Positions 1 to 64,000 of a DNA stretch of 64,000 nt are shown piece after piece. The position numbers were made by a program, and so were the translations under genes. Source of the DNA: a virus; the IMG/VR virus record IMGVR_UViG_3300032246_000397, positions 1 to 64,000 of that record; one strand, 5' to 3'. Each line of letters opens with the position of its first letter. Within the stretch, counting starts at the first letter, position 1. A model generated the notes under the pieces. The model ran no database searches. It saw nothing but the letters and a program-made list of their open reading frames with translations, and had not been told where the DNA came from.

Positions 1-749
1 CAGTAACGGCGGCTTTTGCTGCAAGTATTACAGAACCCCTAAACTCCGCAGATTTTGCAGAGATTACAGCCCAATTTGCTGCAGCGCAAACAGAAAATGT
101 AGTTATGGACGATTCTAGCGTACAGTACTTTGCTGCTTTACAAGCCCGTACCGAGCCAATAGACTCAGTATTAGACCTTAATTCAGTAACCGCAGACCTT
201 ATTCAAAATATCACGGAAAACAGCAATTTAACCGATATACGAGCCATTACCGCCCAGTTTAAGGTTAACATTACCGAAGCTATAGAATCTTTGGACTTTA
301 ATGCCATAGCTGCGCAGTTTGTAGCAAGCGTTACCGAAGCTCAGACGATGGCTGATGTAGCTACCATTATTTCAGTGTTTTTCTTGGATATTGTAGAAAA
401 CCTTGGTTCTGCAGACGCTAATACGGTTTCACAAGGCTTGTACTTTAGCATTACAGAAAACCTTAATTCTATTGATTCCAGTACACAACAGTCTAACTTC
501 TTACAGTCCATCGTTGAAACCTTTACAATAAGGGACTTGGCTTGTGTGCTTGGATGGATTAAAATCAACGATGACCAGACAGTAACTTGGACCGCAGCAA
601 ACAATAGCAATACCGTAACTTGGGCAGATATTAATAATAATCAAACAGTAAATTGGACGGCGGCAAATAACAGCAATACCGTAACTTGGGCAGATATTGG
701 AGACGACCAAACCCCAAACTGGATAGCAATCGACACAAAGCAATGTTAA
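1..749 (+). CDS. Repeat-containing tail fibre protein, 5' end outside the window
   Basis: The reading frame is open from base 3, so the gene starts outside the window; ATG 105 is internal. The protein is built from degenerate repeats of about 20 residues that alternate an Asp/Asn-rich turn with a segment ending I-T-E-N or V-T-E-A. It then ends in two exact-length 22-residue repeats (567-632 and 633-698) plus a partial third, rich in Thr, Trp and Asn. Such solenoid repeats fit an elongated host-range fibre exposed on the virion. The gene opening at 63840 at the right edge encodes the same repeat type, so this is probably its 3' part across the window junction. No enzymatic motif is visible. 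Confidence 0.8.
   Translation, partial: VTAAFAASITEPLNSADFAEITAQFAAAQTENVVMDDSSVQYFAALQARTEPIDSVLDLNSVTADLIQNITENSNLTDIRAITAQFKVNITEAIESLDFNAIAAQFVASVTEAQTMADVATIISVFFLDIVENLGSADANTVSQGLYFSITENLNSIDSSTQQSNFLQSIVETFTIRDLACVLGWIKINDDQTVTWTAANNSNTVTWADINNNQTVNWTAANNSNTVTWADIGDDQTPNWIAIDTKQC
567..724 (+). repeat. 66-bp tandem repeat in fibre gene
   Basis: Two 66-bp units and a partial third are in frame within the C-terminal coding region of the fibre gene. Each unit encodes a 22-residue block with a QTV-W-TAAN core followed by SNTVTWADI. The block SNTVTWADI is conserved between units, so copy number could change by slippage or recombination without shifting frame. Confidence 0.85.
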
Positions 750-761
750 TGAAAGACTAAT

Positions 762-2747
762 ATGGCATCTACTTACTCACCCTCACTACGACTCGAACTT
801 ATCGGGGACGGAGACCAATCTGGTATCTGGGGGCAAACTACCAACAATAACTTAGGCGGCTTAATAGAGCAAGCGGTTTCTGGGGTTATTACAATAACCA
901 TGACTGATGCTAACTACACCATGTCCAACTTTAACGGCGTGGTAGATGAAGCCCGAAATCAAGTTTTAGTTATTACTGGCACACTTACCGCCACACGCAA
1001 CCTTATTGCCCCTTTAGTAGAAAAAACCTACATTGTTCAAAACAATACTACAGGTAGTCAGGCCATACAAATCATCGGCTCTAGTGGCTTGGGTGTAACT
1101 ATTCCTAATGGAGTAGCGGCTTATGTTTATTGTGATGGCACTAATTTTTATAATGCAAACATTGGGTCAGCTGGTAACTACACAGTTAATGGCAATCTAT
1201 CCGTAACAGGAAATGAAATTGTTTCAGGAAATTTTTTATCTTCTGGTGTTTTAGGTTCCTATATTGCGTCTGCATTCACTGCAAGTATTAGTAATGGTAG
1301 CTCCGCAGCGGGGACAATATTAAATGTAACGGCAGTAGCTAGCGGTACTTTATTTGTTGGGCAAACAATTACTGGTTCTGGAGTAACCGCAAACACAGTT
1401 ATTACGGCTTTGGGTACTGGTACAGGAGGCGTTGGTACTTATACTGTAAATAACTCTCAACTTATACTAGTTGGCACAAGTTTTACGTCCGCTGGATATG
1501 CTGTAGCTACAACACCCCCTGTTAGTGACAACTCAGTAAAAATTGCTACAACGGCGTTTGTTACTACGGCTGTTGGCTCCCCCGTACAAAGCGTAACAGG
1601 AGTATCTCCAATTGTTTCTTCTGGTGGGACAACGCCAGCAATATCTTTAGGTACCGTCCCGGTAAAAAATGGGGGTACAGGACTAAGTTCGCCAACGGTT
1701 AACAGTCTTTTAGTGGGTAACGGCCCAAATAACGCATTAAATCAAATAGCTCCTAGTACAACAGGCAATGTGCTTACTTCAACAAGCTCTACTATAGCCG
1801 TTGTTACAGGCTCTATTACAGGTACAGCTTTAGCAGTTACGGCGGTCACTTCAGGAACTTTACAGACTGGTGCTACATTAACTGCTCAAATAGGTTTAGT
1901 AAGCCCAACTTATTCAAGCGGTGGCGCTCCCGCACAAAATCAATTTGTTATATCTTCTGCTACAGGTGTAAGTGCAGGACAAACTGTTACTGGTACAGGC
2001 ATCCCATCAGGTTCAACAGTAAGCGCTGTTGCTGGAACAACAATAACAATCAGCAATAATTTTACTGTACAGGCAGCGGGTACTTATAATTTTTACACGC
2101 CTTTAAGCTCAAACACTTCAATTACATCCCAATCAAATGCTACAGGCGCAACAACTGCAACAACACAGACTTATTCTAGTGGCGGTGCTGTAAGTCAAGC
2201 AACTGTTGTGTTTGCCTCTACTTCTGGTCTTTTAATTAATCAGTTTGTTTCTGGTACAGGTTTAGCTACAGGCACATACATAACAGCTATTAGTGGGACT
2301 ACAGTAACGTTTAGTAACAATTTTACAGTACAAGCTGCTGGTACATATACTTTTTATAATGCTGGTGGGATTGGTAACTATGTAATAACTCCATCTCAAA
2401 CAGCCTCTAGCACAACCATTACAGCTACTTATAATAGTTGGACTTCCGCAGCAACGACTATCAAAGGTTTAGGTTTAGGTGGTGAGACTTGGTCAAGCGC
2501 TTCTTTTTCAATAGGCACTACATATACTAATAGTAACTCTTACCCAATTATGGTATCAACTGCTATTTTAGGTAGTAGCTCTGGCGGATTTAGCACTACC
2601 GTAACAGTGGGCGGAGTCGCACTTGCAACTGGATCGTATGGTGGTGCAACAGGTACTTGGAATTTCCCTATTACATTTATAGTCCCTCCTGGTACTACAT
2701 ATTCATTCTCGGGTCGTGGTACATCTGGCGGTGCAATTTTACAATAA
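762..2747 (+). CDS. Phage tail fibre protein
   Basis: This 661-residue protein begins with a conserved phage N-terminus ([14 protein letters not shown], about residues 11-24) that is typical of fibres attaching to the tail. A long Thr/Ser/Gly-rich beta region follows, with NGGTGL and VLTS modules that recur in the fibres at 58.6-63.4 kb. Two similar segments near residues 390-450 and 470-520 ([11 protein letters not shown] and [11 protein letters not shown]) look like an internal duplication. It lies 12 bases after the preceding fibre gene. The role is host recognition or virion attachment; the receptor cannot be read from sequence. Confidence 0.85.
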
Positions 2748-2755
2748 GGAAAATT

Positions 2756-2941
2756 ATGTTTTTGATTACATGGGTGTTTGACAAACTAGGCTATATGCCA
2801 AAGATTGATATGCAAATTGGTAAAGTCAATATAGAAGCGGCTTGGCCTTTTCCAGTTGAAGAAGAAGAACCTAAAGCTACTGTAAAAAAACGTAAACCTG
2901 CTTTGAAAAAAGCTACGACTGTCGCTAAAAAGGCAAAATAA
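2756..2941 (+). CDS. Small Lys-rich protein of unknown function
   Basis: 61 residues. The ATG at 2756 is chosen because AAGGA lies 7 bases upstream and it starts just after the fibre stop; the frame is open further upstream but that part lies within the fibre gene. The N-terminus is hydrophobic (FLITWVFDKLGY), the middle is acidic and the C-terminus is a Lys/Ala tail. The shape recurs in related phages as far as I remember, but I do not recognise a function. It sits between fibres and lysis genes. Confidence 0.7.
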   Translation: MFLITWVFDKLGYMPKIDMQIGKVNIEAAWPFPVEEEEPKATVKKRKPALKKATTVAKKAK

Positions 2942-2944
2942 CGT

Positions 2945-3397
2945 GTGGCGGACCCCTACGGCATATCCGAAGGAGTAAAAGCTCTTAGTGGCAGTCTTGA
3001 TGCAAGTCGGGAGGCTAGCAAAGGGCTGTCTAAAAGTATTGAAGCTGCACAGCATGACGCAACAGAAGTAGCCCAGAAGCAAGCTAATGAACGAATTAGG
3101 GCAAGACGGGAAGCAGAGTTTAAAAAAGAAAGAGCATTACTTAAGGCTTTAGAGTCATGGCAGCATAAGAAGCAAATCTCTGATGAAGAGGCAAAACTAA
3201 AGATTGATTTTGTTAAAAAGTATGGCGCTAAAGAATGGGAAGCGGTTTTGAAAATAAAGCTAGATATTGAAAACCTTCAGCGTAAAGACAACGAAGAATA
3301 TCAGCACGATTTAAAGGCAGTTAGGCGAGTACAGTTTTATTGTTTTGCTTTGGCTGCTGTATGCGCTTGGTATTTAACTTGGGGTTACAAATGGTAG
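2945..3397 (+). CDS. Coiled-coil protein with C-terminal membrane segment
   Basis: 150 residues from a GTG start four bases after the previous stop. The body is strongly charged, Lys/Glu/Arg-rich and likely helical or coiled coil. It ends in one hydrophobic segment (about residues 128-146, Phe/Cys/Ala/Trp-rich), so it may be tail-anchored. It precedes the holin and lysozyme genes. The topology is the reverse of a classic inner-membrane spanin, so I do not call it a spanin. Function unknown. Confidence 0.75.
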   Translation: MADPYGISEGVKALSGSLDASREASKGLSKSIEAAQHDATEVAQKQANERIRARREAEFKKERALLKALESWQHKKQISDEEAKLKIDFVKKYGAKEWEAVLKIKLDIENLQRKDNEEYQHDLKAVRRVQFYCFALAAVCAWYLTWGYKW

Positions 3398-3474
3398 AGG
3401 AATGGATATGGATTATTTTATTATTGTTGGTTATTTGGCTTTTTGCGGGAATTTTAATTATGGCAACGTTTTAA
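3391..3474 (+). CDS. 27-residue single-span membrane peptide
   Basis: A very short frame overlaps the end of the preceding gene by 7 bases (ATGGTAG). After the acidic start MVEEW it is almost wholly hydrophobic (Ile/Leu/Trp/Phe) and ends MATF. Its place between a membrane-anchored protein and the holin suggests a lysis-associated micropeptide, but the overlap start and lack of a separate clear Shine-Dalgarno leave real doubt that it is translated. Confidence 0.45.
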   Translation: MVEEWIWIILLLLVIWLFAGILIMATF

Positions 3475-3497
3475 TTTGCTTGGCGTAAAGGATTGAT

Positions 3498-3992
3498 ATG
3501 GATTGGTTAGCTAAATTAGTACCGACTATCGCCACTTGTTTGGGTGGTCCTTTGGCGGGTCTTGCTGTTACTGCAGTATCTAAAGCACTAGGTATTGACG
3601 AAGATAAGGTTCAGGATGTGATTGATAGCGGTAAGTTATCTGCCGACCAAATATCTAGTTTAAAACAAGCTGAAATTGAATTGCAACGCCAAGCCCAAGA
3701 GTTAGGGCTAAATTTTGAACAATTAGCCGTACAAGACCGTGCTTCTGCTCGTGACTTGCAAAAAGAAACCAAGTCTTTTATCCCCCCAGTTTTGTCTATA
3801 TTAGTTACCCTTGGATTTTTTGGTATTTTGGGCGGGTTGATGTCCGGCAAAATTATGACTTCTGATGCTTTGATGTTAATGCTAGGTTCTTTAGGAACTG
3901 CATGGACCGGCATTATTGCCTTTTACTTTGGTTCTTCAGCAAGCAGTCAAGCTAAAGATAATATGATTCACAACTCTACCCCAATCAAATGA
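3498..3992 (+). CDS. Holin of the 3TM / gene-transfer-agent type
   Basis: 164 residues. A hydrophobic N-terminal segment (about 8-30), a polar helical middle with a Gln/Glu-rich stretch, then two strong membrane spans (about 96-118 and 125-148) match the 3TM holin family (PF11351-like). The start has AAAGGA upstream. It overlaps the lysozyme gene by ATGA, so the two are translationally coupled. Expected role: permeabilising the inner membrane at the end of infection to release the lysozyme. Confidence 0.8.
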   Translation: MDWLAKLVPTIATCLGGPLAGLAVTAVSKALGIDEDKVQDVIDSGKLSADQISSLKQAEIELQRQAQELGLNFEQLAVQDRASARDLQKETKSFIPPVLSILVTLGFFGILGGLMSGKIMTSDALMLMLGSLGTAWTGIIAFYFGSSASSQAKDNMIHNSTPIK

Positions 3993-4579
3993 GTCTAATT
4001 AACGCACTACAAACCCTTGATATTGACCCAAAATGGGAAGCGCCGCTACAAGCTGCTTTTGATAAGTACGATATTAATACTCCTAGGCGCCAGTCTGCGT
4101 TCTTGGGTCAATGTGCCCATGAGTCTGGTAATTTTAAAACTTTGCAAGAAAATCTGAACTACAGTGCTGAAGGACTTATGAAGACTTGGCCTAGTCGGTT
4201 TCCTACCAAAGAGGTTGCAGATCAGTATGCTCGTAATCCAGCTAAAATTGCAGGTAAGGTATATAACGGACGTTTAGGTAATACTAGCGAAGAGGAAGCT
4301 GCTAAATACTTAGGCAGGGGTCTAATTCAGTTAACAGGCAAAGAGAATTATGAGCGATGTGGAAGTGCGATTGGCGTTGACTTTATTAATGAACCTACTC
4401 TTTTGGTTGAGCCTAATCATGCTGCTATGTCTGCCGGGTGGTTCTGGAACAAAAAAGGATTAAACGAATTGGCTGATTCTCAAGAACATGGTCAAATTAC
4501 CAAACGTATTAACGGCGGTCTTATCGGTTTAGATGACAGAATTGCCAAAACTACTAAAGCACTTGCAGCACTAGGATAA
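3989..4579 (+). CDS. Endolysin, glycoside hydrolase family 19 (chitinase-like lysozyme)
   Basis: 196 residues, a normal length for a single-domain GH19 endolysin. The family signature is clear: the catalytic Glu lies in CAHESGNF (E45), followed by LNYSAEGL and the GRGLIQLTGKENY block (about 108-122). It should cleave the glycan strands of peptidoglycan. No signal peptide or membrane anchor is present, so release depends on the holin just upstream, with which it overlaps by ATGA. Confidence 0.92.
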   Translation: MSLINALQTLDIDPKWEAPLQAAFDKYDINTPRRQSAFLGQCAHESGNFKTLQENLNYSAEGLMKTWPSRFPTKEVADQYARNPAKIAGKVYNGRLGNTSEEEAAKYLGRGLIQLTGKENYERCGSAIGVDFINEPTLLVEPNHAAMSAGWFWNKKGLNELADSQEHGQITKRINGGLIGLDDRIAKTTKALAALG

Positions 4580-4582
4580 CCT

Positions 4583-6817
4583 ATGCCATTACAAAAACTA
4601 CAACTTAGACCCGGTATTAATAAAGAGGGCACAAACTATACCAATGAAGGTGGTTGGTTTGATTGTGATAAAGTGCGTTTTCGTTCTGGTAATGCAGAAA
4701 AAATTGGTGGTTGGACACGCCTTTCTAACAACACATTTCGGGGTATATGTAGAGCGCTTTGGAATTGGGGAACTTTATCTGGCGCTAACTTGTTGGGTGT
4801 TGGAACTAACCTTAAATACTATATTGAGCAGGGCGGTGCATATAACGATGTAACCCCCCTTAGAGTTACCTATACTCATAGTACAACCCCTAGTACTGAC
4901 AATATGTTTTCTACCGTCAATGGATCTAGAGTTGTTACTGTAACACTTTCTGGTTACGGTGGGGTTGATAACGACTTTGTAACTATTTCTGGTTCTACTG
5001 CAGTAGGCGGTATTCCCGCTGCGGAAATAAATGCTGAACAACAAATATTATATAAATCTGGTACTCAGTTTACATTTACTACCACTACCGCCGCTACATC
5101 TACAGTTACAGCAGGTGGGGGCACAAGCATCACCGCCGCATTTCAAATTAATACCGGCCTAGATGTTGAGATTGCAGGTACTGGATGGGGTGCTGGCACT
5201 TGGCCTTCTTATGTTGATACAACCCTTACTAACCCATTTACAGCTGCTAGCGCTGGGGTTTCTGTGCTTACAGTTACTAAAACAGGGCATGGTTTAACTA
5301 CCGGCGATTATGTGTATTTCTCTAGTATTGCCGCTGATGCTTGTGGTATAAACCGATTGGTGTTGCAAAAGGCGTTTCCAATAACTAGTACTGGGGCTAA
5401 TACATTTACTATTTCTACAGTCATTGGCTCTAATACTTATACAACAACTTCTACTGCAGCTTCGGGTGGCACAGTCATTATAAGTGCTCCTGTAGCCCCA
5501 GTTCGTGGTTGGGGTGCAGCTGCTAGCGTTGGTATTGCTCAACAATTGCGCATATGGACTAACGACAATTTTGGTCAAGATTTAGTTCTTGCTCCTCGTG
5601 GCGGTGAAATTTATTTGTGGTTGCCTTCTGGTCAAGTATATCCAAGTGGCGCTGCTGGTGGACTTACAACTAGAGCACAACAGCTATCTGTAGAATCAAC
5701 GGCGGCTGGCTATTTAGGGCAGTTTGTTCCTAACAATACAAACCAGATTATTGGTTCGGCAATTCAACGTTTTGTTATTGCTTTTGGCGCTAATCCTTAT
5801 GATCCAACAAATGCTGATACCGCGTTTGATCCTTTGCTAGTACGCTGGGCTGACCAAGACAATCCTTACCAATGGGTACCTGCAGTAACAAACCAGTCTG
5901 GCGAATTCCGACTTAATATTGGTTCTTACATTGTTTGTGCGCGTTCAACCCGTCAAGAGATACTAGTTTGGACTGATGCGGCTCTTTACTCTATGCAATA
6001 TCTTGGGCCGCCGTATGTTTGGGGATTCCAGTTGTTACAAGACAATATATCTATTATGGGTCCAAATGCCTCTATTACGGTTAATAATGTAACCTATTGG
6101 ATGGGTACGGATAAATTCTATCGCTATACTGGTCGTGTAGAAACCCTGCCTTGTACATTACGTCAGTATGTTTACCAAGACATTAATCAAGCCCAAAATT
6201 TCCAAGTGTATGCAGGTAGCGTAGAAGGTTACAACGAGATTTGGTGGTTCTATTGTTCTGCCAATAGCAACATTATTGATCGCTATGTTATTTATAATTA
6301 TGTAGATAATGTTTGGTATTATGGCAACATGAGCCGTACCGCTTGGTTAGACTCTGGTTTACGTACATACCCAATGGGTGCCGACACCGCTAACTTCCGC
6401 ATTTTGTACCATGAGAATGGTGTGGATGATGTATCAGGGTTAACCCCAGTACCTATCGTGTCTTATGTTCAGTCATCCGACTTTGATATTGGCGATGGCA
6501 TGAACTTTGGGTTTGTATGGAGAATACTGCCCGATTTAACATTTAACGGGTCTACATCAGGTGTGCCGTCAGTAACAATGGTAGTGCTGCCTCGCCAAAA
6601 TGCTGGTACTGCCTATGGAATGCCTAATGCTCCAGTAGTAGCAAGTGCTCAAAACTACAACACTAGACACACATATAATGTTCAACAGTTTGACGGACAG
6701 GTATATACCCGCATTAGGGGTAGGCAGATGGCATATAGAATTGAGTCTACTGGGCTAGGTGTTGCTTGGCAGATGGGTTATCCACGTATTGATATAAGAC
6801 CAGACGGACGCAGATAA
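4583..6817 (+). CDS. Large virion structural protein, probably tail nozzle / tail tubular B-like
   Basis: 744 residues, mostly beta-rich. The N-terminus (LRPGIN, then EGGWFDCDKVRFRSG) and the repeated Trp/Tyr motifs are characteristic of a structural protein common in environmental short-tailed phages. A segment with GHGLTTGDYVYF (about residues 234-245) resembles a small FCCH-like beta domain also present at 51.3 kb. Size and position before internal virion proteins suggest a tail nozzle role. The assignment to a T7 gp12-like role is inference. Confidence 0.75.
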   Translation: MPLQKLQLRPGINKEGTNYTNEGGWFDCDKVRFRSGNAEKIGGWTRLSNNTFRGICRALWNWGTLSGANLLGVGTNLKYYIEQGGAYNDVTPLRVTYTHSTTPSTDNMFSTVNGSRVVTVTLSGYGGVDNDFVTISGSTAVGGIPAAEINAEQQILYKSGTQFTFTTTTAATSTVTAGGGTSITAAFQINTGLDVEIAGTGWGAGTWPSYVDTTLTNPFTAASAGVSVLTVTKTGHGLTTGDYVYFSSIAADACGINRLVLQKAFPITSTGANTFTISTVIGSNTYTTTSTAASGGTVIISAPVAPVRGWGAAASVGIAQQLRIWTNDNFGQDLVLAPRGGEIYLWLPSGQVYPSGAAGGLTTRAQQLSVESTAAGYLGQFVPNNTNQIIGSAIQRFVIAFGANPYDPTNADTAFDPLLVRWADQDNPYQWVPAVTNQSGEFRLNIGSYIVCARSTRQEILVWTDAALYSMQYLGPPYVWGFQLLQDNISIMGPNASITVNNVTYWMGTDKFYRYTGRVETLPCTLRQYVYQDINQAQNFQVYAGSVEGYNEIWWFYCSANSNIIDRYVIYNYVDNVWYYGNMSRTAWLDSGLRTYPMGADTANFRILYHENGVDDVSGLTPVPIVSYVQSSDFDIGDGMNFGFVWRILPDLTFNGSTSGVPSVTMVVLPRQNAGTAYGMPNAPVVASAQNYNTRHTYNVQQFDGQVYTRIRGRQMAYRIESTGLGVAWQMGYPRIDIRPDGRR

Positions 6818-7116
6818 TGGCATATAACGCTCCACTACGCTCGCCAAAGGCACCTAATTTACCCAATGCCCCAATGGAAGGGTATAGCTCTGGATATTTT
6901 GACCAGTATTCCAACGTGCTTCGTTTGTACTTTAACCAGATAGATAACTTTACCCAAGCGGCTGCTATACCCCTTGCTGGGACTACGGCGGAAAGACCTG
7001 TAAGCACCGCACAGGTACCGTTAGCAGTAGGGCAGATTTATTACGATACCACTCTAGATAGACCAATTTGGTGGAACGGTACGGTTTGGAAAAAAGCTGA
7101 TGGAACAACGGTTTAA
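6817..7116 (+). CDS. Small virion-associated protein
   Basis: 99 residues starting at the ATG that shares its A with the previous stop (TAATG). The N-terminus is Pro/Asn-rich (PKAPNLPNAP) and the C-terminus carries a short WNG-V-W-K motif often found in fibre or adhesin tips. Tight coupling to both neighbours argues for a structural role; exact function unknown. Confidence 0.7.
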   Translation: MAYNAPLRSPKAPNLPNAPMEGYSSGYFDQYSNVLRLYFNQIDNFTQAAAIPLAGTTAERPVSTAQVPLAVGQIYYDTTLDRPIWWNGTVWKKADGTTV

Positions 7117-7628
7117 TGACAAACGTAATTAATCTTAATAACTCACTGGAAAAAGTAAAGTCCAGAGAAAACATTATGGCTGTTCAACATAAATTAGAAG
7201 AACTTGTAGCCAATGGAATTTTAGAGTCTGGCATTGAAGGGCGTAAATTAACTCACCATTTTACAGATATAGATGATGAGTACGACTGCGGTTTGTATGG
7301 TAGAGAAATGTTTATGCCCAAAGGAACATTAGTTGTAGGAAAAATACATAAAAGACAAGGACTAAACTTTCTTTTAAAGGGTAAAATCTACGTAGCTACA
7401 GAATTTGGCAAAACGTGGTATACGGCGCCATGCATCATAAAAGGTGAGGCTAATGTAAAGCGGGTAGTATTTGCATCAGAGGATAGTATATTTGTGAATG
7501 TGCATTTGACTAAGCATGTTGGCGAAGAAAATTTAGATAAGATTGAACAGGACATTGTGACTGACGACTATAAAGAAGTTGGGTTAATGGACTCTATAGA
7601 TAAATTGCTGGAAAGCAAAGGAGAATAA
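7116..7628 (+). CDS. Cupin-like virion gene product
   Basis: 170 residues. Residues about 60-135 read as a small beta-barrel (FMPKGTLVVGKIHKRQG, then GKIYVATEFG and NVKRVVFASEDS) of cupin type, with an acidic C-terminal tail. The His/Glu set of metal cupins is only partly present, so catalysis should not be assumed. It overlaps the previous stop (TAATG) and sits two bases before the next gene, inside the internal-protein operon. Confidence 0.7.
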   Translation: MTNVINLNNSLEKVKSRENIMAVQHKLEELVANGILESGIEGRKLTHHFTDIDDEYDCGLYGREMFMPKGTLVVGKIHKRQGLNFLLKGKIYVATEFGKTWYTAPCIIKGEANVKRVVFASEDSIFVNVHLTKHVGEENLDKIEQDIVTDDYKEVGLMDSIDKLLESKGE

Positions 7629-7629
7629 T

Positions 7630-9132
7630 ATGGCGTTTGAAGCTACCGGTGCGGTAATGTTGGCGGAAGCCGTTGCTGCTGCTAGTCCAGAAATTGCGGC
7701 TACTATGTTTGCATCTATGCCTTTGATTGGTGAAGGTTTTTTAGCAGCCGCTCCAGAGTTAGCTGGTCTTCTTGGCAGCGAGGCAATTATAGGTGGAGAG
7801 ACTTTAGGTAGTTTATTAGGAGCTGAAACTGCTCCAGCTGTTCTTCAACAAGCCGTTACTCCAGCAGCGCAAAGTGTAGTTGAAGGTGGTGTTGGTTCTG
7901 GCGAAGGTATTACATCTACTACTAGGGGAGCTCTTCAAACTGGTGCAGCGCAAGCTCCAAACCCTTATACAGACCAATTTATTAATGCTTTTCAAAATCC
8001 AGACGCCGCATTAAATGGCGCTTCTCCATATGAGCCTTTAGCATCTAATACTGAAACCCAATTAGTAGAAAGGGCAGCTACTACCCCTACACCTACCCCC
8101 GGCGCGGATTCTGTATTAAACGCACCTAATGTTAATCCTTCTTTATCCAATCCCGGTTATTCTGGTACAGGTTTAAATCCAACGCTTTCTTCGCCTTCGC
8201 CATTTACATCCGCTCCTAGCGCGTTTGAACAAGGTCTTGGAGCTATTAGCAAATTTGCATCTAATAATCCGTTTTTAACAGGTGCTGGCATTTACGGCAT
8301 TGCTGGCGCTACAGGTATGTTAGACCAAAAACGCCAAGAATTTAGCGCTGCGCCTAAAAAACAATTTAATAATCCGTACCATCTTTCGCCTAATTTTAAA
8401 GGTTATAACCCAAATTCACAACCATATAATGTAGATTATTCTAAATATGCTGGAGTTAACAACTACGCTGAAGGCGGTATTGCTGGTTATTACCGTGGTG
8501 ATTTAGCTACTAGTAATGGACAACGCGGAGATGTTTATGGGGCAACAAGTCGATTTTTAGATATGTATGATCCTTCATCTAGATATACTCCACCGGCAGA
8601 TGCAGCGCACCCTGATGTAGGTATTTTTCATGACACTAATCCTTCTACTAGAAGTAAATCTGCTTTGCAAGCAGCGGGGATAAGAAACAAAGCCATAGCA
8701 AATAGAGCAGACGTAAAAACAAGTGCTAACTATATACCGCCAAGTCGCCAAATGGGGCAACTTAATTTTACTCTTCCGGGCGGTAAAGCTGACCAAGAAA
8801 CAGATAATGACTCTGTTTTAAACGCGGCGCATGGCGGTATTATGGGCGCTAGTTTAGGTAGTTATGCAGCTGGCGGAAACCCTCGTTTATTAAAAGGACC
8901 CGGTGATGGCATGTCTGACAATATTCCAGCAACGATTGGTGGCGCTCAACCAGCACGTTTAGCTGATGGTGAGTTTGTTGTTCCTGCTGACGTTGTCTCG
9001 GGTCTTGGTAACGGTTCTACTGATGCTGGCGCAAAACGATTACACGAAATGATGGATAAAGTTAGAGTCGCTAGAACAGGTAATAAAAAACAAGGTAAAA
9101 AAATAAACCCAAATAAATATACGCCTAAATGA
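7630..9132 (+). CDS. Internal or structural virion protein, Ala/Gly/Pro-rich
   Basis: 500 residues. The N-terminal third is Ala-rich and helical, the middle is Pro/Thr/Asn-rich and disordered-looking, and the C-terminus contains the block ADGEFVVPADVVSGLG (about residues 446-461). That block is a familiar conserved motif of virion proteins in environmental phages. Short AEGG, AAGG and AHGG motifs recur through the protein and in the next large gene. Probably a virion or ejected protein; no enzyme signature. Confidence 0.7.
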   Translation: MAFEATGAVMLAEAVAAASPEIAATMFASMPLIGEGFLAAAPELAGLLGSEAIIGGETLGSLLGAETAPAVLQQAVTPAAQSVVEGGVGSGEGITSTTRGALQTGAAQAPNPYTDQFINAFQNPDAALNGASPYEPLASNTETQLVERAATTPTPTPGADSVLNAPNVNPSLSNPGYSGTGLNPTLSSPSPFTSAPSAFEQGLGAISKFASNNPFLTGAGIYGIAGATGMLDQKRQEFSAAPKKQFNNPYHLSPNFKGYNPNSQPYNVDYSKYAGVNNYAEGGIAGYYRGDLATSNGQRGDVYGATSRFLDMYDPSSRYTPPADAAHPDVGIFHDTNPSTRSKSALQAAGIRNKAIANRADVKTSANYIPPSRQMGQLNFTLPGGKADQETDNDSVLNAAHGGIMGASLGSYAAGGNPRLLKGPGDGMSDNIPATIGGAQPARLADGEFVVPADVVSGLGNGSTDAGAKRLHEMMDKVRVARTGNKKQGKKINPNKYTPK

Positions 9133-9542
9133 TTCAAGTATCTATGGTGCCTAGAGAGTTTGTTGATTCATGCTGGGAACAAATAGAACCGTACATGGAA
9201 AAAGCGGCTAAATATACATATGGGCGTTATACTTGTGATGACATATACGACTCAATAAAAGAACATGATTACCAGTTGTGGGTGGCATTTAAAGACAGTA
9301 AAATTAAAGGAGCTGTTGTTACTAATATAGGGGTATACCCTAAACGTAAATTATTAACTATGGCTTTTTGTGGTGGAGTTGAATTAAAAGAATGGAAAGA
9401 CCCGATGTTAAAGCTACTACAAAAGTTTGCTAAAGACATGGGATGTGATGGAATTGAGTCTACTGCTAGGTTGGGGTGGGCTAAAGTATTTCAAAATGAC
9501 GGATATAAACAGCACTGGGTAACTTTTGAGTTGCCATTATAA
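9129..9542 (+). CDS. GNAT-fold protein in virion operon
   Basis: 137 residues, ATGA overlap with the preceding gene. The layout is GNAT-like: an N-terminal helix pair, strands ending in VAFKDSKIKGAVVT, a central strand-helix, and a C-terminal segment (GIESTARLGWAKVFQNDGY). Phages often carry such small acetyltransferase-fold proteins beside ejection proteins. The acetyl-CoA loop is not textbook, so activity is uncertain. Confidence 0.7.
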   Translation: MIQVSMVPREFVDSCWEQIEPYMEKAAKYTYGRYTCDDIYDSIKEHDYQLWVAFKDSKIKGAVVTNIGVYPKRKLLTMAFCGGVELKEWKDPMLKLLQKFAKDMGCDGIESTARLGWAKVFQNDGYKQHWVTFELPL

Positions 9543-9551
9543 GGAGTAAAT

Positions 9552-12278
9552 ATGGGTAAGAGCGGCGGTGGCGGTGGACAGCCAACACAAACAACATCAA
9601 CAGCATACCAAACAAGTATTCCAGAATACGCTCAGCCCTATGTTGAGACGATGCTTGGCGCTACCCAAAAACAATTGTTCAATATGGACGATTCTGGGGG
9701 AATAACTGGCTTCAAACCATACAAAGCTTATGGTGGTACATATGACGAACAGGGTAATCAAACAAGTTATGACCCAAGCAAATCTATAGCAGGATTTAGC
9801 CCACTACAACAACAAGCACAACAAGGCATTGCTGGTTTACAGATTCCTGGACAGTTTGGTGGGGCTACAGCTTTAACCGGTATGGCTGGTATGAATGCTA
9901 TGGGTGCAGGACAGAATCTACAAAACACATTAACCAATCCTGGTGCAATGCAGCAGTACATGAACCCGTATCTTCAAAACGCGTTGCAACCTCAATTACA
10001 AGAAATGCAACGTCAATACGACATTACTGGCGCACAACAACAAGGTAAAGCTACTGCCGCTGGTGCTTTTGGTGGTAGTCGTGGCGCAATTATGGATGCT
10101 GAAAATCAACGTAATAAAAACATGGGTATGAACCAAGCAATTGGTCAGGGCTATAACCAAGCGTTCCAGAACGCCCAGCAACAAGCCGGCAACGTAGCAA
10201 ATGTGGGGTTACAAGGGTATCAAATGGCTGGTCAAGCTGGAGCTAGTTTAGCTAATATTGGTGCCGGACAACTTGCTTCGCAACAAAGTATTCTTGGTGC
10301 TCAAAACCAAGCAGGCGCTCAGCAACAAGCTCAGCAACAGCAGATTATTAATCAGGCGATGCAAGACTACGCTAACCAACAACAGTACCCACTTATGCAG
10401 TTGGGTGTTATGTCTAACATGCTACGCGGACTTCCAATGCAAGCGGCTACAACTAATCAATATGTGGCAGCGCCCAATCAAGTTACTCAAGGTATTGGCT
10501 TGGCTGGTGCAGGCGCGTCTATATATAACGCTCTTAAAGCTAAAGGTGGACAGATTAAAGAAATGGCTGCTGGCGGCATAGCGTCATATAGCGCTGGTGA
10601 CGAAGTCAAATCTGATCTTTACAGAATGCCTACAGATTCTTTACAAAGACAACTGGGCATAGCAGAAAGCGAAAGTGAAAAACGGGATATTAAAATGATC
10701 CTTGCCCAACGCAAAATGGCTGAAACAGTTCACGCTGCCAAAGGCGGAATCATGAGTTTTACTACTGGTTCTGAAGATGCAATCAAAGAAGACCCAGCTG
10801 CGGTGCGTCAAGCTTATCGTGAAGCCGCATTATTAAATTCTACAACGCAACAACCTAAACCATATAGCCCTCCTCCAGCGCCAACTGCGGCGCCTGCCCC
10901 ATCTGTAGAAGCCCCAATAGAACGCGCTGACCAAGCTGCAGTACGCCAAGCTCAAATTGACGCTGCTTTATTACAAGGTGGTAATCAAAACATGCCTAAA
11001 AGTCTTCAGTATGTAGAAGGCGTTACTGATAGAGCACAGTTTATGAACCCAGATAGCGCCGCTGCTAAAGCAATGACGCGTAAAAATCTTGCTGGTACTG
11101 GGTTAAGCATGGAAGAAGATATTGCCAAACAAAAGTTACAACAAGATTTAGCGGCAAGCGGCGCTAAACGCAAAGACGGCGGAATTAAAACTTTTGCTGA
11201 GTTACCTGCAGATCAACAATCTAAATTTTTTGCGGCTTTAGAAGGTAAAAAAAGTTCTGCTTCAGCTCCAACGGCTAACCCCAACGCAAATCTTTCTCCA
11301 ATGCCGACTAACGTTAAATTGGATGACAAAGGTAGAGCCGATGTTGCTAAACAAGGTCCTGCTACTGCCCCCGTTGCAACCGCTGCTCCTGGGGGTATTG
11401 GAATTAAACCTAATACAGGTATAGCGCCAAACATTGGTGGCATTAAATTTCCAACAGCTCCAGCAGAAGAAACACCAGAGGAACTACGAAGAGGCGCTGA
11501 ACAAAGAGTAGCAGCGTTTGGTATTAATGAAGGCAATCAAAAAGCTATGTCCTCGCTTATGTCTGAACGCGCTAACGCTAAAGACGAAGCTCGCCGTATT
11601 ACTTCGTTACGCATGGCTGAGTTTTTTGGTGCTTGGGGTGCTACCCCCGGTAACACTATTGTTGCGGGTTTAAATGCGCTTAAAAACAAAATGCCTGACT
11701 TTATTAGCGATATTAAAGAAGAAACAAAAATTCGCCGTCAAATTGATAAAGACATTGCAGAACTTGATAAGTTAGACCGCGATGAAAAGAACGGGATTAA
11801 AAAAGATTATTTTAAAGAACGTTCAGACCTTGCAAACCGAGCTATGCATAGATATGGTTACGAGTTAACTGCTTACTCTTCTGCTCAACAGACCGCTGCC
11901 TACCGTGATGTTGGTATGACAAAAGCTGCCGCAACAGGTGCTGGAGGCGCTAACAGCGGAGAAAAAAACATACAAGCGGCTGAAAGTGAACTTGATAAAA
12001 TACGTACCGAAAGAGATAAGCCTGGTTCTACTTATCAAATGAACAAAATGTATGTAACAACTCGTAAATCCGATTATGAAGCTGGTAAACTTGATGCTAA
12101 ACAAAAAACAACTTTTGAAGAAAAATTAAAAGCTGTTAAAGATATAGATAATAGAGAAACAGAAATTAGAAATAGAATAGCTCGTTTAAATCAAAAAGTT
12201 GCGCCTAGTGGTTCTGCGACTCCTACTAACGCTAATGTGGACTTAAATCAATTTTGGAAACAAGGGAATCCAATATAA
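9552..12278 (+). CDS. Large Gln/Ala-rich internal virion protein
   Basis: 908 residues. It has a Gly-rich start, a Gln/Ala/Asn-rich first third (helical, many QQ runs), an AFGGSRGAI motif near residue 172, a Pro/Ala-rich linker and a charged, helical C-terminal third. Position, length and composition match ejection proteins that are packaged in the capsid and injected with DNA. Preceded by AAGGAG. It carries the GGIAS/KGG motifs seen in the 7630 gene. Function inferred only from context. Confidence 0.7.
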   Translation: MGKSGGGGGQPTQTTSTAYQTSIPEYAQPYVETMLGATQKQLFNMDDSGGITGFKPYKAYGGTYDEQGNQTSYDPSKSIAGFSPLQQQAQQGIAGLQIPGQFGGATALTGMAGMNAMGAGQNLQNTLTNPGAMQQYMNPYLQNALQPQLQEMQRQYDITGAQQQGKATAAGAFGGSRGAIMDAENQRNKNMGMNQAIGQGYNQAFQNAQQQAGNVANVGLQGYQMAGQAGASLANIGAGQLASQQSILGAQNQAGAQQQAQQQQIINQAMQDYANQQQYPLMQLGVMSNMLRGLPMQAATTNQYVAAPNQVTQGIGLAGAGASIYNALKAKGGQIKEMAAGGIASYSAGDEVKSDLYRMPTDSLQRQLGIAESESEKRDIKMILAQRKMAETVHAAKGGIMSFTTGSEDAIKEDPAAVRQAYREAALLNSTTQQPKPYSPPPAPTAAPAPSVEAPIERADQAAVRQAQIDAALLQGGNQNMPKSLQYVEGVTDRAQFMNPDSAAAKAMTRKNLAGTGLSMEEDIAKQKLQQDLAASGAKRKDGGIKTFAELPADQQSKFFAALEGKKSSASAPTANPNANLSPMPTNVKLDDKGRADVAKQGPATAPVATAAPGGIGIKPNTGIAPNIGGIKFPTAPAEETPEELRRGAEQRVAAFGINEGNQKAMSSLMSERANAKDEARRITSLRMAEFFGAWGATPGNTIVAGLNALKNKMPDFISDIKEETKIRRQIDKDIAELDKLDRDEKNGIKKDYFKERSDLANRAMHRYGYELTAYSSAQQTAAYRDVGMTKAAATGAGGANSGEKNIQAAESELDKIRTERDKPGSTYQMNKMYVTTRKSDYEAGKLDAKQKTTFEEKLKAVKDIDNRETEIRNRIARLNQKVAPSGSATPTNANVDLNQFWKQGNPI

Positions 12279-15200
12279 ATGGCAAACGTTCCTTTTGACA
12301 TAGAAGGCGCAAGAAGAGCTGGGGCTAGTGACGCTGAAATAAATAATTTTTTAGGTCAAAAGTTAGGCTTTGATGTAGCAGGTGCAAGGCAAGCAGGGGC
12401 ATCTGACGACGTTATTCTTGAAACATTATTAAAAGGTCCCGCGACTAAACAAGCGGCGGCTGCTCCTTCAACTGGAGAGGCTGGTTTTTCCGCTAAAGAT
12501 ACGGCTATTGCTTTAGGACAAAGCGTTCTTGGTGCTGGCAAATCATTTACTGATGTGGCTGGGGCTAACAATCCAGTATCTCAAACTTTGGGCGCTGCAG
12601 TAAATAAATTACAAGAACAGTACACTCCAGAACGTAAAGCGGAAATGCAACGTCGTGCGCAATTGCAAGAAGAGGCGTCTAAGTCTGGCGATATAGTAAA
12701 AGAAATTAGTACTTTTCTGGGCGGTATTACAGAAGCCCCGATCCAATCTCTTGCGCAAGGTTTAGGTTCCGTAGTACCTTATATTGGTACGGGTGTTGTA
12801 GGCGCTGTAGCTAAACTAGGTGGTCCAACACTTACAGCTATAAATACTCTAATGGGTTTTGTTCAAGGTGCCGGTTCTGTTAAAGGTTCTTTATACGACA
12901 ACGTTAAACAAGAATTAGAAAAAAATGGAATGAGTTCAAGAGAAGCTGAAGCTAAAGCTTCTAAAGCTCAAGAGTATCTTGGAGCAAACTTCCTAGACAT
13001 AGCTGGTGGTGCCGTGCTAGGCGGTGTAGGTGCTAGGTATGGTGTAGAAAACTTATTACAAAAAGGCGCCGCACAAAAACTTAACGCTAATTTAATACCC
13101 CGCGTCGTAACTGCTGCCGCTGCTGAAGCTCCATTAGAAGGTTTACAAGGCGGTCAAGAACAGTTAGCTGTTAACCGAGCGTTGCAAAAAGAAGGTATAA
13201 AAGTTGGTACATTAGAAGGTGTTTTTGGTTCTGCCGCTAGAGATGCTGCACTTGGCGCGTTGACTGCTGGCGCTGTTGGTGTTCGTGGACCGGGCGGTGT
13301 TAGCAACGAACAACTGAAAAAAGATCTTTTACAAGAAGAGCTTGATAAGCAAGGTAAGGTAGAAGAAAAAGCTCCTATTGAAGATACTGACTATAGACTT
13401 AAAAGTGTTGTTGATGAAACAGGCGCTGCTTCGCAATTTGCAACGGACGAATTAAAACCTAATGAAACAATAGACATACTTTCTACTGAAGAAGAGATTG
13501 CTAAACTTAAAAAAGAAAACGCAGAGCGCAAAGAAAAAATGGATGCGGGGCAAGACCATCCAAGAAGAAGGGCTAAATATGATGAAACAGAAGCCAAGAT
13601 AAAAGACCTTGAAACTAAATTAGGAGGCCAAAATGTCGGAACAACTAGCACTGTCGATGAAACAGATAGAAGTAGCGTTGGAATATCTGGACAGCAAGAT
13701 ACTACTGCCTCTACCACTGGAACTGCCGGCACTGAGACCGGAGGAGTGGGAGGAACTACATTACCTGCTGACTTGTCTCAAGAAGGAGAAGGAACAGAGC
13801 GTACTACATTAGATCCTTACAAATCGTTTTTTAACTGGGCATCTCAAAACGGTATTAACTTACCAGAAGATGGAGAAACTACTGACTTCCCTGAGCTTGT
13901 AGAACAATGGGGCGCGGAAACTAATCAACCACAAGACTTAATTAATGAACTTGCTGGTGTAGAAAAAACGCCTACAGTTGAAGAAAATAAACCGCCTACT
14001 AATGAAGTAATTGATGAAGAAGCGTTGGCTGCAGACCAAGCCAAGGCCGCCGCCGCTGCAGCTGCTACAACTAAAACTAGATATTCAGCAGTGCCTTACG
14101 TTGATCCAGATACTAAAGAACCAACCACAGTAAACTTTGACGAGGCTTATGTTGAAGACGGGACTATTTATATACCGGGCACTGCAGGGTTTGATTATCC
14201 ATTAGAAAACTTTAACTTAGGTGAAAGAAACTCAGAAGCTGCAGCATTAGAAAAATCATTACTAGATAAGTTTGCAGAAGAACTACAAGTAAAACCGCCC
14301 GTAGAAGAAACCACAGCTGAAGATCAAGCAGTTGTAGAAGAAGAAGTTGCCGCTGAGTTAGCTGGTGAGGTTACACCGCTTGCAAGCCAAGCTAAGCCGC
14401 TTGCTGTAGCTCCAGAAAAAGTATTAGAACAAAAAGCTAAAACTAAAAAAGCTACGGAAGAAGCAGCAAAAGATTTAGGTAAACCAGAACAACAAGATTA
14501 TCTAAACACTAATAATTATTATGGCGCTAACGCTCCTAAAGACGTTAATACTGCGTTAGTTCACGCTGGGCATGAAATTGCTTACGATTCATATGACACC
14601 TCCGCAAGGAAAACTGGAGTTGACCCTGAAGTTAAACGGATAGCAAATCAAAAAAATATAGCGCAAAAAGCTAAACGCGCGCAGATGACTAAAGAATTAA
14701 CCGGTAAAAAAGATCCAGAAACAGGTAAAACATATACTAAAAAAAGAATAGAAAGTCTTGTATCTAACATACCTTTATATGATGCAGGTGTACCTCTTTC
14801 ATTTTTAACGCCAAAAGAATTAGCTGATATTTATATTAAACACGTTGGCACAAAGCAAATTGTTAAAGAAGAACGTAAAAGCCGGCAAGAACATGCTGAC
14901 CGTAGAGATAAATTTCTTGAAACTCTTGACCCATTGCAAACAGCTAAAGTTAAACTTGTAGCTAGAAGAGCGCTTGAAGAAGAAATAGTGGCAAGAGAAA
15001 GTCGTAAACAAAAAACTACTGATGCAGATAACCGTAAAAATAGAGCGGATAAAATATCTAAAACTGCCGACGAATTGTCACAAGAAATAGCAGAAATTGA
15101 AAAAACAAAAGTAGCTAAACAAGAAGAAACTGCAAAAACCGCGGCTGAAAAAGAAGTGTCTGAGGAAAAACAATTAACTCAAGAGCTAAAAGAATTTAAT

Positions 15201-18200
15201 AAAGCAGCTGAAAAGATACTACCTAAAAAAGAAACAAAGCCAGCTGAGAAAAAAGCTCCCGCTAAGTCTAAACTTATAACAGAAATTGAAGCCGCGGTTA
15301 ACGAAGACAAAACCGTTGAAGCTGTTTTAGATGCTGTTGCAGAAGATAAACGCGGTCAATTAGGCGTAATAGCTAAACAATTTAAAAATTTAATAAAAAA
15401 CTTAGGGTTGCCTACGTCGGTTACTATTAGCTTTGGTGAAGTTACAGGAAGTGATGGGCAATTTAACCCTGCAGATAACACTATTACGCTTAAAGGTGAA
15501 AATGGGGTATACACTGGTGAACGTCCGCTAAGCGAAACAGTTTTGCATGAGATATCGCATTACTTGATGGATCATGTAGTTGATAACCCTGATGAATATA
15601 TTAAATCACTACCACCAGAAAAAAGGGCAGAAGCTCGTGCAGCGCTTAATCGGTTAAACAATAACTACCGCTATGTAAATAGTAAATTAGGTAACAAGTT
15701 TAATATTGGAACTATTAAAGAATTTATAGCTGAACTGTATTCTAACCCTAGATTTCAAGAAGCTGTAGCAAATCTTGACCAAGGTACTTTGGGCGTTGAT
15801 TACATGACCGTTAAAGAAATAAACGGTAAAGAAGAAGTAATTGGAACAAATAGAAATATACCAGGACCACTTAAATCATTTACCTCAGCAGTAAACAGAT
15901 TTACTATGATTGCTCGGTCTATAGCGTCAGCGCTAGGTTTTGGCGGTAATAAAATTGGTGCTACTTTTAAAGAAGCTGTTGAAGACGTTGCAAGACTTAT
16001 ATCGTTGCCAAACGCTGAATTAGGTTTAGTAGGTAAAGAAATATCGTATTCTAAAACCGCGCCGAATGCTTTAGAAAAACAATTGCGGCAAGACACGGAA
16101 TTAGATGTTGATAATGCCCAGTATGACCCGCCGCCAGAACAACAACCTAAAAACCTTAAATACTTTAAAGACTTGTTTTTTACTTCTAAAGGGTTAAGGG
16201 ATATTGTTCGCGCATTACAAAATAAACGTTACGAAGCAAAATACAGACAAGACCAAATGGATCTGGCTGGTGTATTAGAATACACTGACCCTAAAAAGAT
16301 TAACAATTTTTATACACAATTAACTTTGGCGTCTGGTATGGCTAAAAATAAATTTAATCAGTTTATTTTGGGGCCTTATGAGTTGTTAAATAAAAGTCTT
16401 TTTGATTTTAAAAAAGCAACTGGTTTCGATTTAAAACAATCGCTTAACTATTTGCACCAAGTGTTTGAAGCGCTGCACACTGAAGAGCGTAACATGGTTA
16501 AGTTTATTCTTAACGTGCCTCTAGATAACACAAAGAAAGTATATAGAAATAATACTATCACCGCGGCTGACCGCAGAAAAGAAATTATAGATCTACTTAA
16601 ACAAAAAACTTTAAGTAAAGACCAAGCTAAACAACTTAGATATGAGTTAGATTCATTAATATTTAAACGTGATGCAAAAGGTAAAATTGCAGTGGACCCC
16701 GCAACAGGCAAAAAAATAATTAATAAAACTAACGTTGATCCGACTGTAGGGATGACTGCTGACCAAATTAAAAATGCAACGGCAGAATCGTTGGCTAATC
16801 AGATTGATCCTGATTATATATTGTATAACGCCACCGGTTTAAGTATTAGCGCAGCAAGAGCTAAAATACAAAAGTATGAAAAGAGTCCACATAAAGATAT
16901 ATTAGACGACATGATTGGTGCTATTAAAGAATTACACCAAGTTACAGTTGATCTTAATAAAGAAGGTAATTATTGGTCAGATAAAGTAAGTAATTTTGTA
17001 GACTTCTACGGGTTTGAAAATTATGTGCCGTTAAAAGGTGTATCTAAACCTAATAAAACGGACGAGCTTTTTGATTTTGATTATATGGCTGGCGGTAAAG
17101 AACTACAAGATGTACCACACTCAATGGATGGACGTAGTAGTGTTTCTAATAATCCGTTACTACAATCAATGTCAGACGCGGTAAAAGCCGCCGGTCGTGC
17201 TGGTAGAAGAGACTTAACTTTAGCAGTTAAAAATGCATCTAAAAAAGGTAAGTATAACCCAGACGGTCAAGGGCATATAGAAGCAGAGGTGATTAAGCAT
17301 TTAACTTTTGAAGAACGGACGCCTGACGCCATCAAAGCTTTGCCTACAGAGCATACTCTTTTCCATTTTAATCCTGATGGTAGTTTGGACGTTATTCAAA
17401 TTATGGATCCCCGCCTTCTTAATTCTATTAGAAGCACTTACAAAGATACTTGGGTTGTTACTGAGTTAGCTAATAAAATTACTAGCGGCTTAGGTCAATT
17501 ACACACTCGTTATAACTATAACTTTGCTCCATTAAACTTTGTTCGTGACGCATTAACCAACGCTTGGGCTATTGGCGCTGACATGGGCGTAGGAGAAGCG
17601 GCTAGATTTATTAAAGAAGTATCGACTAAAGTTGCGGCGCAAGGGGTTCTAGGTAAAGCTTATAGAGTAGCAAAACTATATGATTCCAAAGACCATGCGT
17701 TATTAAAACAATTAGCCAAAAAAGACCCTGTTATTAGAGACATGTATGAGTTTATAGACCGCGGTGGAATGACTGAATACATAGAAGGTATGTCTCTTAA
17801 ATCTAATTTTCAACGTTTACAAAGCGAACTTCGTCGTGGCAATGTAATGCGCAACGTCGATCAATTTAATAAGTTTGTAGACGGCTGGACTAATATGTTT
17901 GAAATTGCTAGCCGTTCCGTTGCTTACGGCATTGCTAAACAAAACTACATAAAAAAAGGAAAAATGTCCGAAGAAGCTGCTTCTATTAAAGCGGCTGAAT
18001 TTGCTAAAAACTTAGCTAACTTTGAACAAGTAGGTGAGTATGGCAAAGGGATGGGCGCAATATTTATGTTCTTCCGTCCCGCTGCAACGGGCGCTGTCCG
18101 TGCTATGGAAGCTTTAATTCCAGCGTTTCCTTGGAGTCTTGACAGAGCTATTAAAAATTTACCTAAAAAAATTGCTGAAGATAAAAAAGCATTAGATACA

Positions 18201-19259
18201 TTTAAAAAGAATTACGCTGAAAAACAAAAAAATGCCCGTTATATGTTTACTACATTAGCAGCAATGGGTTCGCTTTTCTATGTAATGTCTTGGATGATGG
18301 CAGATGACGATGACCAAGGGCGCAATAAAACTTTAGTTGATGATATGAATCAATGGACTAGATTTGCTAGGTTCCATGTTCCCGGATTCCAACAACCGTT
18401 TCAAATTCCTTGGGGCTTTGGACTTGGCGCAATTGCGGCGGCTGGCGCTCAATTAACGGCTGTTGGGTTTGGTCGTCATTCATTTGGCGATGCTATGTTT
18501 AATATAACCACTAATATTACTTTGGATTCATTTATTCCAATTCCAGTATCTCGTATGGATGTTAGGGATAACCCTGCATTGTGGGCTTTAGACTCAGCTA
18601 TGCCAAGCTCTATTAGGCCTATACTTGAGTTTGTTGTTAATAAAAATGGTTTAGGGCAGCAGATATATGGTGATTCTAACCGCCGTATGGCTGACGCTTT
18701 TATGGGTGGAGATAACATACCAGAAACTTACAAAATCACTGCTAAAGCGTTGTTTAAAGCAACTGACGGGTATATTGATTGGTCGCCCAATAGTATGTAT
18801 TTCCTTGCAAATAGCTACGCTGACGGTCCAGCAAGAATTATTGACTCGATGGTTTCGGCTGGGTATCTTGCCGCTGGTAATAAAGAGTTTTCACCTAAAA
18901 CTGATTTACCGTTTATAGGGTCTTTTGTTGGCGCTAAATCTAATATAGATAACAAAGAATTTTCTTCCGTTGAAAGACAAATTAAAGAACTTAGTGAAAA
19001 ATTAAACGGTATAAAGAAAGCTGATCCAGAAAGTTACCCAGACTTTTTAGATAAAAACCCAATGGCAGAAGCTATAGTAGCCATATACGACAGAAATATG
19101 CCTGCATTAAATACGGCTAGAGAAGAAGCTAAAAGAATTAGGTTATCAGATTTTAGCCCTAAAGAAAAAACAGAACTATTAAAAGACTTAACTCTTCAAC
19201 AAAATCTTATTAAACGTAACATGGTAGATATATTTAAAGACTTTGATATAGAACCCTAG
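12279..19259 (+). CDS. Giant polyvalent internal virion protein with predicted metallopeptidase motif
   Basis: 2326 residues, starting directly after the previous stop. The N-terminus has two copies of a motif of the form G-A-R-(R/Q)-A-G-A-S-D, then a membrane-like Ala/Gly region, a long acidic/Lys-rich coiled or disordered part (about 370-1000), and a zinc-peptidase-like HEISH at residues 1090-1094. The C-terminal half, including NFAPLNFVRDALTNAW (about residue 1748), resembles the large-polyvalent-protein domain LPD38. Such proteins are packaged and delivered with the genome. Its stop overlaps that of the opposing minus-strand gene. Confidence 0.8.
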   Translation: MANVPFDIEGARRAGASDAEINNFLGQKLGFDVAGARQAGASDDVILETLLKGPATKQAAAAPSTGEAGFSAKDTAIALGQSVLGAGKSFTDVAGANNPVSQTLGAAVNKLQEQYTPERKAEMQRRAQLQEEASKSGDIVKEISTFLGGITEAPIQSLAQGLGSVVPYIGTGVVGAVAKLGGPTLTAINTLMGFVQGAGSVKGSLYDNVKQELEKNGMSSREAEAKASKAQEYLGANFLDIAGGAVLGGVGARYGVENLLQKGAAQKLNANLIPRVVTAAAAEAPLEGLQGGQEQLAVNRALQKEGIKVGTLEGVFGSAARDAALGALTAGAVGVRGPGGVSNEQLKKDLLQEELDKQGKVEEKAPIEDTDYRLKSVVDETGAASQFATDELKPNETIDILSTEEEIAKLKKENAERKEKMDAGQDHPRRRAKYDETEAKIKDLETKLGGQNVGTTSTVDETDRSSVGISGQQDTTASTTGTAGTETGGVGGTTLPADLSQEGEGTERTTLDPYKSFFNWASQNGINLPEDGETTDFPELVEQWGAETNQPQDLINELAGVEKTPTVEENKPPTNEVIDEEALAADQAKAAAAAAATTKTRYSAVPYVDPDTKEPTTVNFDEAYVEDGTIYIPGTAGFDYPLENFNLGERNSEAAALEKSLLDKFAEELQVKPPVEETTAEDQAVVEEEVAAELAGEVTPLASQAKPLAVAPEKVLEQKAKTKKATEEAAKDLGKPEQQDYLNTNNYYGANAPKDVNTALVHAGHEIAYDSYDTSARKTGVDPEVKRIANQKNIAQKAKRAQMTKELTGKKDPETGKTYTKKRIESLVSNIPLYDAGVPLSFLTPKELADIYIKHVGTKQIVKEERKSRQEHADRRDKFLETLDPLQTAKVKLVARRALEEEIVARESRKQKTTDADNRKNRADKISKTADELSQEIAEIEKTKVAKQEETAKTAAEKEVSEEKQLTQELKEFNKAAEKILPKKETKPAEKKAPAKSKLITEIEAAVNEDKTVEAVLDAVAEDKRGQLGVIAKQFKNLIKNLGLPTSVTISFGEVTGSDGQFNPADNTITLKGENGVYTGERPLSETVLHEISHYLMDHVVDNPDEYIKSLPPEKRAEARAALNRLNNNYRYVNSKLGNKFNIGTIKEFIAELYSNPRFQEAVANLDQGTLGVDYMTVKEINGKEEVIGTNRNIPGPLKSFTSAVNRFTMIARSIASALGFGGNKIGATFKEAVEDVARLISLPNAELGLVGKEISYSKTAPNALEKQLRQDTELDVDNAQYDPPPEQQPKNLKYFKDLFFTSKGLRDIVRALQNKRYEAKYRQDQMDLAGVLEYTDPKKINNFYTQLTLASGMAKNKFNQFILGPYELLNKSLFDFKKATGFDLKQSLNYLHQVFEALHTEERNMVKFILNVPLDNTKKVYRNNTITAADRRKEIIDLLKQKTLSKDQAKQLRYELDSLIFKRDAKGKIAVDPATGKKIINKTNVDPTVGMTADQIKNATAESLANQIDPDYILYNATGLSISAARAKIQKYEKSPHKDILDDMIGAIKELHQVTVDLNKEGNYWSDKVSNFVDFYGFENYVPLKGVSKPNKTDELFDFDYMAGGKELQDVPHSMDGRSSVSNNPLLQSMSDAVKAAGRAGRRDLTLAVKNASKKGKYNPDGQGHIEAEVIKHLTFEERTPDAIKALPTEHTLFHFNPDGSLDVIQIMDPRLLNSIRSTYKDTWVVTELANKITSGLGQLHTRYNYNFAPLNFVRDALTNAWAIGADMGVGEAARFIKEVSTKVAAQGVLGKAYRVAKLYDSKDHALLKQLAKKDPVIRDMYEFIDRGGMTEYIEGMSLKSNFQRLQSELRRGNVMRNVDQFNKFVDGWTNMFEIASRSVAYGIAKQNYIKKGKMSEEAASIKAAEFAKNLANFEQVGEYGKGMGAIFMFFRPAATGAVRAMEALIPAFPWSLDRAIKNLPKKIAEDKKALDTFKKNYAEKQKNARYMFTTLAAMGSLFYVMSWMMADDDDQGRNKTLVDDMNQWTRFARFHVPGFQQPFQIPWGFGLGAIAAAGAQLTAVGFGRHSFGDAMFNITTNITLDSFIPIPVSRMDVRDNPALWALDSAMPSSIRPILEFVVNKNGLGQQIYGDSNRRMADAFMGGDNIPETYKITAKALFKATDGYIDWSPNSMYFLANSYADGPARIIDSMVSAGYLAAGNKEFSPKTDLPFIGSFVGAKSNIDNKEFSSVERQIKELSEKLNGIKKADPESYPDFLDKNPMAEAIVAIYDRNMPALNTAREEAKRIRLSDFSPKEKTELLKDLTLQQNLIKRNMVDIFKDFDIEP

Positions 19260-19286
19260 GCGGTACGCCAACACCGTACCCCTAGG
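19255..19286. terminator. Hairpin at the convergent junction, possible bidirectional terminator
   Basis: CCTAGG-C-GGTACG, a 7-base loop, then CGTACC-CCTAGG form a 12-pair stem with one C-C mismatch. It covers the stop codons of both converging genes. There is no long U-tract on either strand, so it may slow or process transcripts rather than be a classic terminator. No other terminator is visible between the late and early modules here. Confidence 0.5.
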
Positions 19287-19465
19287 TAGCCTTCTTTAGT
19301 TGCAACGTAAGACTTTACGCGTTTGCCAGCGCGCTTTGCCCCACAGTCTATAGAATAGATTAACTCCGCAGGGCGGAGAGTAGGGATAAAAAAACTTTCC
19401 CCAACCTCCATGCCTTCAAACGGTAGCAGCCATTCTGGTTCAATGATCTGCGTGGGATTCAACAT
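19256..19465 (-). CDS. Small protein of unknown function, end of early operon
   Basis: 69 residues, overlapping the 3' end of the primase gene by 26 bases. It contains PFEGMEVGESFFIP and a basic patch (AKRAGKRVKSY), ending WRTA. I recognise the pattern as a small conserved phage protein but no function. Its TAG stop shares CTAG with the stop of the opposing 2326-residue gene. Confidence 0.75.
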   Translation of the reverse strand: MLNPTQIIEPEWLLPFEGMEVGESFFIPTLRPAELIYSIDCGAKRAGKRVKSYVATKEGYLGVRCWRTA

Positions 19466-22325
19466 TTATAAGTTCCATGTTATTTTTAAACAGATAAACG
19501 TTTGTAGCTTTAGTTGTAGTGGTCGCTTTCCACCCAGTCTCTAAATGCTTCTTAGCAGCTTTATCTAGCATCTCTCCAGATTCCATCATGTGTTTCTCAA
19601 ATTCTCGTGGAGAAATCTTCTTCTTAAGCAAGTACTCTTTCAACGCTTCTTTAGATATACGGGTTGCTTCATCAGTTGCCACCCTTGCTACTAACTTACC
19701 GCGCGGTTCATCAATAACTTTGTTTTCTTTAATGCGTAGAATGTTACCCATATTCTCATAGATAAAGTCATTCAATATTGCAGAGTAATCCGTAGAATTT
19801 AGCTTGACCACATTAAGCTTGATATTGTTAAGCTCTTTAATAATCTTAGCGTAGATACGCTCCAAATCGTAGTTAACAATTCCAGCATCGTTAGCAATCT
19901 CGCCAGCTGTAAACACTGCCGCTACAAAGTTCTGATGGAAACGATAGGCTGAGTCACCACCTGTATCAGTTAAATATCTATTAATCCAATAGTCAATACG
20001 CTTCTTAATATGGATATCACCAAGCGTCAACACCTCAGTAATAAACATAGGTCCTGAGTGCCCGTAGTTATGCTTAAACGCATCAAAAATATGAACGCCT
20101 AGCTTTGCGCCATCAGCTCCTTTTAAATCGTCTGGCTGCTCAATTAAGAACTCAATCAAACGCGCTACCTCTCCGTCAGGGCTTCCTTTAAGAATCTCAA
20201 ACTTGTTGTAAACAGATTCGTTTGTGGTTAACACAGCTATTAAAGACGCTGACATTTCAGACACACGCTCAGCATTGACCGACGCTTGCATCCTAATCTT
20301 AGCTTTGCCATTTGATACGTTATGTACTAACTGAGATAACGGTTTAGGGTCTTTGTTACCAATCTCGTCAACTCCAAACATAAGGTTCTTAAGACCCAGC
20401 ATACGACCAGTCAAACCATTGTCTGTACTTTCAAACACGCTAAGCGCATCAGGGTCTCCAAAGGTACTAATGCCAGCATACATCGCTCCAGTCTTAGCAC
20501 AACCCGAACGACCTAGTAGAGATATGACAACGCCGGGTGTAGACATGTAGGGCATGAGCGTTGAACCAAATCCAGCCAAGCAAGCCATAGCATGTAACTC
20601 AAATCCCGGACGGTTTAATTCATTTGCCGATTCTTGCCAACGCTCAAACGTACCTATCTTATTAAAGTGTTTTGCAACTCCACGGATATACGGAGATACA
20701 GGCGCCTCTACTGTTTCTTTCTCGTAAGTTATCTCGCTTTCACCAATAACAAAACTTCTTTTATCCCATTCTGCGGTATTCTTTGCCGCTGTCCAACCTA
20801 ACTGCATGCGCATCTGTTGCGCCTTGTGTACTAAAATCATGTATTTACTCCATGTGACTATATATTCTTGAATGTGATTGATATGTTTAGGGCTATAAAT
20901 AACCTGATGGAATGAGAGCGTCTTTTTAAATTCTTCTAATGCATAGACAGATTTCATTGGAAGTAAGAACTCCTTTAGTCCATCATTAGGAAGAATTAGA
21001 TTCATTGTTAAACACTCGCCGTCCAGCTGACTAAACAATCTGCGTGTTGGATATAAGATATGTGAGAGTATCTCAATCGGGTCTTCGTACTTTACGTTGC
21101 CTTTCTTGTCTGTTTTTGGGGGTGGATAAAAATATATACCGCCATTCTCTCCGCGGGTATATGGCTTTAAAAAATCTGGGAATTTTGGAATTTTTTGGGT
21201 ATTCGGTTCTTTCCGAATTGGTTCCTCTTCATTGGCTTTTTCAAAGAGGCTGGAGATAGCGTCTGGGATTGGTTCAATAATTGGGGTGTCTTCTGTCGCT
21301 TCCTTAAGAATCTTTCCCAAAACAATAGGAGATTTAATTTTTCCACGGTGTTTGCATCCTTTGCATTTTTCTGGATAGTTATCTTCAAACCATTCGCATG
21401 TGCGAGGGGCTGGAAAACGGCTGGCTTTTTCTTCTGTATCTTTGTGGCTATAGCCGGGGTGGTCTTCTGAAATAAGATGTATAGCAGTAGCGCCGTCAGT
21501 ACAAAACTTAGCAACTGATAACCCAGCAAACCATAACGGTTCTTCTAGGGTAGCGGACTCTACTAAAATACGTTCTATCTGAGCGCAACCATCACCAGCC
21601 AATGAGCGTTCCGCAATCTTTTGGAATCTCCACTCAAAGTTATCTAGCTTTTTCATGGCTAGGGTATCTTCGTCTAACCCCCTACGAACATTAGCAAACG
21701 GGTCTTTAACCTGTTCAGTTTCTATACCATCTAAAAATGATTTAAACTCATCCCAGTCATAGACGCTAATCTCTTCACCAATAATAGACGTAGGTTCTGG
21801 TGGGTCAAACTTATAGTTAAGCGTGTCAGGGCAACGCATAATGCGAGCCGCATCTGCCATCACCGCCGCATCGGCAGCTATTCTTTCTAACGCATATACC
21901 TTGAACTTCTGCGCATAGGGAAGGTACTCTTCAATTGGTATATCCCTATCCATAATCCAATAGGCATGCATGCCACCGCCACTATCAATGCACACAGGGC
22001 TAGGCATACCTGTTTCACCAAGGAACTTCCATAGGGCTGTTTGCGCCTCGCCTTTGTCACCATATGCCTTACCTTCGCCAACGTCTAAGTCAATAAAAAA
22101 TGTACGGTAAAACAGGCAGTTTTCCGCCTTCCTACTAAATCCATCAAAGCTACCTAATGCAACAAATGTGTTAAGTTTTTGTCCTTTTGTTTTTTCAATT
22201 AGTTTAAATACATCTTCAAGTGTTTCTGCAAAACGGTTCGTTGTTTTCTTTGTTGTTTGTTCTATACCGCTTACACAATAAACACCCTGCGATGGCAATG
22301 CTTTCTCATAAAATTGTTTTAACAT
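19440..22325 (-). CDS. Primase-helicase: AEP-type primase fused to DUF927-like ATPase
   Basis: 961 residues. The N-terminal part has archaeo-eukaryotic primase motifs: FFIDLDVG (acidic DLD at 79-81), SGGGMHAYW (115-123) and a downstream ARIMRCPDTLNYK block. A Cys-rich segment (CEWF...KCKGCKH, about 315-332) may bind zinc. The C-terminal half has Walker A GRSGCAKTG (about 603-611) and FGVDEIG as Walker B, like DUF927 superfamily helicases. It should prime and unwind DNA at the fork in place of a T7-type gp4. No Shine-Dalgarno is visible at the ATG, which lies just after a terminator hairpin. Confidence 0.88.
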   Translation of the reverse strand: MLKQFYEKALPSQGVYCVSGIEQTTKKTTNRFAETLEDVFKLIEKTKGQKLNTFVALGSFDGFSRKAENCLFYRTFFIDLDVGEGKAYGDKGEAQTALWKFLGETGMPSPVCIDSGGGMHAYWIMDRDIPIEEYLPYAQKFKVYALERIAADAAVMADAARIMRCPDTLNYKFDPPEPTSIIGEEISVYDWDEFKSFLDGIETEQVKDPFANVRRGLDEDTLAMKKLDNFEWRFQKIAERSLAGDGCAQIERILVESATLEEPLWFAGLSVAKFCTDGATAIHLISEDHPGYSHKDTEEKASRFPAPRTCEWFEDNYPEKCKGCKHRGKIKSPIVLGKILKEATEDTPIIEPIPDAISSLFEKANEEEPIRKEPNTQKIPKFPDFLKPYTRGENGGIYFYPPPKTDKKGNVKYEDPIEILSHILYPTRRLFSQLDGECLTMNLILPNDGLKEFLLPMKSVYALEEFKKTLSFHQVIYSPKHINHIQEYIVTWSKYMILVHKAQQMRMQLGWTAAKNTAEWDKRSFVIGESEITYEKETVEAPVSPYIRGVAKHFNKIGTFERWQESANELNRPGFELHAMACLAGFGSTLMPYMSTPGVVISLLGRSGCAKTGAMYAGISTFGDPDALSVFESTDNGLTGRMLGLKNLMFGVDEIGNKDPKPLSQLVHNVSNGKAKIRMQASVNAERVSEMSASLIAVLTTNESVYNKFEILKGSPDGEVARLIEFLIEQPDDLKGADGAKLGVHIFDAFKHNYGHSGPMFITEVLTLGDIHIKKRIDYWINRYLTDTGGDSAYRFHQNFVAAVFTAGEIANDAGIVNYDLERIYAKIIKELNNIKLNVVKLNSTDYSAILNDFIYENMGNILRIKENKVIDEPRGKLVARVATDEATRISKEALKEYLLKKKISPREFEKHMMESGEMLDKAAKKHLETGWKATTTTKATNVYLFKNNMELINVESHADH

Positions 22326-22337
22326 ATGCGCAGAGTC

Positions 22338-22362
22338 TAAAAAGCCGAGATATCCTCGGCTC
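22338..22362 (-). terminator. Rho-independent terminator after HTH gene
   Basis: On the minus strand AGCCGAG-GATAT-CTCGGCT is followed by TTTTTAG. A second small hairpin, CTAGGG-GAAA-CCCTAG (22371-22386), lies between the HTH stop and this stem. Some readthrough must occur or a promoter must lie inside it, because the primase gene begins only 13 bases beyond the stem. Confidence 0.8.
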
Positions 22363-22391
22363 GGTTAATAGGCTAGGGTTTCCCCTAGGTT

Positions 22392-22703
22392 CTAAATATT
22401 TTCGCCAATCATATCCTCTAAGTAAGTCTTAGCTTGGGCAGTGTTTTTAACTGGTAAAATACCTTTAGCAGTATCACTTTCCACTAAGTCTGTAAATACT
22501 TCGACAAGTTGTTGGTTTTTAAAACGAATTGGTTTGCCACGGAACCAGCTATGAAGTGTCATCCGAGTTACTTTAAGCGCAACAGCTACGTATTTGGCAG
22601 GTAAATTTGCTCCTATACATGCTTTAGCTAAAGCAACTCCGGGATAATTAGGGTTTAACTTATTAACTTGAATGATTAATTCTTTGCTGTACGTCCGTGG
22701 CAT
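22392..22703 (-). CDS. Small helix-turn-helix DNA-binding protein
   Basis: 103 residues. Residues about 24-60 (AKACIGANLPAKYVAVAL, then TRMTLHSWFRGK) fit an HTH of the phage-regulator type, where the second helix T-x-x-T-L-H-S-W-F would be the recognition helix. The C-terminal part is acidic. It is followed at once by a terminator, so it is the last gene of its transcript. It is a candidate binder for the repeated operators in the early region, by inference only. Confidence 0.75.
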   Translation of the reverse strand: MPRTYSKELIIQVNKLNPNYPGVALAKACIGANLPAKYVAVALKVTRMTLHSWFRGKPIRFKNQQLVEVFTDLVESDTAKGILPVKNTAQAKTYLEDMIGENI

Positions 22704-22712
22704 TTTATTTCC

Positions 22713-23549
22713 TTACTTCTTTGTAGACCATTTTTTAACAACGTCTGATACATCAGCCGCCTTCTCACCAACAGGGGCTTTTGACTCCCGTTTGACTGGC
22801 TCTGCTACTTCTTCTGTATCTGTACCTGTACTATCAGACTGGAACACGTTGAGTTTAATAGCTTGTTCTGCCGCAGCACTCTTAGCTTGACGAGCAATAA
22901 TTTCCAAATCGCCATCTGGCACTGCCCCAACCGGAGCAAACAATACCTTTGGTGTAGGAGATTTTGTATCGAAAGCCATCTTAGTTACGATACGGCCCGC
23001 GGATACATTGTGTGACGCTAAGTGTTGAATGTACGGACGGAAAGGCCAACGACCACTATCTTCCTTACCAAAAGCAGACGTAGCTGGAAGGACTAATTGC
23101 ATTACATCACCTGACGGGTCATTCGGTAGAACAACTGCGGTGCGCCATGATAGTTTGCATTTTGTGCCACGACCATCATCGCCAGATCCTTTTGCGCTAT
23201 TAGGGCATCCTGCACAGCTAGATGCTATTGGGGTTTTTACTTCTGGGTCAGGCGTCTCTGAATCAGACGACCAGCAAGCTGGGCTTACTTTTTCGCCTTC
23301 TCTATAACCCCTGTCGTAAAACATACGGGAGGCTTTGTGCGCCATCTTAACAAAGATTACATTCATGTAGCGGTCTTCAATAGCACCAATCTCTTTGCCG
23401 CCAGCATACTTACGGAATACGCTACCCTTAATAGATAAACGTTTGTTGCCTTGACGGTTGCCACCAGCTACGGCTAAGGTGTCTTCATCTAACCCGCCAA
23501 CATTTGCCAATGCGCCAATAGCACTTAAATTAACTAACTCTGTACTCAT
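22713..23549 (-). CDS. Cys-motif protein, possible ssDNA-binding/replication accessory protein
   Basis: 278 residues. ATG 23549 is preferred because AGGAG lies 5 bases upstream; a GTG directly before it is too close. The middle has a four-Cys pattern (CW..., SSCAGCPNS, TKCKL), suggesting zinc, flanked by beta-rich sequence, and the C-terminus is acidic then Lys-rich. Placement between helicase and primase fits an ssDNA-binding protein, but no OB-fold signature is certain. Treat the function as a guess. Confidence 0.7.
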   Translation of the reverse strand: MSTELVNLSAIGALANVGGLDEDTLAVAGGNRQGNKRLSIKGSVFRKYAGGKEIGAIEDRYMNVIFVKMAHKASRMFYDRGYREGEKVSPACWSSDSETPDPEVKTPIASSCAGCPNSAKGSGDDGRGTKCKLSWRTAVVLPNDPSGDVMQLVLPATSAFGKEDSGRWPFRPYIQHLASHNVSAGRIVTKMAFDTKSPTPKVLFAPVGAVPDGDLEIIARQAKSAAAEQAIKLNVFQSDSTGTDTEEVAEPVKRESKAPVGEKAADVSDVVKKWSTKK

Positions 23550-23573
23550 CACTACTCCTTTAACTTAATTAAA

Positions 23574-23987
23574 CTAATTTGAGGTTGGTTTACGGACTAC
23601 GATTGTAAACTCTCTCATAACATTCACACCGGGCGGCAGACCATCATCCGCATGCTCAGCAATGAATTCTTTAAAATTGCCCTGATGAAGACGCGCCTCA
23701 TACAACTCTACAGCATCGTGCTCACGGACAAACTCATCAAACGCTGCTCTGTCCGACAAGGTAAATCTTTCATTCAACTTCTTAATAACCGTACCTGCAT
23801 TTGTTTTAATACTTGTTGCGTTTGACTCATTACAAATTCCTAACATCTGCTGGGATAGTATGGCAAGTTCACTTTCAATTTCCCTTGCTTTTTCTTTCCA
23901 CTCAGATTCCAGTCTATCACGCTCACTTCTTATTGTCAAGTATATTTTTACTAATCCATCTAAATTTGTGTCTATAACTTCACTCAT
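23574..23987 (-). CDS. Coiled-coil replication-module protein
   Basis: 137 residues. The N-terminal half is a charged coiled coil; the C-terminal half contains SIKTNAGTVIKKL and LPPGVNVMREFTIVVRKP. This shape recurs in short-tailed phages beside DNA metabolism genes and loosely recalls Gam-like nuclease inhibitors, but I cannot assign that. It overlaps the upstream helicase gene by 8 bases. Confidence 0.7.
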   Translation of the reverse strand: MSEVIDTNLDGLVKIYLTIRSERDRLESEWKEKAREIESELAILSQQMLGICNESNATSIKTNAGTVIKKLNERFTLSDRAAFDEFVREHDAVELYEARLHQGNFKEFIAEHADDGLPPGVNVMREFTIVVRKPTSN

Positions 23988-25548
23988 CTTTTATTCCTAA
24001 CTCTTGTTTGTACAAATCAACCAGCTTTTCGTGGCTAGCAACTTTCCCTCGTAACATCTCATACATCTTGCGTTCTACTTCTGAACCTTGTAGATGCACA
24101 ACGGTCATGCTATTTACTTGCCCGACACGATCTATACGGGCTATGCATTGTAGATATGTTTCCACACTCATGACTGGAGACCAAAATACTACTGTATTGG
24201 CGGCAGTTAGAGTCACACCATGCGATGCAGCTTGTGGCTGAATAATAAGAACTCGTGGAAATTCTGAATTTTGAAAACGGTTAATTAAGTCGCCGCGTTC
24301 TTTAGCTCCTACATCTCCGCTAATGATTTCATTACTCACTCCTTGTTCAGTTAAATGTTTAGAAACTAAAGTAATCGTATGGCGATAAGGAACAAATACA
24401 ATAACCTTATGTTCCGTTTCATCCAGTACTTCCATTAGGGCATTTAATCGTGGTGATACATCAAACTCCACAACTTCGCGGGTGTCAGTGTAGACCGCCC
24501 CTCCCGAAATCTGTAATAGCTTTGTTAATTTTGCCGCCGCATTGACCGCACTAATCTTTTCCCCTGCCGCTTCAATAAGCATCTGACTTTTAATGCCAGC
24601 GTAGTATCTGTTGACTTGAGGTGTTAGTGGTATCTCACGGGTCTGATACATAACGCTAGGTAAATCCAAACACTGAGCCTTCTCAAAGCGTATTGCAGGT
24701 TGCAACGCGTTAAACACATCATGCCTTGACGTAGGCTTGGGCACATATTTAAACCGTGATACTTGGTGCATGACTTTATCACGCCAAGCCGTAAAGAACT
24801 TAGGGACATTTCCGGGCGAGACCAAACGCGCCAAGCCATATGCATCAAGGGGAGACTGGGAAGCAGGAGTTCCAGTAAGCATCCAAAGTTTAGTAGAAGG
24901 TTTCAATATTTTTGATAGTGTTTTAAATCTTTTAGTCGTAGCTGTTTTATACGCGTTTGCTTCGTCAACCACAATTAGGTCAAACCCTAACTTATTTATT
25001 TCATCCGCGACAATACTTACACCATCGTAATTTATGATAACAAACTCATACACTCCGTTAATTATTTTTTTGCGTTTCTCCGCATCGCCGTAGGCTACCG
25101 CTACGCTTCTGTGCATAGATGTCTTAAAGATATCAGCTTGCCATGCCGAGTACATAATAGATAGGGGGCAAATGATTAGAACGCGTTTTATTAAACCCTG
25201 AGACATTAAATAGTCGGCAGCCCATATAACTGAGGAAGTCTTGCCTGTGCCAGCCTCGTTAAAGCAGAAAGCCCTATCTTGTAGGGATAAAAACGCAGCC
25301 GTGGTTTCTTGATGTTTGAAAGGTGTGTACATTCCGGGCCACTTGTAATCGCGTTGTATCGGTGAAGGAACTTTATCACCACACACTTTTACTAGTCTTT
25401 GCATTTCTTCAATGCCCCAGTAGACCAATACATCAGCCTCTTTGCCGTTGTCTTCTAAGACTTGGCTTCTTTCTAAATAATCCGTTATCAAATTTACTTT
25501 TGACGATTCGATTTTAAATCGCACCGCCTGATCTTCAACTATATTCAC
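23980..25548 (-). CDS. SNF2-family DNA helicase/translocase
   Basis: 522 residues with a GTG start preceded by AAAGGA. Superfamily 2 motifs are in order: Walker A NEAGTGKTS (97-105), motif II VVDEAN (193-198), motif III LTGTPASQSP, a second RecA-like domain with VFVPYR, and motif VI QCIARIDRVGQ near residue 483. This is the minimal SNF2 core without accessory domains. It probably translocates on DNA in replication or recombination. It follows a 200-base structured gap. Confidence 0.9.
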   Translation of the reverse strand: MNIVEDQAVRFKIESSKVNLITDYLERSQVLEDNGKEADVLVYWGIEEMQRLVKVCGDKVPSPIQRDYKWPGMYTPFKHQETTAAFLSLQDRAFCFNEAGTGKTSSVIWAADYLMSQGLIKRVLIICPLSIMYSAWQADIFKTSMHRSVAVAYGDAEKRKKIINGVYEFVIINYDGVSIVADEINKLGFDLIVVDEANAYKTATTKRFKTLSKILKPSTKLWMLTGTPASQSPLDAYGLARLVSPGNVPKFFTAWRDKVMHQVSRFKYVPKPTSRHDVFNALQPAIRFEKAQCLDLPSVMYQTREIPLTPQVNRYYAGIKSQMLIEAAGEKISAVNAAAKLTKLLQISGGAVYTDTREVVEFDVSPRLNALMEVLDETEHKVIVFVPYRHTITLVSKHLTEQGVSNEIISGDVGAKERGDLINRFQNSEFPRVLIIQPQAASHGVTLTAANTVVFWSPVMSVETYLQCIARIDRVGQVNSMTVVHLQGSEVERKMYEMLRGKVASHEKLVDLYKQELGIKDE

Positions 25549-25748
25549 AACTGTCCTTTAACTAAATATTAACGTAACCCCTTACGGGGGTTAGTCGGTC
25601 GAGCCTATCATGCCAAGGAGAAGCGCTAGTTATATGAGCTAGCCTTCACAAACACCGCCCTACTGATACGGTTTAGGATCTTCACCCAGAGGAAAAGTAT
25701 AAGCCTCTTGTTACCCACTCATACCTAACGGTAACGTACTACCACCCA
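25549..25748 (-). other. 200-base gap with hairpins, probable leader of the helicase gene
   Basis: No coding frame is supported. The minus strand can form TAACCCC-CGTAA-GGGGTTA (near 25575-25593) and GCTAG-N9-CTAGC (near 25626-25644), plus weaker pairings. No U-tract follows and no clear promoter is visible. It could be a structured leader or an attenuator. I looked for a tRNA and did not find an acceptable cloverleaf. Confidence 0.4.
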
Positions 25749-26060
25749 CTATTTCTTGCGTTCTTTTTTACTTGTTTCTGATACTAAATTACCTTTTGAA
25801 TCTCGCTTAAAGCTACGGTTTTTAGCGGCGCTTTGGATACGCAATCCATCTTTATTACTACCGCCTTTGTCAAGGGCTTTAACGTGTGCAACATCTTTTC
25901 CTTCTCTTGCATCTGCTTTACCATTTCCGTTGCCGTCGGGTAATTTTTTATCAAGCGACCGCCTAGCTCTTTGACGCTCCATACGACGTTCATGTTCACC
26001 ACGGCTTTTCTCCTGTTGGTATTCTTTTTCATAAGGTCTTGGTTTGTTAACGTAAGGCAT
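25749..26060 (-). CDS. HNH-like nuclease domain protein
   Basis: 103 residues, very basic. The core DVAHVKALDKGGSNKDGL...AAKNRSF follows the HNH pattern found in small phage HNH proteins (D-x-D-H, GGS-N, N-R-S). Here the usual second Asp is Ala, so the metal site may be altered. The N-terminus is Arg/Glu-rich and helical. It is the last gene before a 200-base gap. Confidence 0.65.
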   Translation of the reverse strand: MPYVNKPRPYEKEYQQEKSRGEHERRMERQRARRSLDKKLPDGNGNGKADAREGKDVAHVKALDKGGSNKDGLRIQSAAKNRSFKRDSKGNLVSETSKKERKK

Positions 26061-26062
26061 GA

Positions 26063-26299
26063 TTAATCCTTTTTCTTTTTCGCCACAGGCTTTTTGGTTG
26101 CTGGCTTTCTTGTTTTAGTAGAGACAACATTAGTTCTGCTAGCAATTTGTTCGGCAGTGGCGTATTCATTAATGGCTTCTTTAAGCATACTGATAAGCCC
26201 CCACTGTACAAGCGTTTCGAGTCCGTCTTTATCGAATCGAACAATAGCGTCAGCTGAACCATCTTTGTTTTCCTTAGTAATTTTTACTGAAATATTCAT
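26063..26299 (-). CDS. Small protein with Lys-rich tail, unknown function
   Basis: 78 residues, start overlapping the upstream stop by one base (TAATG) and preceded by AGGAAAG. The N-terminal 55 residues form a compact alpha/beta unit (VKITKENKDGSADAIVRF, then a helix), followed by a Lys/Pro/Ala tail likely to be disordered and nucleic-acid binding. No family recognised. Confidence 0.7.
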   Translation of the reverse strand: MNISVKITKENKDGSADAIVRFDKDGLETLVQWGLISMLKEAINEYATAEQIASRTNVVSTKTRKPATKKPVAKKKKD

Positions 26300-26955
26300 T
26301 ATCTTTCCTTGTGAAACTCACATGTTTTAACGGGGCACCATCCACATAAAGGGGTTGGGTTTGGATTCCATATATTATTTTCGTATGAAATGTTTAATCT
26401 TTCAAGGTCTGTACTAAAATAATTCCATAGCTTAGGAATCTGATCTCTTGTATATTCCTCTTCCATAAAACTTTCATGCATCACAAACAACAATCCAGCC
26501 TTAATAATCTTTACTTTGGGGAAGTGGGCAAACGCCATCAGCGCCATCAATTTTAACTGTTTTGGGTCAGGATAGCGATTAGACCCAGTCTTATAATCTA
26601 CAATAAAAGCATGGTCGTTGTCCACAATAAGTAAGTCTACAATACCCCGCACCCAGCGATTATCGTCTGTAAACCCGCATGGTTGCTTATCTCTATCTAA
26701 TGCCATCTCATACTCAGGGTATTTAGTTCCCGGAATTGCCACTAAAGAATCTAATACGGGTTGGAAACGTAAGTAGTTCTTAGCTAAGGGTTTACCCTCA
26801 GCCACATAATCTTCGCATGCTTTATGCACAACTGTACCGTAGAGCATCTGCTCGGTAGCTTTCTTTTCAAAACGTTTTAATACCTTTAACTCATGATACT
26901 GACGAGGGCAGTTAACGTATTCTTTAAGGGCGGAGAATGACCATGTAAAATTCAT
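26299..26955 (-). CDS. PD-(D/E)XK nuclease of Cas4/RecB type with likely iron-sulphur cluster
   Basis: 218 residues. It shows the RecB-family start (SFSALKEYVNCPRQY), GTVVHKACEDY, the catalytic triad RGIVDLL (D107) ... VDYKTGS (D120, K122), and the QLKLMALM helix. Cys16 with Cys204, Cys207 and Cys212 match the four-cysteine 4Fe-4S arrangement of Cas4 and AddB-type nucleases. It should be a DNA exonuclease or endonuclease acting in replication or recombination; no cas genes are nearby. Confidence 0.88.
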   Translation of the reverse strand: MNFTWSFSALKEYVNCPRQYHELKVLKRFEKKATEQMLYGTVVHKACEDYVAEGKPLAKNYLRFQPVLDSLVAIPGTKYPEYEMALDRDKQPCGFTDDNRWVRGIVDLLIVDNDHAFIVDYKTGSNRYPDPKQLKLMALMAFAHFPKVKIIKAGLLFVMHESFMEEEYTRDQIPKLWNYFSTDLERLNISYENNIWNPNPTPLCGWCPVKTCEFHKER

Positions 26956-26964
26956 ATTTACCTA

Positions 26965-27216
26965 TTATACCAAATCATCTTTATTAAAACCTTTTTCAAA
27001 CAAGGCTCGTCGAATTTTTTTGAACGCACTTTCTTCTATATTTCGCACAGTTTGACGACTAACACCCAATGCTTTGGCTATTTCTTCTTGCGTCATGTTA
27101 CCGTTATCGGTTTCAGAAATATCTACCATACCAGCAAACGGAATCGGTTCTAAGCCTAGTTCACGTTCTAGTTCTATCATCGCCTTAATCCTATCTTCGG
27201 TAGTAAAAGTTGTCAT
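26965..27216 (-). CDS. Sigma-70 region 4-like HTH protein
   Basis: 83 residues. The C-terminal half (TQEEIAKALGVSRQTVRNIEESAFKKI in outline, about 41-70) closely follows the sigma-70 region 4 pattern (EEIG-x-x-L-x-V-T-x-x-x-V-R-Q-I-E-x-x-A-L-x-K-L-R). Region 2 is absent, so it is not a full sigma factor. It could bind promoter -35 elements or the core polymerase flap to redirect host transcription. It sits in a chain of ATGA-coupled small genes below the polymerase. Confidence 0.8.
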   Translation of the reverse strand: MTTFTTEDRIKAMIELERELGLEPIPFAGMVDISETDNGNMTQEEIAKALGVSRQTVRNIEESAFKKIRRALFEKGFNKDDLV

Positions 27217-27383
27217 TTCTCTTGTACCTTTCCAGTTACTAATTCATCAATTAGCCTTAACTCAGTTTTCAACGCTTCTATTTCAGCTTGTTGCTGTCGT
27301 AGCATGGTGGCTATTTCTTCTCTAGTTACCAGCTTGTACCAGCTATCTACTTCTAATAGGTCAGCTAGTTCATTTGCGTTCAT
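27213..27383 (-). CDS. 56-residue coiled-coil protein
   Basis: The start overlaps the upstream stop and the stop overlaps the next start (ATGA at both ends), which is strong support for a real coupled gene. The protein begins MNANELADLLE and continues into a heptad-like helix rich in Gln, Glu, Leu and Arg. No catalytic motif. It may be an adaptor for the sigma-like protein that follows, which is inference from coupling only. Confidence 0.7.
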   Translation of the reverse strand: MNANELADLLEVDSWYKLVTREEIATMLRQQQAEIEALKTELRLIDELVTGKVQEK

Positions 27384-27643
27384 TTCTCTTGTGCCTTTCT
27401 AATTATTTCTCTGCAAAATTTATAATCAAGTTTTGTTAAACAGTCATATCCTTTAAAGTCATAGACTTCGCACCATAAATCAGTTATTTCTTTGTCTGTT
27501 AGGGCATTGGCTAAATCTTTTTTTGGATGGGTGTAGAGTGGAGTTTCAGTCATATCTTCCCAAAGCATTTTCTCTTTAACAAAAGATAACTTCGATGCTC
27601 CATTAGATTTCTCATACATCCACGCTACTGGTTCATTGTTCAT
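27380..27643 (-). CDS. Small protein of unknown function downstream of DNA polymerase
   Basis: 87 residues from ATG 27643, which overlaps the polymerase stop as ATGA; a GTG two codons upstream is the alternative. It contains EPVAWMYEKSNG and TPLYTHPKKD, a pattern I recognise from many small phage proteins, then a Trp/Cys-containing helix. Function unknown; co-transcribed with the polymerase. Confidence 0.7.
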   Translation of the reverse strand: MNNEPVAWMYEKSNGASKLSFVKEKMLWEDMTETPLYTHPKKDLANALTDKEITDLWCEVYDFKGYDCLTKLDYKFCREIIRKAQEK

Positions 27644-29520
27644 TTCCACTCTTTCATATCTCCGTAATTGCGACCATACTGCGCTTCACATGCTACTGGT
27701 AAACCCTTAGCCCAATCAGGTGGGCTGGACATAACCTCGACAATCCATGCACAAGCCTCATCTACCTCATCATCGGGAACTACGCACACCGCCGCATCGT
27801 GAACTGTCAGCACGGGGCGATAACGCTCAGTAAGTTTAATCATTTGTTCGCCCACGACAATCCGTGCAAGAGCTTGAACTACGTTCTCTACCACTGATCC
27901 GCCCCATAGAGACACGGGGCCCTTTCGTGACTTATATTGGTATCCGCTAGTAGTTTCATCTGTATTGAGTTGAAGTTCTGGGTAACGTATGTATAAACCG
28001 TTTGGTAACTGTATACCATCGCTATACACTTTTACACATTTATTTTTACCATAATAAAAAGGTTTTTGTTCGGGTTGCCAATCAGCCATAATCTTTAATG
28101 CCTTGTCGCCTTCTCTCCATAGTTTTACAATCATATCATTAGTATCTCTGTACAATTTTACTATTTCGTCACACTTCTCTTTAGTAAGGTCAGCGCCTGG
28201 CGGCGATGTTTTCAGTGTGTGCTGTAACTTTAATGCGCCAGTACCATATCCGAGACCGAGTATGCAGGTTTTACCCACGAACCTTTCAACAGAGTCTTTT
28301 TTGGTGATGGGTCTATCATATATTTTCGACGCAAAGATGGAGTAAACATCATCTCCCAATTGGAACTCTTCAACCAAGTCGGTCTGACCCGAAAGCCAAG
28401 CGAGAACTCTTGCCTCAATCTGAGACGAGTCGCAATTGATAACCGTATATCCCTCTGGGGCAACCACCGCTTGCTTAAGAGTTTTTTTCTTAGCGTCACG
28501 GGACGGGAGATTTTGGAAGTTGACCTTGTCCGACCCCGCCCAACGACCCGTGTGTGCCCCGTAGTATTTAAGTGGGATGGGCAATCTTCCTCTATTACGA
28601 GACCCAACGTCAATGAATCTTTCAATTCTACTTTCCTCAATAGTTGATTTTGTACCCAAACGCACCGCAGCGAGTTGTTGAATAAATGGGTTTTCGTGTT
28701 CAGTCAACGCTATGAACCCTACATCGTTTTTTGCCAAAGCGTAGGTTTGCTTGCCAGTAGTCTTACTTTCTTTCATAGGTACTTCAACACCAAATTCTTC
28801 CAGCACCGTAGCGAATTGTTTATTACTAGCTAGTTTTTTGCGAACCGCCTCTTCGTTTTCGCATTGTAATTTTTCTTTTAATGTCCCTAATAACTGTAAT
28901 TTCTCGTGTTTTAGCTCTTCTAACCGGTCATTTAGTAGGGCATCATCAACCTCTAAAATTGGATTAATAAACATCCGCAAAGTTAAATCAATCAGTTGTA
29001 ACTCTTCTTGTGGAAACGCGCTCGACAATACTTGGAAAAGCTTATAAGTTAGTTCTACATCGTTTTTGCAATATTCGCCGTACTGGGCAAGCTCGCTATT
29101 TGTGAAGCCAGTTATATTCTTTCCTTTAGCCTCAACGACTTCCGTACCCTTCGTGCCTAGTTTGTAACGCTCAGATAGGTATGCTAAAGAGCCACCCACG
29201 TCTACCCCATTAGTCGCTCTACCCATGCAAAGTGTATCGAGATATAACTTGGGCTTGATACCAAACCGCCACGCTAGGATAGCCCCGTCAAACATAGTGT
29301 TATGGCAAAGTAAAGCGGAATCATTCCACGGTAGGGTGGAAAGGTATTTTTGAGTTTCAAGGTGTGAGCCAGAAAACCATTGCGTGATACCGTCGTCGAT
29401 CTTAACACCAACACCGATGACTTCAAATCTTCTATCCCTGATGTATTCCTCAGTTGTTAGCTTGGATAGCGAAAAGTCTTGAGCATAGTAGGTCTCAAAA
29501 TCTAGTGTAATTAGTTGCAC
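27640..29520 (-). CDS. Family A DNA polymerase with 3'-5' exonuclease
   Basis: 626 residues. Exonuclease motifs: TLDFETYY (about 5-12), CHNTMFDG (72-79) and YCKNDVELT (150-158). Polymerase motifs: A, NCDSSQIEAR (362-371); B, RFVGKTCILGLGYG (413-426); C, TVHDAAV (572-578). The motif B residue equivalent to E. coli Phe762 is Leu421. There is no 5' nuclease domain, as usual for phage enzymes. It is the main replicative polymerase candidate. A terminator lies just upstream, so its promoter or readthrough source is not obvious. Confidence 0.95.
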   Translation of the reverse strand: MQLITLDFETYYAQDFSLSKLTTEEYIRDRRFEVIGVGVKIDDGITQWFSGSHLETQKYLSTLPWNDSALLCHNTMFDGAILAWRFGIKPKLYLDTLCMGRATNGVDVGGSLAYLSERYKLGTKGTEVVEAKGKNITGFTNSELAQYGEYCKNDVELTYKLFQVLSSAFPQEELQLIDLTLRMFINPILEVDDALLNDRLEELKHEKLQLLGTLKEKLQCENEEAVRKKLASNKQFATVLEEFGVEVPMKESKTTGKQTYALAKNDVGFIALTEHENPFIQQLAAVRLGTKSTIEESRIERFIDVGSRNRGRLPIPLKYYGAHTGRWAGSDKVNFQNLPSRDAKKKTLKQAVVAPEGYTVINCDSSQIEARVLAWLSGQTDLVEEFQLGDDVYSIFASKIYDRPITKKDSVERFVGKTCILGLGYGTGALKLQHTLKTSPPGADLTKEKCDEIVKLYRDTNDMIVKLWREGDKALKIMADWQPEQKPFYYGKNKCVKVYSDGIQLPNGLYIRYPELQLNTDETTSGYQYKSRKGPVSLWGGSVVENVVQALARIVVGEQMIKLTERYRPVLTVHDAAVCVVPDDEVDEACAWIVEVMSSPPDWAKGLPVACEAQYGRNYGDMKEWK

Positions 29521-29551
29521 TTAAATCCTTAAATAACAAATTCAATAGATA

Positions 29552-29587
29552 CAAAAATAGGGAGCAAAGCCTAAGCCTAACTCCCTA
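29552..29587 (-). terminator. Rho-independent terminator upstream of polymerase gene
   Basis: Minus strand AGGGAG...CTCCCT with inner pairing (12-position stem, one mismatch, TTAG loop) is followed by ATTTTTG. It ends the transcript coming from the DUF3310 gene, or attenuates it before the polymerase gene, which begins about 30 bases beyond. Confidence 0.75.
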
Positions 29588-29591
29588 AAGG

Positions 29592-29888
29592 TTACTGTTT
29601 TTCTAGTATAGCAATCTCACGCTTGAGATACCACTCAGCTTTCTTTAAGTCTTCTAAGTTTTTTCCCTTATAGTCTGCCCTAGAAATATATTTAACAACG
29701 TTGCCTAGGTTATACCCTAAGTGTTTAGCCTCAATAAAATCAATCGTCTCAATGCCACCAGCTTTGTAATGCGCTGGGCTGTTGACGTTGTCCGTTACTA
29801 CTTCCTTAGGTGGTCTTCCACGCTTACGTGGAACGCTATTTAATAGTCTTTGTCCATACCTAGTTTCTGCAAATTTAAGTTTAGCCAT
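29592..29888 (-). CDS. DUF3310-family protein with AT-hook
   Basis: 98 residues. Residues about 35-95 (SPAHYK, IETIDFIEAK, then NVVKYISR and LKKAEWYLKRE) match DUF3310, a common small phage family of unknown biochemical role that databases often label loosely as a nucleotide kinase. Before it lies RKRGRPPK, an AT-hook for minor-groove binding. Good AAGGAG site. Last gene before a terminator. Confidence 0.85.
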   Translation of the reverse strand: MAKLKFAETRYGQRLLNSVPRKRGRPPKEVVTDNVNSPAHYKAGGIETIDFIEAKHLGYNLGNVVKYISRADYKGKNLEDLKKAEWYLKREIAILEKQ

Positions 29889-30099
29889 TTTTACTTCTCC
29901 TTTTAGTTGAACTACGTTTGACTGCCAAAATACCTTCTTCGGTTTCGTGCTTGCGAGCCTCTATCATTGCGTCTGCTATTTCATATGACCGTCTTGCAAT
30001 GCAATCTTCGGGCATAAGCTCGGGATGCAAACCACCTCTAGCAATGATTCCGTTTAATGCAAACATCGCAAAACAATCTCTTAGGTCTTGTTCATTCAT
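29881..30099 (-). CDS. Small protein of unknown function
   Basis: 72 residues, overlapping neighbours by 8 bases at both ends. Mostly helical: an N-terminal DLRDCFAMFALNG unit, then RRSYEIADAMIEARK, with a basic tail. Similar small proteins occur in many phages beside DUF3310 genes as I remember them; no function known. Confidence 0.7.
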   Translation of the reverse strand: MNEQDLRDCFAMFALNGIIARGGLHPELMPEDCIARRSYEIADAMIEARKHETEEGILAVKRSSTKRRSKNG

Positions 30100-30304
30100 C
30101 TTTTATCTCACGATTCTTTTTAAACAAATAGTCATTACGATACTCACTAGGCGGAATAAACCCAAACTTTTTAAAGGTCTTCATTACATCTGCGCCAGCA
30201 GTCCAAACAAATTTGGAATTACGATCAATAGCCATATCTTGTTTATGTTCCTGTTTTATTTCATTGTCTATTGCTCTTAACTTACGAAAGGTTCTTATAC
30301 TCAT
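30092..30304 (-). CDS. Small basic protein of unknown function
   Basis: 70 residues; ATGA overlap with the VRR-NUC gene and 8-base overlap with the next gene. Rich in Lys, Arg and aromatic residues, no recognisable domain. The tight coupling supports that it is translated. Confidence 0.65.
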   Translation of the reverse strand: MSIRTFRKLRAIDNEIKQEHKQDMAIDRNSKFVWTAGADVMKTFKKFGFIPPSEYRNDYLFKKNREIKDE

Positions 30305-30588
30305 ATGAAATATAACTCCATGTATTGATTAACAGTATGCTCATTCACTACAAAAGCAGTACCCCCACTATCCTCTATCCTGTTGAGATTGTCTTGTTGC
30401 AATGCAGTAACCTGTCCGTTGTTGGCTTTACATTCTATCCCATAGAACTTTCCTTTATGACATACTAAAAAATCAGGCGCACCGCTACTGCCGTAACCGC
30501 CTGTGGCTGGCATGACATAATAGATTTCTTTCTCTTTGAGTATCTTCTTAACCTTGTCTTTAACTTTTCCTTCGGGGGTTTGTGCCAT
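30301..30588 (-). CDS. VRR-NUC domain nuclease
   Basis: 95 residues from ATG 30588 (AGGAG at proper spacing; ATGA overlap with the gene before). The VRR-NUC signature is present: GGYGSSGAPDFLVCHKGK, FYGIECKANNGQ, then LTALQQDNL-like helix. Asp in PDF and Glu-x-Lys in ECK are the nuclease residues. Stand-alone VRR-NUC proteins in phages are thought to act as structure-specific DNA nucleases or Holliday-junction enzymes. Confidence 0.9.
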   Translation of the reverse strand: MAQTPEGKVKDKVKKILKEKEIYYVMPATGGYGSSGAPDFLVCHKGKFYGIECKANNGQVTALQQDNLNRIEDSGGTAFVVNEHTVNQYMELYFI

Positions 30589-30923
30589 CACTCTTCTCCT
30601 CTAAGTTTCATTAACGATGGGTACGGCAACACTATGACAAAATAACTATCGCTTGTTTGCCACCCAATTTCTATTAGTTCTTCATCTTTCAATGTAGTCA
30701 TCAACATCAGGCTAGTCAACTCATGGTCTTGGAGTATCTGTTGTGGTCTTGACAAGATCATAGCCATCTTGGTTTTAATTTCATCGGGCAACGTCTGCTC
30801 ATCAAACTCACGAGTAAAATTATCGCCAACATATATCGTGTATTTATTTCCTACCTTACGCAACGGCACACGATACAAGTCCCAATTATATTGATGCACT
30901 ATCGGGCTTAGTTTTTCTAGCAT
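30588..30923 (-). CDS. Protein of unknown function
   Basis: 111 residues from ATG 30923; a TTG five codons upstream is the alternative and neither has a strong Shine-Dalgarno. It overlaps the preceding gene by 7 bases. Alpha/beta composition, with NKYTIYVGDNFTREF and a C-terminal SYFVIVLPYPSLM strand. No family recognised. Confidence 0.6.
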   Translation of the reverse strand: MLEKLSPIVHQYNWDLYRVPLRKVGNKYTIYVGDNFTREFDEQTLPDEIKTKMAMILSRPQQILQDHELTSLMLMTTLKDEELIEIGWQTSDSYFVIVLPYPSLMKLRGEE

Positions 30924-31840
30924 GGGAACATCGCCCAAGTTAAGTTATATTCATCCGTACCACGGACACACGCAAGTATAACGTCGAGATCAGGCAAGTA
31001 GTCATTCTCTTGTGGAAGGTAACTACCATATAGTTTCTTGCCTTCATATTTGTTTTGGCTGAACACTTTTAACATCAACATAATTGGCTGAATATCCTCA
31101 TACTCTGATAGGTCTTTAATTCGTTTAAAAGGTTTAACAACGTCGAACTTTCTGTCTTTATCATTCTTCTTCAAAACCCCTACAACCAAGTGATTAAAGG
31201 AGTCTGCGCCTATTGCATAAAATCCATTGTCAAAAAAGCGAGCAATATCTTTATCTCTTACGTCTTTTATTTTATCTATTTCGTCGTACTTGTCAAGTAT
31301 TTCTTTACATTTATTTAATGTTATTTGGTGAGCATTTTCTCCTCTAAAAACTTGTCGCAATAAAGAATGAATTTCATCGCTTTCTAGTGAGACACGCTTA
31401 CTAATATTTCCGTGATGACTTGAAAGTCCTTGCACCGCAGTTCTAAAACAATCCTCATGGCGCATTTTTATCATTCCATCAAGGGGTGGAACGACCTCAT
31501 TGCGTTTCAAAGTCGCCATCAATGTTGATAGTTTTTTACTGTGAAGTGTTTCTCTGTCAGCCGAGCCAGATCCGCGCTCTTTACGATAGTATGGTGAACG
31601 ATAGTTATAAATGATGTTCTCACCATCCTTTTCAAGAAAAATCTTGGCAATGACAAACGCACCGCTAGACTCAGTAAGTAAAAACTGTTCGGCGATGCCA
31701 GCCAAAGGTCTAGTATCAACACTAAGAACTTTTAGTCCAAACTTAAAATTCAATTCCTGTATGAATCTTTTGCATGGAGACTTTTCTATGTATGATGTTA
31801 GTTCTTCGGTCTCAAAACCTTCTACGATATATTTATTCAT
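30917..31840 (-). CDS. Protein of unknown function, 307 residues
   Basis: Good AAGGAG site before the ATG. Mixed alpha/beta with a basic central region (YYRKERGSGSADRE) and several His (RHEDCF, SSHHGN). I see no Walker, nuclease or HTH motif. It lies between the 339-residue unknown and the VRR-NUC group in the replication operon and is probably co-transcribed with the AAA/VWA set. Confidence 0.7.
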   Translation of the reverse strand: MNKYIVEGFETEELTSYIEKSPCKRFIQELNFKFGLKVLSVDTRPLAGIAEQFLLTESSGAFVIAKIFLEKDGENIIYNYRSPYYRKERGSGSADRETLHSKKLSTLMATLKRNEVVPPLDGMIKMRHEDCFRTAVQGLSSHHGNISKRVSLESDEIHSLLRQVFRGENAHQITLNKCKEILDKYDEIDKIKDVRDKDIARFFDNGFYAIGADSFNHLVVGVLKKNDKDRKFDVVKPFKRIKDLSEYEDIQPIMLMLKVFSQNKYEGKKLYGSYLPQENDYLPDLDVILACVRGTDEYNLTWAMFPC

Positions 31841-31850
31841 TTACTTCTCC

Positions 31851-32870
31851 TTAGTATTGTTCGACTTCTTTATCACCGACATAAATCTCTACACCCCACT
31901 CTGATGGTGGATAATACGTATTGGGTGTATGTTCTACAAGTTTCATTACCGATGGGTTAGCTTTATACAACTCTTTGTTTAGCTTGCGCTTGATGTTACA
32001 GAACAAGTCCGCTAGTTCTAGTTCTCCTTGTCCATAATAAGTAGCTTGTTGGGGATTGAGGGTGGTTCTTATCTTAGCGTACAAATGGCTTAGGTCATGC
32101 GCTAACGCATAGGCTACACAACTATCAAGTGGCGCTTCGTTTAAATTCTTATCAGCAAACTCGATAAGATTTAACTTTGCCGTTTGATTCAAGTACCAAT
32201 CTTCTTTAAAGTCAGCCCCGCATTTAAAACCTACTTCTATTGCCACTTCCACAAAGCCCTTCCAGTCCATAGACTTCAACATCACCTCGTTAATCGTATA
32301 AAAGTCTTGGTATCGCTTAAGAAACTCTTTACCTTGCTTACGGCTAACACGCTTGCCGATAATTCTATACTCGCTACCTTTTGCTGGTAACATGGTGTCG
32401 CACTCGATACGCATGCCTTTAAAGATTGGGTGGAACACGTCAGAACTTCTATATATCATTCCACCATGACGTGAACTCCTAAAGAAGTAACCTTGAGTCC
32501 AGCTACTCATGATCTGATTATCTCCTTGCCCATAGTTCTTAGCAGTAAACTCAAAAGTATTATCAGAGCGAACTATGCCCAACTCATTTGGTATGCTAAG
32601 GTAACTGCAATACATTGTTGTCGGGTCAGTATCCCATTGGCGATGGTGTATGCTTGATGGATTTGCTTTGTACTCTGCCTCGGTATGATACCGTTCAAGA
32701 TAAGTGTAACCATATCTAACAACATAAACCTTTTCGCCGTTACGTTCCTCGACAACAAAGTCTTTTCTGTTATGAGTTCTTTTACCGATAGGATACCGAT
32801 TAGTAGTACCCCTATACGGCTTTTGAGTTTCAGTAATTCCAGTAAGTCTATTCCAAGATAGTCCAATCAT
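31851..32870 (-). CDS. Protein of unknown function, 339 residues
   Basis: ATGA overlap with the gene before. Rich in Tyr, His and charged residues; contains YALAHDLSHLYAKIR (about 265-279), whose H-D-L-S-H resembles an inverted metal site but is not a true HExxH. A Cys pair (CGADF and CDTM) is isolated. Neighbouring the VWA-metallopeptidase gene suggests a shared process. No family recognised. Confidence 0.7.
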   Translation of the reverse strand: MIGLSWNRLTGITETQKPYRGTTNRYPIGKRTHNRKDFVVEERNGEKVYVVRYGYTYLERYHTEAEYKANPSSIHHRQWDTDPTTMYCSYLSIPNELGIVRSDNTFEFTAKNYGQGDNQIMSSWTQGYFFRSSRHGGMIYRSSDVFHPIFKGMRIECDTMLPAKGSEYRIIGKRVSRKQGKEFLKRYQDFYTINEVMLKSMDWKGFVEVAIEVGFKCGADFKEDWYLNQTAKLNLIEFADKNLNEAPLDSCVAYALAHDLSHLYAKIRTTLNPQQATYYGQGELELADLFCNIKRKLNKELYKANPSVMKLVEHTPNTYYPPSEWGVEIYVGDKEVEQY

Positions 32871-33097
32871 TCTGCTTCTCCTTTGTTAAGTTCGTCTAAA
32901 TCATTTAATACATTTCGCCACATATTCATACCTAAGTCGTCGCCATGCTTTTCAAACTCCAAGAATCTTTCTAACGCATACAAATGCGCTTTATCCCCAT
33001 GAGACTCTATGGTTGCTCTCGTTAAGTCTTGATTAAAGTAAGTGCTATGCCTATCGGTGTGATACCACTCGTCATCTGCTTCATCATATTTCGGCAT
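32867..33097 (-). CDS. Small acidic protein of unknown function
   Basis: 76 residues with AAGGA upstream. Asp/Glu/His-rich, mostly helical (KAHLYALERFLEFEKHGDD). ATGA-coupled to the 339-residue gene and two bases from the VWA gene stop. Function unknown. Confidence 0.65.
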   Translation of the reverse strand: MPKYDEADDEWYHTDRHSTYFNQDLTRATIESHGDKAHLYALERFLEFEKHGDDLGMNMWRNVLNDLDELNKGEAE

Positions 33098-33099
33098 GA

Positions 33100-34413
33100 T
33101 TAGTCCTTATCAAATATAACTTTCTTGCCACATGGAACTTCCAAGCTCTTGTTCTGAGTAATCATCCACAGGGTAGGTGGAACGATATCCCACACAATGT
33201 CATTCTCTACATACCCGTCGGTAAACACGATGACGCACTCTGCGCTAAGTTTCTTCTCCTTGATGTATTTCGCTACACATGAGACGTGAGTACCGCCACC
33301 GCCTAATGGTTTTAGTAGCGATGCAATGGATTGATATTGGTCAGGCTTAAAGACTTGTTCGCCATGCACTTCGGCATCCCACCATATAACTCTTACTACA
33401 TCAGGCGACACTAAGTCACAGATGGATGCCAGTTCTGTTGCAAACTCCGTAAGTTCTACACCACCGATAGACCCCGACGTATCAATAGCCACGATGACCT
33501 CGCCGATAGTTTCGTTCTCCATGCTTGGCATATAAATATCATTCGCCATGTGACGCTTGTTCATCTTGCGCCAAGTAAACTCATCTTTGCCTTTCATGGT
33601 AGATGACACAAAGTCACGCAACGCATCTCGCCAATCTATCTTAGGTTCAAGCAAGTCGCTGATTGCTCTAGGAAGTTTCCCACCCATACGACCAGCAAGC
33701 ATACCGCCTTCACGCAACGCTCTGTCAATCTTGTCATTCAAGTCTTTAACATCTTCGGGGCTGATGTTCTCCCAGTCATGCTCGTCGAATCCATCGCCAC
33801 CCATGTCATAGTCTTTGCCGTTGGCTTTGATTACGTCGTCGCTATTTTGCTTTCCACCCGATGATGGATCGCTACCTTGCTCGTCATCACCCACGCCGTT
33901 TCCTTCGTCTTTGCCTGAGCCAGATGAGCTACCTTTAGGTTTTTGTCGTTGAGGATTTTCCTTACGGATATAGTTATAGACCTCACGCATATTCCAGTTG
34001 TGAAAGAACGGATCATACAACGCACCATCAGGCAACTCGACCAACTGCTCATTACCACCAGCGACCTTTCCCTTGATGTTAGCGATGATGTCATTGACTA
34101 CAAAATCCGCCGCCATGTTTGCAACCTTGCTATCTTCCTTCCACATATCCTTACCACGAGGGATTTGTTTCAATGCCACATGAAGATTCTCATGCAAGAC
34201 CAGACCACGCAACTTGGGTTCGGATAAAATAGTTTCTAAGAATGGGCGAGAATACTTCTTGTTCACACCGTCGGTGTATGCCGTAAACATATTCTCACTC
34301 ACCTCTGACTTACCCATCAGCATTACACCGCTATACAACGCAGTCTCATGGTGCTTCATCAATGTTACGTGGGCTTTTTTCAAGCGTACTTCTTGTTTGT
34401 TTTTCACTTCCAT
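33100..34413 (-). CDS. VWA-domain protein with zinc-peptidase-like N-terminus (CobT/DUF2201-like)
   Basis: 437 residues. The N-terminal domain has HENLH at 74-78, an HExxH zinc-protease motif, as in the DUF2201 putative metallopeptidase domain. A Gly/Ser/Asp linker spans about 160-215. The C-terminal VWA-like domain has the MIDAS sequence AIDTSGSIGG (309-318), a Thr in GGGGTHV and a downstream Asp in VFTDGY. With the AAA+ ATPase 0.3 kb upstream it resembles MoxR/VWA and CobS/CobT pairs, in which ATPase and VWA partner remodel or metallate a target. The target here is unknown. Confidence 0.82.
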   Translation of the reverse strand: MEVKNKQEVRLKKAHVTLMKHHETALYSGVMLMGKSEVSENMFTAYTDGVNKKYSRPFLETILSEPKLRGLVLHENLHVALKQIPRGKDMWKEDSKVANMAADFVVNDIIANIKGKVAGGNEQLVELPDGALYDPFFHNWNMREVYNYIRKENPQRQKPKGSSSGSGKDEGNGVGDDEQGSDPSSGGKQNSDDVIKANGKDYDMGGDGFDEHDWENISPEDVKDLNDKIDRALREGGMLAGRMGGKLPRAISDLLEPKIDWRDALRDFVSSTMKGKDEFTWRKMNKRHMANDIYMPSMENETIGEVIVAIDTSGSIGGVELTEFATELASICDLVSPDVVRVIWWDAEVHGEQVFKPDQYQSIASLLKPLGGGGTHVSCVAKYIKEKKLSAECVIVFTDGYVENDIVWDIVPPTLWMITQNKSLEVPCGKKVIFDKD

Positions 34414-34415
34414 GA

Positions 34416-34607
34416 TTACTCCTTGATATCAATGATTTCTACATGGTCTTCGGTAATAACAATCTTAGATGTTCCGTCGACCACACGCTTTAGTTTATAG
34501 ATAGTAAGACCTATAAATTCCTGATACTGATTACGTTTAAAAAAGTACAAGACAGTCATAGTCACCGCCCATACAATTAAAAATGTTTCGCTATTACTTA
34601 TTTCCAT
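34416..34607 (-). CDS. Small single-span membrane protein
   Basis: 63 residues with AAGGAG upstream. One membrane span near the N-terminus (about 8-24, FLIVWAVTMTVLYFF) followed by a basic then acidic cytoplasmic-like tail (VDGTSKIVITEDHVEIIDIKE). Directly coupled to the 30-residue membrane peptide upstream (TAAATG). Function unknown. Confidence 0.65.
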   Translation of the reverse strand: MEISNSETFLIVWAVTMTVLYFFKRNQYQEFIGLTIYKLKRVVDGTSKIVITEDHVEIIDIKE

Positions 34608-34700
34608 TTACTTCTCCTTTATTAAACAGATTAAAAAACCAACCATGATCCCCAATGCAAAAGCTATTAGAGTCCAAAGATATAGTGCGATTGCGTACAT
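34608..34700 (-). CDS. 30-residue membrane peptide
   Basis: A short frame fills the space between the AAA+ ATPase gene and the 63-residue membrane protein. It begins MYAIALYLW, is hydrophobic for over 20 residues and ends CLIKEK. Its TAA is directly followed by the next ATG, and its last codons contain the AAGGAG site of that gene. A weak GGGTGG precedes it. Position and composition suggest a genuine micro-membrane protein. Confidence 0.5.
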   Translation of the reverse strand: MYAIALYLWTLIAFALGIMVGFLICLIKEK

Positions 34701-34728
34701 AGTTATCCACCCTTCAATGGAAAGTTAA

Positions 34729-35802
34729 TTAGAACAACTCGTGATTATTCTTAGCCCAGTCTGCAATCTGCAAATTGTGTCGGGCAAGTTTCATCGCCTT
34801 GGTGTTACGCATCATCATAGTAAAGAACACCGCTTGCACCTCTGAACTAGGAATTTTATTAACAAACTTCATGAACTTGGTTAGTTCGTCTTGCGTATCA
34901 ATAGTGTCTACTGCTTGAAACATAATCATTAACTGCGCTGATATCTCTTCGGGAACTTTTATTCCGTCTGGATCTTTGATGATATCTTTTACATCCACTA
35001 GAGTTTTCTCCAACGATAGAAACGCTGACATATCACCAGCGCCACTAGCACCGATAGTGCCAGCCAATGCGACCATCGTTGCGTTATCACCCAATGTATC
35101 TCGATTCTTCACAATCACATCGCACTTAGCTAATGAACGGGGCGAACAGAAAGAAAGATTAGTTTTCTTAGGGTTGAAAATGTATGGGTTATCATCTTGA
35201 TCTCCAGTACGATAGCTTGCCAATGTCCGAGGGAACATAGCTACGAACGCACGAACAACACGAGAAACACCCCTAGCTGATGACCACTCTAGCCATTCAT
35301 TAACGCTTGGCTTTGCCATCTCCATAATACATACACGATTACCAGCATGAGCCAACATCGTATCGCCCACCCCATCGCTTGCATTGTTTGACGTGCCGAA
35401 AACGATACTACCTTTGGGCAACGCTTTGTCGCCGACCATTCTCTCCAACATCAGACGGGTAAAGATAACTTGCAATAGCTTTGGTGACTTCATGAACTCG
35501 TCGAGCAAGATAACCTTTGGCTTAGGAGAGTCAAGTTTGAAGAGAGATGAAACATAATACTCAAGCGACTGCGTAGCATGGTTTGGAATAGTCATACCTA
35601 CGTCGGACATATCCTTGACTGGGCAGTCCACATAAATGTAATCGTACTTGTCACCGAAGTCTTCCTCAATCATAGATAAGATCGAAGTCTTGCCACAACC
35701 CGGCTCGCTCACTATGATTGGTGTGATTTCTGAACCTATTAGGGGAATGGTTTTACGCAACTCGTTAATAGTTACTGTGGAATTGAAATTGATTTTAGAC
35801 AT
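34729..35802 (-). CDS. AAA+ ATPase of MoxR/CobS type
   Basis: 357 residues. Walker A SEPGCGKTS (32-40), Walker B VILLDEF (97-103), sensor 1 GTSNN (136-140) and a probable arginine finger in HAGNR (R156) are in correct order. The C-terminal lid is helical. These match MoxR/CobS-like ATPases that act with VWA partners; a VWA-metallopeptidase gene follows three genes downstream. Excellent AAGGAG. Likely a hexameric remodelling ATPase during early infection. Confidence 0.88.
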   Translation of the reverse strand: MSKINFNSTVTINELRKTIPLIGSEITPIIVSEPGCGKTSILSMIEEDFGDKYDYIYVDCPVKDMSDVGMTIPNHATQSLEYYVSSLFKLDSPKPKVILLDEFMKSPKLLQVIFTRLMLERMVGDKALPKGSIVFGTSNNASDGVGDTMLAHAGNRVCIMEMAKPSVNEWLEWSSARGVSRVVRAFVAMFPRTLASYRTGDQDDNPYIFNPKKTNLSFCSPRSLAKCDVIVKNRDTLGDNATMVALAGTIGASGAGDMSAFLSLEKTLVDVKDIIKDPDGIKVPEEISAQLMIMFQAVDTIDTQDELTKFMKFVNKIPSSEVQAVFFTMMMRNTKAMKLARHNLQIADWAKNNHELF

Positions 35803-35827
35803 TTGCTTCTCCTTGTTTAGATTGTCA

Positions 35828-36742
35828 TTACTGCATGGAACTGAAACTACCGAACTTGCTCAAGATATCGTCTATCCCTTCCTTCACATGATGGCGCACC
35901 GCATCGGAATCACGGATATCTTCTGCTTTGACACCATCTAATACTTTCTCCAACGACAGGCGAGCTTGCTCCAATCCTGAATCATTCTTAAGATTGAATC
36001 GCTTAAAACTTTCGATGTAATCTCTTGCTTTCTGAATCGTACCTTCGTAGATTTTGCGACGCTTGGTACGCAACTCGCCATTGACCTCTGACTCATCTAC
36101 ACCACAACAGTGGCTAATGGACTCCATCACCTCGACCAATCTCTCTGACTGTTCTTGTGCAATCGAATCTATAATGCCGTGCGATTGCTTTGTGTATGTT
36201 GTAAACAAATCATCAGCGATATCCTGCGCTATGCCACAACGAAAGTCGTTCATCGGAACTTCGGACACATAAAGGTTCAAGCTGAACTTGCTCGCCACTT
36301 GTTCTTTAGTTGGGTAGTCCGCACGATTGAACATAGTGCCTTGCTTGAAAGCCATGTCCGACACGATTGAATCGTAGTCCGTTGTTAATGAATCCACGAG
36401 AGAGTGGAAAGCTAATTCGTGTTCGTGATACTCTTGCTTGAACTTGGGTACGTCAACGCTAGGTAATAATTGTTGCGATTGATTCCATTTGTAAGTCCGA
36501 CGCTGAAGCCAGTTATAGATGGTCTGCCGATAATTCACCACCGCCTTATGCTTGGGATGGTTAGCTAACAGATTCTTAACATACCTGCCCGCCGACTTGT
36601 CAGCGTTCTTTGCCGTAGTAACTTCATCGCTGATGCCCCTGTCTTGCTTGGTGGCTGACCACACGCTTATGTCTACGCTGACTAACACCGCCGACGATGC
36701 AAGCGAGATCAGATGATCGGGTTTGGTTAATTCCATATTCAT
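35828..36742 (-). CDS. DUF3150-like protein, partner of the AAA+/VWA set
   Basis: 304 residues, helical and charged, with few Gly or Pro. It starts with a hydrophobic-polar segment containing ISVWSATKQD and includes long helices (QEQSERLVEVMESIS, KIYEGTIQKARDYIESF). In phages, proteins of this length and texture lie directly before CobS-like ATPases and are labelled DUF3150; I assign that by memory and position, not by search. First large gene of the replication operon after the promoter near 36.9 kb. Confidence 0.65.
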   Translation of the reverse strand: MNMELTKPDHLISLASSAVLVSVDISVWSATKQDRGISDEVTTAKNADKSAGRYVKNLLANHPKHKAVVNYRQTIYNWLQRRTYKWNQSQQLLPSVDVPKFKQEYHEHELAFHSLVDSLTTDYDSIVSDMAFKQGTMFNRADYPTKEQVASKFSLNLYVSEVPMNDFRCGIAQDIADDLFTTYTKQSHGIIDSIAQEQSERLVEVMESISHCCGVDESEVNGELRTKRRKIYEGTIQKARDYIESFKRFNLKNDSGLEQARLSLEKVLDGVKAEDIRDSDAVRHHVKEGIDDILSKFGSFSSMQ

Positions 36743-36761
36743 ATACTTCTCCTTGGTTGAT

Positions 36762-36869
36762 TTACTTCAAAAATAAAAGATGCTCGAAAAATCCAAAATC
36801 CACGACGACGTGGATAGCTAAATAAAACAATGCGACTATTACTAAACACTTACCAAAAAAGTTATCCAT
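36762..36869 (-). CDS. 35-residue membrane peptide, first gene after early promoter
   Basis: ATG 36869 is preceded by GGAGGAAGGA, among the strongest ribosome sites in the window, and by a promoter at 36894-36922. The peptide begins MDNFFGK, carries one membrane span (CLVIVALFYLAIHVVV) and ends LLFLK. Its coding sequence includes one copy of the palindrome ATCCAC-N6-GTGGAT. An early membrane-acting peptide is plausible; function unknown. Confidence 0.65.
   Translation of the reverse strand: MDNFFGKCLVIVALFYLAIHVVVDFGFFEHLLFLK
36798..36815. repeat. Palindromic repeat copy 1
   Basis: ATCCAC-GACGAC-GTGGAT followed by AGCTAAATA. One of five elements with the form YTCCAY-N6-GTGGAW in the early region. 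This copy lies inside the coding sequence of the 35-residue membrane peptide. Confidence 0.6.
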
Positions 36870-36893
36870 GATGTTCCTTCCTCCAGTTTCATA

Positions 36894-36922
36894 AGTATAC
36901 CACAACTTTACATATAAATCAA
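36894..36922 (-). promoter_or_regulatory. Sigma70-type early promoter, TTGATT-N17-TATACT
   Basis: On the minus strand TTGATT (36917-36922), a 17-base spacer, and TATACT (36894-36899). The spacer contains ATGTAAAGTTGTGG, shared with the promoter at 37889-37917. It would start transcription about 20 bases before the 35-residue peptide gene and drive the replication operon. Confidence 0.8.
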
Positions 36923-36945
36923 TAGTGGGGTATGAGTTTTTTATT

Positions 36946-37131
36946 TCACTCTTCGCCTGTAAACGTGCGTACCCAGTCCACATAGATTTCATCACGGTAG
37001 AGCCACCTAGCCTCACGCTTACGATTAGGTTTATCTATCGGGTAGTTAACCAATATGGCATGGGTATCGCCACGCACTAGCTTGTAGTACTCGGGTTTGT
37101 CAGGTTTGCGATAGAGTTTGATTACTTTCAC
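36946..37131 (-). CDS. Small protein of unknown function
   Basis: 61 residues, ATGA overlap with the zinc-finger-like gene before. Basic and aromatic (KLYRKPDKPEYYKLVRG, ARWLYRDEIYVDW). Last gene of the short operon from the 37.9-kb promoter; no terminator follows, so reading through to the next operon is likely. No family recognised. Confidence 0.65.
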   Translation of the reverse strand: MKVIKLYRKPDKPEYYKLVRGDTHAILVNYPIDKPNRKREARWLYRDEIYVDWVRTFTGEE

Positions 37132-37340
37132 GTTGTCCTCTTGGGGTTGAGTTGCTTGAGAATAGTCATGTCCGACACCATCATGTAATTGCTTTTGTTC
37201 ATGGGTACGACTGTGAACTTCCTACTCTTTGCGAGGTCATCACCACATGGACAACAAATCGCATAGCCTAGCTTCAGTCGCCCAGCGTCGTACACATCTC
37301 CGCATAGCTTACACTGTGGGGTAAAAGTTTCATCAATCAT
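37128..37340 (-). CDS. Small zinc-ribbon-like protein
   Basis: 70 residues from ATG 37340 (a GTG seven codons upstream is possible). CKLCGDVY ... CCPCGDD gives two Cys-x-x-Cys knuckles about 15 residues apart, a likely zinc ribbon. It overlaps the preceding gene by 8 bases. DNA, RNA or protein binding cannot be decided. Confidence 0.7.
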   Translation of the reverse strand: MIDETFTPQCKLCGDVYDAGRLKLGYAICCPCGDDLAKSRKFTVVPMNKSNYMMVSDMTILKQLNPKRTT

Positions 37341-37581
37341 GGTCGAACTCACAATATCCACAGTTTTCTACCAAGTGGCGAGCCATGTCACCCAAGACAC
37401 CTTCTATCTCTAGGATTAAATCTTCGCCATACTTATGTTGCCAACCTTGTAACGCAATACTTAGATTGTTGATGCGCTCCCATTCCTCTTCGGTGTCGTT
37501 GATAGCTGGAGGTGCAGTAACGCAATGAATAATGTCCTGCATATCCTCGTCTAGTTGTTGCTCAAAAGTTTTATTGCTCAT
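37333..37581 (-). CDS. Small acidic protein of unknown function
   Basis: 82 residues, ATGA overlap with the gene before. Strongly acidic, helical (QQLDEDMQDIIHCV, TEEEWERINNLSIALQ), ending with CGYCEFDHD. Early-expressed acidic small proteins in phages are often host-protein inhibitors; that is only a general possibility here. Confidence 0.7.
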   Translation of the reverse strand: MSNKTFEQQLDEDMQDIIHCVTAPPAINDTEEEWERINNLSIALQGWQHKYGEDLILEIEGVLGDMARHLVENCGYCEFDHD

Positions 37582-37784
37582 GGTAAGTATCCTTTCTCAT
37601 CGCCGAATGACTGCTCATACTTGTCGAGCCAGTCGTTGAACTCCGCTTCGTGGATCGCCCACTCTTCGTCGCTATCTTCCATTCCACTTAGTCGTGGATC
37701 AAGGTTTTGGAAGGTTTTACTGCCAGCACTTCGTTTGCTCCTCTCCTCATTGAATTGAATCATTGCTTGCTTTAGTTTGCCCAT
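37578..37784 (-). CDS. Small acidic protein, first gene of early operon
   Basis: 68 residues. ATG 37784 is chosen because AAGGAGAAGGAC directly precedes it; the frame is open upstream but that part would cover the leader hairpin. Charged and helical with Trp/Asp/Glu-rich C-terminal half (DEEWAIHEAEFNDWLDK). Driven by the promoter at 37889-37917, with a leader of about 100 bases that holds a palindrome. Confidence 0.7.
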   Translation of the reverse strand: MGKLKQAMIQFNEERSKRSAGSKTFQNLDPRLSGMEDSDEEWAIHEAEFNDWLDKYEQSFGDEKGYLP

Positions 37785-37811
37785 GTCCTTCTCCTTCATT
37801 AGAGTTGTAAA

Positions 37812-37829
37812 TTCCACTACATCGTGGAA
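37812..37829. repeat. Palindromic repeat copy 2, in leader
   Basis: TTCCAC-TACATC-GTGGAA, a perfect 6-bp inverted repeat, followed by AGCTAAATAGCG. It lies between promoter and ribosome site of the 68-residue gene, so it can act as an operator or as an mRNA hairpin. Confidence 0.75.
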
Positions 37830-37888
37830 AGCTAAATAGCGTTGCTGGGTTCGGGTTGCTTCGTGAAATGTCGCCCATCAACATTATT

Positions 37889-37917
37889 AGTATACCACAA
37901 CTTTACTTATTAATCAA
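37889..37917 (-). promoter_or_regulatory. Sigma70-type early promoter, TTGATT-N17-TATACT
   Basis: Minus strand TTGATT (37912-37917), 17-base spacer, TATACT (37889-37894). Spacer and -10 flank (GTAAAGTTGTGGTATACT) are identical to the promoter at 36.9 kb. It drives four ATGA-coupled small genes. Confidence 0.8.
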
Positions 37918-37952
37918 GCTCTTATATGACTTTTTTATACGAGACAAGAACC

Positions 37953-38330
37953 AAAAAATTCCAAGTTCGGTTGAAAAATTCCAGTAAAATTCCAAGTTCA
38001 AAAACCGATTTGGAATTTTTTTAGACGAGGTAAAATCGGGCTGGAAGCCTTATGTTATCTACTAGTAGTAGTAGTAAGATATATATAAATATATAAAAAA
38101 TTCCAAAATTCCAGTAAATAAAATAGAGGGCGGTACCTTGTAGTCGTTTTTTGCACTGGCTGGGCAAAGTCTTTGCTTGCTAAATATTTCCAATTTACCC
38201 TGCCCCCTCCTAAAAAAACTTGGAATTTTGGAATTTTTTAGAAATGTCCTTATAGATCAATGTCTTACAAGCGAAAAAAATTCCAACTAGGTAAAAAAGT
38301 TCTGAATAGGTTTTTGGAATTTTTGATTTT
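37953..38330. other. Gene-free AT-rich region with AATTCCA iterons, candidate replication origin
   Basis: Between the early promoter and the cassette terminator no coding frame is convincing. The sequence holds about ten AATTCCA/TGGAATT motifs in both orientations (near 37957, 37977, 37988, 38010, 38099, 38107, 38221, 38228, 38279 and 38314), two with the extension AAGTTC. It also has a (TAG)4 run and TATATATAAATATATAAAAAA (38060-38100). Iterons plus an easily melted tract between divergent operator arrays is a typical origin layout. No function is proven. Confidence 0.55.
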
Positions 38331-38400
38331 GCATTGGGCCTGCTGTGTCTGAGCCACGTAACCTATCATTTCTTAGAATTCTAAATGATGCATAGCCAAA

Positions 38401-38418
38401 TTCCACTAGACCGTGGAA
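38401..38418. repeat. Palindromic repeat copy 3
   Basis: TTCCAC-TAGACC-GTGGAA followed by AGCTAAATAGCG, sharing arms and 12-base tail with the copy at 37812. It lies between the candidate origin and the 38.47-kb direct repeat. Confidence 0.75.
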
Positions 38419-38465
38419 AGCTAAATAGCGACCTTGTGCTGGCAAAGGCAAGGCGTTCGCGCACG

Positions 38466-38505
38466 CGCTCGAGAACAAATAACTGGCTTCAAAATCGCTA
38501 GGCGC
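38466..38505. repeat. Cassette-boundary repeat R1
   Basis: First copy of a repeat of roughly 38 bp with the core CTCGAGRACAAATAACTGG and TTCAAAATCGC to its right. It sits immediately beyond the terminator of the 196-residue gene. Two more copies occupy the same place after the terminators at 39.3 and 40.15 kb. Confidence 0.85.
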
Positions 38506-38540
38506 AAAAAAAGGGACAGGGCAATTAAGCCCCATCCCTT
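38505..38540 (-). terminator. Strong rho-independent terminator
   Basis: Minus strand AAGGGATGGGGC-TTAATT-GCCCTGTCCCTT then seven T: a 12-pair stem with two G-U pairs and a U-tract. It lies ten bases after the stop of the 196-residue paralog gene and closes that single-gene transcript. Confidence 0.92.
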
Positions 38541-38549
38541 AGAACTATC

Positions 38550-39140
38550 TTACTTGATAGCTTTTACAATCGCACTGATTACAGCATCATCTACTGTACT
38601 ATCTCCCCTGCCCTTAGCTGTCTTAGCACGGGTTTTGATAGTGTCTACTGTTTCAGCCAACCAAACAGCAAAATCTTTGGTAGGCGCACGGTCATGAGTC
38701 TTACCGTCCAGCTTATCCTTGTATTGCTTAACGTATCGTTTAAGATCCTTCATACGGTTGGATTTGTAATCGGACCAGTCATCCCGCCATCCCTTATGAA
38801 TACCATGCTTGACGGGATCTTCGTTACGCCATTTACCAAACTCTTGAGAAGAGTAGGACATCACGACGTTGATATCAACCTTAAATGCGCCATCAGTATC
38901 TTCTGATACTGGGATCCAATCAGCACTGTAGTACTGGGGAGGATTTAGCTCATTAAAACGTAACATCTGACCCGACTCAATCTCTACTTTGATTTCATCA
39001 GGAATGGCATCTAAAAACGACGGGCATTTATTGTAGATAAACTGACCGATATTAATACCACGTTCAGAACTGATACAGCCTTGATAGCTTGCGTCCTTCA
39101 AGCTAGTGATTTCGGACGTGAATGATTTTTTGATAATCAT
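38550..39140 (-). CDS. Early protein, paralog of the 39.3-kb gene, unknown function
   Basis: 196 residues. It aligns end to end with the 215-residue protein next door: ITSLKDASYQ, IPDEIK, LRFNEL, SYSSQEFGKWRNEDP, NRMKDLKR and KGRGDST have clear counterparts there. Its own promoter (39178-39206) and strong terminator make a single-gene unit. GGAG lies 6 bases before ATG. High-expression signals and a DNA-binding-like basic character suggest an abundant nucleic-acid-associated protein, which is inference. Confidence 0.8.
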   Translation of the reverse strand: MIIKKSFTSEITSLKDASYQGCISSERGINIGQFIYNKCPSFLDAIPDEIKVEIESGQMLRFNELNPPQYYSADWIPVSEDTDGAFKVDINVVMSYSSQEFGKWRNEDPVKHGIHKGWRDDWSDYKSNRMKDLKRYVKQYKDKLDGKTHDRAPTKDFAVWLAETVDTIKTRAKTAKGRGDSTVDDAVISAIVKAIK

Positions 39141-39177
39141 CTCCTATATCTGACAGACCATTCTGTCATTAACTACA

Positions 39178-39206
39178 GTTCTACACGACAGACCCCCTTA
39201 TGTAAA
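39178..39206 (-). promoter_or_regulatory. Promoter TTTACA-N17-TAGAAC with flanking operator
   Basis: Minus strand -35 TTTACA (39201-39206), 17-base spacer, -10 TAGAAC (39178-39183), 38 bases before the ATG of the 196-residue gene. TATGTAAAGTT overlaps the -35, and palindrome copy 4 (TTCCAT-N6-GTGGAC, 39208-39225) lies just upstream. Confidence 0.8.
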
Positions 39207-39207
39207 G

Positions 39208-39225
39208 TTCCATGACCTAGTGGAC
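39208..39225. repeat. Palindromic repeat copy 4 (imperfect)
   Basis: TTCCAT-GACCTA-GTGGAC: a five-pair inverted repeat including one G-U wobble, placed directly upstream of the -35 box, then CTTAAACAATGCGC. Weaker than copies 1-3 but in the same format and spacing. Confidence 0.55.
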
Positions 39226-39250
39226 TCTTAAACAATGCGCTCGCTCGGTG

Positions 39251-39289
39251 CGCTCGAGGACAAATAACTGGTTTCAAAATCGCAGGGCG
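39251..39289. repeat. Cassette-boundary repeat R2
   Basis: Second copy of the core CTCGAGGACAAATAACTGG followed by TTTCAAAATCGC. It lies between the terminator of the 215-residue gene and the promoter of its 196-residue paralog. Confidence 0.88.
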
Positions 39290-39318
39290 AAAAAAAGGGG
39301 AGAGCCGAAGCCCTCCCC
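39290..39318 (-). terminator. Rho-independent terminator with UUCG loop
   Basis: Minus strand GGGGAGGGC-TTCG-GCTCTCCCC then seven T. Nine-pair stem, one G-U, closed by a UUCG tetraloop. It follows the stop of the 215-residue gene by seven bases. Confidence 0.93.
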
Positions 39319-39324
39319 AATCTG

Positions 39325-39972
39325 TTACTTATTCCATTGAACCATAAAAGCGTCAACGGCTAACTTCAACTTCGCCTCGTTCGCGGTCTCATCACCACGA
39401 GACTTAGCGTTCTTGCACTTCACGATCAAACCTTGATCGCCCTTGAACACTTCAACCACGCGTTGATTAAAGTCTAGCGTAGCGCCACGCTCTTTCGTTT
39501 TACCCTCGTTCAGGATAGTACGGGCTTGGCGCTTTAGATCGCCTAAGCGGTTAGAGCAGTAGGTGTTCACCTTGTCGCGCCATGACTTGATGATTGCGTG
39601 TAGGTACGGATTTTCGTTTTTCAACTTACCGTACTGTTGTTGACTGAAACTGAAAGCGTAGTCAACACCAACAACCACCTTTTCACGCTCATCTTCGAGA
39701 GCAGGGTTTGAGCCGTCGATCAATAAATAGTGATCGTTAACAATCGCGTAGCGTTCGGCTTTGTTCACTTCGTTAAAGCGTAAACGATAGCCGTCATACA
39801 ACTGCTCTTTGACTTCGTCGGGTACAGTTTCGGGAAACCCCTTTGACTGCTCCATAACATAGCGAGCAACACCACGCATACGGTCATTAGCAACCGCTTG
39901 TTTATACGCACCATCTTTGAAAGAGGTGATCTGATCGTTTACTGCAGGTACTGCGAGGGCTTTAGTAGCCAT
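39325..39972 (-). CDS. Early protein, paralog of the 38.55-kb gene, unknown function
   Basis: 215 residues. Blocks shared with the 196-residue neighbour include ITSFKDGAYK, VPDEVKEQL, LRFNEV, FSFSQQQYGKLKNENP, SNRLGDLKR and KSRGDET. Lys/Arg-rich C-terminal half. AAGGAG precedes the ATG, with promoter TTTACA-N17-TATAAC 60 bases upstream and its own UUCG terminator. The twin arrangement points to duplication of a complete transcription unit. No known domain recognised. Confidence 0.8.
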   Translation of the reverse strand: MATKALAVPAVNDQITSFKDGAYKQAVANDRMRGVARYVMEQSKGFPETVPDEVKEQLYDGYRLRFNEVNKAERYAIVNDHYLLIDGSNPALEDEREKVVVGVDYAFSFSQQQYGKLKNENPYLHAIIKSWRDKVNTYCSNRLGDLKRQARTILNEGKTKERGATLDFNQRVVEVFKGDQGLIVKCKNAKSRGDETANEAKLKLAVDAFMVQWNK

Positions 39973-40032
39973 AGTAATGCTCCTTATAAAATAAGTACTG
40001 CATGGGCAACACCATTGTTAACCCATGATTAA

Positions 40033-40061
40033 GTTATACGCTCACACGCTCCATATGTAAA
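40033..40061 (-). promoter_or_regulatory. Promoter TTTACA-N17-TATAAC
   Basis: Minus strand -35 TTTACA (40056-40061), 17-base spacer, -10 TATAAC (40033-40038), followed by TTAA. ATATGTAAAGTT overlaps the -35 and palindrome copy 5 (40063-40080) abuts it. Drives the 215-residue gene. Confidence 0.85.
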
Positions 40062-40062
40062 G

Positions 40063-40080
40063 TTTCACCCCCTAGTGGAT
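40063..40080. repeat. Palindromic repeat copy 5 (imperfect)
   Basis: TTTCAC-CCCCTA-GTGGAT followed by AGCTAGGCAACGCG. Same six-base loop and right arm as the other copies; the left arm pairs in five positions with a wobble. Lies just upstream of the -35 box of the 40.03-kb promoter. Confidence 0.55.
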
Positions 40081-40105
40081 AGCTAGGCAACGCGCGCGCT
40101 TGATT

Positions 40106-40137
40106 CGCTCGAGGACAAATAACTGGTATCAATAGGC
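40106..40137. repeat. Cassette-boundary repeat R3
   Basis: Third copy of CTCGAGGACAAATAACTGG, with a shorter right part (TATCAATAGGC). It lies between the terminator of the 107-residue gene and the promoter of the 215-residue gene. Confidence 0.85.
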
Positions 40138-40165
40138 AAAAAGAAAGCCGACCCGAAGGTCGGCT
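40138..40165 (-). terminator. Rho-independent terminator with UUCG loop
   Basis: Minus strand AGCCGACC-TTCG-GGTCGGCT then TTCTTTTT. Perfect eight-pair stem and UUCG loop, six bases after the stop of the 107-residue gene. Ends the first early operon. Confidence 0.93.
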
Positions 40166-40170
40166 AAGTA

Positions 40171-40494
40171 CTACAAGGAATTGCTACACATTCCACCATG
40201 CTTAAGTATCACTTGAATGATTACCTCAGCAGGAACCCAACAGAATACGGTGCTATCTTCACACTCATGAAAGGGCATGAGTAGCTCTTCATGCTGACTT
40301 GGATAACCTACCTCATACTGCACATATGCTGTAGTGTTATCAGTACGAGGCGTTGAGTAATGGTGCTTACTTGCCTGTACTGACATGGTGAAACCGTCAG
40401 CACATTCGATTGGCGTAGCAACATTAGTGCTATCTTTAGTACTAGCTATATGCTTATTGATAGCAGTCCAAGTAGGTAGGATATTGACTCTCAT
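40171..40494 (-). CDS. Small early protein of unknown function
   Basis: 107 residues from ATG 40494, which has AAGGAG upstream and overlaps the previous stop (ATGA); the longer open frame would run through the membrane-protein gene. Mixed composition with CWVPAEVIIQVILKHGG near the C-terminus. Third gene of the first early operon. No domain recognised. Confidence 0.72.
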   Translation of the reverse strand: MRVNILPTWTAINKHIASTKDSTNVATPIECADGFTMSVQASKHHYSTPRTDNTTAYVQYEVGYPSQHEELLMPFHECEDSTVFCWVPAEVIIQVILKHGGMCSNSL

Positions 40495-40658
40495 TCTATT
40501 TCTCCTTCTGCGCTTATTAGTAAAGTAATACCGATAGTTGATACGACAGTGCCTGCGATATACAGTAGACCGCCATGCTCCCATGTGTTGACCACAAAGA
40601 AACAAAATGCAACAGTGTTGACGAACATTAAGAACATCAGTGATTTGAATGTAAACAT
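40491..40658 (-). CDS. 55-residue two-span membrane protein
   Basis: ATG 40658 has AAGGAG six bases upstream. Two hydrophobic segments (about residues 6-24 and 31-48) joined by NTWEHGG, then an acidic end AEGEIE: a hairpin inner-membrane protein. Early membrane proteins of this size often alter superinfection or host membrane state; that is only a possibility. The longer open frame upstream lacks a ribosome site. Confidence 0.7.
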   Translation of the reverse strand: MFTFKSLMFLMFVNTVAFCFFVVNTWEHGGLLYIAGTVVSTIGITLLISAEGEIE

Positions 40659-40677
40659 TTGAAACTCCTTGATTAGT

Positions 40678-40695
40678 GGGGGGCTTGCGCCCCCC
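40678..40695 (-). promoter_or_regulatory. Intergenic GC hairpin without U-tract
   Basis: GGGGGGC-TTGC-GCCCCCC, a perfect seven-pair stem (GCAA loop on the minus strand) between the first and second early genes. It lacks a run of U, so it is more likely an mRNA-stability or attenuation hairpin than a terminator. Confidence 0.65.
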
Positions 40696-40701
40696 TGTTG
40701 G

Positions 40702-40929
40702 TTATAAGAACTTGCGTACAATCCACTGAGCGTTGATGTAGTCAGGCTTGATGGACATCCGATTAAGTTCCTTGAACTTGGCTAGTGTTGCTTGCCCTTC
40801 ATCAAACGTCAGGCAATGATGTCGTGCCAGTGTGATACGTTTGAACTTATGTTTAGTATCTAGCAAGTGGTTAACAGGATTAACTACTAACATCTCTATT
40901 ACTAATGTACCTTCTAATTGGTCTTGCAT
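40702..40929 (-). CDS. Small early protein, first gene of minus-strand module
   Basis: 75 residues. ATG 40929 is selected for the AAGGAG six bases upstream; upstream in-frame ATGs lie in the promoter leader. Sequence starts MQDQLEGTLVIEML, contains RITLARHHCLTF and ends WIVRKFL; alpha/beta, basic. Transcribed from the promoter at 40985-41013. No family recognised. Confidence 0.7.
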   Translation of the reverse strand: MQDQLEGTLVIEMLVVNPVNHLLDTKHKFKRITLARHHCLTFDEGQATLAKFKELNRMSIKPDYINAQWIVRKFL

Positions 40930-40984
40930 GACATTCTCCTTGTAGTTAGTCATATGGTTTGCACTATTGCTTACCATGATTTAA

Positions 40985-41013
40985 GTTATACATGCCCTAT
41001 CCCCATATGTAAA
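40985..41013 (-). promoter_or_regulatory. Leading early promoter TTTACA-N17-TATAAC
   Basis: Minus strand -35 TTTACA (41008-41013), 17-base spacer, -10 TATAAC (40985-40990), followed by TTAA as in the 40.03-kb promoter. ATATGTAAAGTT overlaps the -35. No palindrome is present upstream; instead there is GCGGGCGCGCGAC. First promoter of the early module. Confidence 0.85.
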
Positions 41014-41277
41014 GTTTGCGGGCGCGCGACAACACCCCCATACACCCGTTTACCAGCTTGGTTCCATCCGCGCCCCATACCCCCTAATACAGACGAATAA
41101 CTCCACAAATTTCTCAAACACAGACGCCTCAATTAATGCTTTAACCTATTGATATACAAACAAAAAAACATATATTTTTAACCGCCAAGACGTACCCCCT
41201 TGTAGTTTTTATGTCCTACGCCACAGATTCCGCCATACAGAACACCCCCCGTCTGTTTTAGATTAGGCATATCCCCA
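41014..41277. other. Divergent control region, no gene seen
   Basis: About 260 bases between the leftward early promoter and the rightward promoter at 41278. Many C-runs on the plus strand (CCCCC, CCCCCC) alternate with AT-rich tracts (ACATATATTTTTAA). CAGACG occurs twice and CGTCTG once. I see no coding frame and no clear extra promoter. Confidence 0.5.
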
Positions 41278-41307
41278 TATACATTTTTGTAAATTTTAAG
41301 ATACAAT
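41278..41307 (+). promoter_or_regulatory. Rightward promoter, TATACA-N18-TACAAT
   Basis: TATACA (41278-41283), 18-base spacer, TACAAT (41302-41307). The palindrome GGTGCACC (41309-41316) covers the expected start site and would suit a repressor. Drives the 45-residue gene. Confidence 0.6.
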
Positions 41308-41340
41308 TGGTGCACCGCAACATAACTTATGGAGAAAACC

Positions 41341-41478
41341 ATGTTTGATTTTGAAAAGCAGTATAAAGATGCATTAAATAAGTTTGAAATTGTAGCTAAC
41401 CAAACTAAGCAAGCGTATGAGTTTTGGCTAAGTACCGTAATGGATACTTGGAAAGACCTTTACAGCAATAAGAAGTAA
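41341..41478 (+). CDS. 45-residue helical protein, weakly phasin-like
   Basis: ATG with GGAG six bases upstream and a promoter and TGCACC palindrome before it. Composition is amphipathic and helical (MFDFEKQYKDALNKF, then AYEFWLSTVMDTWKDL), rich in Phe, Lys, Asp and Trp, ending SNKK. The N-terminal pattern and the TGC-rich dyad recall small phasin genes of PHA-making proteobacteria, but the resemblance is impressionistic. It is the only gene between the two divergent modules. Confidence 0.65.
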   Translation: MFDFEKQYKDALNKFEIVANQTKQAYEFWLSTVMDTWKDLYSNKK

Positions 41479-41583
41479 TAGAATCAAGGGGTTACGCAAA
41501 AAAAGTGCATGAAACTTTAATAAAACGTAACCCCAGCTACCTAAAAAAAGTGTAGTAAACTACACAAAACGGGGGGCTGATGA
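41479..41583 (+). promoter_or_regulatory. Inverted-repeat array before the late module
   Basis: GGGGTTACG (41488-41496) and CGTAACCCC (41526-41534) form a perfect nine-base inverted repeat enclosing 29 bases. AAAAAAAGTG occurs twice, 45 bases apart. GTGTAG-TAAA-CTACAC (41550-41565) is a perfect palindrome just before the GNAT gene. Together they look like binding sites for a regulator of the late module, or an RNA structure ending the 45-residue gene. Confidence 0.6.
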
Positions 41584-42072
41584 ATGAAATTTACTGTAAG
41601 GAAGGTGGACATTCGGGTCCCTTCTGTTCAAACCACACTACTTTTTCTACAAAAGAAAATACTTCCGGCGGATACTCCGTACAAGCCAGACCGAGGACAT
41701 TGGTGGATTGCGTATGCAGAGGATGGAAAGCCTGTCGCCTTTGCGGGTTTGGTCCGCTCGATCAAATGGACAGATACAGGATATTTATGTAGAGCAGGTG
41801 TACTTGATAATTTTACTGGGCACGGTTTACAAAAGCGTTTAATATCTGTAAGAATACGGAAAGCAAAAGAGCTGGGTTGGAATTGGTTAATTACGGACAC
41901 TACAAATAACCCAGCTTCCTCTAATTCTCTTATTAGCACAGGATTTAAAATATATACTCCGGGGCAACCTTGGGGTTTTAAAAACGCAATCTACTGGAAA
42001 TATAAGGTTCAGCAAGATGCCGTACAAAGACGAGAACGTAAGAAAAGCGTATCACAAACTACAGAGCCATAA
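41584..42072 (+). CDS. GNAT-family acetyltransferase
   Basis: 162 residues with the GNAT order: beta-hairpin GHWWIAYAEDGKPVAFAGL (about 38-56), central strand GYLCRAGVLDNFTGHGLQKRL with an acetyl-CoA-loop-like G-x-G (about 66-86), and ITDTTNNPASSNSLISTGF near 103-121. The R/Q-x-x-G-x-G/A loop is imperfect but recognisable. The substrate is unknown; phage versions may modify host or virion proteins. Its 3' end overlaps the HNH gene by 56 bases. Confidence 0.8.
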   Translation: MKFTVRKVDIRVPSVQTTLLFLQKKILPADTPYKPDRGHWWIAYAEDGKPVAFAGLVRSIKWTDTGYLCRAGVLDNFTGHGLQKRLISVRIRKAKELGWNWLITDTTNNPASSNSLISTGFKIYTPGQPWGFKNAIYWKYKVQQDAVQRRERKKSVSQTTEP

Positions 42073-42364
42073 GTACTATTTAAAGAACAAAGAAAAAGTA
42101 TTAGCTGCAGTAAAAATACAAAGAGCATTGGGTAAAGCTAAGTGGGATATATTTAAACGCACGCTTAAGTGCACACAGTGCGAGTTCGCCCACCCAGCAG
42201 CACTAGACTTTCATCACAAAGACCCCAGCAAAAAAGAAAACCTAGTTAGCAAACTAGTCAGCAACGGTTGTTTTGCTGCGGCTATGAAAGAAGCTAAAAA
42301 GTGTATTGTGCTATGCGCCAACTGCCACCGGATACATCACCACAACGAGAATCATGCGGCATGA
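42017..42364 (+). CDS. HNH endonuclease
   Basis: 115 residues. CTQCEFAHPAALDFHHKDP (about 52-70) and CIVLCANCHRIHHH (about 96-109) give the two Cys pairs and the HH...N-H core of HNH nucleases. A basic helical N-terminus would grip DNA. HNH enzymes beside terminase genes commonly assist packaging (HK97 gp74 type), which fits here. The start lies 56 bases inside the GNAT gene; no clear later start keeps the basic helix. Confidence 0.88.
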   Translation: MPYKDENVRKAYHKLQSHKYYLKNKEKVLAAVKIQRALGKAKWDIFKRTLKCTQCEFAHPAALDFHHKDPSKKENLVSKLVSNGCFAAAMKEAKKCIVLCANCHRIHHHNENHAA

Positions 42365-42380
42365 TGGCATGATGGCATGA
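42355..42380 (+). repeat. Short tandem repeat GCATGATG
   Basis: GCATGATG is repeated head to tail nearly three times at the end of the HNH gene, just upstream of the terminase promoter. It could slip in length or bind a protein; too short to say more. Confidence 0.6.
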
Positions 42381-42394
42381 AAGTAAACAAATTC

Positions 42395-42423
42395 TTTACA
42401 ATAAACAGACAAATCTTTACAAT
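42395..42423 (+). promoter_or_regulatory. Late promoter TTTACA-N17-TACAAT, possibly leaderless transcript
   Basis: TTTACA (42395-42400), exact 17-base spacer, TACAAT (42418-42423). The -35 and -10 lie in two direct repeats of AAAT-TTTACAAT. The next ATG is at 42430, about where transcription should begin, and no Shine-Dalgarno is present, so the terminase mRNA may be leaderless. Confidence 0.7.
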
Positions 42424-42429
42424 CCGAAC

Positions 42430-42996
42430 ATGGATGCTTTAATACCCCAAATAGAAGAGAACATTCCCCTTCCCAAAAACGCTACCGAAGCGTTTCCTGA
42501 GCTCACACCCCAAGAAGAATTAAACATGCGGGCTAATGTAGTGAAGCTAATGTCTGATTTAACGGGCCAACCTATTGCTCCAACGCAAGAAAACATTAAA
42601 GAAGCTAAAGAATTAGCTGTGCAAATGGCAGAAAACCCCAAATATCGCCCAGAATTTGGTAAATACCCTAATGAAACGCTTGCTATGCTAGCTGGCATGG
42701 TAGCCCAGATGAATGTAAGCATAGTAGATCAGCTTTCTGACCTAAAAACCTACGTAGTTAACAACTTAGTAAGCTCCGTAGAGGCTTCTAAGGACGTAAA
42801 AACCAAAATTGCGGCACTTCGGGCGCTTGGAGAGGTAGATGGGGTTGATGCGTTCAAGAAAAGAACCGAAATTACCCACAAAATTCAGACTATGGAAGAG
42901 GTTGAGACTGAATTAATGACTCTTTTAGACGAAGTTGAGGGTAAATACATAGATGTAGAGGCAAAAGAGCTACTAGACAAAGAAAATAATGACTAG
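42430..42996 (+). CDS. Putative small terminase subunit
   Basis: 188 residues, acidic and helical. It lies directly before the large terminase gene and overlaps it by 8 bases, the usual place for the DNA-recognition subunit. It has no clear HTH by eye, although about residues 25-65 could hold one. Identification rests on context and size only. Confidence 0.65.
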   Translation: MDALIPQIEENIPLPKNATEAFPELTPQEELNMRANVVKLMSDLTGQPIAPTQENIKEAKELAVQMAENPKYRPEFGKYPNETLAMLAGMVAQMNVSIVDQLSDLKTYVVNNLVSSVEASKDVKTKIAALRALGEVDGVDAFKKRTEITHKIQTMEEVETELMTLLDEVEGKYIDVEAKELLDKENND

Positions 42997-44521
42997 TACT
43001 ACCCTAAAACTGTCTCAAGAGCAGCTATTTAAGCTGCGACAACTAGTAAAAAACCCTAAAACTCCCGATGCAATTAAACGAAAAGCAAAGGACTTATTAG
43101 CTAAATATGACGAATTTCTCACCCAAGAACGAGGAAGAATATCCTTTTTGGATTTTGTTAAACACGTATACCCAGGCTATAAGGTCGGGGCACATCACCT
43201 CAAACTGGCTCAAATTTTTGAAGAAATTGCTGCAGGAAAGAAAAAACGTGTCATTGTTAATATTGCTCCGCGACACGGTAAGTCTGAGCTCATTTCCTAT
43301 CTGGCCCCTGCCTGGTTTCTTGGAAAGTATCCGCAAAAGAAAATTATCATGGGTTCCCATACAGCGGATCTGGCTGTTAACTTTGGACGCCGTGTTAGGA
43401 ACCTTGTGGGTTCAGAACCGTATAAAACAATTTTTCCGCAGGTAGAACTACAGGCTGACAGTAAATCGGCATCACGTTGGGGAACAAATTTTAATGGAGA
43501 GTACTTTGCTATTGGTGTGGGCGGTGCTTTGGCTGGACGTGGTGCTGATCTTTTTATCATTGATGATCCTCATAGCGAGCAGGATGCTAAGACTGGGCGG
43601 GCTGAAGTTTTTTTACCTGCTTGGGAGTGGTTTCAGTCTGGTCCTTTGCAACGCCTTATGCCTGGGGGCGCTATTATTATTGTCATGACTCGATGGAGTA
43701 AACTTGACTTAACCGGACAAATAGTAAAACAACAAGAAAACAACGACGAAGTTGACAAATGGGAAGTCATTGAATTTCCTGCAATTAAAGACGATGGCGA
43801 GAGCCTTTGGCCCGAGTTTTGGCCTGTTGAAGAGTTGTTAGCAAAGAAAGCAGCACTTGACATAAGGTATTGGAATGCTCAGTACATGCAAAATCCAGTG
43901 TCTGAAGAAGGTGCTCTGATTAAACGGGAGTGGTGGAACGTATGGGACAAAGACGACCCGCCAAATTGTGAATTTATTATCATGTCGCTAGACGCGGCTC
44001 AGGAGGCTACAAACCGTGCGGACTACAATGCGCTCACGACGTGGGGCGTCTTCTTTAACGAAGAGGTCAACAACTACAACATCATACTCCTCAACGCGAT
44101 TAAAAAACGACTGGAGTTTCCAGAACTCAAAAAGCTTGTTCTTGAAGAGTATAAAGAATGGCAACCAGATGCGTTCATGGTTGAAAAGAAGTCCAATGGG
44201 GCGGCACTCTATCAAGAGCTCAGACGTATGGGTATACCGGTCGGGGAGTTCACACCTGGCAAAGGGCAAGATAAAATCGCTCGCGTTAATGCTGTCTCTG
44301 ATTTGTTCTCGGGAGGCGTCGTCTGGGCGCCGGAACACCGCTGGGCAAAGGAAGTGATTGAGGAGTGTAATGATTTTCCTAGCGGATTAAACGACGATCT
44401 GGTAGACTCTACTACATTAGCTCTGTTAAGATTCAGACAAGGTGGATTCATTCGCCTTCCAAATGACGAACCAGAAGAAGATTTCTTGTACAAGTACCGC
44501 AAAAAAGCGGCGTACTATTAA
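42989..44521 (+). CDS. terL: Terminase large subunit
   Basis: 510 residues. ATPase domain: Walker A APRHGKSE (93-100), Walker B LFIIDDPHS (188-196) and coupling motif VMTRW (232-236). Nuclease domain: first acidic strand IIMSLDAAQ (D335) followed by TNRADYNALTTWG. The protein powers DNA packaging into the prohead through the portal and cuts the concatemer. Length is typical. The packaging strategy cannot be read directly, but apparent circular permutation would suit headful cutting. Confidence 0.95.
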   Translation: MTSTTLKLSQEQLFKLRQLVKNPKTPDAIKRKAKDLLAKYDEFLTQERGRISFLDFVKHVYPGYKVGAHHLKLAQIFEEIAAGKKKRVIVNIAPRHGKSELISYLAPAWFLGKYPQKKIIMGSHTADLAVNFGRRVRNLVGSEPYKTIFPQVELQADSKSASRWGTNFNGEYFAIGVGGALAGRGADLFIIDDPHSEQDAKTGRAEVFLPAWEWFQSGPLQRLMPGGAIIIVMTRWSKLDLTGQIVKQQENNDEVDKWEVIEFPAIKDDGESLWPEFWPVEELLAKKAALDIRYWNAQYMQNPVSEEGALIKREWWNVWDKDDPPNCEFIIMSLDAAQEATNRADYNALTTWGVFFNEEVNNYNIILLNAIKKRLEFPELKKLVLEEYKEWQPDAFMVEKKSNGAALYQELRRMGIPVGEFTPGKGQDKIARVNAVSDLFSGGVVWAPEHRWAKEVIEECNDFPSGLNDDLVDSTTLALLRFRQGGFIRLPNDEPEEDFLYKYRKKAAYY

Positions 44522-44530
44522 GGATAGATT

Positions 44531-47041
44531 ATGGCAATAGATAAAGCAATAGGGCAAGCTCCGTTAGGGATAAGTCAGTTACCCGAAGATATGATGGGAG
44601 ACGAACCTGCTTTAGAAATTACTATTGAAGATCCAGAGTCCGTAGAAATTGGTATTGATGGTAAGCCGCTATTAAAAATAGAACAAGACGAAGAAGACGA
44701 CTTTAGTAAAAACCTTGCTGAAGAAATGAGTGATTCTAAATTAGCAAGTTTGGCGTCAACTCTTGTAGAAGACTATGATAATGATGTCTCAGCTCGTAAA
44801 GACTGGATACAAACATATGTGGATGGCTTAGAACTCCTGGGTCTTAAAATTGAAGAACGTAGTGAACCGTGGGAAGGCGCTTGTGGGGTTTACCATCCAC
44901 TCCTATCAGAAGCACTAGTTAAATTCCAAGCCGAAACAATGATGGCTACGTTTCCTGCAATGGGACCAGTTAAGACTCATGTTGTTGGCAAAGAAACCCC
45001 AGAAAGTAAAGCTGCGGCGGAACGTGTTCAAGAAGATATGAACTTCCAATTAATGGATGTAATGTCTGAGTACAGACCCGAGCATGAGCGCCTTTTATGG
45101 GGTTTGGGTTTAGCAGGCAATGCGTTTAAAAAAGTTTATTACGATGCTTATCTTTGTCGTCAGGTAGCTATGTTCTGCCCAGCAGAAGATGTTGTTGTCC
45201 CCTATGGTTCTTCTAGCTTAGAGTCAGCAGAGCGCGTTACGCACGTCATGCGTAAGACAGAGAACGATATCAATCGCTTGATCCATGAAGGTTTTTACCG
45301 AGACGTTGACTTGGGTGAACCGGTTAATACGATGGATGAGGTAGAAAAGAAAATTGCAGAGAAGTTAGGGTTTAGAGCAACTACAGATGACCGCTATAAA
45401 TTATTAGAGATGCACGTTGACCTTGATTTAGAAGGTTATGAGCATACGGACGAAGAGACGGGCAAGCCTACGGGCGTAGCATTACCGTACGTTGTCACAA
45501 TAGAGAAAGGAACTAACAATGTTCTTGCTATTAGAAGAAATTGGAATCCTAATGATAAAGCTTGTAAAAAGCGTAATCACTTTGTGCACTACGGATATAT
45601 ACCGGGCTTTGGTTTTTATCATTTTGGTCTCATCCATCTTATTGGCGCTTTTGCTAAATCAGGTACTTCCATCATTCGTCAGCTGGTTGATGCAGGGACA
45701 CTTAGCAACTTGCCAGGTGGCTTTAAGACCCGTGGGTTGCGAGTAAAAGGTGACGACACCCCCATTGCCCCCGGTGAGTTTAGGGATGTTGACGTACCAT
45801 CAGGCGCCATGCGTGACAACATCATGCCGCTTCCGTATAAAGAACCCAGCCAAGTTCTCTTTGCTTTATTACAAAATATTGTAGAAGAAGGCCGCAAGTT
45901 TGCAGGCGCAGCAGATTTACAAATTTCCGATATGTCAGCGTCAGCCCCAGTTGGTACGACGTTAGCAGTATTAGAACGTACATTAAAAACGATGAGTGCG
46001 GTGCAAGCGCGTATCCACTACTCAATGAAGCAAGAGTTCCAGCTTCTAAAAGAAATTATTCAAGAATACACGCCAGAGGATTATCAGTTCACACCAGAAC
46101 AAGGTAGTCGTAAAGCAAAACAGTCTGACTACGACATGGCGTACGTGATTCCGGTGTCCGATCCCAACGCGGCTACTATGGCGCAAAAAGTAGTTCAGTA
46201 TCAAGCTGCCCTACAACTAGCACAGACAGCACCGCAGTTATATGACTTACCGCAATTACATCGTCAAATGCTAGACGTGTTGGGAATCAAAAATTACCAA
46301 AAGCTTATACCGCTGCAAGAAGATATGAAACCGCGTGACCCCGTGTCCGAGAACCAATACATGCTTACTGGTAAACCTGTCAAAGCGTTTATTTATCAAG
46401 ACCATAAAGCTCACATTGCAGTTCACATGGGCGCAGCGCAAGACCCACATATTATGCAGTTGGTTGGTCAAAATCCACAGATGGCGCAACAGATTCAAGC
46501 AGCGTTATCCGCGCACGTAGCTGAGCATTTAGGCATGGAATATCGCAAGCAGATGGAAGAAACTATGGGCGTGACATTGCCCCCATTCCTTGAAGCAGAT
46601 GAAGATGACCAAGAGGAAATTGATCCGCAAATGGAAATCCAGATGTCTCAATACGCTGCAAGAGCATCACAACAACTATTGCAACAGCACCAACAAGAAG
46701 CTCAGCAACAGAAAAATGCTCAAGCATCACAAGACCCACTTATTCAGATTCAACAACAAGAAGTTCAACTTAAAACACAAGATTTGCAACGCAAGATTGC
46801 TAAAGATCAAGCTGACAATATGCTTAAAGCACAACAGCAAGAAATTGAACGCGAGCGTATTAGAGCTCAACAACAAGCCGCAGGTGCGCAAACAGCTGCA
46901 AAACTTATGGGTGATGAATTAAACCGTCGAGGTAATCACCATCTAGAAGGCAAAAAAGCGGGAATTGAGATACTTAAAACCCATCACAAGAACGCACAAC
47001 AACAGGCTAAATCCCAAAGGGAGGAGCCAAAGAAAGGGTAA
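44531..47041 (+). CDS. Portal protein
   Basis: 836 residues, nine bases after terL. The centre has the portal-family texture of environmental short-tailed phages (GVYHPLLSEALVKFQAE near 118, CPAEDVVVPYGSSS near 219). The C-terminal 130 residues are Gln-rich helices (QQQEVQLKTQDLQRK), as in barrel-forming crowns. Twelve copies would form the DNA channel at one capsid vertex. The length is large for the family because of the Gln-rich tail. Confidence 0.88.
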   Translation: MAIDKAIGQAPLGISQLPEDMMGDEPALEITIEDPESVEIGIDGKPLLKIEQDEEDDFSKNLAEEMSDSKLASLASTLVEDYDNDVSARKDWIQTYVDGLELLGLKIEERSEPWEGACGVYHPLLSEALVKFQAETMMATFPAMGPVKTHVVGKETPESKAAAERVQEDMNFQLMDVMSEYRPEHERLLWGLGLAGNAFKKVYYDAYLCRQVAMFCPAEDVVVPYGSSSLESAERVTHVMRKTENDINRLIHEGFYRDVDLGEPVNTMDEVEKKIAEKLGFRATTDDRYKLLEMHVDLDLEGYEHTDEETGKPTGVALPYVVTIEKGTNNVLAIRRNWNPNDKACKKRNHFVHYGYIPGFGFYHFGLIHLIGAFAKSGTSIIRQLVDAGTLSNLPGGFKTRGLRVKGDDTPIAPGEFRDVDVPSGAMRDNIMPLPYKEPSQVLFALLQNIVEEGRKFAGAADLQISDMSASAPVGTTLAVLERTLKTMSAVQARIHYSMKQEFQLLKEIIQEYTPEDYQFTPEQGSRKAKQSDYDMAYVIPVSDPNAATMAQKVVQYQAALQLAQTAPQLYDLPQLHRQMLDVLGIKNYQKLIPLQEDMKPRDPVSENQYMLTGKPVKAFIYQDHKAHIAVHMGAAQDPHIMQLVGQNPQMAQQIQAALSAHVAEHLGMEYRKQMEETMGVTLPPFLEADEDDQEEIDPQMEIQMSQYAARASQQLLQQHQQEAQQQKNAQASQDPLIQIQQQEVQLKTQDLQRKIAKDQADNMLKAQQQEIERERIRAQQQAAGAQTAAKLMGDELNRRGNHHLEGKKAGIEILKTHHKNAQQQAKSQREEPKKG

Positions 47042-47236
47042 ATGATGGACAAAAATCTAGATTATCTTCTAGAACAATATAAAGATCGGATGGCATATCT
47101 TTCACAACAGTTAGCTGCTGGGAATTGTCCTTCGATTGAAGAGTATCGCTACATGTGTGGTCAAATTCGAGGTCTCGAGGCTGCATGTGCAATTATTGTA
47201 GACCTCAAAGAAAGAATGGAAAATTCAGATGACTGA
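47042..47236 (+). CDS. Small helical protein beside portal
   Basis: 64 residues (ATGATG start, either codon possible). Pattern YKDRMAYLSQQLAAGNC, EEYRYMCGQIRGLEAA is a small helical hairpin I recognise from many phages at this position, without known function. Overlaps the next gene by 8 bases. Confidence 0.75.
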   Translation: MMDKNLDYLLEQYKDRMAYLSQQLAAGNCPSIEEYRYMCGQIRGLEAACAIIVDLKERMENSDD

Positions 47237-47639
47237 AACATTGGATTTAAACCTAGCAGTTGATTTATCAGCTGTGATGGACAAGAGTAGTGAAGAGAAA
47301 GGCAAACAGCTCCCTAAACCGACTGGATACAGGATTCTTTGTGCTATTCCCGAAGCAGAAAAGGAATATGACAGTGGCTTACTAAAAGCCGATGAAACCT
47401 TAAGGTACGATGAACTTTTAACCACAGTGCTATTTGTTGTGGATTTAGGTCCAGATTGCTATAAAGACCCAGAGCGTTACCCAACTGGCCCTTGGTGCAA
47501 ACAAGGTGATTTTATTCTAGTACGCCCCAATGCAGGAACCCGCCTAATAATTCATGGACGAGAGTTTAGGATTATTAACGACGATTCTGTTGAAGGCACA
47601 GTAGATGATCCACGCGGCATTAAACGTAAAACAGTATAG
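47229..47639 (+). CDS. GroES-like co-chaperonin
   Basis: 136 residues. Residues about 30-125 follow the Cpn10 beta-barrel: PTGYRILCAIPEAEKE, a mobile-loop-like stretch (EKEYDSGLLKADETLRYD), VLFVVDLGPDCY, the KQGDFILVRPNAGTRL strand and GREFRIINDDSVEGTV. Phages such as T4 (gp31) use their own GroES-like lid to fold the capsid protein with host GroEL. Its position between portal and scaffold supports the same role here. Confidence 0.8.
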   Translation: MTETLDLNLAVDLSAVMDKSSEEKGKQLPKPTGYRILCAIPEAEKEYDSGLLKADETLRYDELLTTVLFVVDLGPDCYKDPERYPTGPWCKQGDFILVRPNAGTRLIIHGREFRIINDDSVEGTVDDPRGIKRKTV

Positions 47640-47648
47640 GAGCTATAA

Positions 47649-48623
47649 ATGAACGAAGAATTTAAATTTCCTGATGAGTTTGAGGAAGAATCTAAGGGTA
47701 AACCCGAAGTAAAAATTGAGGTTGAAGAAGGCTCATTAGACGTTGATATTGATATTATTGACGATACCCCGCCAGAAGACCGTGACCGTGAACCTGTACC
47801 AGAAACCGTTAAAGAAGAACTTGAGACTGTAGATAGTTCAAAAGAGTATTCTAAAAACGTAAAGGAAAAGTTTACACAATACAAAAAAGCTTGGCACGAA
47901 GAGCGCAGGGCTAAAGAAGCCGCCTTGCGTGAGCAAGAAGAAGCTTTAACGATGGCGCAGAAAATACTCGACGAGAACAAAAAACTCAAAGATATGCTCC
48001 ATAGCGGCGAAAAAGAGTTAATTAATACTTATCAAACTTCTGCTGAATTAGAGTTGGATAAAGCAAGAAAGAATTACAGAGAGGCTTATGATTCTGGTGA
48101 TTCTGAGAAGCTTTTAGATGCTCAAGAAGAAATGATGAAAGCTCAATTAAAACTTGACAGAGCAAAAAATTTCAAACCTACTGTACAAAATCCTGAAAAT
48201 GATGTACAAATACAGGTGAAGCAACCTCAGCAAGTTGCGCAAGAAAATAAAGTTGCTGAATGGGTAGGCCGCAATTCATGGTTTGTTGACCCTAATAAAA
48301 AGTCAATGAAACGTTTTGCAGAAGGCGTACACGAAGATTTAGCTGAAAAATATGGGCGTAGTTTTGTCGGTAGCGACGAGTACTACAAACAGATTGATAA
48401 AGAAGTACAACGCAGATTCCCCGAAGAATTTGACGACATTGAAGTAAAAAACGAAGAGGAAGAAAAACCTCAACGTACAAAATTAAGCACGGTGGTAGCT
48501 CCCGCAAAGCGTAGTACGTCTTCTAAGAGAATAGTGCTAAGTAAAACGCAGGTGGCGTTAGCCAAAAAACTTGGTTTAACCCCAGAGCAATATGCCCGTG
48601 AACAAATTAAATTGGAGGCCTAA
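47649..48623 (+). CDS. Capsid scaffolding protein
   Basis: 324 residues. Very acidic N-terminus, long coiled coil (about 75-180, KAWHEERRAKEAALREQEE), and a basic C-terminal helix (SKTQVALAKKLGLTPEQY) that would bind the capsid protein. Composition and position two genes before the capsid gene are those of scaffolds. No protease motif is visible. Confidence 0.82.
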   Translation: MNEEFKFPDEFEEESKGKPEVKIEVEEGSLDVDIDIIDDTPPEDRDREPVPETVKEELETVDSSKEYSKNVKEKFTQYKKAWHEERRAKEAALREQEEALTMAQKILDENKKLKDMLHSGEKELINTYQTSAELELDKARKNYREAYDSGDSEKLLDAQEEMMKAQLKLDRAKNFKPTVQNPENDVQIQVKQPQQVAQENKVAEWVGRNSWFVDPNKKSMKRFAEGVHEDLAEKYGRSFVGSDEYYKQIDKEVQRRFPEEFDDIEVKNEEEEKPQRTKLSTVVAPAKRSTSSKRIVLSKTQVALAKKLGLTPEQYAREQIKLEA

Positions 48624-48625
48624 AA

Positions 48626-49075
48626 ATGGCAACAAACAGACTACAACGTGAATTAGAAAGTCGTACCCAACAGGAACGCCCTAAGCAGTGGCAGCTTCCA
48701 GAGTTACTTCCAGAACCTGATAAACAGGCTGGTTTTTCTTATCGTTGGATTCGTGTTTCTACACTTAATGCTGCTGACCCACGTAACTTATCCGCAAAGA
48801 TGAGAGAAGGTTGGGAGCCAGTAAGAATAGAAGAACAACCGAAATTTCAACTGCTAGCTGATCCTAATAGTCGCTTTAAGGACAATATTGAGATTGGCGG
48901 GTTATTGCTTTGCAAGACTCCAACTGAATTTGTGGAACAACGGAATGCTCATTTCCAAAAACAATCACAAAACCAGACGGAAGCTGTAGACAATAATTTG
49001 ATGCGCCAAAGTGACCCACGGATGCCTCTCTTTACTGAGCGAAAATCAACAAGTACCTTTGGTTCTGGTTCATAA
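48626..49075 (+). CDS. Head-module protein of unknown function
   Basis: 149 residues, GGAGG before the ATG. Contains RWIRVSTLNAADPRNLSAKM and GWEPVRIEEQP, a pattern I know from small proteins next to capsid genes in environmental phages. Possibly a minor head component. Helical C-terminus rich in Gln. Confidence 0.75.
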   Translation: MATNRLQRELESRTQQERPKQWQLPELLPEPDKQAGFSYRWIRVSTLNAADPRNLSAKMREGWEPVRIEEQPKFQLLADPNSRFKDNIEIGGLLLCKTPTEFVEQRNAHFQKQSQNQTEAVDNNLMRQSDPRMPLFTERKSTSTFGSGS

Positions 49076-49094
49076 ATTTAACTAGGAGTTACAA

Positions 49095-49709
49095 ATGGCT
49101 TATCCTACCGTTTCAGGCCCTTACGGGTTTCAGCCGATCAATTTGGTCGGTGGTCAGGTATTTGCTGGTTCTACTCGCTTAATTCCCATCGCTTCAGGCT
49201 CTGGCACATCAATTTTTTACGGTGATGTCGTACGTCTAAACACAGGTGGTACATTAAGCAAAGTTTCAACCACAGCTACCGCAACCGACGCAGTTGGTAT
49301 TTTCTTGGGTTGTCAGTTTACAAACCCAACTACCAAACAATTGTTACAACAACAGTATTATCCAGCTAGCACAGTGGCTTCTGACATTCAAGCTTTTGTT
49401 TTAGATGATCCAGATGCTCTGTTCAAAGTAGCGGTAACAGCTGCTGGTGCATCAACAATCTCTGGCGTTACTCGTGCCGCAGTTGGTCAAAACACAGCTT
49501 TAATCTTGACTGCTGGTAGCACAACTACAGGCGACTCACTTGCTTCTGTATCTGCAACAACTGGCGCCGGAACTGCTGTTCCAATGCGTATCGTTGACGT
49601 AGTTCCAGAGACTGTAAATGCGTCAGGTTCATACACAGAAGTGATCGTTAAGTTCAACTTTGGTGTTCACACATACTACAGTGCTGCTGGCGTAGCAACT
49701 GCAGCCTAA
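49095..49709 (+). CDS. Probable head decoration / minor capsid protein
   Basis: 204 residues, AGGAG before the ATG. Begins MAYPTVSGPYGFQPINLVGG, then beta-rich Thr/Ala/Gly sequence typical of surface-exposed virion proteins. Location directly before the major capsid gene suggests a decoration protein; not proven. Confidence 0.75.
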   Translation: MAYPTVSGPYGFQPINLVGGQVFAGSTRLIPIASGSGTSIFYGDVVRLNTGGTLSKVSTTATATDAVGIFLGCQFTNPTTKQLLQQQYYPASTVASDIQAFVLDDPDALFKVAVTAAGASTISGVTRAAVGQNTALILTAGSTTTGDSLASVSATTGAGTAVPMRIVDVVPETVNASGSYTEVIVKFNFGVHTYYSAAGVATAA

Positions 49710-49722
49710 TAGGAGCTAAATA

Positions 49723-50637
49723 ATGGCTATTTCACGCGCACAACTATTAAAAGAGCTCCTTCCGGGTTTGAACGCTTTGTTCGGACTTGAGTATGCTCGC
49801 TATGGTGAAGAGCACAAAGAGATCTACGAAACTGAGACCTCTGAGCGTTCTTTTGAAGAAGAAACCAAATTGTCAGGCTTTACAGCTGCTCCAGTCAAAA
49901 ACGAAGGTTCTGCTATTCGTTACGACAACGGGCAAGAAGCATGGACTGCACGTTACAACCACGAAACCATTGCAATGGGCTTCAGCTTAACTGAAGAAGC
50001 TATTGAAGATAACTTGTATGACTCATTGTCTGCTCGTTACACCAAAGGTCTCGCGCGTTCTATGGCGTACACCAAGCAAGTAAAAGCTGCTGCAGTTATT
50101 AACAACGGATTTACCGCTTCTGCCGCTTATTACGGTGGTGATGGCGTTCCTTTGTTCTCAACAGCACACCCATTGGTTTCTGGCGGTACAAACAGCAACA
50201 CACAGACAACTATGACTGATTTAAATGAGACTTCTTTGGAAGCCGCCGTTATTCAGATCGCTGGTTGGACTGATGAGCGTGGTTTGTTAATCGCTGCTAA
50301 ACCTCGTAAATTGATTGTTCCACCTAACCTCATGTTCGTTGCAACTCGTTTGCTCGAGACTGAATTACGTGTTGGTACAACCGATAACGACATTAACGCT
50401 ATTAAGAACAATGGTTCTATCCCTGAAGGCTACACAGTTAATCACTTCCTAACCGACACAAACGGCTGGTATTTGACTACTGACGTACCTAACGGCATGA
50501 AACATTTCGTTCGCACCCCATTGAGCAATTCTATGGATGGTGACTTTGACACAGGTAACGTTCGTTACAAGTCTCGTGAGCGTTATTCTTTCGGTTGGTC
50601 TGATCCACTCGGAATGTGGGGATCACAAGGCGCCTAA
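49723..50637 (+). CDS. Major capsid protein, HK97 fold (Mu gpT-like)
   Basis: 304 residues. The N-terminal arm is helical (residues 1-60), followed by FTAAPVKNEG and the family-typical GDGVPLFSTAHPLVSGG with TNSN (about 139-158). DERGLLIAAKPRKLIVPPNLMF and YSFGWSDP complete the Mu-like head-subunit pattern. Strong AGGAG site. A terminator follows 22 bases after the stop, so the capsid gene ends a transcript, as expected for a highly expressed gene. Confidence 0.9.
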   Translation: MAISRAQLLKELLPGLNALFGLEYARYGEEHKEIYETETSERSFEEETKLSGFTAAPVKNEGSAIRYDNGQEAWTARYNHETIAMGFSLTEEAIEDNLYDSLSARYTKGLARSMAYTKQVKAAAVINNGFTASAAYYGGDGVPLFSTAHPLVSGGTNSNTQTTMTDLNETSLEAAVIQIAGWTDERGLLIAAKPRKLIVPPNLMFVATRLLETELRVGTTDNDINAIKNNGSIPEGYTVNHFLTDTNGWYLTTDVPNGMKHFVRTPLSNSMDGDFDTGNVRYKSRERYSFGWSDPLGMWGSQGA

Positions 50638-50659
50638 TTGGTTCCTTGGTTTTACTAAA

Positions 50660-50686
50660 ACCCCGCTCAAAAGGCGGGGTTTTTTA
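50660..50686 (+). terminator. Rho-independent terminator after capsid gene
   Basis: ACCCCGC-TCAAAAG-GCGGGGT followed by six T. A textbook terminator that insulates the head genes from the next unit. Confidence 0.95.
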
Positions 50687-50714
50687 TTGCACATTTTTTT
50701 ATTTGTAGTATTAT
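50687..50714 (+). promoter_or_regulatory. Candidate promoter after capsid terminator
   Basis: TTGCAC (50687-50692), 16-base T-rich spacer, TATTAT (50709-50714). The -35 is weak but the -10 matches five of six. It would start an mRNA near 50721 with an 82-base structured leader. Confidence 0.5.
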
Positions 50715-50722
50715 TAAGATAT

Positions 50723-50779
50723 CTGGGTGATACCAGCCTATTTGACTGCCCCAGCAGACGATATACCGATAAATAGGCT
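50723..50779 (+). ncRNA. Structured 5' leader RNA of the 50.8-kb gene
   Basis: AGCCTATTT (50735-50743) and AAATAGGCT (50771-50779) form a perfect nine-pair outer stem. Inside is CTGC-CCCA-GCAG (50746-50757) and the single-stranded ACGATATACCGAT; just upstream is the competing hairpin CTGG-GTGATA-CCAG (50723-50736). The two upstream pairings share bases, as in a switch. TAGGAG and the ATG follow within 24 bases. I know no named RNA family with this form. Confidence 0.5.
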
Positions 50780-50802
50780 TAACTTGTATATAGGAGATCC
50801 TC

Positions 50803-51267
50803 ATGGGATTCGCTACTCACCTAGGCCCTTGGCTATTAGGCACAAATCGCTACACAACTGGCACAACTGCAACTACTTTAGCTAACACAGGCTGCACTGT
50901 TGTTTCTCAATCTGGTAACGTTGTTTACGGCACACTAACCGGTAATCTAATTGCTGTCCCTGCTGGTTCACAGATTGTTGACGTTAAAGTTGTTACTACA
51001 ACTCTTTTTGACGCTGCTACTACTTGCGTATTAAATATTGGCGGTACAGCATTTACAACTACTGGCACAATTACTTCTGTTGGTTCTGTAACACTAGGCG
51101 CTAATGCAACTACTCCTGGTGGTTGGTTAAACGTTGGTTCTTCTGATGTGTTGATTGCTTATACATTGGCAGGTACTTCTTTGACAGCAGGTGCAGCAAC
51201 AATTATTGTTACTTATGCAGTTCGTAACTCTGATGGTAGTCAACGTCCGTCTACAACACAAAATTAA
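50803..51267 (+). CDS. Beta-rich virion protein, probable capsid decoration
   Basis: 154 residues. Begins MGFATHLGPWLLG, then Thr/Val/Ala/Gly-rich beta sequence with no charged clusters; C-terminus SDGSQRPST. First gene after the capsid terminator, with its own candidate promoter and leader, so it may be made in large amounts. A decoration or stabilising protein is plausible. Confidence 0.75.
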   Translation: MGFATHLGPWLLGTNRYTTGTTATTLANTGCTVVSQSGNVVYGTLTGNLIAVPAGSQIVDVKVVTTTLFDAATTCVLNIGGTAFTTTGTITSVGSVTLGANATTPGGWLNVGSSDVLIAYTLAGTSLTAGAATIIVTYAVRNSDGSQRPSTTQN

Positions 51268-51272
51268 TCTTG

Positions 51273-51296
51273 CGGGGGACTAGTTCCCCCTTTCAA
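51273..51296 (+). terminator. Weak terminator or stability hairpin
   Basis: GGGGGA-CTAG-TTCCCCC followed by TTTCAATCTTT. A strong short stem with a poor U-tract, between two virion-protein genes; it may partly terminate or protect the upstream mRNA. Confidence 0.55.
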
Positions 51297-51313
51297 TCTT
51301 TAGGAGATTAATT

Positions 51314-51826
51314 ATGACAATGCAATATGACGTAAAACAAGCGCACATCAATGCTAGTGGCATTATGGTGCCTTACGGTACACGTATTAAAGGCATTTCA
51401 TTTACTGGAAGCACGTCCGCAGGAACTGTAGCTTTATTTGATACAACAACAGCCCCAGTAACTACTGCTACTTATGGTCGCTCTGGAACTACTGTTACTA
51501 TTAGCTCTACAGCACACGGTTTGACAACTGGACAGGTTATTGGTATTGACTTTGCTGCAGGTACAGGCGGTACAGCTACTAATGGAAACTATGCAATTAC
51601 TGTTACAAACGCAAATGCTTTTACCGTAACTGATATTAATAGCGGAACCATTACGGCAACCCCAGCACTTGTTTATTCAACAGGTTATTGGCTTATGTCT
51701 TATGACGTTGCTGCAAATGATACCTATAACAATGCTTTATTTATTCCTGGCGAAGGCGTAAAAGCTACTACTGGCGTTTATGCATCAATAAGCAATCTAG
51801 TCGCAGTAAATATTTACTACGGATAA
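51314..51826 (+). CDS. Beta-rich virion protein with FCCH-like domain
   Basis: 170 residues. The middle part (TVTISSTAHGLTTGQVIGI, then NGNYAITVTNANAFTV, about 55-105) is a small beta domain of the pattern HGL-TG-x-V...NG-x-F-x-V-T...N-x-F-T, seen also in the 744-residue gene at 4.6 kb. Likely a structural protein on the virion surface. TAGGAG upstream. Confidence 0.75.
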   Translation: MTMQYDVKQAHINASGIMVPYGTRIKGISFTGSTSAGTVALFDTTTAPVTTATYGRSGTTVTISSTAHGLTTGQVIGIDFAAGTGGTATNGNYAITVTNANAFTVTDINSGTITATPALVYSTGYWLMSYDVAANDTYNNALFIPGEGVKATTGVYASISNLVAVNIYYG

Positions 51827-51829
51827 AAA

Positions 51830-52585
51830 ATGACTGAACAAGTACGATTAGAAGCTGGGTATAATTTAGCGGGTCGGAGGGTGATGATTGGCCTTCCTTC
51901 CTACGACTACAAAGTTTCTTCAAAGTTAGCTATTTCGTTAGCTGAGTTTTGTTTACAAGCAACAAGACACGGAATTGATGTTCAAGTCTGCAATATTTCT
52001 GGGTGTTCTGTTGTGTCTCGTGTTCGTAACTTGATTGCTACTGATTTTCTAAAGTCAGAGTGCACAGACTTAATGTTTATTGATTCAGATATTAACTTTA
52101 ATGCTGAAGATATTTTCCGTTTAATGGCGTGGAATACAGATCCTGTAAAAGGGATTGTTGCTGGTATTCCCGTTGCCCGTAAAAAAGGTCAAGTTTATTT
52201 TTCTACATTAGACACAGATGATGACAGCATTTTTATGGATAAGATGGGTCTAGTTAGAGCTAAACGTGTTGCTACAGCTTTTATGATGATTCGTAGAGAA
52301 GTGTTTGAAAAGTTGGCTGAAGCGCATCCAGAATGGCTTTACCATGATGAAAAGAAACAGGGCGATGAAACATACTGTTTCTTTGACTTTGAATTAAAAG
52401 ACGGGCAATATATTGGTGAAGACTATTTATTCTGTGACCGCGCCCGTGAGTTAGGTTTTGAAGTTTGGATTGACCCTACAATTAAACTAGGTCATATGGG
52501 TGTACATGAGTTTGAAGGTTCATTTGGGGAAGAGTTTTTATACCCATTAATTCGTCCAGTAGATACAAACAAGGAAGCCGCATAA
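51830..52585 (+). CDS. Glycosyltransferase-like protein (GT-A fold)
   Basis: 251 residues. GRRVMIGLPSYDYKVS at the start, SRVRNLIATDFLKS, and the metal-binding DSD in MFIDSDINF (85-87) are GT-A features; GEDYLFCDRARELGFEVWIDP near 205-225 is the usual acceptor-side block. It may transfer sugar to virion proteins, DNA or host surface, substrate unknown. It lies in the head-to-tail gap with virion genes, so virion modification is favoured. Confidence 0.82.
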   Translation: MTEQVRLEAGYNLAGRRVMIGLPSYDYKVSSKLAISLAEFCLQATRHGIDVQVCNISGCSVVSRVRNLIATDFLKSECTDLMFIDSDINFNAEDIFRLMAWNTDPVKGIVAGIPVARKKGQVYFSTLDTDDDSIFMDKMGLVRAKRVATAFMMIRREVFEKLAEAHPEWLYHDEKKQGDETYCFFDFELKDGQYIGEDYLFCDRARELGFEVWIDPTIKLGHMGVHEFEGSFGEEFLYPLIRPVDTNKEAA

Positions 52586-52848
52586 TGGCAACCAAAAAGA
52601 AAAAAGGTCCCTCTCTTGCGATTGGTCGTGGTGAAAAGTTGCCTGTATCTAAGGGCGCTGGGCTTACCGCCAAAGGCCGTGCTAAGTATAATGCGGCTAC
52701 TGGCTCGCATTTAAAAGCTCCGCAACCCGAAGGTGGTGCCCGTAAAAAGTCGTTTTGTGCTCGTATGTCTGGCATGCCCGGCCCGATGAAAGATGAGAAC
52801 GGTAAACCTACCCGTAAGGCAGCTAGCTTAAAAAGGTGGAAATGCTGA
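52585..52848 (+). CDS. Small Lys-rich conserved phage protein
   Basis: 87 residues, TAATG overlap with the gene before. The C-terminal part (GLTAKGRAKYNAATGS, then FCARMSGMPGPMKD, and SLKRWKC) is a pattern shared by many environmental phages, annotated only as a domain of unknown function. Two Cys plus Arg/Lys-rich composition suggest nucleic-acid contact. Confidence 0.8.
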   Translation: MATKKKKGPSLAIGRGEKLPVSKGAGLTAKGRAKYNAATGSHLKAPQPEGGARKKSFCARMSGMPGPMKDENGKPTRKAASLKRWKC

Positions 52849-53048
52849 TGAATGATCCGTTTATAAATCTAGACGAAGCAACAAAACATATTATTGATTT
52901 TGCTTCGGTTGTTACCGTACTAGGAACCCTTGCAGATATGTTGCCAGCTATTGCCGCGTTGTTTACAATTGTGTGGACGGCTATTCGCATATATGAAACT
53001 AAAACTGTTCAAGGTTGGTTAGGTAAAAAAGATGCCATCAACAAGTAA
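52848..53048 (+). CDS. Holin-like small membrane protein
   Basis: 66 residues from ATG 52848 (TGATG overlap); two upstream in-frame ATGs are alternatives. An amphipathic N-terminus (NDPFINLDEATKHIIDFA) leads into one or two spans (about 22-48, VVTVLGTLADMLPAIAALF and TIVWTAIRIY) and a charged tail (LGKKDAINK). This is the form of small holins found near adaptor genes in short-tailed phages, although a second holin candidate lies beside the lysozyme at 3.5 kb. Confidence 0.65.
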   Translation: MNDPFINLDEATKHIIDFASVVTVLGTLADMLPAIAALFTIVWTAIRIYETKTVQGWLGKKDAINK

Positions 53049-53331
53049 AAAACAACATAATTTTATGGCGGCAATTGCACATAACTCTGCATTTGCTAAG
53101 AAAGTAGGAGTTCCACAATCCGTGGGTAAAGATTTTAACAACGCCGATAAAGGCAAAAAATTTAAAGAGGGTGGAACTATGAAAAAGCCAAATCCATTTA
53201 TGGAAATGATTGCAAAGAAAAAAGAAGCTGCTGCTGAAAAGCCAGCTAAAGCGGGTGCAATGCCTATGAAAAAAGGCGGCGTAGCTAAAAAAACAGTAAA
53301 GAAAATGACTAAAGGCGGAAAGGCTTGCTAA
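53032..53331 (+). CDS. Small Lys-rich protein
   Basis: 99 residues, overlapping the holin-like gene by 17 bases. The N-terminus (PSTSKKQHNFMAAIAHN, then KKVGVPQSVGKDF) is a pattern common in phages; the C-terminal half is nearly all Lys, Ala, Gly and Met and ends KGGKAC. Likely a virion- or DNA-associated basic protein. Unknown function. Confidence 0.78.
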   Translation: MPSTSKKQHNFMAAIAHNSAFAKKVGVPQSVGKDFNNADKGKKFKEGGTMKKPNPFMEMIAKKKEAAAEKPAKAGAMPMKKGGVAKKTVKKMTKGGKAC

Positions 53332-53332
53332 T

Positions 53333-53524
53333 ATGAAAAACTCCGATATGAAAGAAGACATGCCAATGATGAAAAAAGTGGCTAAACAAGAAGTTGCTTT
53401 GCACGAGAAACGTATGCACAAAATGGCTAAAGGCGGCACTGCTTCAGCTCGTGCAGACGGTTGCGCTACTAAAGGTAAAACCAAAGGCACAATTATTTCT
53501 ATGTGTGGCGGCGGGAAGATGTAA
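53333..53524 (+). CDS. Small basic protein with C-terminal RADGC/GKTK motif
   Basis: 63 residues. Lys/Met-rich start, then MAKGGTASARADGCATKGKT and a Cys/Gly end. The RADGC-x-x-(K/R)GKTK block recurs at the C-terminus of the following gene, which suggests a shared binding or processing signal. Confidence 0.7.
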   Translation: MKNSDMKEDMPMMKKVAKQEVALHEKRMHKMAKGGTASARADGCATKGKTKGTIISMCGGGKM

Positions 53525-53919
53525 TGCCAATTGAGCCTGTAGACCCTTCTAAAAAACCTGGCGGTAATGGGAATGAGAAATACACTCCCGAGGAAAAACG
53601 CGGCCCGGGAAAGTTTGACGAAGATTTAGAAAAAGCTAAATCTGATAGGGCTAAGGCTGAAATAAGCAAAATGTCTGAAAAGACTAGGTCTGAACCTAAA
53701 TATACTGGTAAGGCTTATTCAGACACAGGTCCTAAAGTAGGTCCTAGAACCTCTGGCGGGTTTGGAGTTGGTACTGGAGGCGGTGCTAGTGGATCAGATA
53801 TGAGCTTTATGAAGGGACTTGGTAATAAACCAAACCCAACCTACAAGGCGGGCGGTAAAGTATCTAGTGCTTCTAAACGTGCAGACGGCTGCTGTATTCG
53901 TGGAAAGACAAAAGCATGA
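53524..53919 (+). CDS. Low-complexity protein ending in RADGC/GKTK motif
   Basis: 131 residues from ATG 53524 (TAATG overlap with the previous stop). Pro/Lys/Gly-rich and probably disordered, with a charged helical middle. The last 20 residues include KAGGKVSSASKRADGCC and RGKTK, matching the preceding protein. Virion-associated by position. Confidence 0.7.
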   Translation: MPIEPVDPSKKPGGNGNEKYTPEEKRGPGKFDEDLEKAKSDRAKAEISKMSEKTRSEPKYTGKAYSDTGPKVGPRTSGGFGVGTGGGASGSDMSFMKGLGNKPNPTYKAGGKVSSASKRADGCCIRGKTKA

Positions 53920-54188
53920 GAGCTTCTCGCGGTATGGGTGATATAGCCCCTTCTAAAATGCCAGACGGCAAGAAAAAAGCCCGCAAGGATAATACTGACT
54001 TTACTCAGTTTAAAGAAGGCGGCAAAGTAAATGCCGCGGGTAATTACACAAAACCAGAAATGCGTAAACGTATTGTTTCTCAAGTAAAAGCTGCTTCAAC
54101 ACAAGGTACTGGCGCAGGTCAATGGTCAGCCCGTAAAGCACAACTAGTAGCTAAAAAATATAAGGCGGCTGGCGGTGGATATAAATGA
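53916..54188 (+). CDS. Small basic conserved protein (DUF5872-like)
   Basis: 90 residues, ATGA overlap with the gene before. The C-terminal half (NYTKPEMRKRIVSQVKA, then GAGQWSARKAQLVAKKY) is a small helical domain that I associate with DUF5872-type proteins; it is basic and could bind DNA. The N-terminus is flexible. Confidence 0.75.
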   Translation: MRASRGMGDIAPSKMPDGKKKARKDNTDFTQFKEGGKVNAAGNYTKPEMRKRIVSQVKAASTQGTGAGQWSARKAQLVAKKYKAAGGGYK

Positions 54189-54436
54189 GTGGATTGGCAA
54201 AATCGCAGCGTTCTTTAAAGGCTTGGGGAGACCAAAAGTGGACAACCAAGTCAGGGAAGAAATCGTCCGAGACGGGCGAGAGATACTTACCAAAAAAAGC
54301 AATACAAGCGTTGAGCCCGCAGGAGTACGCAGCAACAACACGGGCAAAACGAGCAGGAAAAGCACAGGGGCAGCAATTCGTGCCGCAGCCGAAAAAGGTA
54401 AAAGCAAAAGTAAAACCGTATCGAAAGGTTAAATGA
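54185..54436 (+). CDS. Small basic conserved phage protein
   Basis: 83 residues, ATGA overlap. KSQRSLKAWGDQKWTTKSGK, then ERYLPKKAIQALSPQEYAA is a well-known pattern in phages, with unknown function, followed by a Lys tail. This frame is preferred over an overlapping frame at 54175-54432 because of this pattern and the coupling at both ends. Confidence 0.8.
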   Translation: MSGLAKSQRSLKAWGDQKWTTKSGKKSSETGERYLPKKAIQALSPQEYAATTRAKRAGKAQGQQFVPQPKKVKAKVKPYRKVK

Positions 54437-54612
54437 TGGCTGAAAAGTGGATACAAAAAGCAATTAAAAAGCCTGGTTCTTTAAAGAAATCCTTGGGCGT
54501 TGCTGCAGATAAAAAAATTCCAGCAAGCAAACTAGCTGCAGCTGCAAAAAAACCCGGCAAGATGGGTAAGCGGGCTAGGCTTGCGGAAACCTTGAAAGGT
54601 TTAAAAAAGTGA
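54433..54612 (+). CDS. 59-residue basic conserved phage protein
   Basis: Coupled by ATGA to the gene before and by GTGA to the gene after. The sequence (KWIQKAIKKPGSLKKSLGV, then IPASKLAAAAKKPGKMGKR, ending LKGLKK) belongs to a small helical family seen in very many phages, function unknown. It is strongly basic and probably nucleic-acid binding. Confidence 0.8.
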   Translation: MMAEKWIQKAIKKPGSLKKSLGVAADKKIPASKLAAAAKKPGKMGKRARLAETLKGLKK

Positions 54613-54806
54613 ACGACTTCATGCAAGTTCAGATTGACGCATCTGAGCGACTGTACAAAATGATGGTGGAAGATCATAAAGAACGCGTCAGAGATATGGC
54701 AATATGGGCAGATACAAGCGTTGGTTTAATGAAAAAGTTAGACGAGCGCGACGCAGAAATACTTAAGTTACGTGAAGAAATAACAATACTAAAAGCGAAT
54801 AAATAA
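54609..54806 (+). CDS. Small coiled-coil protein
   Basis: 65 residues from GTG 54609 (overlapping the previous stop); ATG 54621 is an alternative. Charged helix throughout with a C-terminal heptad-like part (LDERDAEILKLREEITILK). It ends one base into the adaptor gene (TAATG). No domain recognised. Confidence 0.65.
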   Translation: MNDFMQVQIDASERLYKMMVEDHKERVRDMAIWADTSVGLMKKLDERDAEILKLREEITILKANK

Positions 54807-55762
54807 TGGCTGTTACATCCGGACAAACTACGTTTAACCTAGACCTCTCTGAGCTTATTGAAGAAGCCTTTGAGCGTTGTGGCTCGCAGTTACGTTCTGG
54901 ATATGACATGCGCACTGCCCGTAGATCTATTAACTTGATGACTATTGAGTGGGCTAATCGCGGTATTAACCTTTGGACTATTGAAGAGTGCGCAATTCCT
55001 CTAGTTACAAACCAAGGCGTATACCCAGTACCTGCTGATACAATTGATATTTTAGATCTTGTAACAAGGACAAACAATGGTAGTTTCTCTACTCAAACTG
55101 ACATTAATCTCAGCCGTATATCTGAGTCTACTTATTCTACTATTCCTAATAAACTAACTACTGGGCGTCCTATTCAAGTATGGTTTAGCCGCCAAACTGC
55201 TCAAACTAATGGTCTTGCAACTACTACTGTTGCCACCGGTACAACTACTCCGTCAGTATCTACTACAGATACAACCATTAATTTAGTTAGCGTAGCTGGT
55301 TTAGGTTCTACTGGGTTTGTAAAAATTGATAATGAGACTATCGGCTATACAAATATTGACGCATCTACTAACCAATTATTAAACTGTTGGCGGGGTCAAA
55401 ACGGTACCGTAGCTGCTACCCATAGCGCGGGTGCTTCTGTATATATTCAAAATTTGCCTTGTGTAAATATCTGGCCTACCCCAGATGCTGGCGGCGGTCC
55501 TTATACTTTGGTTTACTGGCGCATGCGCAGGCTGCAAGATGCTGGGGATGGCGTAAATATTCAAGATATTCCGTTTAGGTTTATTAACTGTTTTGTAGCA
55601 GGGCTATCTTATATGTTGAGCATTAAATTACCTAATACAGACCCACAAAGAGTTATGGGGTTAAAAATGGATTACGAAGAACAATTTACCTTAGCGTCGC
55701 AAGAAGATAGAGAAACTGCGCCAATTAGATTTGTTCCACGCAATCTGTTCTATTCGAGGTAA
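54806..55762 (+). CDS. Head-tail adaptor / connector protein
   Basis: 318 residues. The helical N-terminus (LIEEAFERCGSQLRSGYDM, then SINLMTIEWANRGINLW) and the C-terminal helices (DYEEQFTLASQEDRET) enclose a beta-rich middle with GYTNIDASTNQLLNCWRG. This is the arrangement of adaptor proteins placed between portal and tail nozzle in short-tailed phages. Position among structural genes agrees. Confidence 0.78.
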   Translation: MAVTSGQTTFNLDLSELIEEAFERCGSQLRSGYDMRTARRSINLMTIEWANRGINLWTIEECAIPLVTNQGVYPVPADTIDILDLVTRTNNGSFSTQTDINLSRISESTYSTIPNKLTTGRPIQVWFSRQTAQTNGLATTTVATGTTTPSVSTTDTTINLVSVAGLGSTGFVKIDNETIGYTNIDASTNQLLNCWRGQNGTVAATHSAGASVYIQNLPCVNIWPTPDAGGGPYTLVYWRMRRLQDAGDGVNIQDIPFRFINCFVAGLSYMLSIKLPNTDPQRVMGLKMDYEEQFTLASQEDRETAPIRFVPRNLFYSR

Positions 55763-55765
55763 GCT

Positions 55766-56194
55766 ATGCCATCACAGTATAGTTCTGGTAAATATGCCAT
55801 TGCGGAATGTGACCGCTGTGGTCAAAGATATAAATTAGTAGAGCTTAAAAAGCTTACGATTAAGACTAAACAGGTTAGCATTAAAGTATGTTTTGAGTGT
55901 TGGGAACCAGATCAACCTCAGTTACAATTGGGTATGTATCCGGTTAATGACCCACAAGCAGTTCGGGAACCAAGGCCAGATACTAGTTATTATGCGTCTG
56001 GACAAACGGGTTTACAAACTCAATATGGTAACGGAGTGGCTATAGACCAAAACGGATATCAAGCCGAAGGCAGTAGAGTATTTCAATGGGGTTGGAACCC
56101 TGTTGGCGGGGCAAGTAGTTTTGACACAATTTTAACGCCAAATTACTTGATAGCAATAGGGCAAGTAGGTACAGTAACACTAACAATTAATTAG
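55766..56194 (+). CDS. Zinc-ribbon virion-module protein
   Basis: 142 residues. AECDRCGQRY (about 13-22) and VCFECWEPD (about 41-49) give two Cys-x-x-Cys pairs, a zinc ribbon, followed by QPQLQLGMYPVNDPQAVREP, which is common in this family in phages. The C-terminal half is beta-rich and ends in a strand. Probably structural. Confidence 0.75.
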   Translation: MPSQYSSGKYAIAECDRCGQRYKLVELKKLTIKTKQVSIKVCFECWEPDQPQLQLGMYPVNDPQAVREPRPDTSYYASGQTGLQTQYGNGVAIDQNGYQAEGSRVFQWGWNPVGGASSFDTILTPNYLIAIGQVGTVTLTIN

Positions 56195-56203
56195 GAGTAA
56201 GTT

Positions 56204-56401
56204 ATGACATTTAAATCAGGCGCTAATGGCATTGAGTCCAAAGGCAAAACAAAAGGTAAGAATCTAGGTGATTCAGGCCCTACAGCTAAAGTCGACAACG
56301 GCGGAAAAAAATCTGCTGGTGTAACGTCTATGAAGATGAAACAAGTAGGACGCAATATGGCTCGTGCTATGAATCAAAAGTCTTCTGGTAGAGGTCGTTA
56401 A
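56204..56401 (+). CDS. Small basic protein of unknown function
   Basis: 65 residues, AGGAG upstream. Gly/Lys-rich with KGKTKGKNLGDSG and a helical MKMKQVGRNMARAMNQK end. It shares the GKTK word with the 53.3-53.9-kb proteins. Likely a flexible virion- or DNA-associated protein. Confidence 0.7.
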   Translation: MTFKSGANGIESKGKTKGKNLGDSGPTAKVDNGGKKSAGVTSMKMKQVGRNMARAMNQKSSGRGR

Positions 56402-56403
56402 TC

Positions 56404-56682
56404 ATGGCTAAATTTTCTATGAAAAAAGGCGGGAAAGAAGTTGGCAATGCCAAAGTCTACGCAAAACCTCATGATATGTCTGGCAATGAAAACATTGATT
56501 TAGGTGTGTGCTATGCCACAGATCCAAACTCTATGGCTGCTAACGAGTCTACTCCTGGCGGTATGCCAGCTCGTAGAGTAAGTATTGGTAATATTACTCG
56601 TGGTCCAAAGACTGATGGCATGAAACAACGTGGATCTGGCGCTGCAACTAAAGGCTTTACATCTCGTGGTCCAATGGCTTAA
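56404..56682 (+). CDS. Small basic protein of unknown function
   Basis: 92 residues two bases after the previous gene. MAKFSMKKGGKEVGNAKVYA at the start and RGSGAATKGFTSRGPMA at the end; the rest is polar with few hydrophobic residues. Same low-complexity character as its neighbours. No domain recognised. Confidence 0.7.
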   Translation: MAKFSMKKGGKEVGNAKVYAKPHDMSGNENIDLGVCYATDPNSMAANESTPGGMPARRVSIGNITRGPKTDGMKQRGSGAATKGFTSRGPMA

Positions 56683-56694
56683 GGGTAAACCCTA

Positions 56695-57615
56695 ATGAAT
56701 TATGTGCAACTGTACCAAGCAATACAGGACTATTCTGAGAATACAGAATCCCTATTTGTAGGGAATATAGCTCGGTTTGTCCAAGAAGCTGAAGACCGTA
56801 TATATAACTCAGTCCAAATCCCATCGTTGCGTAAAAATGTAACAGGTACACTTACGTCTAGTAATAAGTATTTGTCTTGCCCTGACGACTATTTGTCTAC
56901 CTACTCAATGGCGGTAATTGATACAGACGGTTCATACAAATACCTACTTAACAAAGATGTTAACTTCATCCGTGAAGCTTATCCGACACCAACATCTACG
57001 GGTTTTCCTAGATATTATGCTTTGTTTGGATCTCAATATAGCAATCCAAATGAGCTATCTTTTATTGTAGGACCAACGCCTGATAGTTCCTATACTACTG
57101 AACTACACTATTTTTACTACCCAGTATCTATTGTTCAAGGCGTTATTTCTGGCCTTAACCCACCTACTGGGGGTTCTTCTTATACCACTGGGGTTTATCC
57201 TAATGTTACATTGACGGGCGGTCAAGGCTCTGGGGCTACGGCAACTATTACTGTTGCTGGTGGGGTTGTTTCAAGTGTAGCCCTTACTAATGGCGGTAAT
57301 TTTTATTCTGTTGGTAATAGCCTTACAGCCGCATCTTCCGATATTGGTGGCACGGGTTCTGGGTTTTCTGTAACCATAAGTGCTGTTAATAATGCTGCTG
57401 GTACAAGTTGGCTTGGCGATAACTATGACCCAGTCTTATTCTATGGCGCTATGCGTGAGGCTATGCTCTTTATGAAGGGCGAAACCGATTTGGTTAAATA
57501 CTATGAAGATAAATATAACGAGGCACTAGCTCAGTTAAACCGCCTTGGTTCTGGTTTAGAGCGTGGCGATGCCTACAGAGATGGGCAATACAGAATTGGA
57601 CAGGTTAAACCATGA
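56695..57615 (+). CDS. Head-tail adaptor protein (SU10 gp-like) with inserted beta domain
   Basis: 306 residues. N-terminal NYVQLYQAIQDYSENTE, FVQEAEDRIYNSVQIP and the C-terminal AMREAMLFMKGETDLVKYYEDKY follow adaptor proteins of the SU10 type. Between them, about residues 152-235, lies a Gly/Thr/Val-rich module (GGSSYTTGVYPNVTLTGG) of a kind usual in fibres and adhesins, so it looks like an insertion. GGGTAA-type weak ribosome site. Confidence 0.78.
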   Translation: MNYVQLYQAIQDYSENTESLFVGNIARFVQEAEDRIYNSVQIPSLRKNVTGTLTSSNKYLSCPDDYLSTYSMAVIDTDGSYKYLLNKDVNFIREAYPTPTSTGFPRYYALFGSQYSNPNELSFIVGPTPDSSYTTELHYFYYPVSIVQGVISGLNPPTGGSSYTTGVYPNVTLTGGQGSGATATITVAGGVVSSVALTNGGNFYSVGNSLTAASSDIGGTGSGFSVTISAVNNAAGTSWLGDNYDPVLFYGAMREAMLFMKGETDLVKYYEDKYNEALAQLNRLGSGLERGDAYRDGQYRIGQVKP

Positions 57616-58037
57616 CAATAGCCCAAGGCCAATGCACAATATTTAAACAAAACTGCTTAAGTGGATTAGAGAACTTTGCGGTTGGAACTCCTTATACCTA
57701 CAAAATTGCTTTATATACCGCTAATGCCACTTTAAACCAATCAACTTTGATTTATACAACTACTGGCGAAGTGGTGGGTACTGGATATACGGCTGGTGGT
57801 CAAGCTCTTACTGTTATACCCCCACAAACCAATGACTATACGGCGTATTTGTCTTTTAATACAGTAACTTGGAATCCAGCTTCCTTTACGGTTAGGGGTG
57901 CTTTAATCTATAATAGTACGACTAATGCGGCTGTAGCAGTACTGGATTTTGGTGCGGACAAGACACCTACAACAAGTTTTACAATAACATTTCCTACGGA
58001 TAACGCTGCTAATGCCATTATTCGTTTTTCAAATTAA
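57612..58037 (+). CDS. Beta-rich virion protein
   Basis: 141 residues, ATGA overlap with the adaptor gene. Thr/Ala/Asn-rich strands, one N-terminal Cys pair (CTIFKQNC), no charged helix. Likely part of the tail or a fibre-base component. Confidence 0.7.
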   Translation: MTIAQGQCTIFKQNCLSGLENFAVGTPYTYKIALYTANATLNQSTLIYTTTGEVVGTGYTAGGQALTVIPPQTNDYTAYLSFNTVTWNPASFTVRGALIYNSTTNAAVAVLDFGADKTPTTSFTITFPTDNAANAIIRFSN

Positions 58038-58046
58038 GGAGTTTTT

Positions 58047-58652
58047 ATGCAAAAAGAAATAGCAAGCTGCGGCGATAAAGCGGAAATTAGTTTACAGACT
58101 AACGCAGTGGGTACAGAAACAGTAGGTATTGATGGTATATACCATGTAGAGTGCCGTGATGCTGCCGGAAATTTAAAATGGACAGACGAGTTCCCTAACT
58201 TAGTTAATGCTGTTGGTAAGCAGTTAATGTTAGATACCCTGTTAAAAGGCTCTGCTTATACTGTTGTTGGCCCGTTTTTAGGTTTGATCGGTACTACTAG
58301 CCCTACATTTGCAGCCGCCGACACAATGACTTCACACGCTGGTTGGACCGAGTTTATTAACTACACCGTTGGTGGCTCCGCTGTTCGTGGCACGGCAGTG
58401 TTTGCTTCTGCTACTTCAAGTGGAACTACGCCATCTAACGTAACAACTTCTGCTGCTACAGCTATTACTTACACTATTACTGGTGCTGGTGGTAACGTAA
58501 CAGGTTGTTTCTTGTGTACTGGTTCCGGTGCAAGTTCAACTCAAAGTAACACTGGCGGAACTTTATACAGTGCAGGCGCATTTGCAACGGCTAAGACTAC
58601 AACAGCTGGCGATACAGTAAGCGTTACATACTCAACAACCGCTACAAGCTAA
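58047..58652 (+). CDS. Beta-rich virion protein
   Basis: 201 residues, AAGGAG upstream. It starts with a polar head (QKEIASCGDKAEIS), then YHVECRDAAGNLKWTDEFPN and a Thr/Ser/Ala/Gly-rich beta C-terminus. The DAAGNLKW-x-D pattern is frequent in tail proteins. Probably a tail or fibre component. Confidence 0.72.
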   Translation: MQKEIASCGDKAEISLQTNAVGTETVGIDGIYHVECRDAAGNLKWTDEFPNLVNAVGKQLMLDTLLKGSAYTVVGPFLGLIGTTSPTFAAADTMTSHAGWTEFINYTVGGSAVRGTAVFASATSSGTTPSNVTTSAATAITYTITGAGGNVTGCFLCTGSGASSTQSNTGGTLYSAGAFATAKTTTAGDTVSVTYSTTATS

Positions 58653-58662
58653 GGAGTCCTAG

Positions 58663-61254
58663 ATGGCTCTAGTAGTTAATGACCGTGTCCAACAGACTGG
58701 TACTGCAAACACAACTGTAAGTTTTACGCTTACTGGTTCTGTTACTGGGTATCAGTCCTTTGCCGTTATTGGAAATGGTAACACTACTTTTTATGCGGCT
58801 ACAGACGTATCTGGAAGCTGGGAAGTAGGTATTGGTACATACTCAACTACTGGGCCGACTCTAACCCGCACAACAATCTTATCTTCTAGTAACTCCGGCT
58901 CTGCAGTTACATTTAGCGGTACAGTTAACGTATTTGTTACATACCCTTCTGAGCGTTCAGTAAACCTTGATGCTTCTGGAAACGTTACTGCTTTAGGCAC
59001 AATTACTTCTGGTGTTTGGAATGGCTCAACTATTCCTGTGGCTTATGGTGGTACAGGGGTTACTACTTCTTCCGGTGCTAATTCTGTTGTTTTAAGAGAT
59101 GCTAGCCAAAACATTAGTTTTAACAATTATGTGGCTGGGTATGCTGTAACAACAGCAGCTGCTGGTACAACGGTTTTAACTGTAGCCTCGGCAAGAAATC
59201 AAATATTAATTGGTTCTACTACACAGACTTTTCAGTTACCAAACGCTACAACATTACAGCTTGGGCAAAGTTTTCTTTTTCTTAACAATTCTTCTGGCGT
59301 TTTAACAGTTAAAGATAATGCGTCAACCACAATTGATACTATTCCGTCTGGAGCGATTGTTCAGATAGGAGTAACAAGTATTGCAACTTCTGCGGGTTCT
59401 TGGAGCGCTTATTCTTTTTTACCCGGCTCATACGATTTTAATAACACCACTGCAACTTTTAATAATGCTGCCATTTCCAATGCGGTTTGGAACGGAACCA
59501 CAATTGCTTCCGGATATGGTGGTACAGGCTTAACGACTTTTGGTGCGGCAAATTACGCTCTTTACTCTACATCGGCTTCTGCGCTAACTGCAGGTACTTT
59601 GCCTGTTGCTGCTGGTGGTACAGGTATTATTTCTTTGACAGCAGGGTATATCCCTTACGGTAACGGCACATCTGCTTTATCTAGTTCTTCAACATTAAAC
59701 TATGATGGAACTACTTTATCTTCAACTCGTTATACATCTACAGCCACAGTTACGGCTTCTTCAAATGTAGGTGCTTACGCTTATGGAACATTAAATTATT
59801 CTGACACCAACATTATGGCGTCTTATAGTTCAAGCGTTAACGGCTATAACCAAGTAGTACTACAAAACTTAAATGCTGGCGCATCTGCTTCTACTAGTTA
59901 TATTGTTTCCAATAACAACGGCACATCAACAACTGGATACGGCGATTTTGGTATTAACTCGTCTGGTTTTTCTGGCACGGGTTCTTTAAATGGTCCGGGA
60001 AATGTATTCTTAGCATCCGCTTCTACAGACCTTGCTATTGGTACATACGGCTCAAACAATATTCGTCTTGTAACTAATTCACAAGCTACTGACGCACTTA
60101 CTATTGGAACGGCTAACCAAGTTGCGTTTAACGGCTCTTACGGTACTACTGGGCAGGTATTAACTTCTGCTGGCTCTGGTGCTGCTCCTTCATGGACTAC
60201 GTTATCTACTGGCGGCGGAACAGTTACCACAACAGACTTTACTGCTACCTCCGGGCAAACTGTATTTACGGTTAACTACACAGTGGGTTCTACTGAGGTT
60301 TACCAGAACGGCGCTAAGCTAGGTATTGCCGACTTTACTGCTACTAACGGCACTTCAATTACTTTGGCTACTGGTGCTACTACTGGTGACTTAATTGAAG
60401 TTGTTACATTTAGTAACTTAAACTTGTACAGCACAATTACTTCTGAGACTTTCAACGGTACTGGATCACAAACTGTATTTACAATGAGCGCTGTTCCGGC
60501 TAATGCTGCTTCGTTATTAGTAGCTATTTCTGGTGTAGTTCAAGAACCTACTACTTACTCAGTATCAAGTAACACTCTTACGTTTAGTACCGCACCTCCG
60601 TCTGCTTCTGGCAACATATCTGTTCGTTATTTAGGTATTGCTACTACAGGCTCTTCGTTTAGTGCAGGCACAACAGGCTTTACTCCATCTTCTGCTACTA
60701 CAGGCGCAGTTGTGCTTGGTGGTACTTTAAACGTAGCTAACGGCGGCACAGGCTTAACAACAGCCGGAAGTGCTGGTCAAGTTTTAACTACTAACGGAAG
60801 TACATTAAGTTACGGTTCTGCAATAGTTAGCGGTACTGCGGTAGCCTCTACAAGCGGAACAAGTATTGATTTTACTAGCATACCTAGCTGGGTAAAAAGA
60901 ATTACCGTAATGTTTTATGGTACTAGCACTTCAGGCACAAGCACTATTTGGTTACAAATAGGTTCATCAGGCACTCCACAAACAACTGGCTATGTTGGCA
61001 AATCTACAAGTGCTTTTGTTATGTTTGTTAATCCATTAGCCGCAGGAACTTTAGGTGGAAATATTATATTAACAAATCCAACGGGAAATAATTGGTGTTG
61101 TAGTGGAAATTTAGTGCAAAGTGATGGCAATTCAGCTAACGGAACAAGTGGTGGATATGTTTCACTTTCAGGAATTTTAAACATAGTTCGTATAACCACA
61201 GCAAACGGCACGGATACATTTGATGCTGGAACACTCAACATTCTTTACGAGTAA
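58663..61254 (+). CDS. Long tail fibre protein
   Basis: 863 residues. The N-terminus (NDRVQQTGTANTTVSFTL) is a usual attachment domain, followed by many beta modules with ANGGTGL, VLTS and VYQNGAKL motifs. Two VFTVNYTV / VFTMSAVP blocks (about 525 and 605) are repeats of the same fold. The C-terminus carries a compact beta domain with two Cys. Host recognition is the likely role. Confidence 0.82.
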   Translation: MALVVNDRVQQTGTANTTVSFTLTGSVTGYQSFAVIGNGNTTFYAATDVSGSWEVGIGTYSTTGPTLTRTTILSSSNSGSAVTFSGTVNVFVTYPSERSVNLDASGNVTALGTITSGVWNGSTIPVAYGGTGVTTSSGANSVVLRDASQNISFNNYVAGYAVTTAAAGTTVLTVASARNQILIGSTTQTFQLPNATTLQLGQSFLFLNNSSGVLTVKDNASTTIDTIPSGAIVQIGVTSIATSAGSWSAYSFLPGSYDFNNTTATFNNAAISNAVWNGTTIASGYGGTGLTTFGAANYALYSTSASALTAGTLPVAAGGTGIISLTAGYIPYGNGTSALSSSSTLNYDGTTLSSTRYTSTATVTASSNVGAYAYGTLNYSDTNIMASYSSSVNGYNQVVLQNLNAGASASTSYIVSNNNGTSTTGYGDFGINSSGFSGTGSLNGPGNVFLASASTDLAIGTYGSNNIRLVTNSQATDALTIGTANQVAFNGSYGTTGQVLTSAGSGAAPSWTTLSTGGGTVTTTDFTATSGQTVFTVNYTVGSTEVYQNGAKLGIADFTATNGTSITLATGATTGDLIEVVTFSNLNLYSTITSETFNGTGSQTVFTMSAVPANAASLLVAISGVVQEPTTYSVSSNTLTFSTAPPSASGNISVRYLGIATTGSSFSAGTTGFTPSSATTGAVVLGGTLNVANGGTGLTTAGSAGQVLTTNGSTLSYGSAIVSGTAVASTSGTSIDFTSIPSWVKRITVMFYGTSTSGTSTIWLQIGSSGTPQTTGYVGKSTSAFVMFVNPLAAGTLGGNIILTNPTGNNWCCSGNLVQSDGNSANGTSGGYVSLSGILNIVRITTANGTDTFDAGTLNILYE

Positions 61255-61257
61255 ATA

Positions 61258-62214
61258 ATGGCACTGACTAAAACAAACCTAGCAAATATAGTTGAAGGCA
61301 CTTTACCCGCTGCTAACGGCGGTACTGGATTAACTTCTCCCGGAACTTCTGGAAATGTACTAACTTCTAATGGTACAGATTGGACCTCTTCTGCTGTTGG
61401 TACACCAACTGTTAATACTTATACTTCAGGCACAGGAGCAACTTGGACTAAACCATCAACAGCTAACTGGGTTTTAATTGAAATTTGGGGCGGTGGTGGT
61501 AGTGGTGGCAAAAACACTACAAGTCCCGCGTCAAGTGGTGGTGGTGGTGGTGGCGGATATAATTTTGCATTAGTTAAATTTAGCGATTTACAAGGTGCAG
61601 TAACTTATACAGTTGGTGCTGGCGGTGCAGCAAAAACAGTAAACGGAATTGGAAACGCTGGTGGGACAACATCGGTTGCACTAGCTTCATTTGCTGGCGG
61701 TGGTACTAAAACAATATTTGCTTATGGCGGTGGTGGTGGTGATGGTGCAACTTCAGGCAGTGGCTGGGGTGGTGGTGGTGGCGGTATTTATTCTGCTGGA
61801 ATTACAGCCAATAGTGCTGGTGCTGGTACTATGGGAAGAGGCGGCAGACCGACTTTAAGCAATATTATTGAGGGGCTTGGTTCAGGTATTCAATCATGTG
61901 ACAATGAAGGTTTTGGTGGTGGCGATGGTGCAATAACTACTAATGCAGCAGGGGCTTCTTCAGTTTATGGTGGCGGTGGAGGCGGTGAATCTGTAAATGG
62001 TGCTGGTGGTCAATCACTTTATGGCGGCGGCGGTGGCGGTGGAAATGGTACAGCTAGTGTAGGTGGTGCTTCTACATTTGGTGGTGCTGGTGGTGCTGGC
62101 TCAACTACTGCTACAGCAACTTCAGGAACAGTCCCAGCCGGTGGTGGTGGTGGCTCAACATCAGGAACATCGGGTGCCGGTGCCGGTGGACAAGTTAGAT
62201 TTACTTATTGGTAA
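61258..62214 (+). CDS. Glycine-rich fibre / adhesin protein
   Basis: 318 residues. An N-terminal fibre module (GTLPAANGGTGLTSPGT) leads to a domain with many Gly runs (GGGGGGGY, YGGGGG, GAGAGG), which recalls the polyglycine-sandwich receptor-binding tips of some T4-like phages. It ends QVRFTYW. Its first 100 bases closely match the start of the following gene, so module exchange is likely. Confidence 0.8.
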   Translation: MALTKTNLANIVEGTLPAANGGTGLTSPGTSGNVLTSNGTDWTSSAVGTPTVNTYTSGTGATWTKPSTANWVLIEIWGGGGSGGKNTTSPASSGGGGGGGYNFALVKFSDLQGAVTYTVGAGGAAKTVNGIGNAGGTTSVALASFAGGGTKTIFAYGGGGGDGATSGSGWGGGGGGIYSAGITANSAGAGTMGRGGRPTLSNIIEGLGSGIQSCDNEGFGGGDGAITTNAAGASSVYGGGGGGESVNGAGGQSLYGGGGGGGNGTASVGGASTFGGAGGAGSTTATATSGTVPAGGGGGSTSGTSGAGAGGQVRFTYW

Positions 62215-62225
62215 GAGATTAAATA

Positions 62226-63455
62226 ATGACACAAGCAAGCAATCTAGGTAAAGGCGGCTCAAACTTTAATAGCACTGGTCAGTTAAGTCTGACTACGGGC
62301 GTTACTGGAACTTTACCCGCTGCTAACGGTGGTACTGGTACAACTTCATCTACTGGTACAGGGTCTGTCGTTTTAAGCACCTCACCAACTCTAGTGACTC
62401 CTTTGCTTGGTACGCCAACTTCTGGCACTTTAACTAACTGTACTGGCCTTCCTATATCTACTGGCATATCTGGACTTGGGACTAACGTTGCAACTGCTTT
62501 GGGGGTTGCTGTTGGTTCTGCCGGTGCTCCAGTAATAAATGGTGGTGTTTTAGGCACTCCTTCAAGTGGTACTTTAACTAACTGTACATTTCCGACACTA
62601 AATCAAAATACTACAGGTACAGCAGCAAACGTAACAGGGACAGTCGCAGTAGCTAACGGTGGCACAGGCTCTACATCTTTAACAGCTAATAATGTACTTC
62701 TTGGTAACGGGACTTCTGCACTTCAAGTAGTAGCTCCGGGAACCACTGGTAACGTATTAACTTCTAACGGTACTACGTGGACTTCTGCTGCTGCCAGCGG
62801 TGGTGGGCAATATCAATACTCATTAGCAACTAGAAGTACAGCATTTAACTCCAATGGAACTCCTTTAGTTTATAACTCTGCTGGAAGTTTGACTTGGACT
62901 GCTCCAACTGGAGTTACTAGAGTAAAAGTAACTGTGATTGCTGGGGGTGGTGCTGTTCAAGGAAATGGCGAATACGCTGGTGGTTCTGGCGGACAGGCAA
63001 TTGGTGTTTATACTGTAAGCCCCGGAACTGCATATGCAATTACTGTTGGTATTGGTGGAGCATCTTCTAACGACACAGCTCCCGGTGGTAGTGGAGGTTC
63101 TTCCTCATTCTCTACATTAGCCACTGCAACTGGTGGACAAGGCGGTCAATATGCAACTGCGTTACCGGGAACTAACGGAGCTGGTACTAGTGGAAACATA
63201 AGTAATACTGGTCAAACCACCAATGGATATTCATGGTATCAACGAACAGACCCAACTGTTGGAAATGTTAGCTTAACTTATACAGATGTTGGAGCAATGT
63301 TTGGTGGCTATGTTGGAAATACTAACGGAACATTACTTGGACAGGTTTGGACACCTACAAATTCAAAAGCACAGCCGGGAACTCCGGGAACACGTATTAC
63401 TACCAATGGTTCAGGCGGTGTTAGCGGTTTAGTTTTAATTGAGTACATAGGATAA
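62226..63455 (+). CDS. Tail fibre protein with Gly-rich tip
   Basis: 409 residues. Three NGGTG modules in the first 180 residues, a LATRSTAFNSNGTPLVYN segment and a C-terminal Gly/Ser-rich tip (VIAGGGAVQGNGEYAGGSGG, then VLIEYIG). Same architecture as its upstream neighbour. Probably an alternative or additional receptor-binding protein. Confidence 0.8.
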   Translation: MTQASNLGKGGSNFNSTGQLSLTTGVTGTLPAANGGTGTTSSTGTGSVVLSTSPTLVTPLLGTPTSGTLTNCTGLPISTGISGLGTNVATALGVAVGSAGAPVINGGVLGTPSSGTLTNCTFPTLNQNTTGTAANVTGTVAVANGGTGSTSLTANNVLLGNGTSALQVVAPGTTGNVLTSNGTTWTSAAASGGGQYQYSLATRSTAFNSNGTPLVYNSAGSLTWTAPTGVTRVKVTVIAGGGAVQGNGEYAGGSGGQAIGVYTVSPGTAYAITVGIGGASSNDTAPGGSGGSSSFSTLATATGGQGGQYATALPGTNGAGTSGNISNTGQTTNGYSWYQRTDPTVGNVSLTYTDVGAMFGGYVGNTNGTLLGQVWTPTNSKAQPGTPGTRITTNGSGGVSGLVLIEYIG

Positions 63456-63459
63456 AAAC

Positions 63460-63840
63460 ATGAAAGCCCTAATTAGCCCAGTTCAAAATAATTTTGTTGT
63501 TCAAGTTGAAGAAACTCCTTTTGAAGTAGCAGACCCTTTATTTTGGGTAGACTGCTCTGATGATATCACTCCATATAACTATACTTACAATGGCTCAACT
63601 TTTGAGTCTTATGTTCCAACCATTACTGCACAATATAATAAAGGAAGAGCAACAAAACTTCTTTATGATACAGATTGGGCAACAGTTAGTGATGTAGCAG
63701 ACCCAGCATTATCAAACCCTTACCTAACAAACCAATCTGAATTCTTTGCTTATCGTAGTCAATTAAGGGCTTTTATTGCTAATCCGACTGAAGGCATAGT
63801 TTCTTTCCCTACAAAACCAACAGCACAATGGTCTAGTTAA
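63460..63840 (+). CDS. Tail fibre assembly / chaperone-like protein
   Basis: 126 residues. The C-terminal half reads LLYDTDWATVSDVADP, then FFAYRSQLRAFI and PTKPTAQW, the pattern of the phage tail assembly chaperone family (PF16778-like: T-D-W...YR-x-x-L-R...W-P-x-x-P). Its stop overlaps the start of the repeat fibre gene (TAATG), so it may assist folding of that fibre. Confidence 0.8.
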   Translation: MKALISPVQNNFVVQVEETPFEVADPLFWVDCSDDITPYNYTYNGSTFESYVPTITAQYNKGRATKLLYDTDWATVSDVADPALSNPYLTNQSEFFAYRSQLRAFIANPTEGIVSFPTKPTAQWSS

Positions 63841-64000
63841 TGTTTGGAATAAGCTCATTTGCTCAAAGTACTTTTGCTGGATTAGGCACGAATGCGTTTG
63901 TTTTGAATATTAGCGAAGATGTCAACATGGCGGATGCCAATGCAGTAACAGCAGCTTTTAGCCAAAGCCTAAACGAAAACGTGGAGATGTTTGAGTACAA
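63840..64000 (+). CDS. N-terminus of repeat-containing tail fibre, cut by window edge
   Basis: At least 53 residues to the edge. Begins MFGISSFAQSTFAGLG, a known phage fibre N-terminus, then enters repeats (SEDVNMADANAVTAAF, SLNENVEM) of the same type as the protein open at base 1. It is therefore probably the start of the gene whose 3' part is at 1-749 if the genome is circular. Confidence 0.8.
   Translation, partial: MFGISSFAQSTFAGLGTNAFVLNISEDVNMADANAVTAAFSQSLNENVEMFEY

Follow-up and report, generated by a model that had tools for sequence, protein, structure and literature searches.

Gene pairs encoding an ATPase and a VWA-peptidase are already known in phages. According to the accessible parts of the papers cited here, gp24 and gp25 of phage N4 (phrog_1297 and phrog_1314) are two of the 14 core genes of N4-like phages; they are reported to be middle transcripts and their function was reported as unknown (PMC4193335). 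In the available text of a CRISPRi-ART study, neither N4 gp24 nor N4 gp25 is named, the gp25 found there belonging to phage PTXU04. A MoxR ATPase paired with a metallopeptidase-vWA protein was also described in group 2.2 jumbo phages, for which a role in virion assembly was proposed (PMC7824862). A similar role was proposed for ATV p618/p892 (PMC4124505), and viral cobST were proposed to work with the host CobN (PMC8651126). Finally, ORF100-103 of pCAR1 are reported to be conserved in R478, Rts1, SXT and R391 (PMC2642839).

The window analysed here corresponds to positions 1 to 64,000 (64,000 nucleotides) of the record of an uncultured phage, IMGVR_UViG_3300032246_000397. On its minus strand, three genes follow each other in the order DUF3150-AAA-VWA: a DUF3150-like protein of 304 aa (36742-35828), a MoxR/midasin-type AAA+ ATPase of 357 aa (35802-34729) and a VWA protein of 437 aa with a zincin-like domain (34413-33100). 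Gene positions and content were as given in the preliminary description. The same minus-strand block contains a helicase, a primase/helicase and PolA, the identity of which was confirmed, and a PD-(D/E)XK nuclease is found among the DNA-processing genes near the triad. TerL, portal and capsid genes are on the opposite strand. The gene at 30301-30591, first named VRR-NUC by eye, scores 20.1 bits against a Pfam cut-off of 23.8 (E 2.8e-5); because this score is below the cut-off, the candidate is best called VRR-like, a weaker assignment than it first looked. As in N4, the homologous ATPase and VWA-peptidase genes are adjacent, with the ATPase first, and the motif positions of the VWA protein are kept. 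However, DUF3150 was not detected in N4, the ATPase of which is 24.5% identical to that of the window. Similarly, the jumbo-phage pair has the same domain make-up, as described in the accessible part of the source, which presents it without a third gene (PMC7824862).

The VWA protein matches DUF2201_N (PF13203, putative metallopeptidase; E 4.5e-25, 89.2 bits for a cut-off of 23.2), DUF2201 (PF09967; E 4.7e-15, 56.2 bits for a cut-off of 26.4) and phrog_1314 (E 5.2e-78). With both profiles, an HExxH motif and a MIDAS, it belongs to the DUF2201 metallopeptidase-VWA proteins, peptidase activity being predicted from these sequence features; its initial description as an HENLH-VWA protein is therefore borne out. 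In the viral set, the HENLH site (residues 74-78; 34194-34180) shows E75 and H78 in 69/69 sequences and H74 in 68/69. The DxSxS signature of the MIDAS (DTSGS, residues 311-315; 33483-33469) is present in all 135 sequences examined, HExxH in 128 of them. Moreover, in three Paraburkholderia relatives the four metal-site residues (HExxH and D103) are lost jointly while the MIDAS is intact. Because of these three proteins and of the seven sequences out of 135 without HExxH, cutting cannot be the sole function. The AlphaFold2 (AF2) model (pLDDT 83.9) matches VWA folds including NorD and the MIDAS domain of midasin (Z up to 12.8). Using tblastn, the protein was found in 600 of 50,697 phage records. 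Among the best 60 of these, many are misnamed "HNH endonuclease", "homing endonuclease" or "anti-sigma factor". The first of these labels is the PHROG name of phrog_1314, copied into many records; it was rejected because Pfam gives a DUF2201 peptidase-VWA protein without HNH.

The ATPase matches phrog_1297 (E 3.9e-55) and was found in 493 of the 50,697 phage records. When its profile was compared with the PDB, midasin came first (2.3e-10). In a 60-row alignment, G35, G37, K38, D101, E102, N139, R156 and R222 are invariant, the first three lying in the Walker A stretch SEPGCGKTS (residues 32-40; 35709-35683), identified by eye. Nine of the 60 members match AAA_5 and nine match AAA_3 (E<=0.01), families absent from the listed matches of the window protein itself. 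The profile relationship, together with the Walker A, Walker B, sensor 1 and arginine residues, places the protein in the dynein/midasin/MoxR clade, in agreement with the MoxR-type assignment made at the outset. Outside the IMG/VR set, 56 of 63 sequences have D instead of E as the second Walker B acid.

Searched on its own, the 304-aa protein gave no significant match in Pfam, PF11348 (DUF3150) included, or in PHROG, and its assignment comes from the family. Of the 59 aligned proteins of the family, 22 match PF11348 at E<=1, the best at 5.5e-8, and the cut-off of this profile is exceeded in one of 14 records (G004, locus L127; 31.8 bits). In three plasmids and in phage MinM2, the DUF3150 gene is recovered by profile A1 with E values from 5e-34 to 8e-59; two of these four targets are annotated as DUF3150 (pRK1-1, 5e-34; MinM2, 1e-38). 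For the AF2 model (pLDDT 90.4, pTM 0.62), nothing in the PDB was matched at E<=0.001, and the top match among viral models is a DUF3150 protein (E 1.2e-16, TM 0.47). Homology and fold are thus shared with annotated DUF3150 proteins, which supports the name first given to this gene. A second structure comparison returned helical-bundle matches alone (Z up to 9.0, inside the warning range of the tool), and no function was drawn from the fold. With respect to MoxR-vWA-VMAP conflict systems, VMAP-M1 matches 2 of the 59 members (best 0.0022); a defence-system library gave no convincing match (best E at least 0.004) and an NCBIfam search nothing useful. DUF3150 was not found by name in the literature searched.

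Two small membrane ORFs, both single-pass, separate the ATPase and VWA genes: one of 30 aa (34700-34608), which has relatives in 19 of 219 loci if the window is counted, and one of 63 aa (34607-34416), with relatives in 83 loci by profile. Across loci, a strongly hydrophobic small ORF occurs in 50 of the 80 AAA-VWA gaps of 80-1500 bp, for 4.6 expected from base shuffles, well above chance. Their inclusion in the core of the machine, as the preliminary description had it, was however not retained: they are frequent and not universal, they belong to unrelated types, and 49 further gaps, shorter than 80 bp, leave no room for any micro-ORF.

In related phages, the DUF3150 and VWA genes are each present in 86 of the 86 loci with enough sequence. 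Since the pooled set was fetched by all three queries together, each gene was also used as the query in turn; both partners were then found in 22/22, 23/23 and 32/32 phage loci with 5 kb or more of sequence on either side. Where the AAA protein is less than 50% identical to that of the window, DUF3150 and VWA genes are each kept in 11/11 loci, the VRR-like nuclease in 8/11 and PolA in 7/11, and the window neighbours p215, g76, g339, g307 and g116 in 0/11 each. The co-occurrence in other phages for which the preliminary description had called is therefore found. Gene order changes to AAA-VWA-DUF3150 in 17 related phage loci and to AAA-DUF3150-VWA in phage MinM2 and the Burkholderiaceae plasmids pRK1-1 and pBVIE02, where the three homologous genes are also clustered. 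A first plasmid search with a phage DUF3150 gave 44 records at E<=1. In the census, the order AAA-DUF3150-VWA was read in 41 of the 42 plasmid records with a DUF3150 match, counted by eye from three listings containing the best 60 of 83 VWA and the best 60 of 71 AAA matches; for the remaining record, CP114559, none was seen among the VWA and AAA matches listed. Sixteen of the 42 are typed as conjugative. Because the set recurs in phages and plasmids in differing gene orders, the link is real. It is strong, not absolute: in four phages that have the pair (N4, phiFa, XC38 and phage G), DUF3150 was not detected, and of 78 genome loci, 58 have the full triad (62 minus four reference triads, eight reference loci having been mixed with the 78) and 17 have DUF3150 without the pair. 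DUF3150 also lies beside an unrelated AAA+ gene in 14 other genome loci. Given these four phages and the excess of plasmid records with a VWA match (83) over those with DUF3150 (42), the putative adaptor is not obligatory. The possibility that the genes occur independently of each other fails in this phage group, although the pair and DUF3150 are separable elsewhere. Within the searches made here, DUF3150 as a constant third partner of the pair is new.

The genes around the triad include DNA-processing genes. RecT and primase genes adjoin it in one Dechloromonas genome, and in 17 other genome loci the DUF3150 neighbours include PD-(D/E)XK (8 loci), SSB (4) and UvrD (3). Among 93 flanking proteins from 24 triad loci, T2SSE/VirB11-type (7), TrbC/VirB2 (4) and VirB4-type (2) matches were found, taken from the best 25 of 37 families without assignment to individual members. 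This set (92 of 147 flanking proteins plus one RecT already known; ORFs that were shorter or doubtful were left out, as was the whole of locus L229) is not a random sample, since it was chosen by hand. In pBVIE02, the conjugation genes T2SS-E and VirB4 are directly downstream of the triad. The IncA plasmid pRA1, a type missed by the census, the queries of which did not list it, carries a comparable module, with which ORF100-103 of pCAR1 are grouped here: AAA, DUF3150 (297.8 bits) and a VWA protein with HExxH and MIDAS. It differs by its NorQ/CbbQ-type ATPase, its CobT-type VWA protein (PF06213) and the interleaved Bet and lambda-type exonuclease (Exo) genes, located between AAA and DUF3150. 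Against the profiles made here, DUF3150 alone scores, weakly (E 1.9e-4, 9.9 bits). Among the literature matches listed, no title indicated a functional study of SXT, or of bet/exo, with cobS or CobT/VWA, and a term search of the accessible text of Garriss 2009 found no mention of these genes.

By analogy with other AAA+/VWA systems, the locus had initially been likened to CobS/CobT. Indeed, the general AAA+ plus MIDAS-VWA architecture is that of cobaltochelatase CobN-CobS-CobT, and the viral cobST proposal (PMC8651126), as worded in the accessible part of that paper, goes in the same direction. However, CobN (PF02514) is matched in none of the 14 records, among them the window, for which this had already been noted (the control search was positive in 5 of 14 genomes); CobT_C (PF11775) and CobS_N (PF12556) each match 0/7 at E<=1, and the matching family is DUF2201, not CobT. 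On these searches the cobaltochelatase reading was rejected, leaving the CobS/CobT label as a loose analogy, and it is extremely improbable that a phage pair using the host CobN would act as a cobalt or magnesium chelatase and insert the metal into a tetrapyrrole. It would also be rather improbable that the pair is a chaperone maturing or assembling tail or head proteins. Such a role has been proposed for group 2.2 jumbo phages and ATV, and the record of the PA5oct ATPase (AAA profile match 9.7e-45) carries an "ESI-MS/MS" note like that of its structural proteins, the meaning given to this note being our own reading. Nevertheless, the triad also resides on plasmids, some of them typed as conjugative, which makes a purely virion-assembly role unlikely; in the window its neighbours on the same strand are replication genes, TerL, portal and capsid being encoded on the other strand, and the middle transcription reported for N4 gp24/gp25 also argues against it. 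The virion protein table of LIT1, in the accessible part of the source (PMC3715699), lists no homologue of gp24 or gp25, so that relatives disagree, PA5oct versus LIT1, as to whether the ATPase is a virion component.

Host takeover or counter-defence, in which the motor would extract a host protein and the zincin-like site would cut it, thereby disabling a process or a defence, is unlikely as well, if less so. Conservation of HExxH and D103 in the great majority, the small membrane partners, and the sharing of the set by phages and plasmids, both confronted with the same defences of the host, are in its favor. It should, however, be noted that the Paraburkholderia proteins and the other sequences devoid of HExxH do not fit with obligatory cutting, and that strong conservation across phage groups would be unusual for a host-targeting factor; the plasmid occurrence suggests a broader function, shared by mobile elements. 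Alternatively, the set could assemble membrane complexes for DNA transfer or injection, anchored by the micro-proteins, and thus build the entry or transfer apparatus. The conjugation-type matches in the flanks and the micro-ORFs fit with this idea, which the unrelated types of these ORFs and the gaps without room for them make quite improbable.

Linkage, changed gene order, conserved motifs and DNA-processing neighbours lead us to favor, tentatively, one ATP-driven protein-remodelling machine of mobile elements, acting on the DNA-processing complexes of the element. Within it, the motor ring would be made of the MoxR-type AAA+ protein. The MIDAS-VWA protein would link this motor to the substrate and may clip the latter with its zincin-like site. 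The DUF3150 protein would serve as adaptor, bringing the machine to replication, recombination or conjugal transfer complexes. DNA-processing assemblies of the element would then be loaded, dismantled or matured inside the cell. Three linked genes, the lack of CobN and an uncharacterised complex are what this reading keeps from the preliminary description, without the CobS/CobT family and the membrane peptides as core. Several observations weigh against this machine: the flanks are not uniform, some being conjugation genes; the PA5oct ATPase carries the annotation cited above; in some pairs the adaptor, the model of which has no PDB counterpart at the threshold used, was not detected.

A broader and more doubtful idea is that DUF3150 may be an exchangeable adaptor in a class of AAA+ remodelling machines specific to mobile elements, serving at least three motors in phages, conjugative plasmids and ICE-like elements. 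These motors might be MoxR with DUF2201-VWA, NorQ-like with CobT-like VWA, and classical AAA with DUF1257. Protein-DNA complexes would possibly be dismantled or loaded during DNA entry, recombination or replication. If true, this would give a function to the N4 core genes gp24 and gp25. The constant third partner and the plasmid occurrence together narrow the function to something common to virus and plasmid and bring it within reach of tests on a laboratory phage.

Three minus-strand genes of the window make up the triad: a DUF3150-like gene (35828-36742, 304 aa), an AAA+ ATPase gene (34729-35802, 357 aa; phrog_1297 match) and the gene of a zincin-like/VWA protein (33100-34413, 437 aa), in which DUF2201_N and DUF2201 score over the Pfam cut-offs. 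The best PDB match of the ATPase profile is midasin, and the model of the VWA protein (pLDDT 83.9) matches VWA domains, including NorD of NorQD and the midasin MIDAS domain. Assignment of the DUF3150-like protein needs its family, and the DUF3150 label is supported at the family level. The Pfam model PF11348 matches 22 of the 59 members of the DUF3150-like alignment (E≤1), a profile built from relatives of the window protein recovers the DUF3150 genes of plasmids and of phage MinM2, and the top match of the AlphaFold model (pLDDT 90.4) among viral models is DUF3150; against the PDB, this model gave no match at E≤0.001. The name 'HNH endonuclease' of phrog_1314 was rejected for the 33100-34413 product, a DUF2201 zincin-like/VWA protein; the RefSeq records of N4 gp25, phage G gp576 and PA5oct also carry this name, a spreading mis-annotation.

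The window covers 64,000 of the record's 64,185 bases, and the triad lies within its minus-strand replication block. Primase/helicase (19440-22325), helicase (23980-25548) and PolA (27640-29520; PF00476, 103 bits) are encoded on the minus strand, and large terminase (42989-44521), portal (44531-47041) and major head protein (49723-50637) on the plus strand. Near-identical DNA to the 27-40 kb region was found in one of 50,697 phage records, at two short places (displayed match, 57 bases). By eye, the C-terminal part of an 83-aa protein (26965-27216, minus strand) resembles the sigma-factor region 4 helix-turn-helix, and a 162-aa protein between the two transcription blocks (41584-42072, plus strand) is GNAT acetyltransferase-like. 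The plus-strand block contains one 2326-aa ORF (12279-19259). Upstream of the triad, tandem paralogues (38550-39140 and 39325-39972, minus strand; mutual identity 32%) have no match in Pfam or PHROG; a profile search found a relative of the second in 121 loci.

Linkage in related phages was examined around 131 unique ATPases drawn from three scans. A VWA gene lies at most 2.4 kb away in all 112 ATPase loci having at least 3 kb downstream. Among 114 loci with at least 1.5 kb of upstream sequence, DUF3150 is upstream of the ATPase in 96 and on the opposite side, past VWA, in 17; the remaining one (L144) ends inside VWA. Four of the 17 (L065, L066, L071, L073) have ATPases 68-69% identical to that of the window, so gene order has changed even between fairly close relatives. 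In profile searches, DUF3150 and VWA were each present in 86/86 loci with room. Since loci had been fetched using all three genes, a recount was made per query: both partners were present in 22/22, 23/23 and 32/32. Of the 86 loci, 11 have an ATPase less than 50% identical to that of the window; among these 11, five other window neighbours are found in none, a VRR-like gene in eight and PolA in seven.

The triad extends beyond these phages. DUF3150 matches occur in 42 plasmid records, with the order AAA-DUF3150-VWA, read by eye among the matches listed, in 41; a Simplicispira record has its ATPase at a distance of 3.6 kb, DUF3150 is split into two pieces in CP015038, and the triad runs across the record start in CP126319. 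The full triad is present in 58 of 78 genome-contig loci, mostly from Burkholderiaceae, also from Dechloromonas, Rhodocyclus, Bryobacterales and WWE3. In MinM2 the order is AAA-DUF3150-VWA, and small genes are interspersed. From the phage, plasmid and MinM2 arrangements, the triad is therefore known in three orders. On the IncA plasmid pRA1, genes for a NorQ/CbbQ-type ATPase, a 301-aa protein, Bet, a lambda-type exonuclease, DUF3150 and a CobT-type VWA protein are consecutive.

Parts of this picture have been published. Phages are reported to carry the ATPase/VWA pair (PMC7824862, PMC4193335, PMC2784036), and tailed viruses 'cobST' (PMC8651126). The plasmid cluster was noted in 2009, when pCAR1 ORF100-103, including a MoxR ATPase and a VWA protein, were described as conserved in R478, Rts1, SXT and R391 (PMC2642839). 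The literature search found no paper naming DUF3150. Within the literature searched, DUF3150 as constant third partner, the altered orders, the occurrence of DUF3150 with other motors, the enrichment of micro-membrane ORFs and the joint metal-site loss appear to be new.

The partners are also found apart. N4, phiFa, XC38 and phage G have no DUF3150 match across their whole records, and plasmid records with a VWA match (83) outnumber those with DUF3150 (42). N4-like phages are reported to have the pair among their core genes, with unknown function, and N4 to transcribe it as a middle gene pair (PMC4193335). Conversely, 17 of the 78 DUF3150 genome loci (Planctomycetes, Deltaproteobacteria, others) have no MoxR or VWA match; a different AAA lies upstream in 14, and the other three start at or just before DUF3150. 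These 17 loci carry genes for DUF1257 (11), PD-(D/E)XK nuclease (8), SSB (4) and UvrD helicase (3). One operon (L312, 3690-10856) encodes AAA, DUF1257, DUF3150, SSB, one more protein, PD-(D/E)XK nuclease and UvrD helicase; it is conserved in L314-L316 and in part in L310, L311 and L313 (Desulfobacter and others), and is possibly an undescribed DNA-repair or mobile-element system. A second AAA gene of pRA1 (L317, 20384-21847), far from its DUF3150, is 30.6% identical to the AAA of that operon.

In the ATPases, motifs are intact and K38 is present in 123/123 sequences; in 56/63 from outside the IMG/VR set, D serves as the second Walker B acid. Across 69 viral VWA sequences there is no variation at E75, H78, D103 or the MIDAS positions, and H74 is found in 68. 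With isolate, plasmid and genome sequences added, DxSxS is present in 135/135 and HExxH in 128/135. Three Paraburkholderia sequences (L247, L248, L250) have jointly lost H74, E75, H78 and D103 and retained MIDAS. This joint loss makes D103 a probable part of the metal site to which the HExxH residues belong. Within this sample, the metal site can be lost and MIDAS is always kept. The three sequences are natural metal-site-loss variants and useful controls.

The window has two minus-strand micro-membrane ORFs between ATPase and VWA (34608-34700, 30 aa, and 34416-34607, 63 aa). Of 80 such gaps of 80-1500 bp, 50 contain a small ORF encoding a strongly hydrophobic segment of 18 residues, where base shuffles predict 4.6; another 49 gaps are shorter than this range. 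These ORFs fall into several unrelated types and are taken as accessory. One type, of about 30 aa and ending LDLFYWRP, lies in the gap in L054, L137, L142 and others, in both gene orders; the pattern occurs in 36 collected loci, its position being checked for part of them.

The flanks of the triad vary: replication/recombination genes in the window, pRA1 and Dechloromonas, and conjugation-type genes among plasmid flanks. A role in virion assembly agrees with a mass-spectrometry note in the PA5oct record; as a general role it is unlikely, the triad being also on plasmids. Proteolysis of a host target is a little less doubtful, assembly of a membrane-transfer apparatus is improbable, and metal insertion hardly credible. 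The shared theme of the flanks is a mobile element handling its own DNA. Given this common theme, we tentatively prefer over these rivals a remodelling machine driven by the AAA+ protein, in which DUF3150 would serve as adaptor and which would act on the DNA-handling complexes of the mobile element.

Follow-up and report, generated by a model that had tools for sequence, protein, structure and literature searches.

A conserved iteron array as the probable replication origin of a phage with a SaPI Rep/Cch-like PrimPol-helicase

To our knowledge, the replication origins of lytic phages are mostly unmapped beyond a few models. The window analysed here, 64,000 nucleotides that make up nearly the whole of a 64,185-bp virus record from an uncultivated phage, raises the question at a single locus: does a repeat-rich stretch near 38 kb serve as the origin, as the initial annotation proposed, and if so, which protein reads its repeats? 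We conclude that the region at ~37.95–38.33 kb is very probably an iteron-type replication origin run by a PrimPol-helicase related to SaPI Rep and Cch, a reading that is well supported though short of proof. The genome is arranged in three gene blocks, a rightward one (0.1–19.3 kb, + strand) with structural genes, a leftward one (19.4–41 kb, − strand) with replication and early genes, and a second rightward one (41.6–63.8 kb, + strand) with terminase, portal and tail genes. The leftward block encodes an N4 gp24-like ATPase near a VWA-like protein, a PolA-type polymerase, an SNF2 helicase, a 961-aa PrimPol-DUF927 protein and, by our own reading of the sequence, a putative RecB-like nuclease. 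The ATPase (phrog_1297; 34729–35802) and the VWA-like protein (phrog_1314; 33100–34413) stay together in this phage group, and distant relatives of the former occur in 493 phage records. A 2,326-aa protein (12279–19259) has no PHROG match and is a candidate for a virion-carried protein.

The repeats themselves are clustered far beyond chance. Ten of the 13 copies of AAAATTCCA in the window fall inside 370 bp, where about 0.1 would be expected, and the full 64,185-bp record has 12 matches to the pattern AAAATTCCAR, ten of them at 37955–38323 (six on the + and four on the − strand), against none for its reversed control pattern. The initial annotation had counted about ten AATTCCA/TGGAATT motifs in some 380 bases, and indeed AAATTCCA is present ten times in 378 bp against 0.07 expected under a first-order Markov model trained on that same AT-rich stretch (maximum two in 20,000 simulations). 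It is also the densest 8-mer of the window, tied with one CCACCACC repeat. The paired motifs that had been described are real as well: AATTCCAAGTTC lies at 37957 and 37988, and for the overlapping pair GGAATTTTGGAATT at 38220–38237 there is an inverted partner at 38097–38114.

These two overlapping pairs form the core of the array. Read from the early strand, AAAATTCCAAAATTCCAA (38220–38237, − strand) is a '++' tandem pair facing the inverted '--' pair AAAATTCCAAAATTCCAG (38097–38114, + strand), and the spacer of 109 bp between them (38113–38221) is less AT-rich and carries G-rich/C-rich arms. Within the spacer lies a central box, CAGCCAGTGCAAA (38150–38162, − strand); many relatives of differing iteron type carry it at ~57–60 bp from the '++' pair. 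Outer iterons surround the core, with three copies of AAAATTCCA on the + strand starting at 37955, 37975 and 37986 (37955–37995) and copies of AAAATTCCAA at 38010–38019 (− strand), 38277–38286 (+ strand) and 38314–38323 (− strand). We also considered the core as a large hairpin, with a folding z of −3.9, and rejected this reading because the inverted iteron pairs themselves largely cause this value.

Next to the core lies a putative unwinding element. The AT-rich tract at 38051–38101 contains TAGTAGTAGTAG and TATATATAAATATATA as well as the TAG/TATA tract that had been noted earlier (38062–38096), and the iteron sets at 37955–38019 and 38097–38114 flank its bulk at 38051–38096. According to a melting profile, which the initial annotation had suggested as a check, nowhere in the 64 kb is the DNA less stable than at 38051–38101, at window lengths of 30, 50 and 80 bp alike. 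The same arrangement is seen in related phages, where, in 45 of 48 cores, A+T content peaks no more than 40 bp downstream of the inverted pair's left edge, and the 40 bp starting 20 bp past this edge are on average 88% A+T. Clustered specific short repeats and an adjoining AT-rich unwinding element, both expected of an iteron-type origin, are hence present together.

The array is flanked by a terminated leftward gene on one side and by the start of the leftward early operon on the other. An intrinsic terminator (38511–38540, − strand) closes the former, and a predicted sigma70-type promoter TTGATT-N17-TATACT (37889–37917, − strand), which would drive the leftward early genes, lies at the downstream edge of the array and is conserved in relatives, as is AAAAAAGTCATATAAGAG immediately upstream of it (37919–37936, − strand). 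In agreement with the earlier statement that no gene is present, none is likely between the leftward gene ending at 38550 and the leftward genes starting at ~37800; one 82-codon open reading frame (38287–38535, − strand) overlaps the array edge and lacks support. The further statement that the first early genes are read away from the array holds for the leftward genes between 37.8 and 19.4 kb, but two more leftward genes are found on its other side. The latter (38550–39140 and 39325–39972) are each followed by a terminator of their own. Their products, of 196 and 215 aa, resemble each other on visual inspection, match no PHROG or Pfam family and evolve fast in relatives.

Several further elements recur around these genes. 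A CTATTTAGC-TTTCCACGRTSTAGTGGAA element with a stem-loop TTCCAC..GTGGAA is repeated at 37809–37841, 38398–38430 and ~39206, is kept in relatives regardless of their iteron word, probably belongs to the 5′ leaders of early genes and is possibly an RNA element that controls early mRNA. We considered its inverted repeat (37809 and 38398) as a part of the array and discarded this, since TTCCAC is kept where the iteron is TTCTA and its position fits a 5′ leader. A conserved GCGATTTTGAARCCAGTTATTTGTYCTCGAGCGC, read on the early strand, follows each terminator (38440–38500 and 39240–39290), and ACCAGTTAT words are also found upstream of most arrays. A search of Rfam gave no match above gathering scores; a terminator region at 40138–40209 resembles the SorX/SorY sRNA under the gathering score and is probably a plain terminator.

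To place the array in an evolutionary context, we searched IMG/VR with the ATPase and obtained 80 loci. Where the sequence upstream was long enough, almost all loci, among dozens of relatives, carry a clustered word 2–4 kb upstream of the ATPase gene, so that such an array is the rule inside this phage group. No comparable array was found in the parts searched of cultured phages with a distant DUF927 primase, namely Pseudomonas phage Rollin and Rhizobium phages RHph_TM27A and kin. The word itself varies by lineage (AAATTCCA, AAATTCTA, TTGTTCCA, TTGTTCTA, AGTTCCTA, AGTTCACA or GTTCAA) and is nevertheless uniform inside each genome, a uniform replacement that would be expected of binding sites following their protein. 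We took the words from k-mer enrichment, because in some genomes automatic EM motif searches ended up on AT-rich words.

What stays constant while the words change is the geometry. A tandem pair with half-sites 8–9 bp apart faces an inverted tandem pair in 48 of 64 sequences taken over all word types, with four identical half-sites in 44 of these 48 cores, and among close relatives the tandem pair AAATTCCAAAATTCCA is the longest invariant block. The gap between the inner half-sites (99–151 bp) clusters near 99, 109, 119, 131, 140 and 151 bp, the window falling into the 109 class, and hence changes in steps of ~10.5 bp; across 35 non-redundant cores the period is 10.5–10.7 bp (R 0.72–0.73). Of all periods from 4 to 20 bp, 10.7 bp fits best (R 0.73, Rayleigh ~1e-8), a value matched by none of 20,000 jittered sets, for a phasing that was spotted first and tested afterwards. 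A severe discount for relatedness weakens it, with p 0.0008 at 20 and p 0.036 at 12 assumed effective samples. Among 15 phylogenetically independent pairs of cores, four differ by 1 bp in their gap and the others by 10, 10, 10, 11, 11, 12, 13, 21, 22, 25 and 31 bp (p 0.0005). When we measured how far the core lies from three coding genes, no clear period emerged, one of nine tests being marginal (p 0.04).

Two further boxes take part in this layout. A second box, CAANNACTTA, is found either 18 bp before the first pair or 48, 59, 70 or 79 bp after the inverted pair, across the melting tract, so spaced in whole turns (R 0.90); in the window itself this box is degenerate. A central box CAGCNAGTGCAAA in the middle of the core scores at least 9/12 in 58% of cores compared to 4.5% of shuffles. 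A more specific model would be that a pathogenicity-island-like initiator acts on a phase-locked origin, the pairs lying on one helix face, spacer and melting tract being kept in whole turns, and initiator and word drifting together. We regard this model as plausible, if somewhat short of probable; if true, the phage group would amount to a natural series of differing origin specificities and could serve as a ruler for the assembly of two helicases.

The best candidate for the initiator is the 961-aa protein encoded at 19440–22325 (− strand), in which a PrimPol domain is joined to a DUF927 helicase (Pfam match 6e-17) and a C-terminal domain (~841–950). We modelled it with AlphaFold on a 29-sequence alignment (mean pLDDT 79, pTM 0.44, which leaves the domain arrangement uncertain) and compared the model to the PDB with Foldseek. 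The best matches were SCCmec Cch (E 5e-20) and SaPIBov1 Rep (E 1e-16), and for the N-terminus PrimPol enzymes. Both chains are recovered at the sequence level, too, by a profile of the alignment (Cch, 5dgk, 9e-15; SaPIBov1 Rep, 8tch, 1.4e-10), and the Cch match reaches residue 931 and so spans the C-terminal domain. Helicase core and C-terminal domain are hence homologous to SaPI Rep/Cch in sequence as well as in fold. In SaPI Rep and Cch2 it is the C-terminal domain that binds the origin iterons, and the homologous helicases are known self-loading initiators (PMC7581432).

If the protein reads the words, both might be expected to change together, and we compared word distance to protein distance with the other segments allowed for. 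The partial r was 0.22 for the C-terminal domain, 0.22 for residues 225–330, 0.37 for residues 476–600 and negative for the PrimPol domain and for a 103-aa helix-turn-helix protein whose gene (22392–22703, − strand) immediately precedes that of the initiator. Covariation of the word with the initiator C-terminus thus appears weak, and in two close pairs (G021/G025 and G037/window) the word has changed and the C-terminus barely. Since the covariation is weak and such pairs exist, the assignment of the 961-aa protein as reader of the array words, which we infer, comes mainly from homology. The helicase core looks mosaic, as G004 and G006 differ from the window in the core and share its C-terminal domain type and iteron word. 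The phrog_1297 ATPase was also considered as initiator and set aside, being annotated as MoxR-like in relatives and adjoining the VWA-like protein as in N4 gp24/gp25.

The same weak covariation and the pairs in which only the word changed, together with several fast-evolving early proteins that have no assigned function, would fit an origin whose iterons are read by another phage or host protein that loads the DUF927 helicase as a merely replicative enzyme. We consider this unlikely, though the most serious of the alternatives, because the homologous helicases are themselves known as self-loading initiators (PMC7581432), lineage-specific words are not readily explained by a host protein, and the only other early protein among those examined that has a recognisable origin-binding domain is the helix-turn-helix protein. 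The array could instead be an operator for a phage regulator, this protein for example, which would loop the DNA and switch the early sigma70 promoter rather than serve replication. The conserved promoter directly beside the array, the phased inverted sites, which a repression loop would fit, and the conserved position of the helix-turn-helix gene before the initiator gene speak for this. Such an operator does not need the strong one-sided melting tract seen in 45 of 48 cores, however, and the helix-turn-helix protein fares poorly as an iteron reader: its recognition helix hardly varies where the words do, its correlation with word distance is negative, and G021 and G025 have identical copies of it but different words. 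An operator in place of an origin is hence improbable, while the origin may have an extra regulatory role.

Least probable is that terminase binds the array as a packaging or terminus site, or that the array serves in partition. Terminase genes do lie 4–6 kb from the array and several contigs end in or near it, but other near-complete contigs end elsewhere with the array internal, and the gene order of G004 wraps around, so that the contig ends look permuted. Furthermore, no partition gene was recognised, and a melting tract is not expected at sites of either kind.

Our preferred reading is therefore that of a replication origin, which the conserved position, the geometry with its helical steps, the melting tract and the SaPI Rep/Cch-like initiator all support. 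The 961-aa helicase is a product of the leftward early operon, and its C-terminal domain probably contacts the AAAATTCCA iterons; the helicase would then load itself on the exposed strands, presumably as two rings assembling head to head. Its PrimPol domain, or an early transcript, would prime the PolA-type polymerase of the phage, and DNA synthesis would start at the array. Overall, we hold this account to be likely. GC skew, of which an extremum away from the array had been named as contrary evidence, does not discriminate here: the cumulative minimum at 41,326 is 3.2 kb from the array and formally counts against it, yet minimum and maximum (19,156) coincide with both switches in gene direction (~41.5 and 19.3 kb) and hence neither support nor refute an origin. 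Third-position skew shows a weak sign change at the array, based on few codons.

Dozens of relatives provide an evolutionary record of one origin in which words change, geometry stays constant and spacing is kept in whole turns. Two questions thereby become testable: the drift of origin specificity, and the way in which SaPI Rep/Cch-type helicases, acting as a pair, recognise an origin and open it.

When compared to characterized origins, the array shares with lambda ori the combination of phage iterons, there bound by O protein, and an AT-rich tract; unlike here, the lambda iterons lie within the initiator gene, O recruits host DnaB, and the initiator is unrelated. The alpha protein of phage P4 unites primase, helicase and origin binding in one polypeptide acting on ori/crr iterons, and differs from the system described here in helicase type and origin layout. 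The fusion in P4 alpha is also stated in PMC7145576. At oriC of Bacillus subtilis, with its DnaA boxes and DnaA-trios, tandem boxes likewise lie beside a melting tract, and helical phasing of the distal initiator box has been experimentally shown (PMC6669920). The initiator there is DnaA, whereas the phage words are not TTATCCACA and no phage DnaA was recognised among the main early proteins scanned. Trio-like CTACTACTA runs are found in just 12 of 48 phage cores and are absent from most relatives, and we do not regard them as defining.

The closest relatives of the system are found on mobile islands. Residues 521–931 of the phage protein have their best relative, by structure and by sequence, in SCCmec Cch (DUF927 helicase, PDB 5dgk). 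For Cch2, which is unrelated to Cch, the C-terminal domain has been shown to bind direct repeats at a putative origin (PMC7581432); unlike the phage array, this site has three iterons only and a separate primase, and SCCmec replication in vivo is unproven. In PICI/SaPI elements (SaPIBov1 Rep, PDB 8tch; PMC6092414) the origin lies just downstream of rep, whereas the phage array at 38.1 kb is 16 kb from the proposed initiator gene (19440–22325); since it is not beside this gene, it resembles a PICI origin and is not classed as one. The phage system further differs in its inverted tandem pairs, the helically stepped spacing, a melting tract that lies outside the two core pairs, the fusion of PrimPol to the DUF927 helicase and its location in a phage genome. 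Both have in common short iteron sets around an AT-rich melting site, an element-specific word and a homologous helicase of the self-loading kind, the putative initiator in the phage, with which a primase is encoded. Finding so close a counterpart in a group of phages has implications for the source of island replicons.
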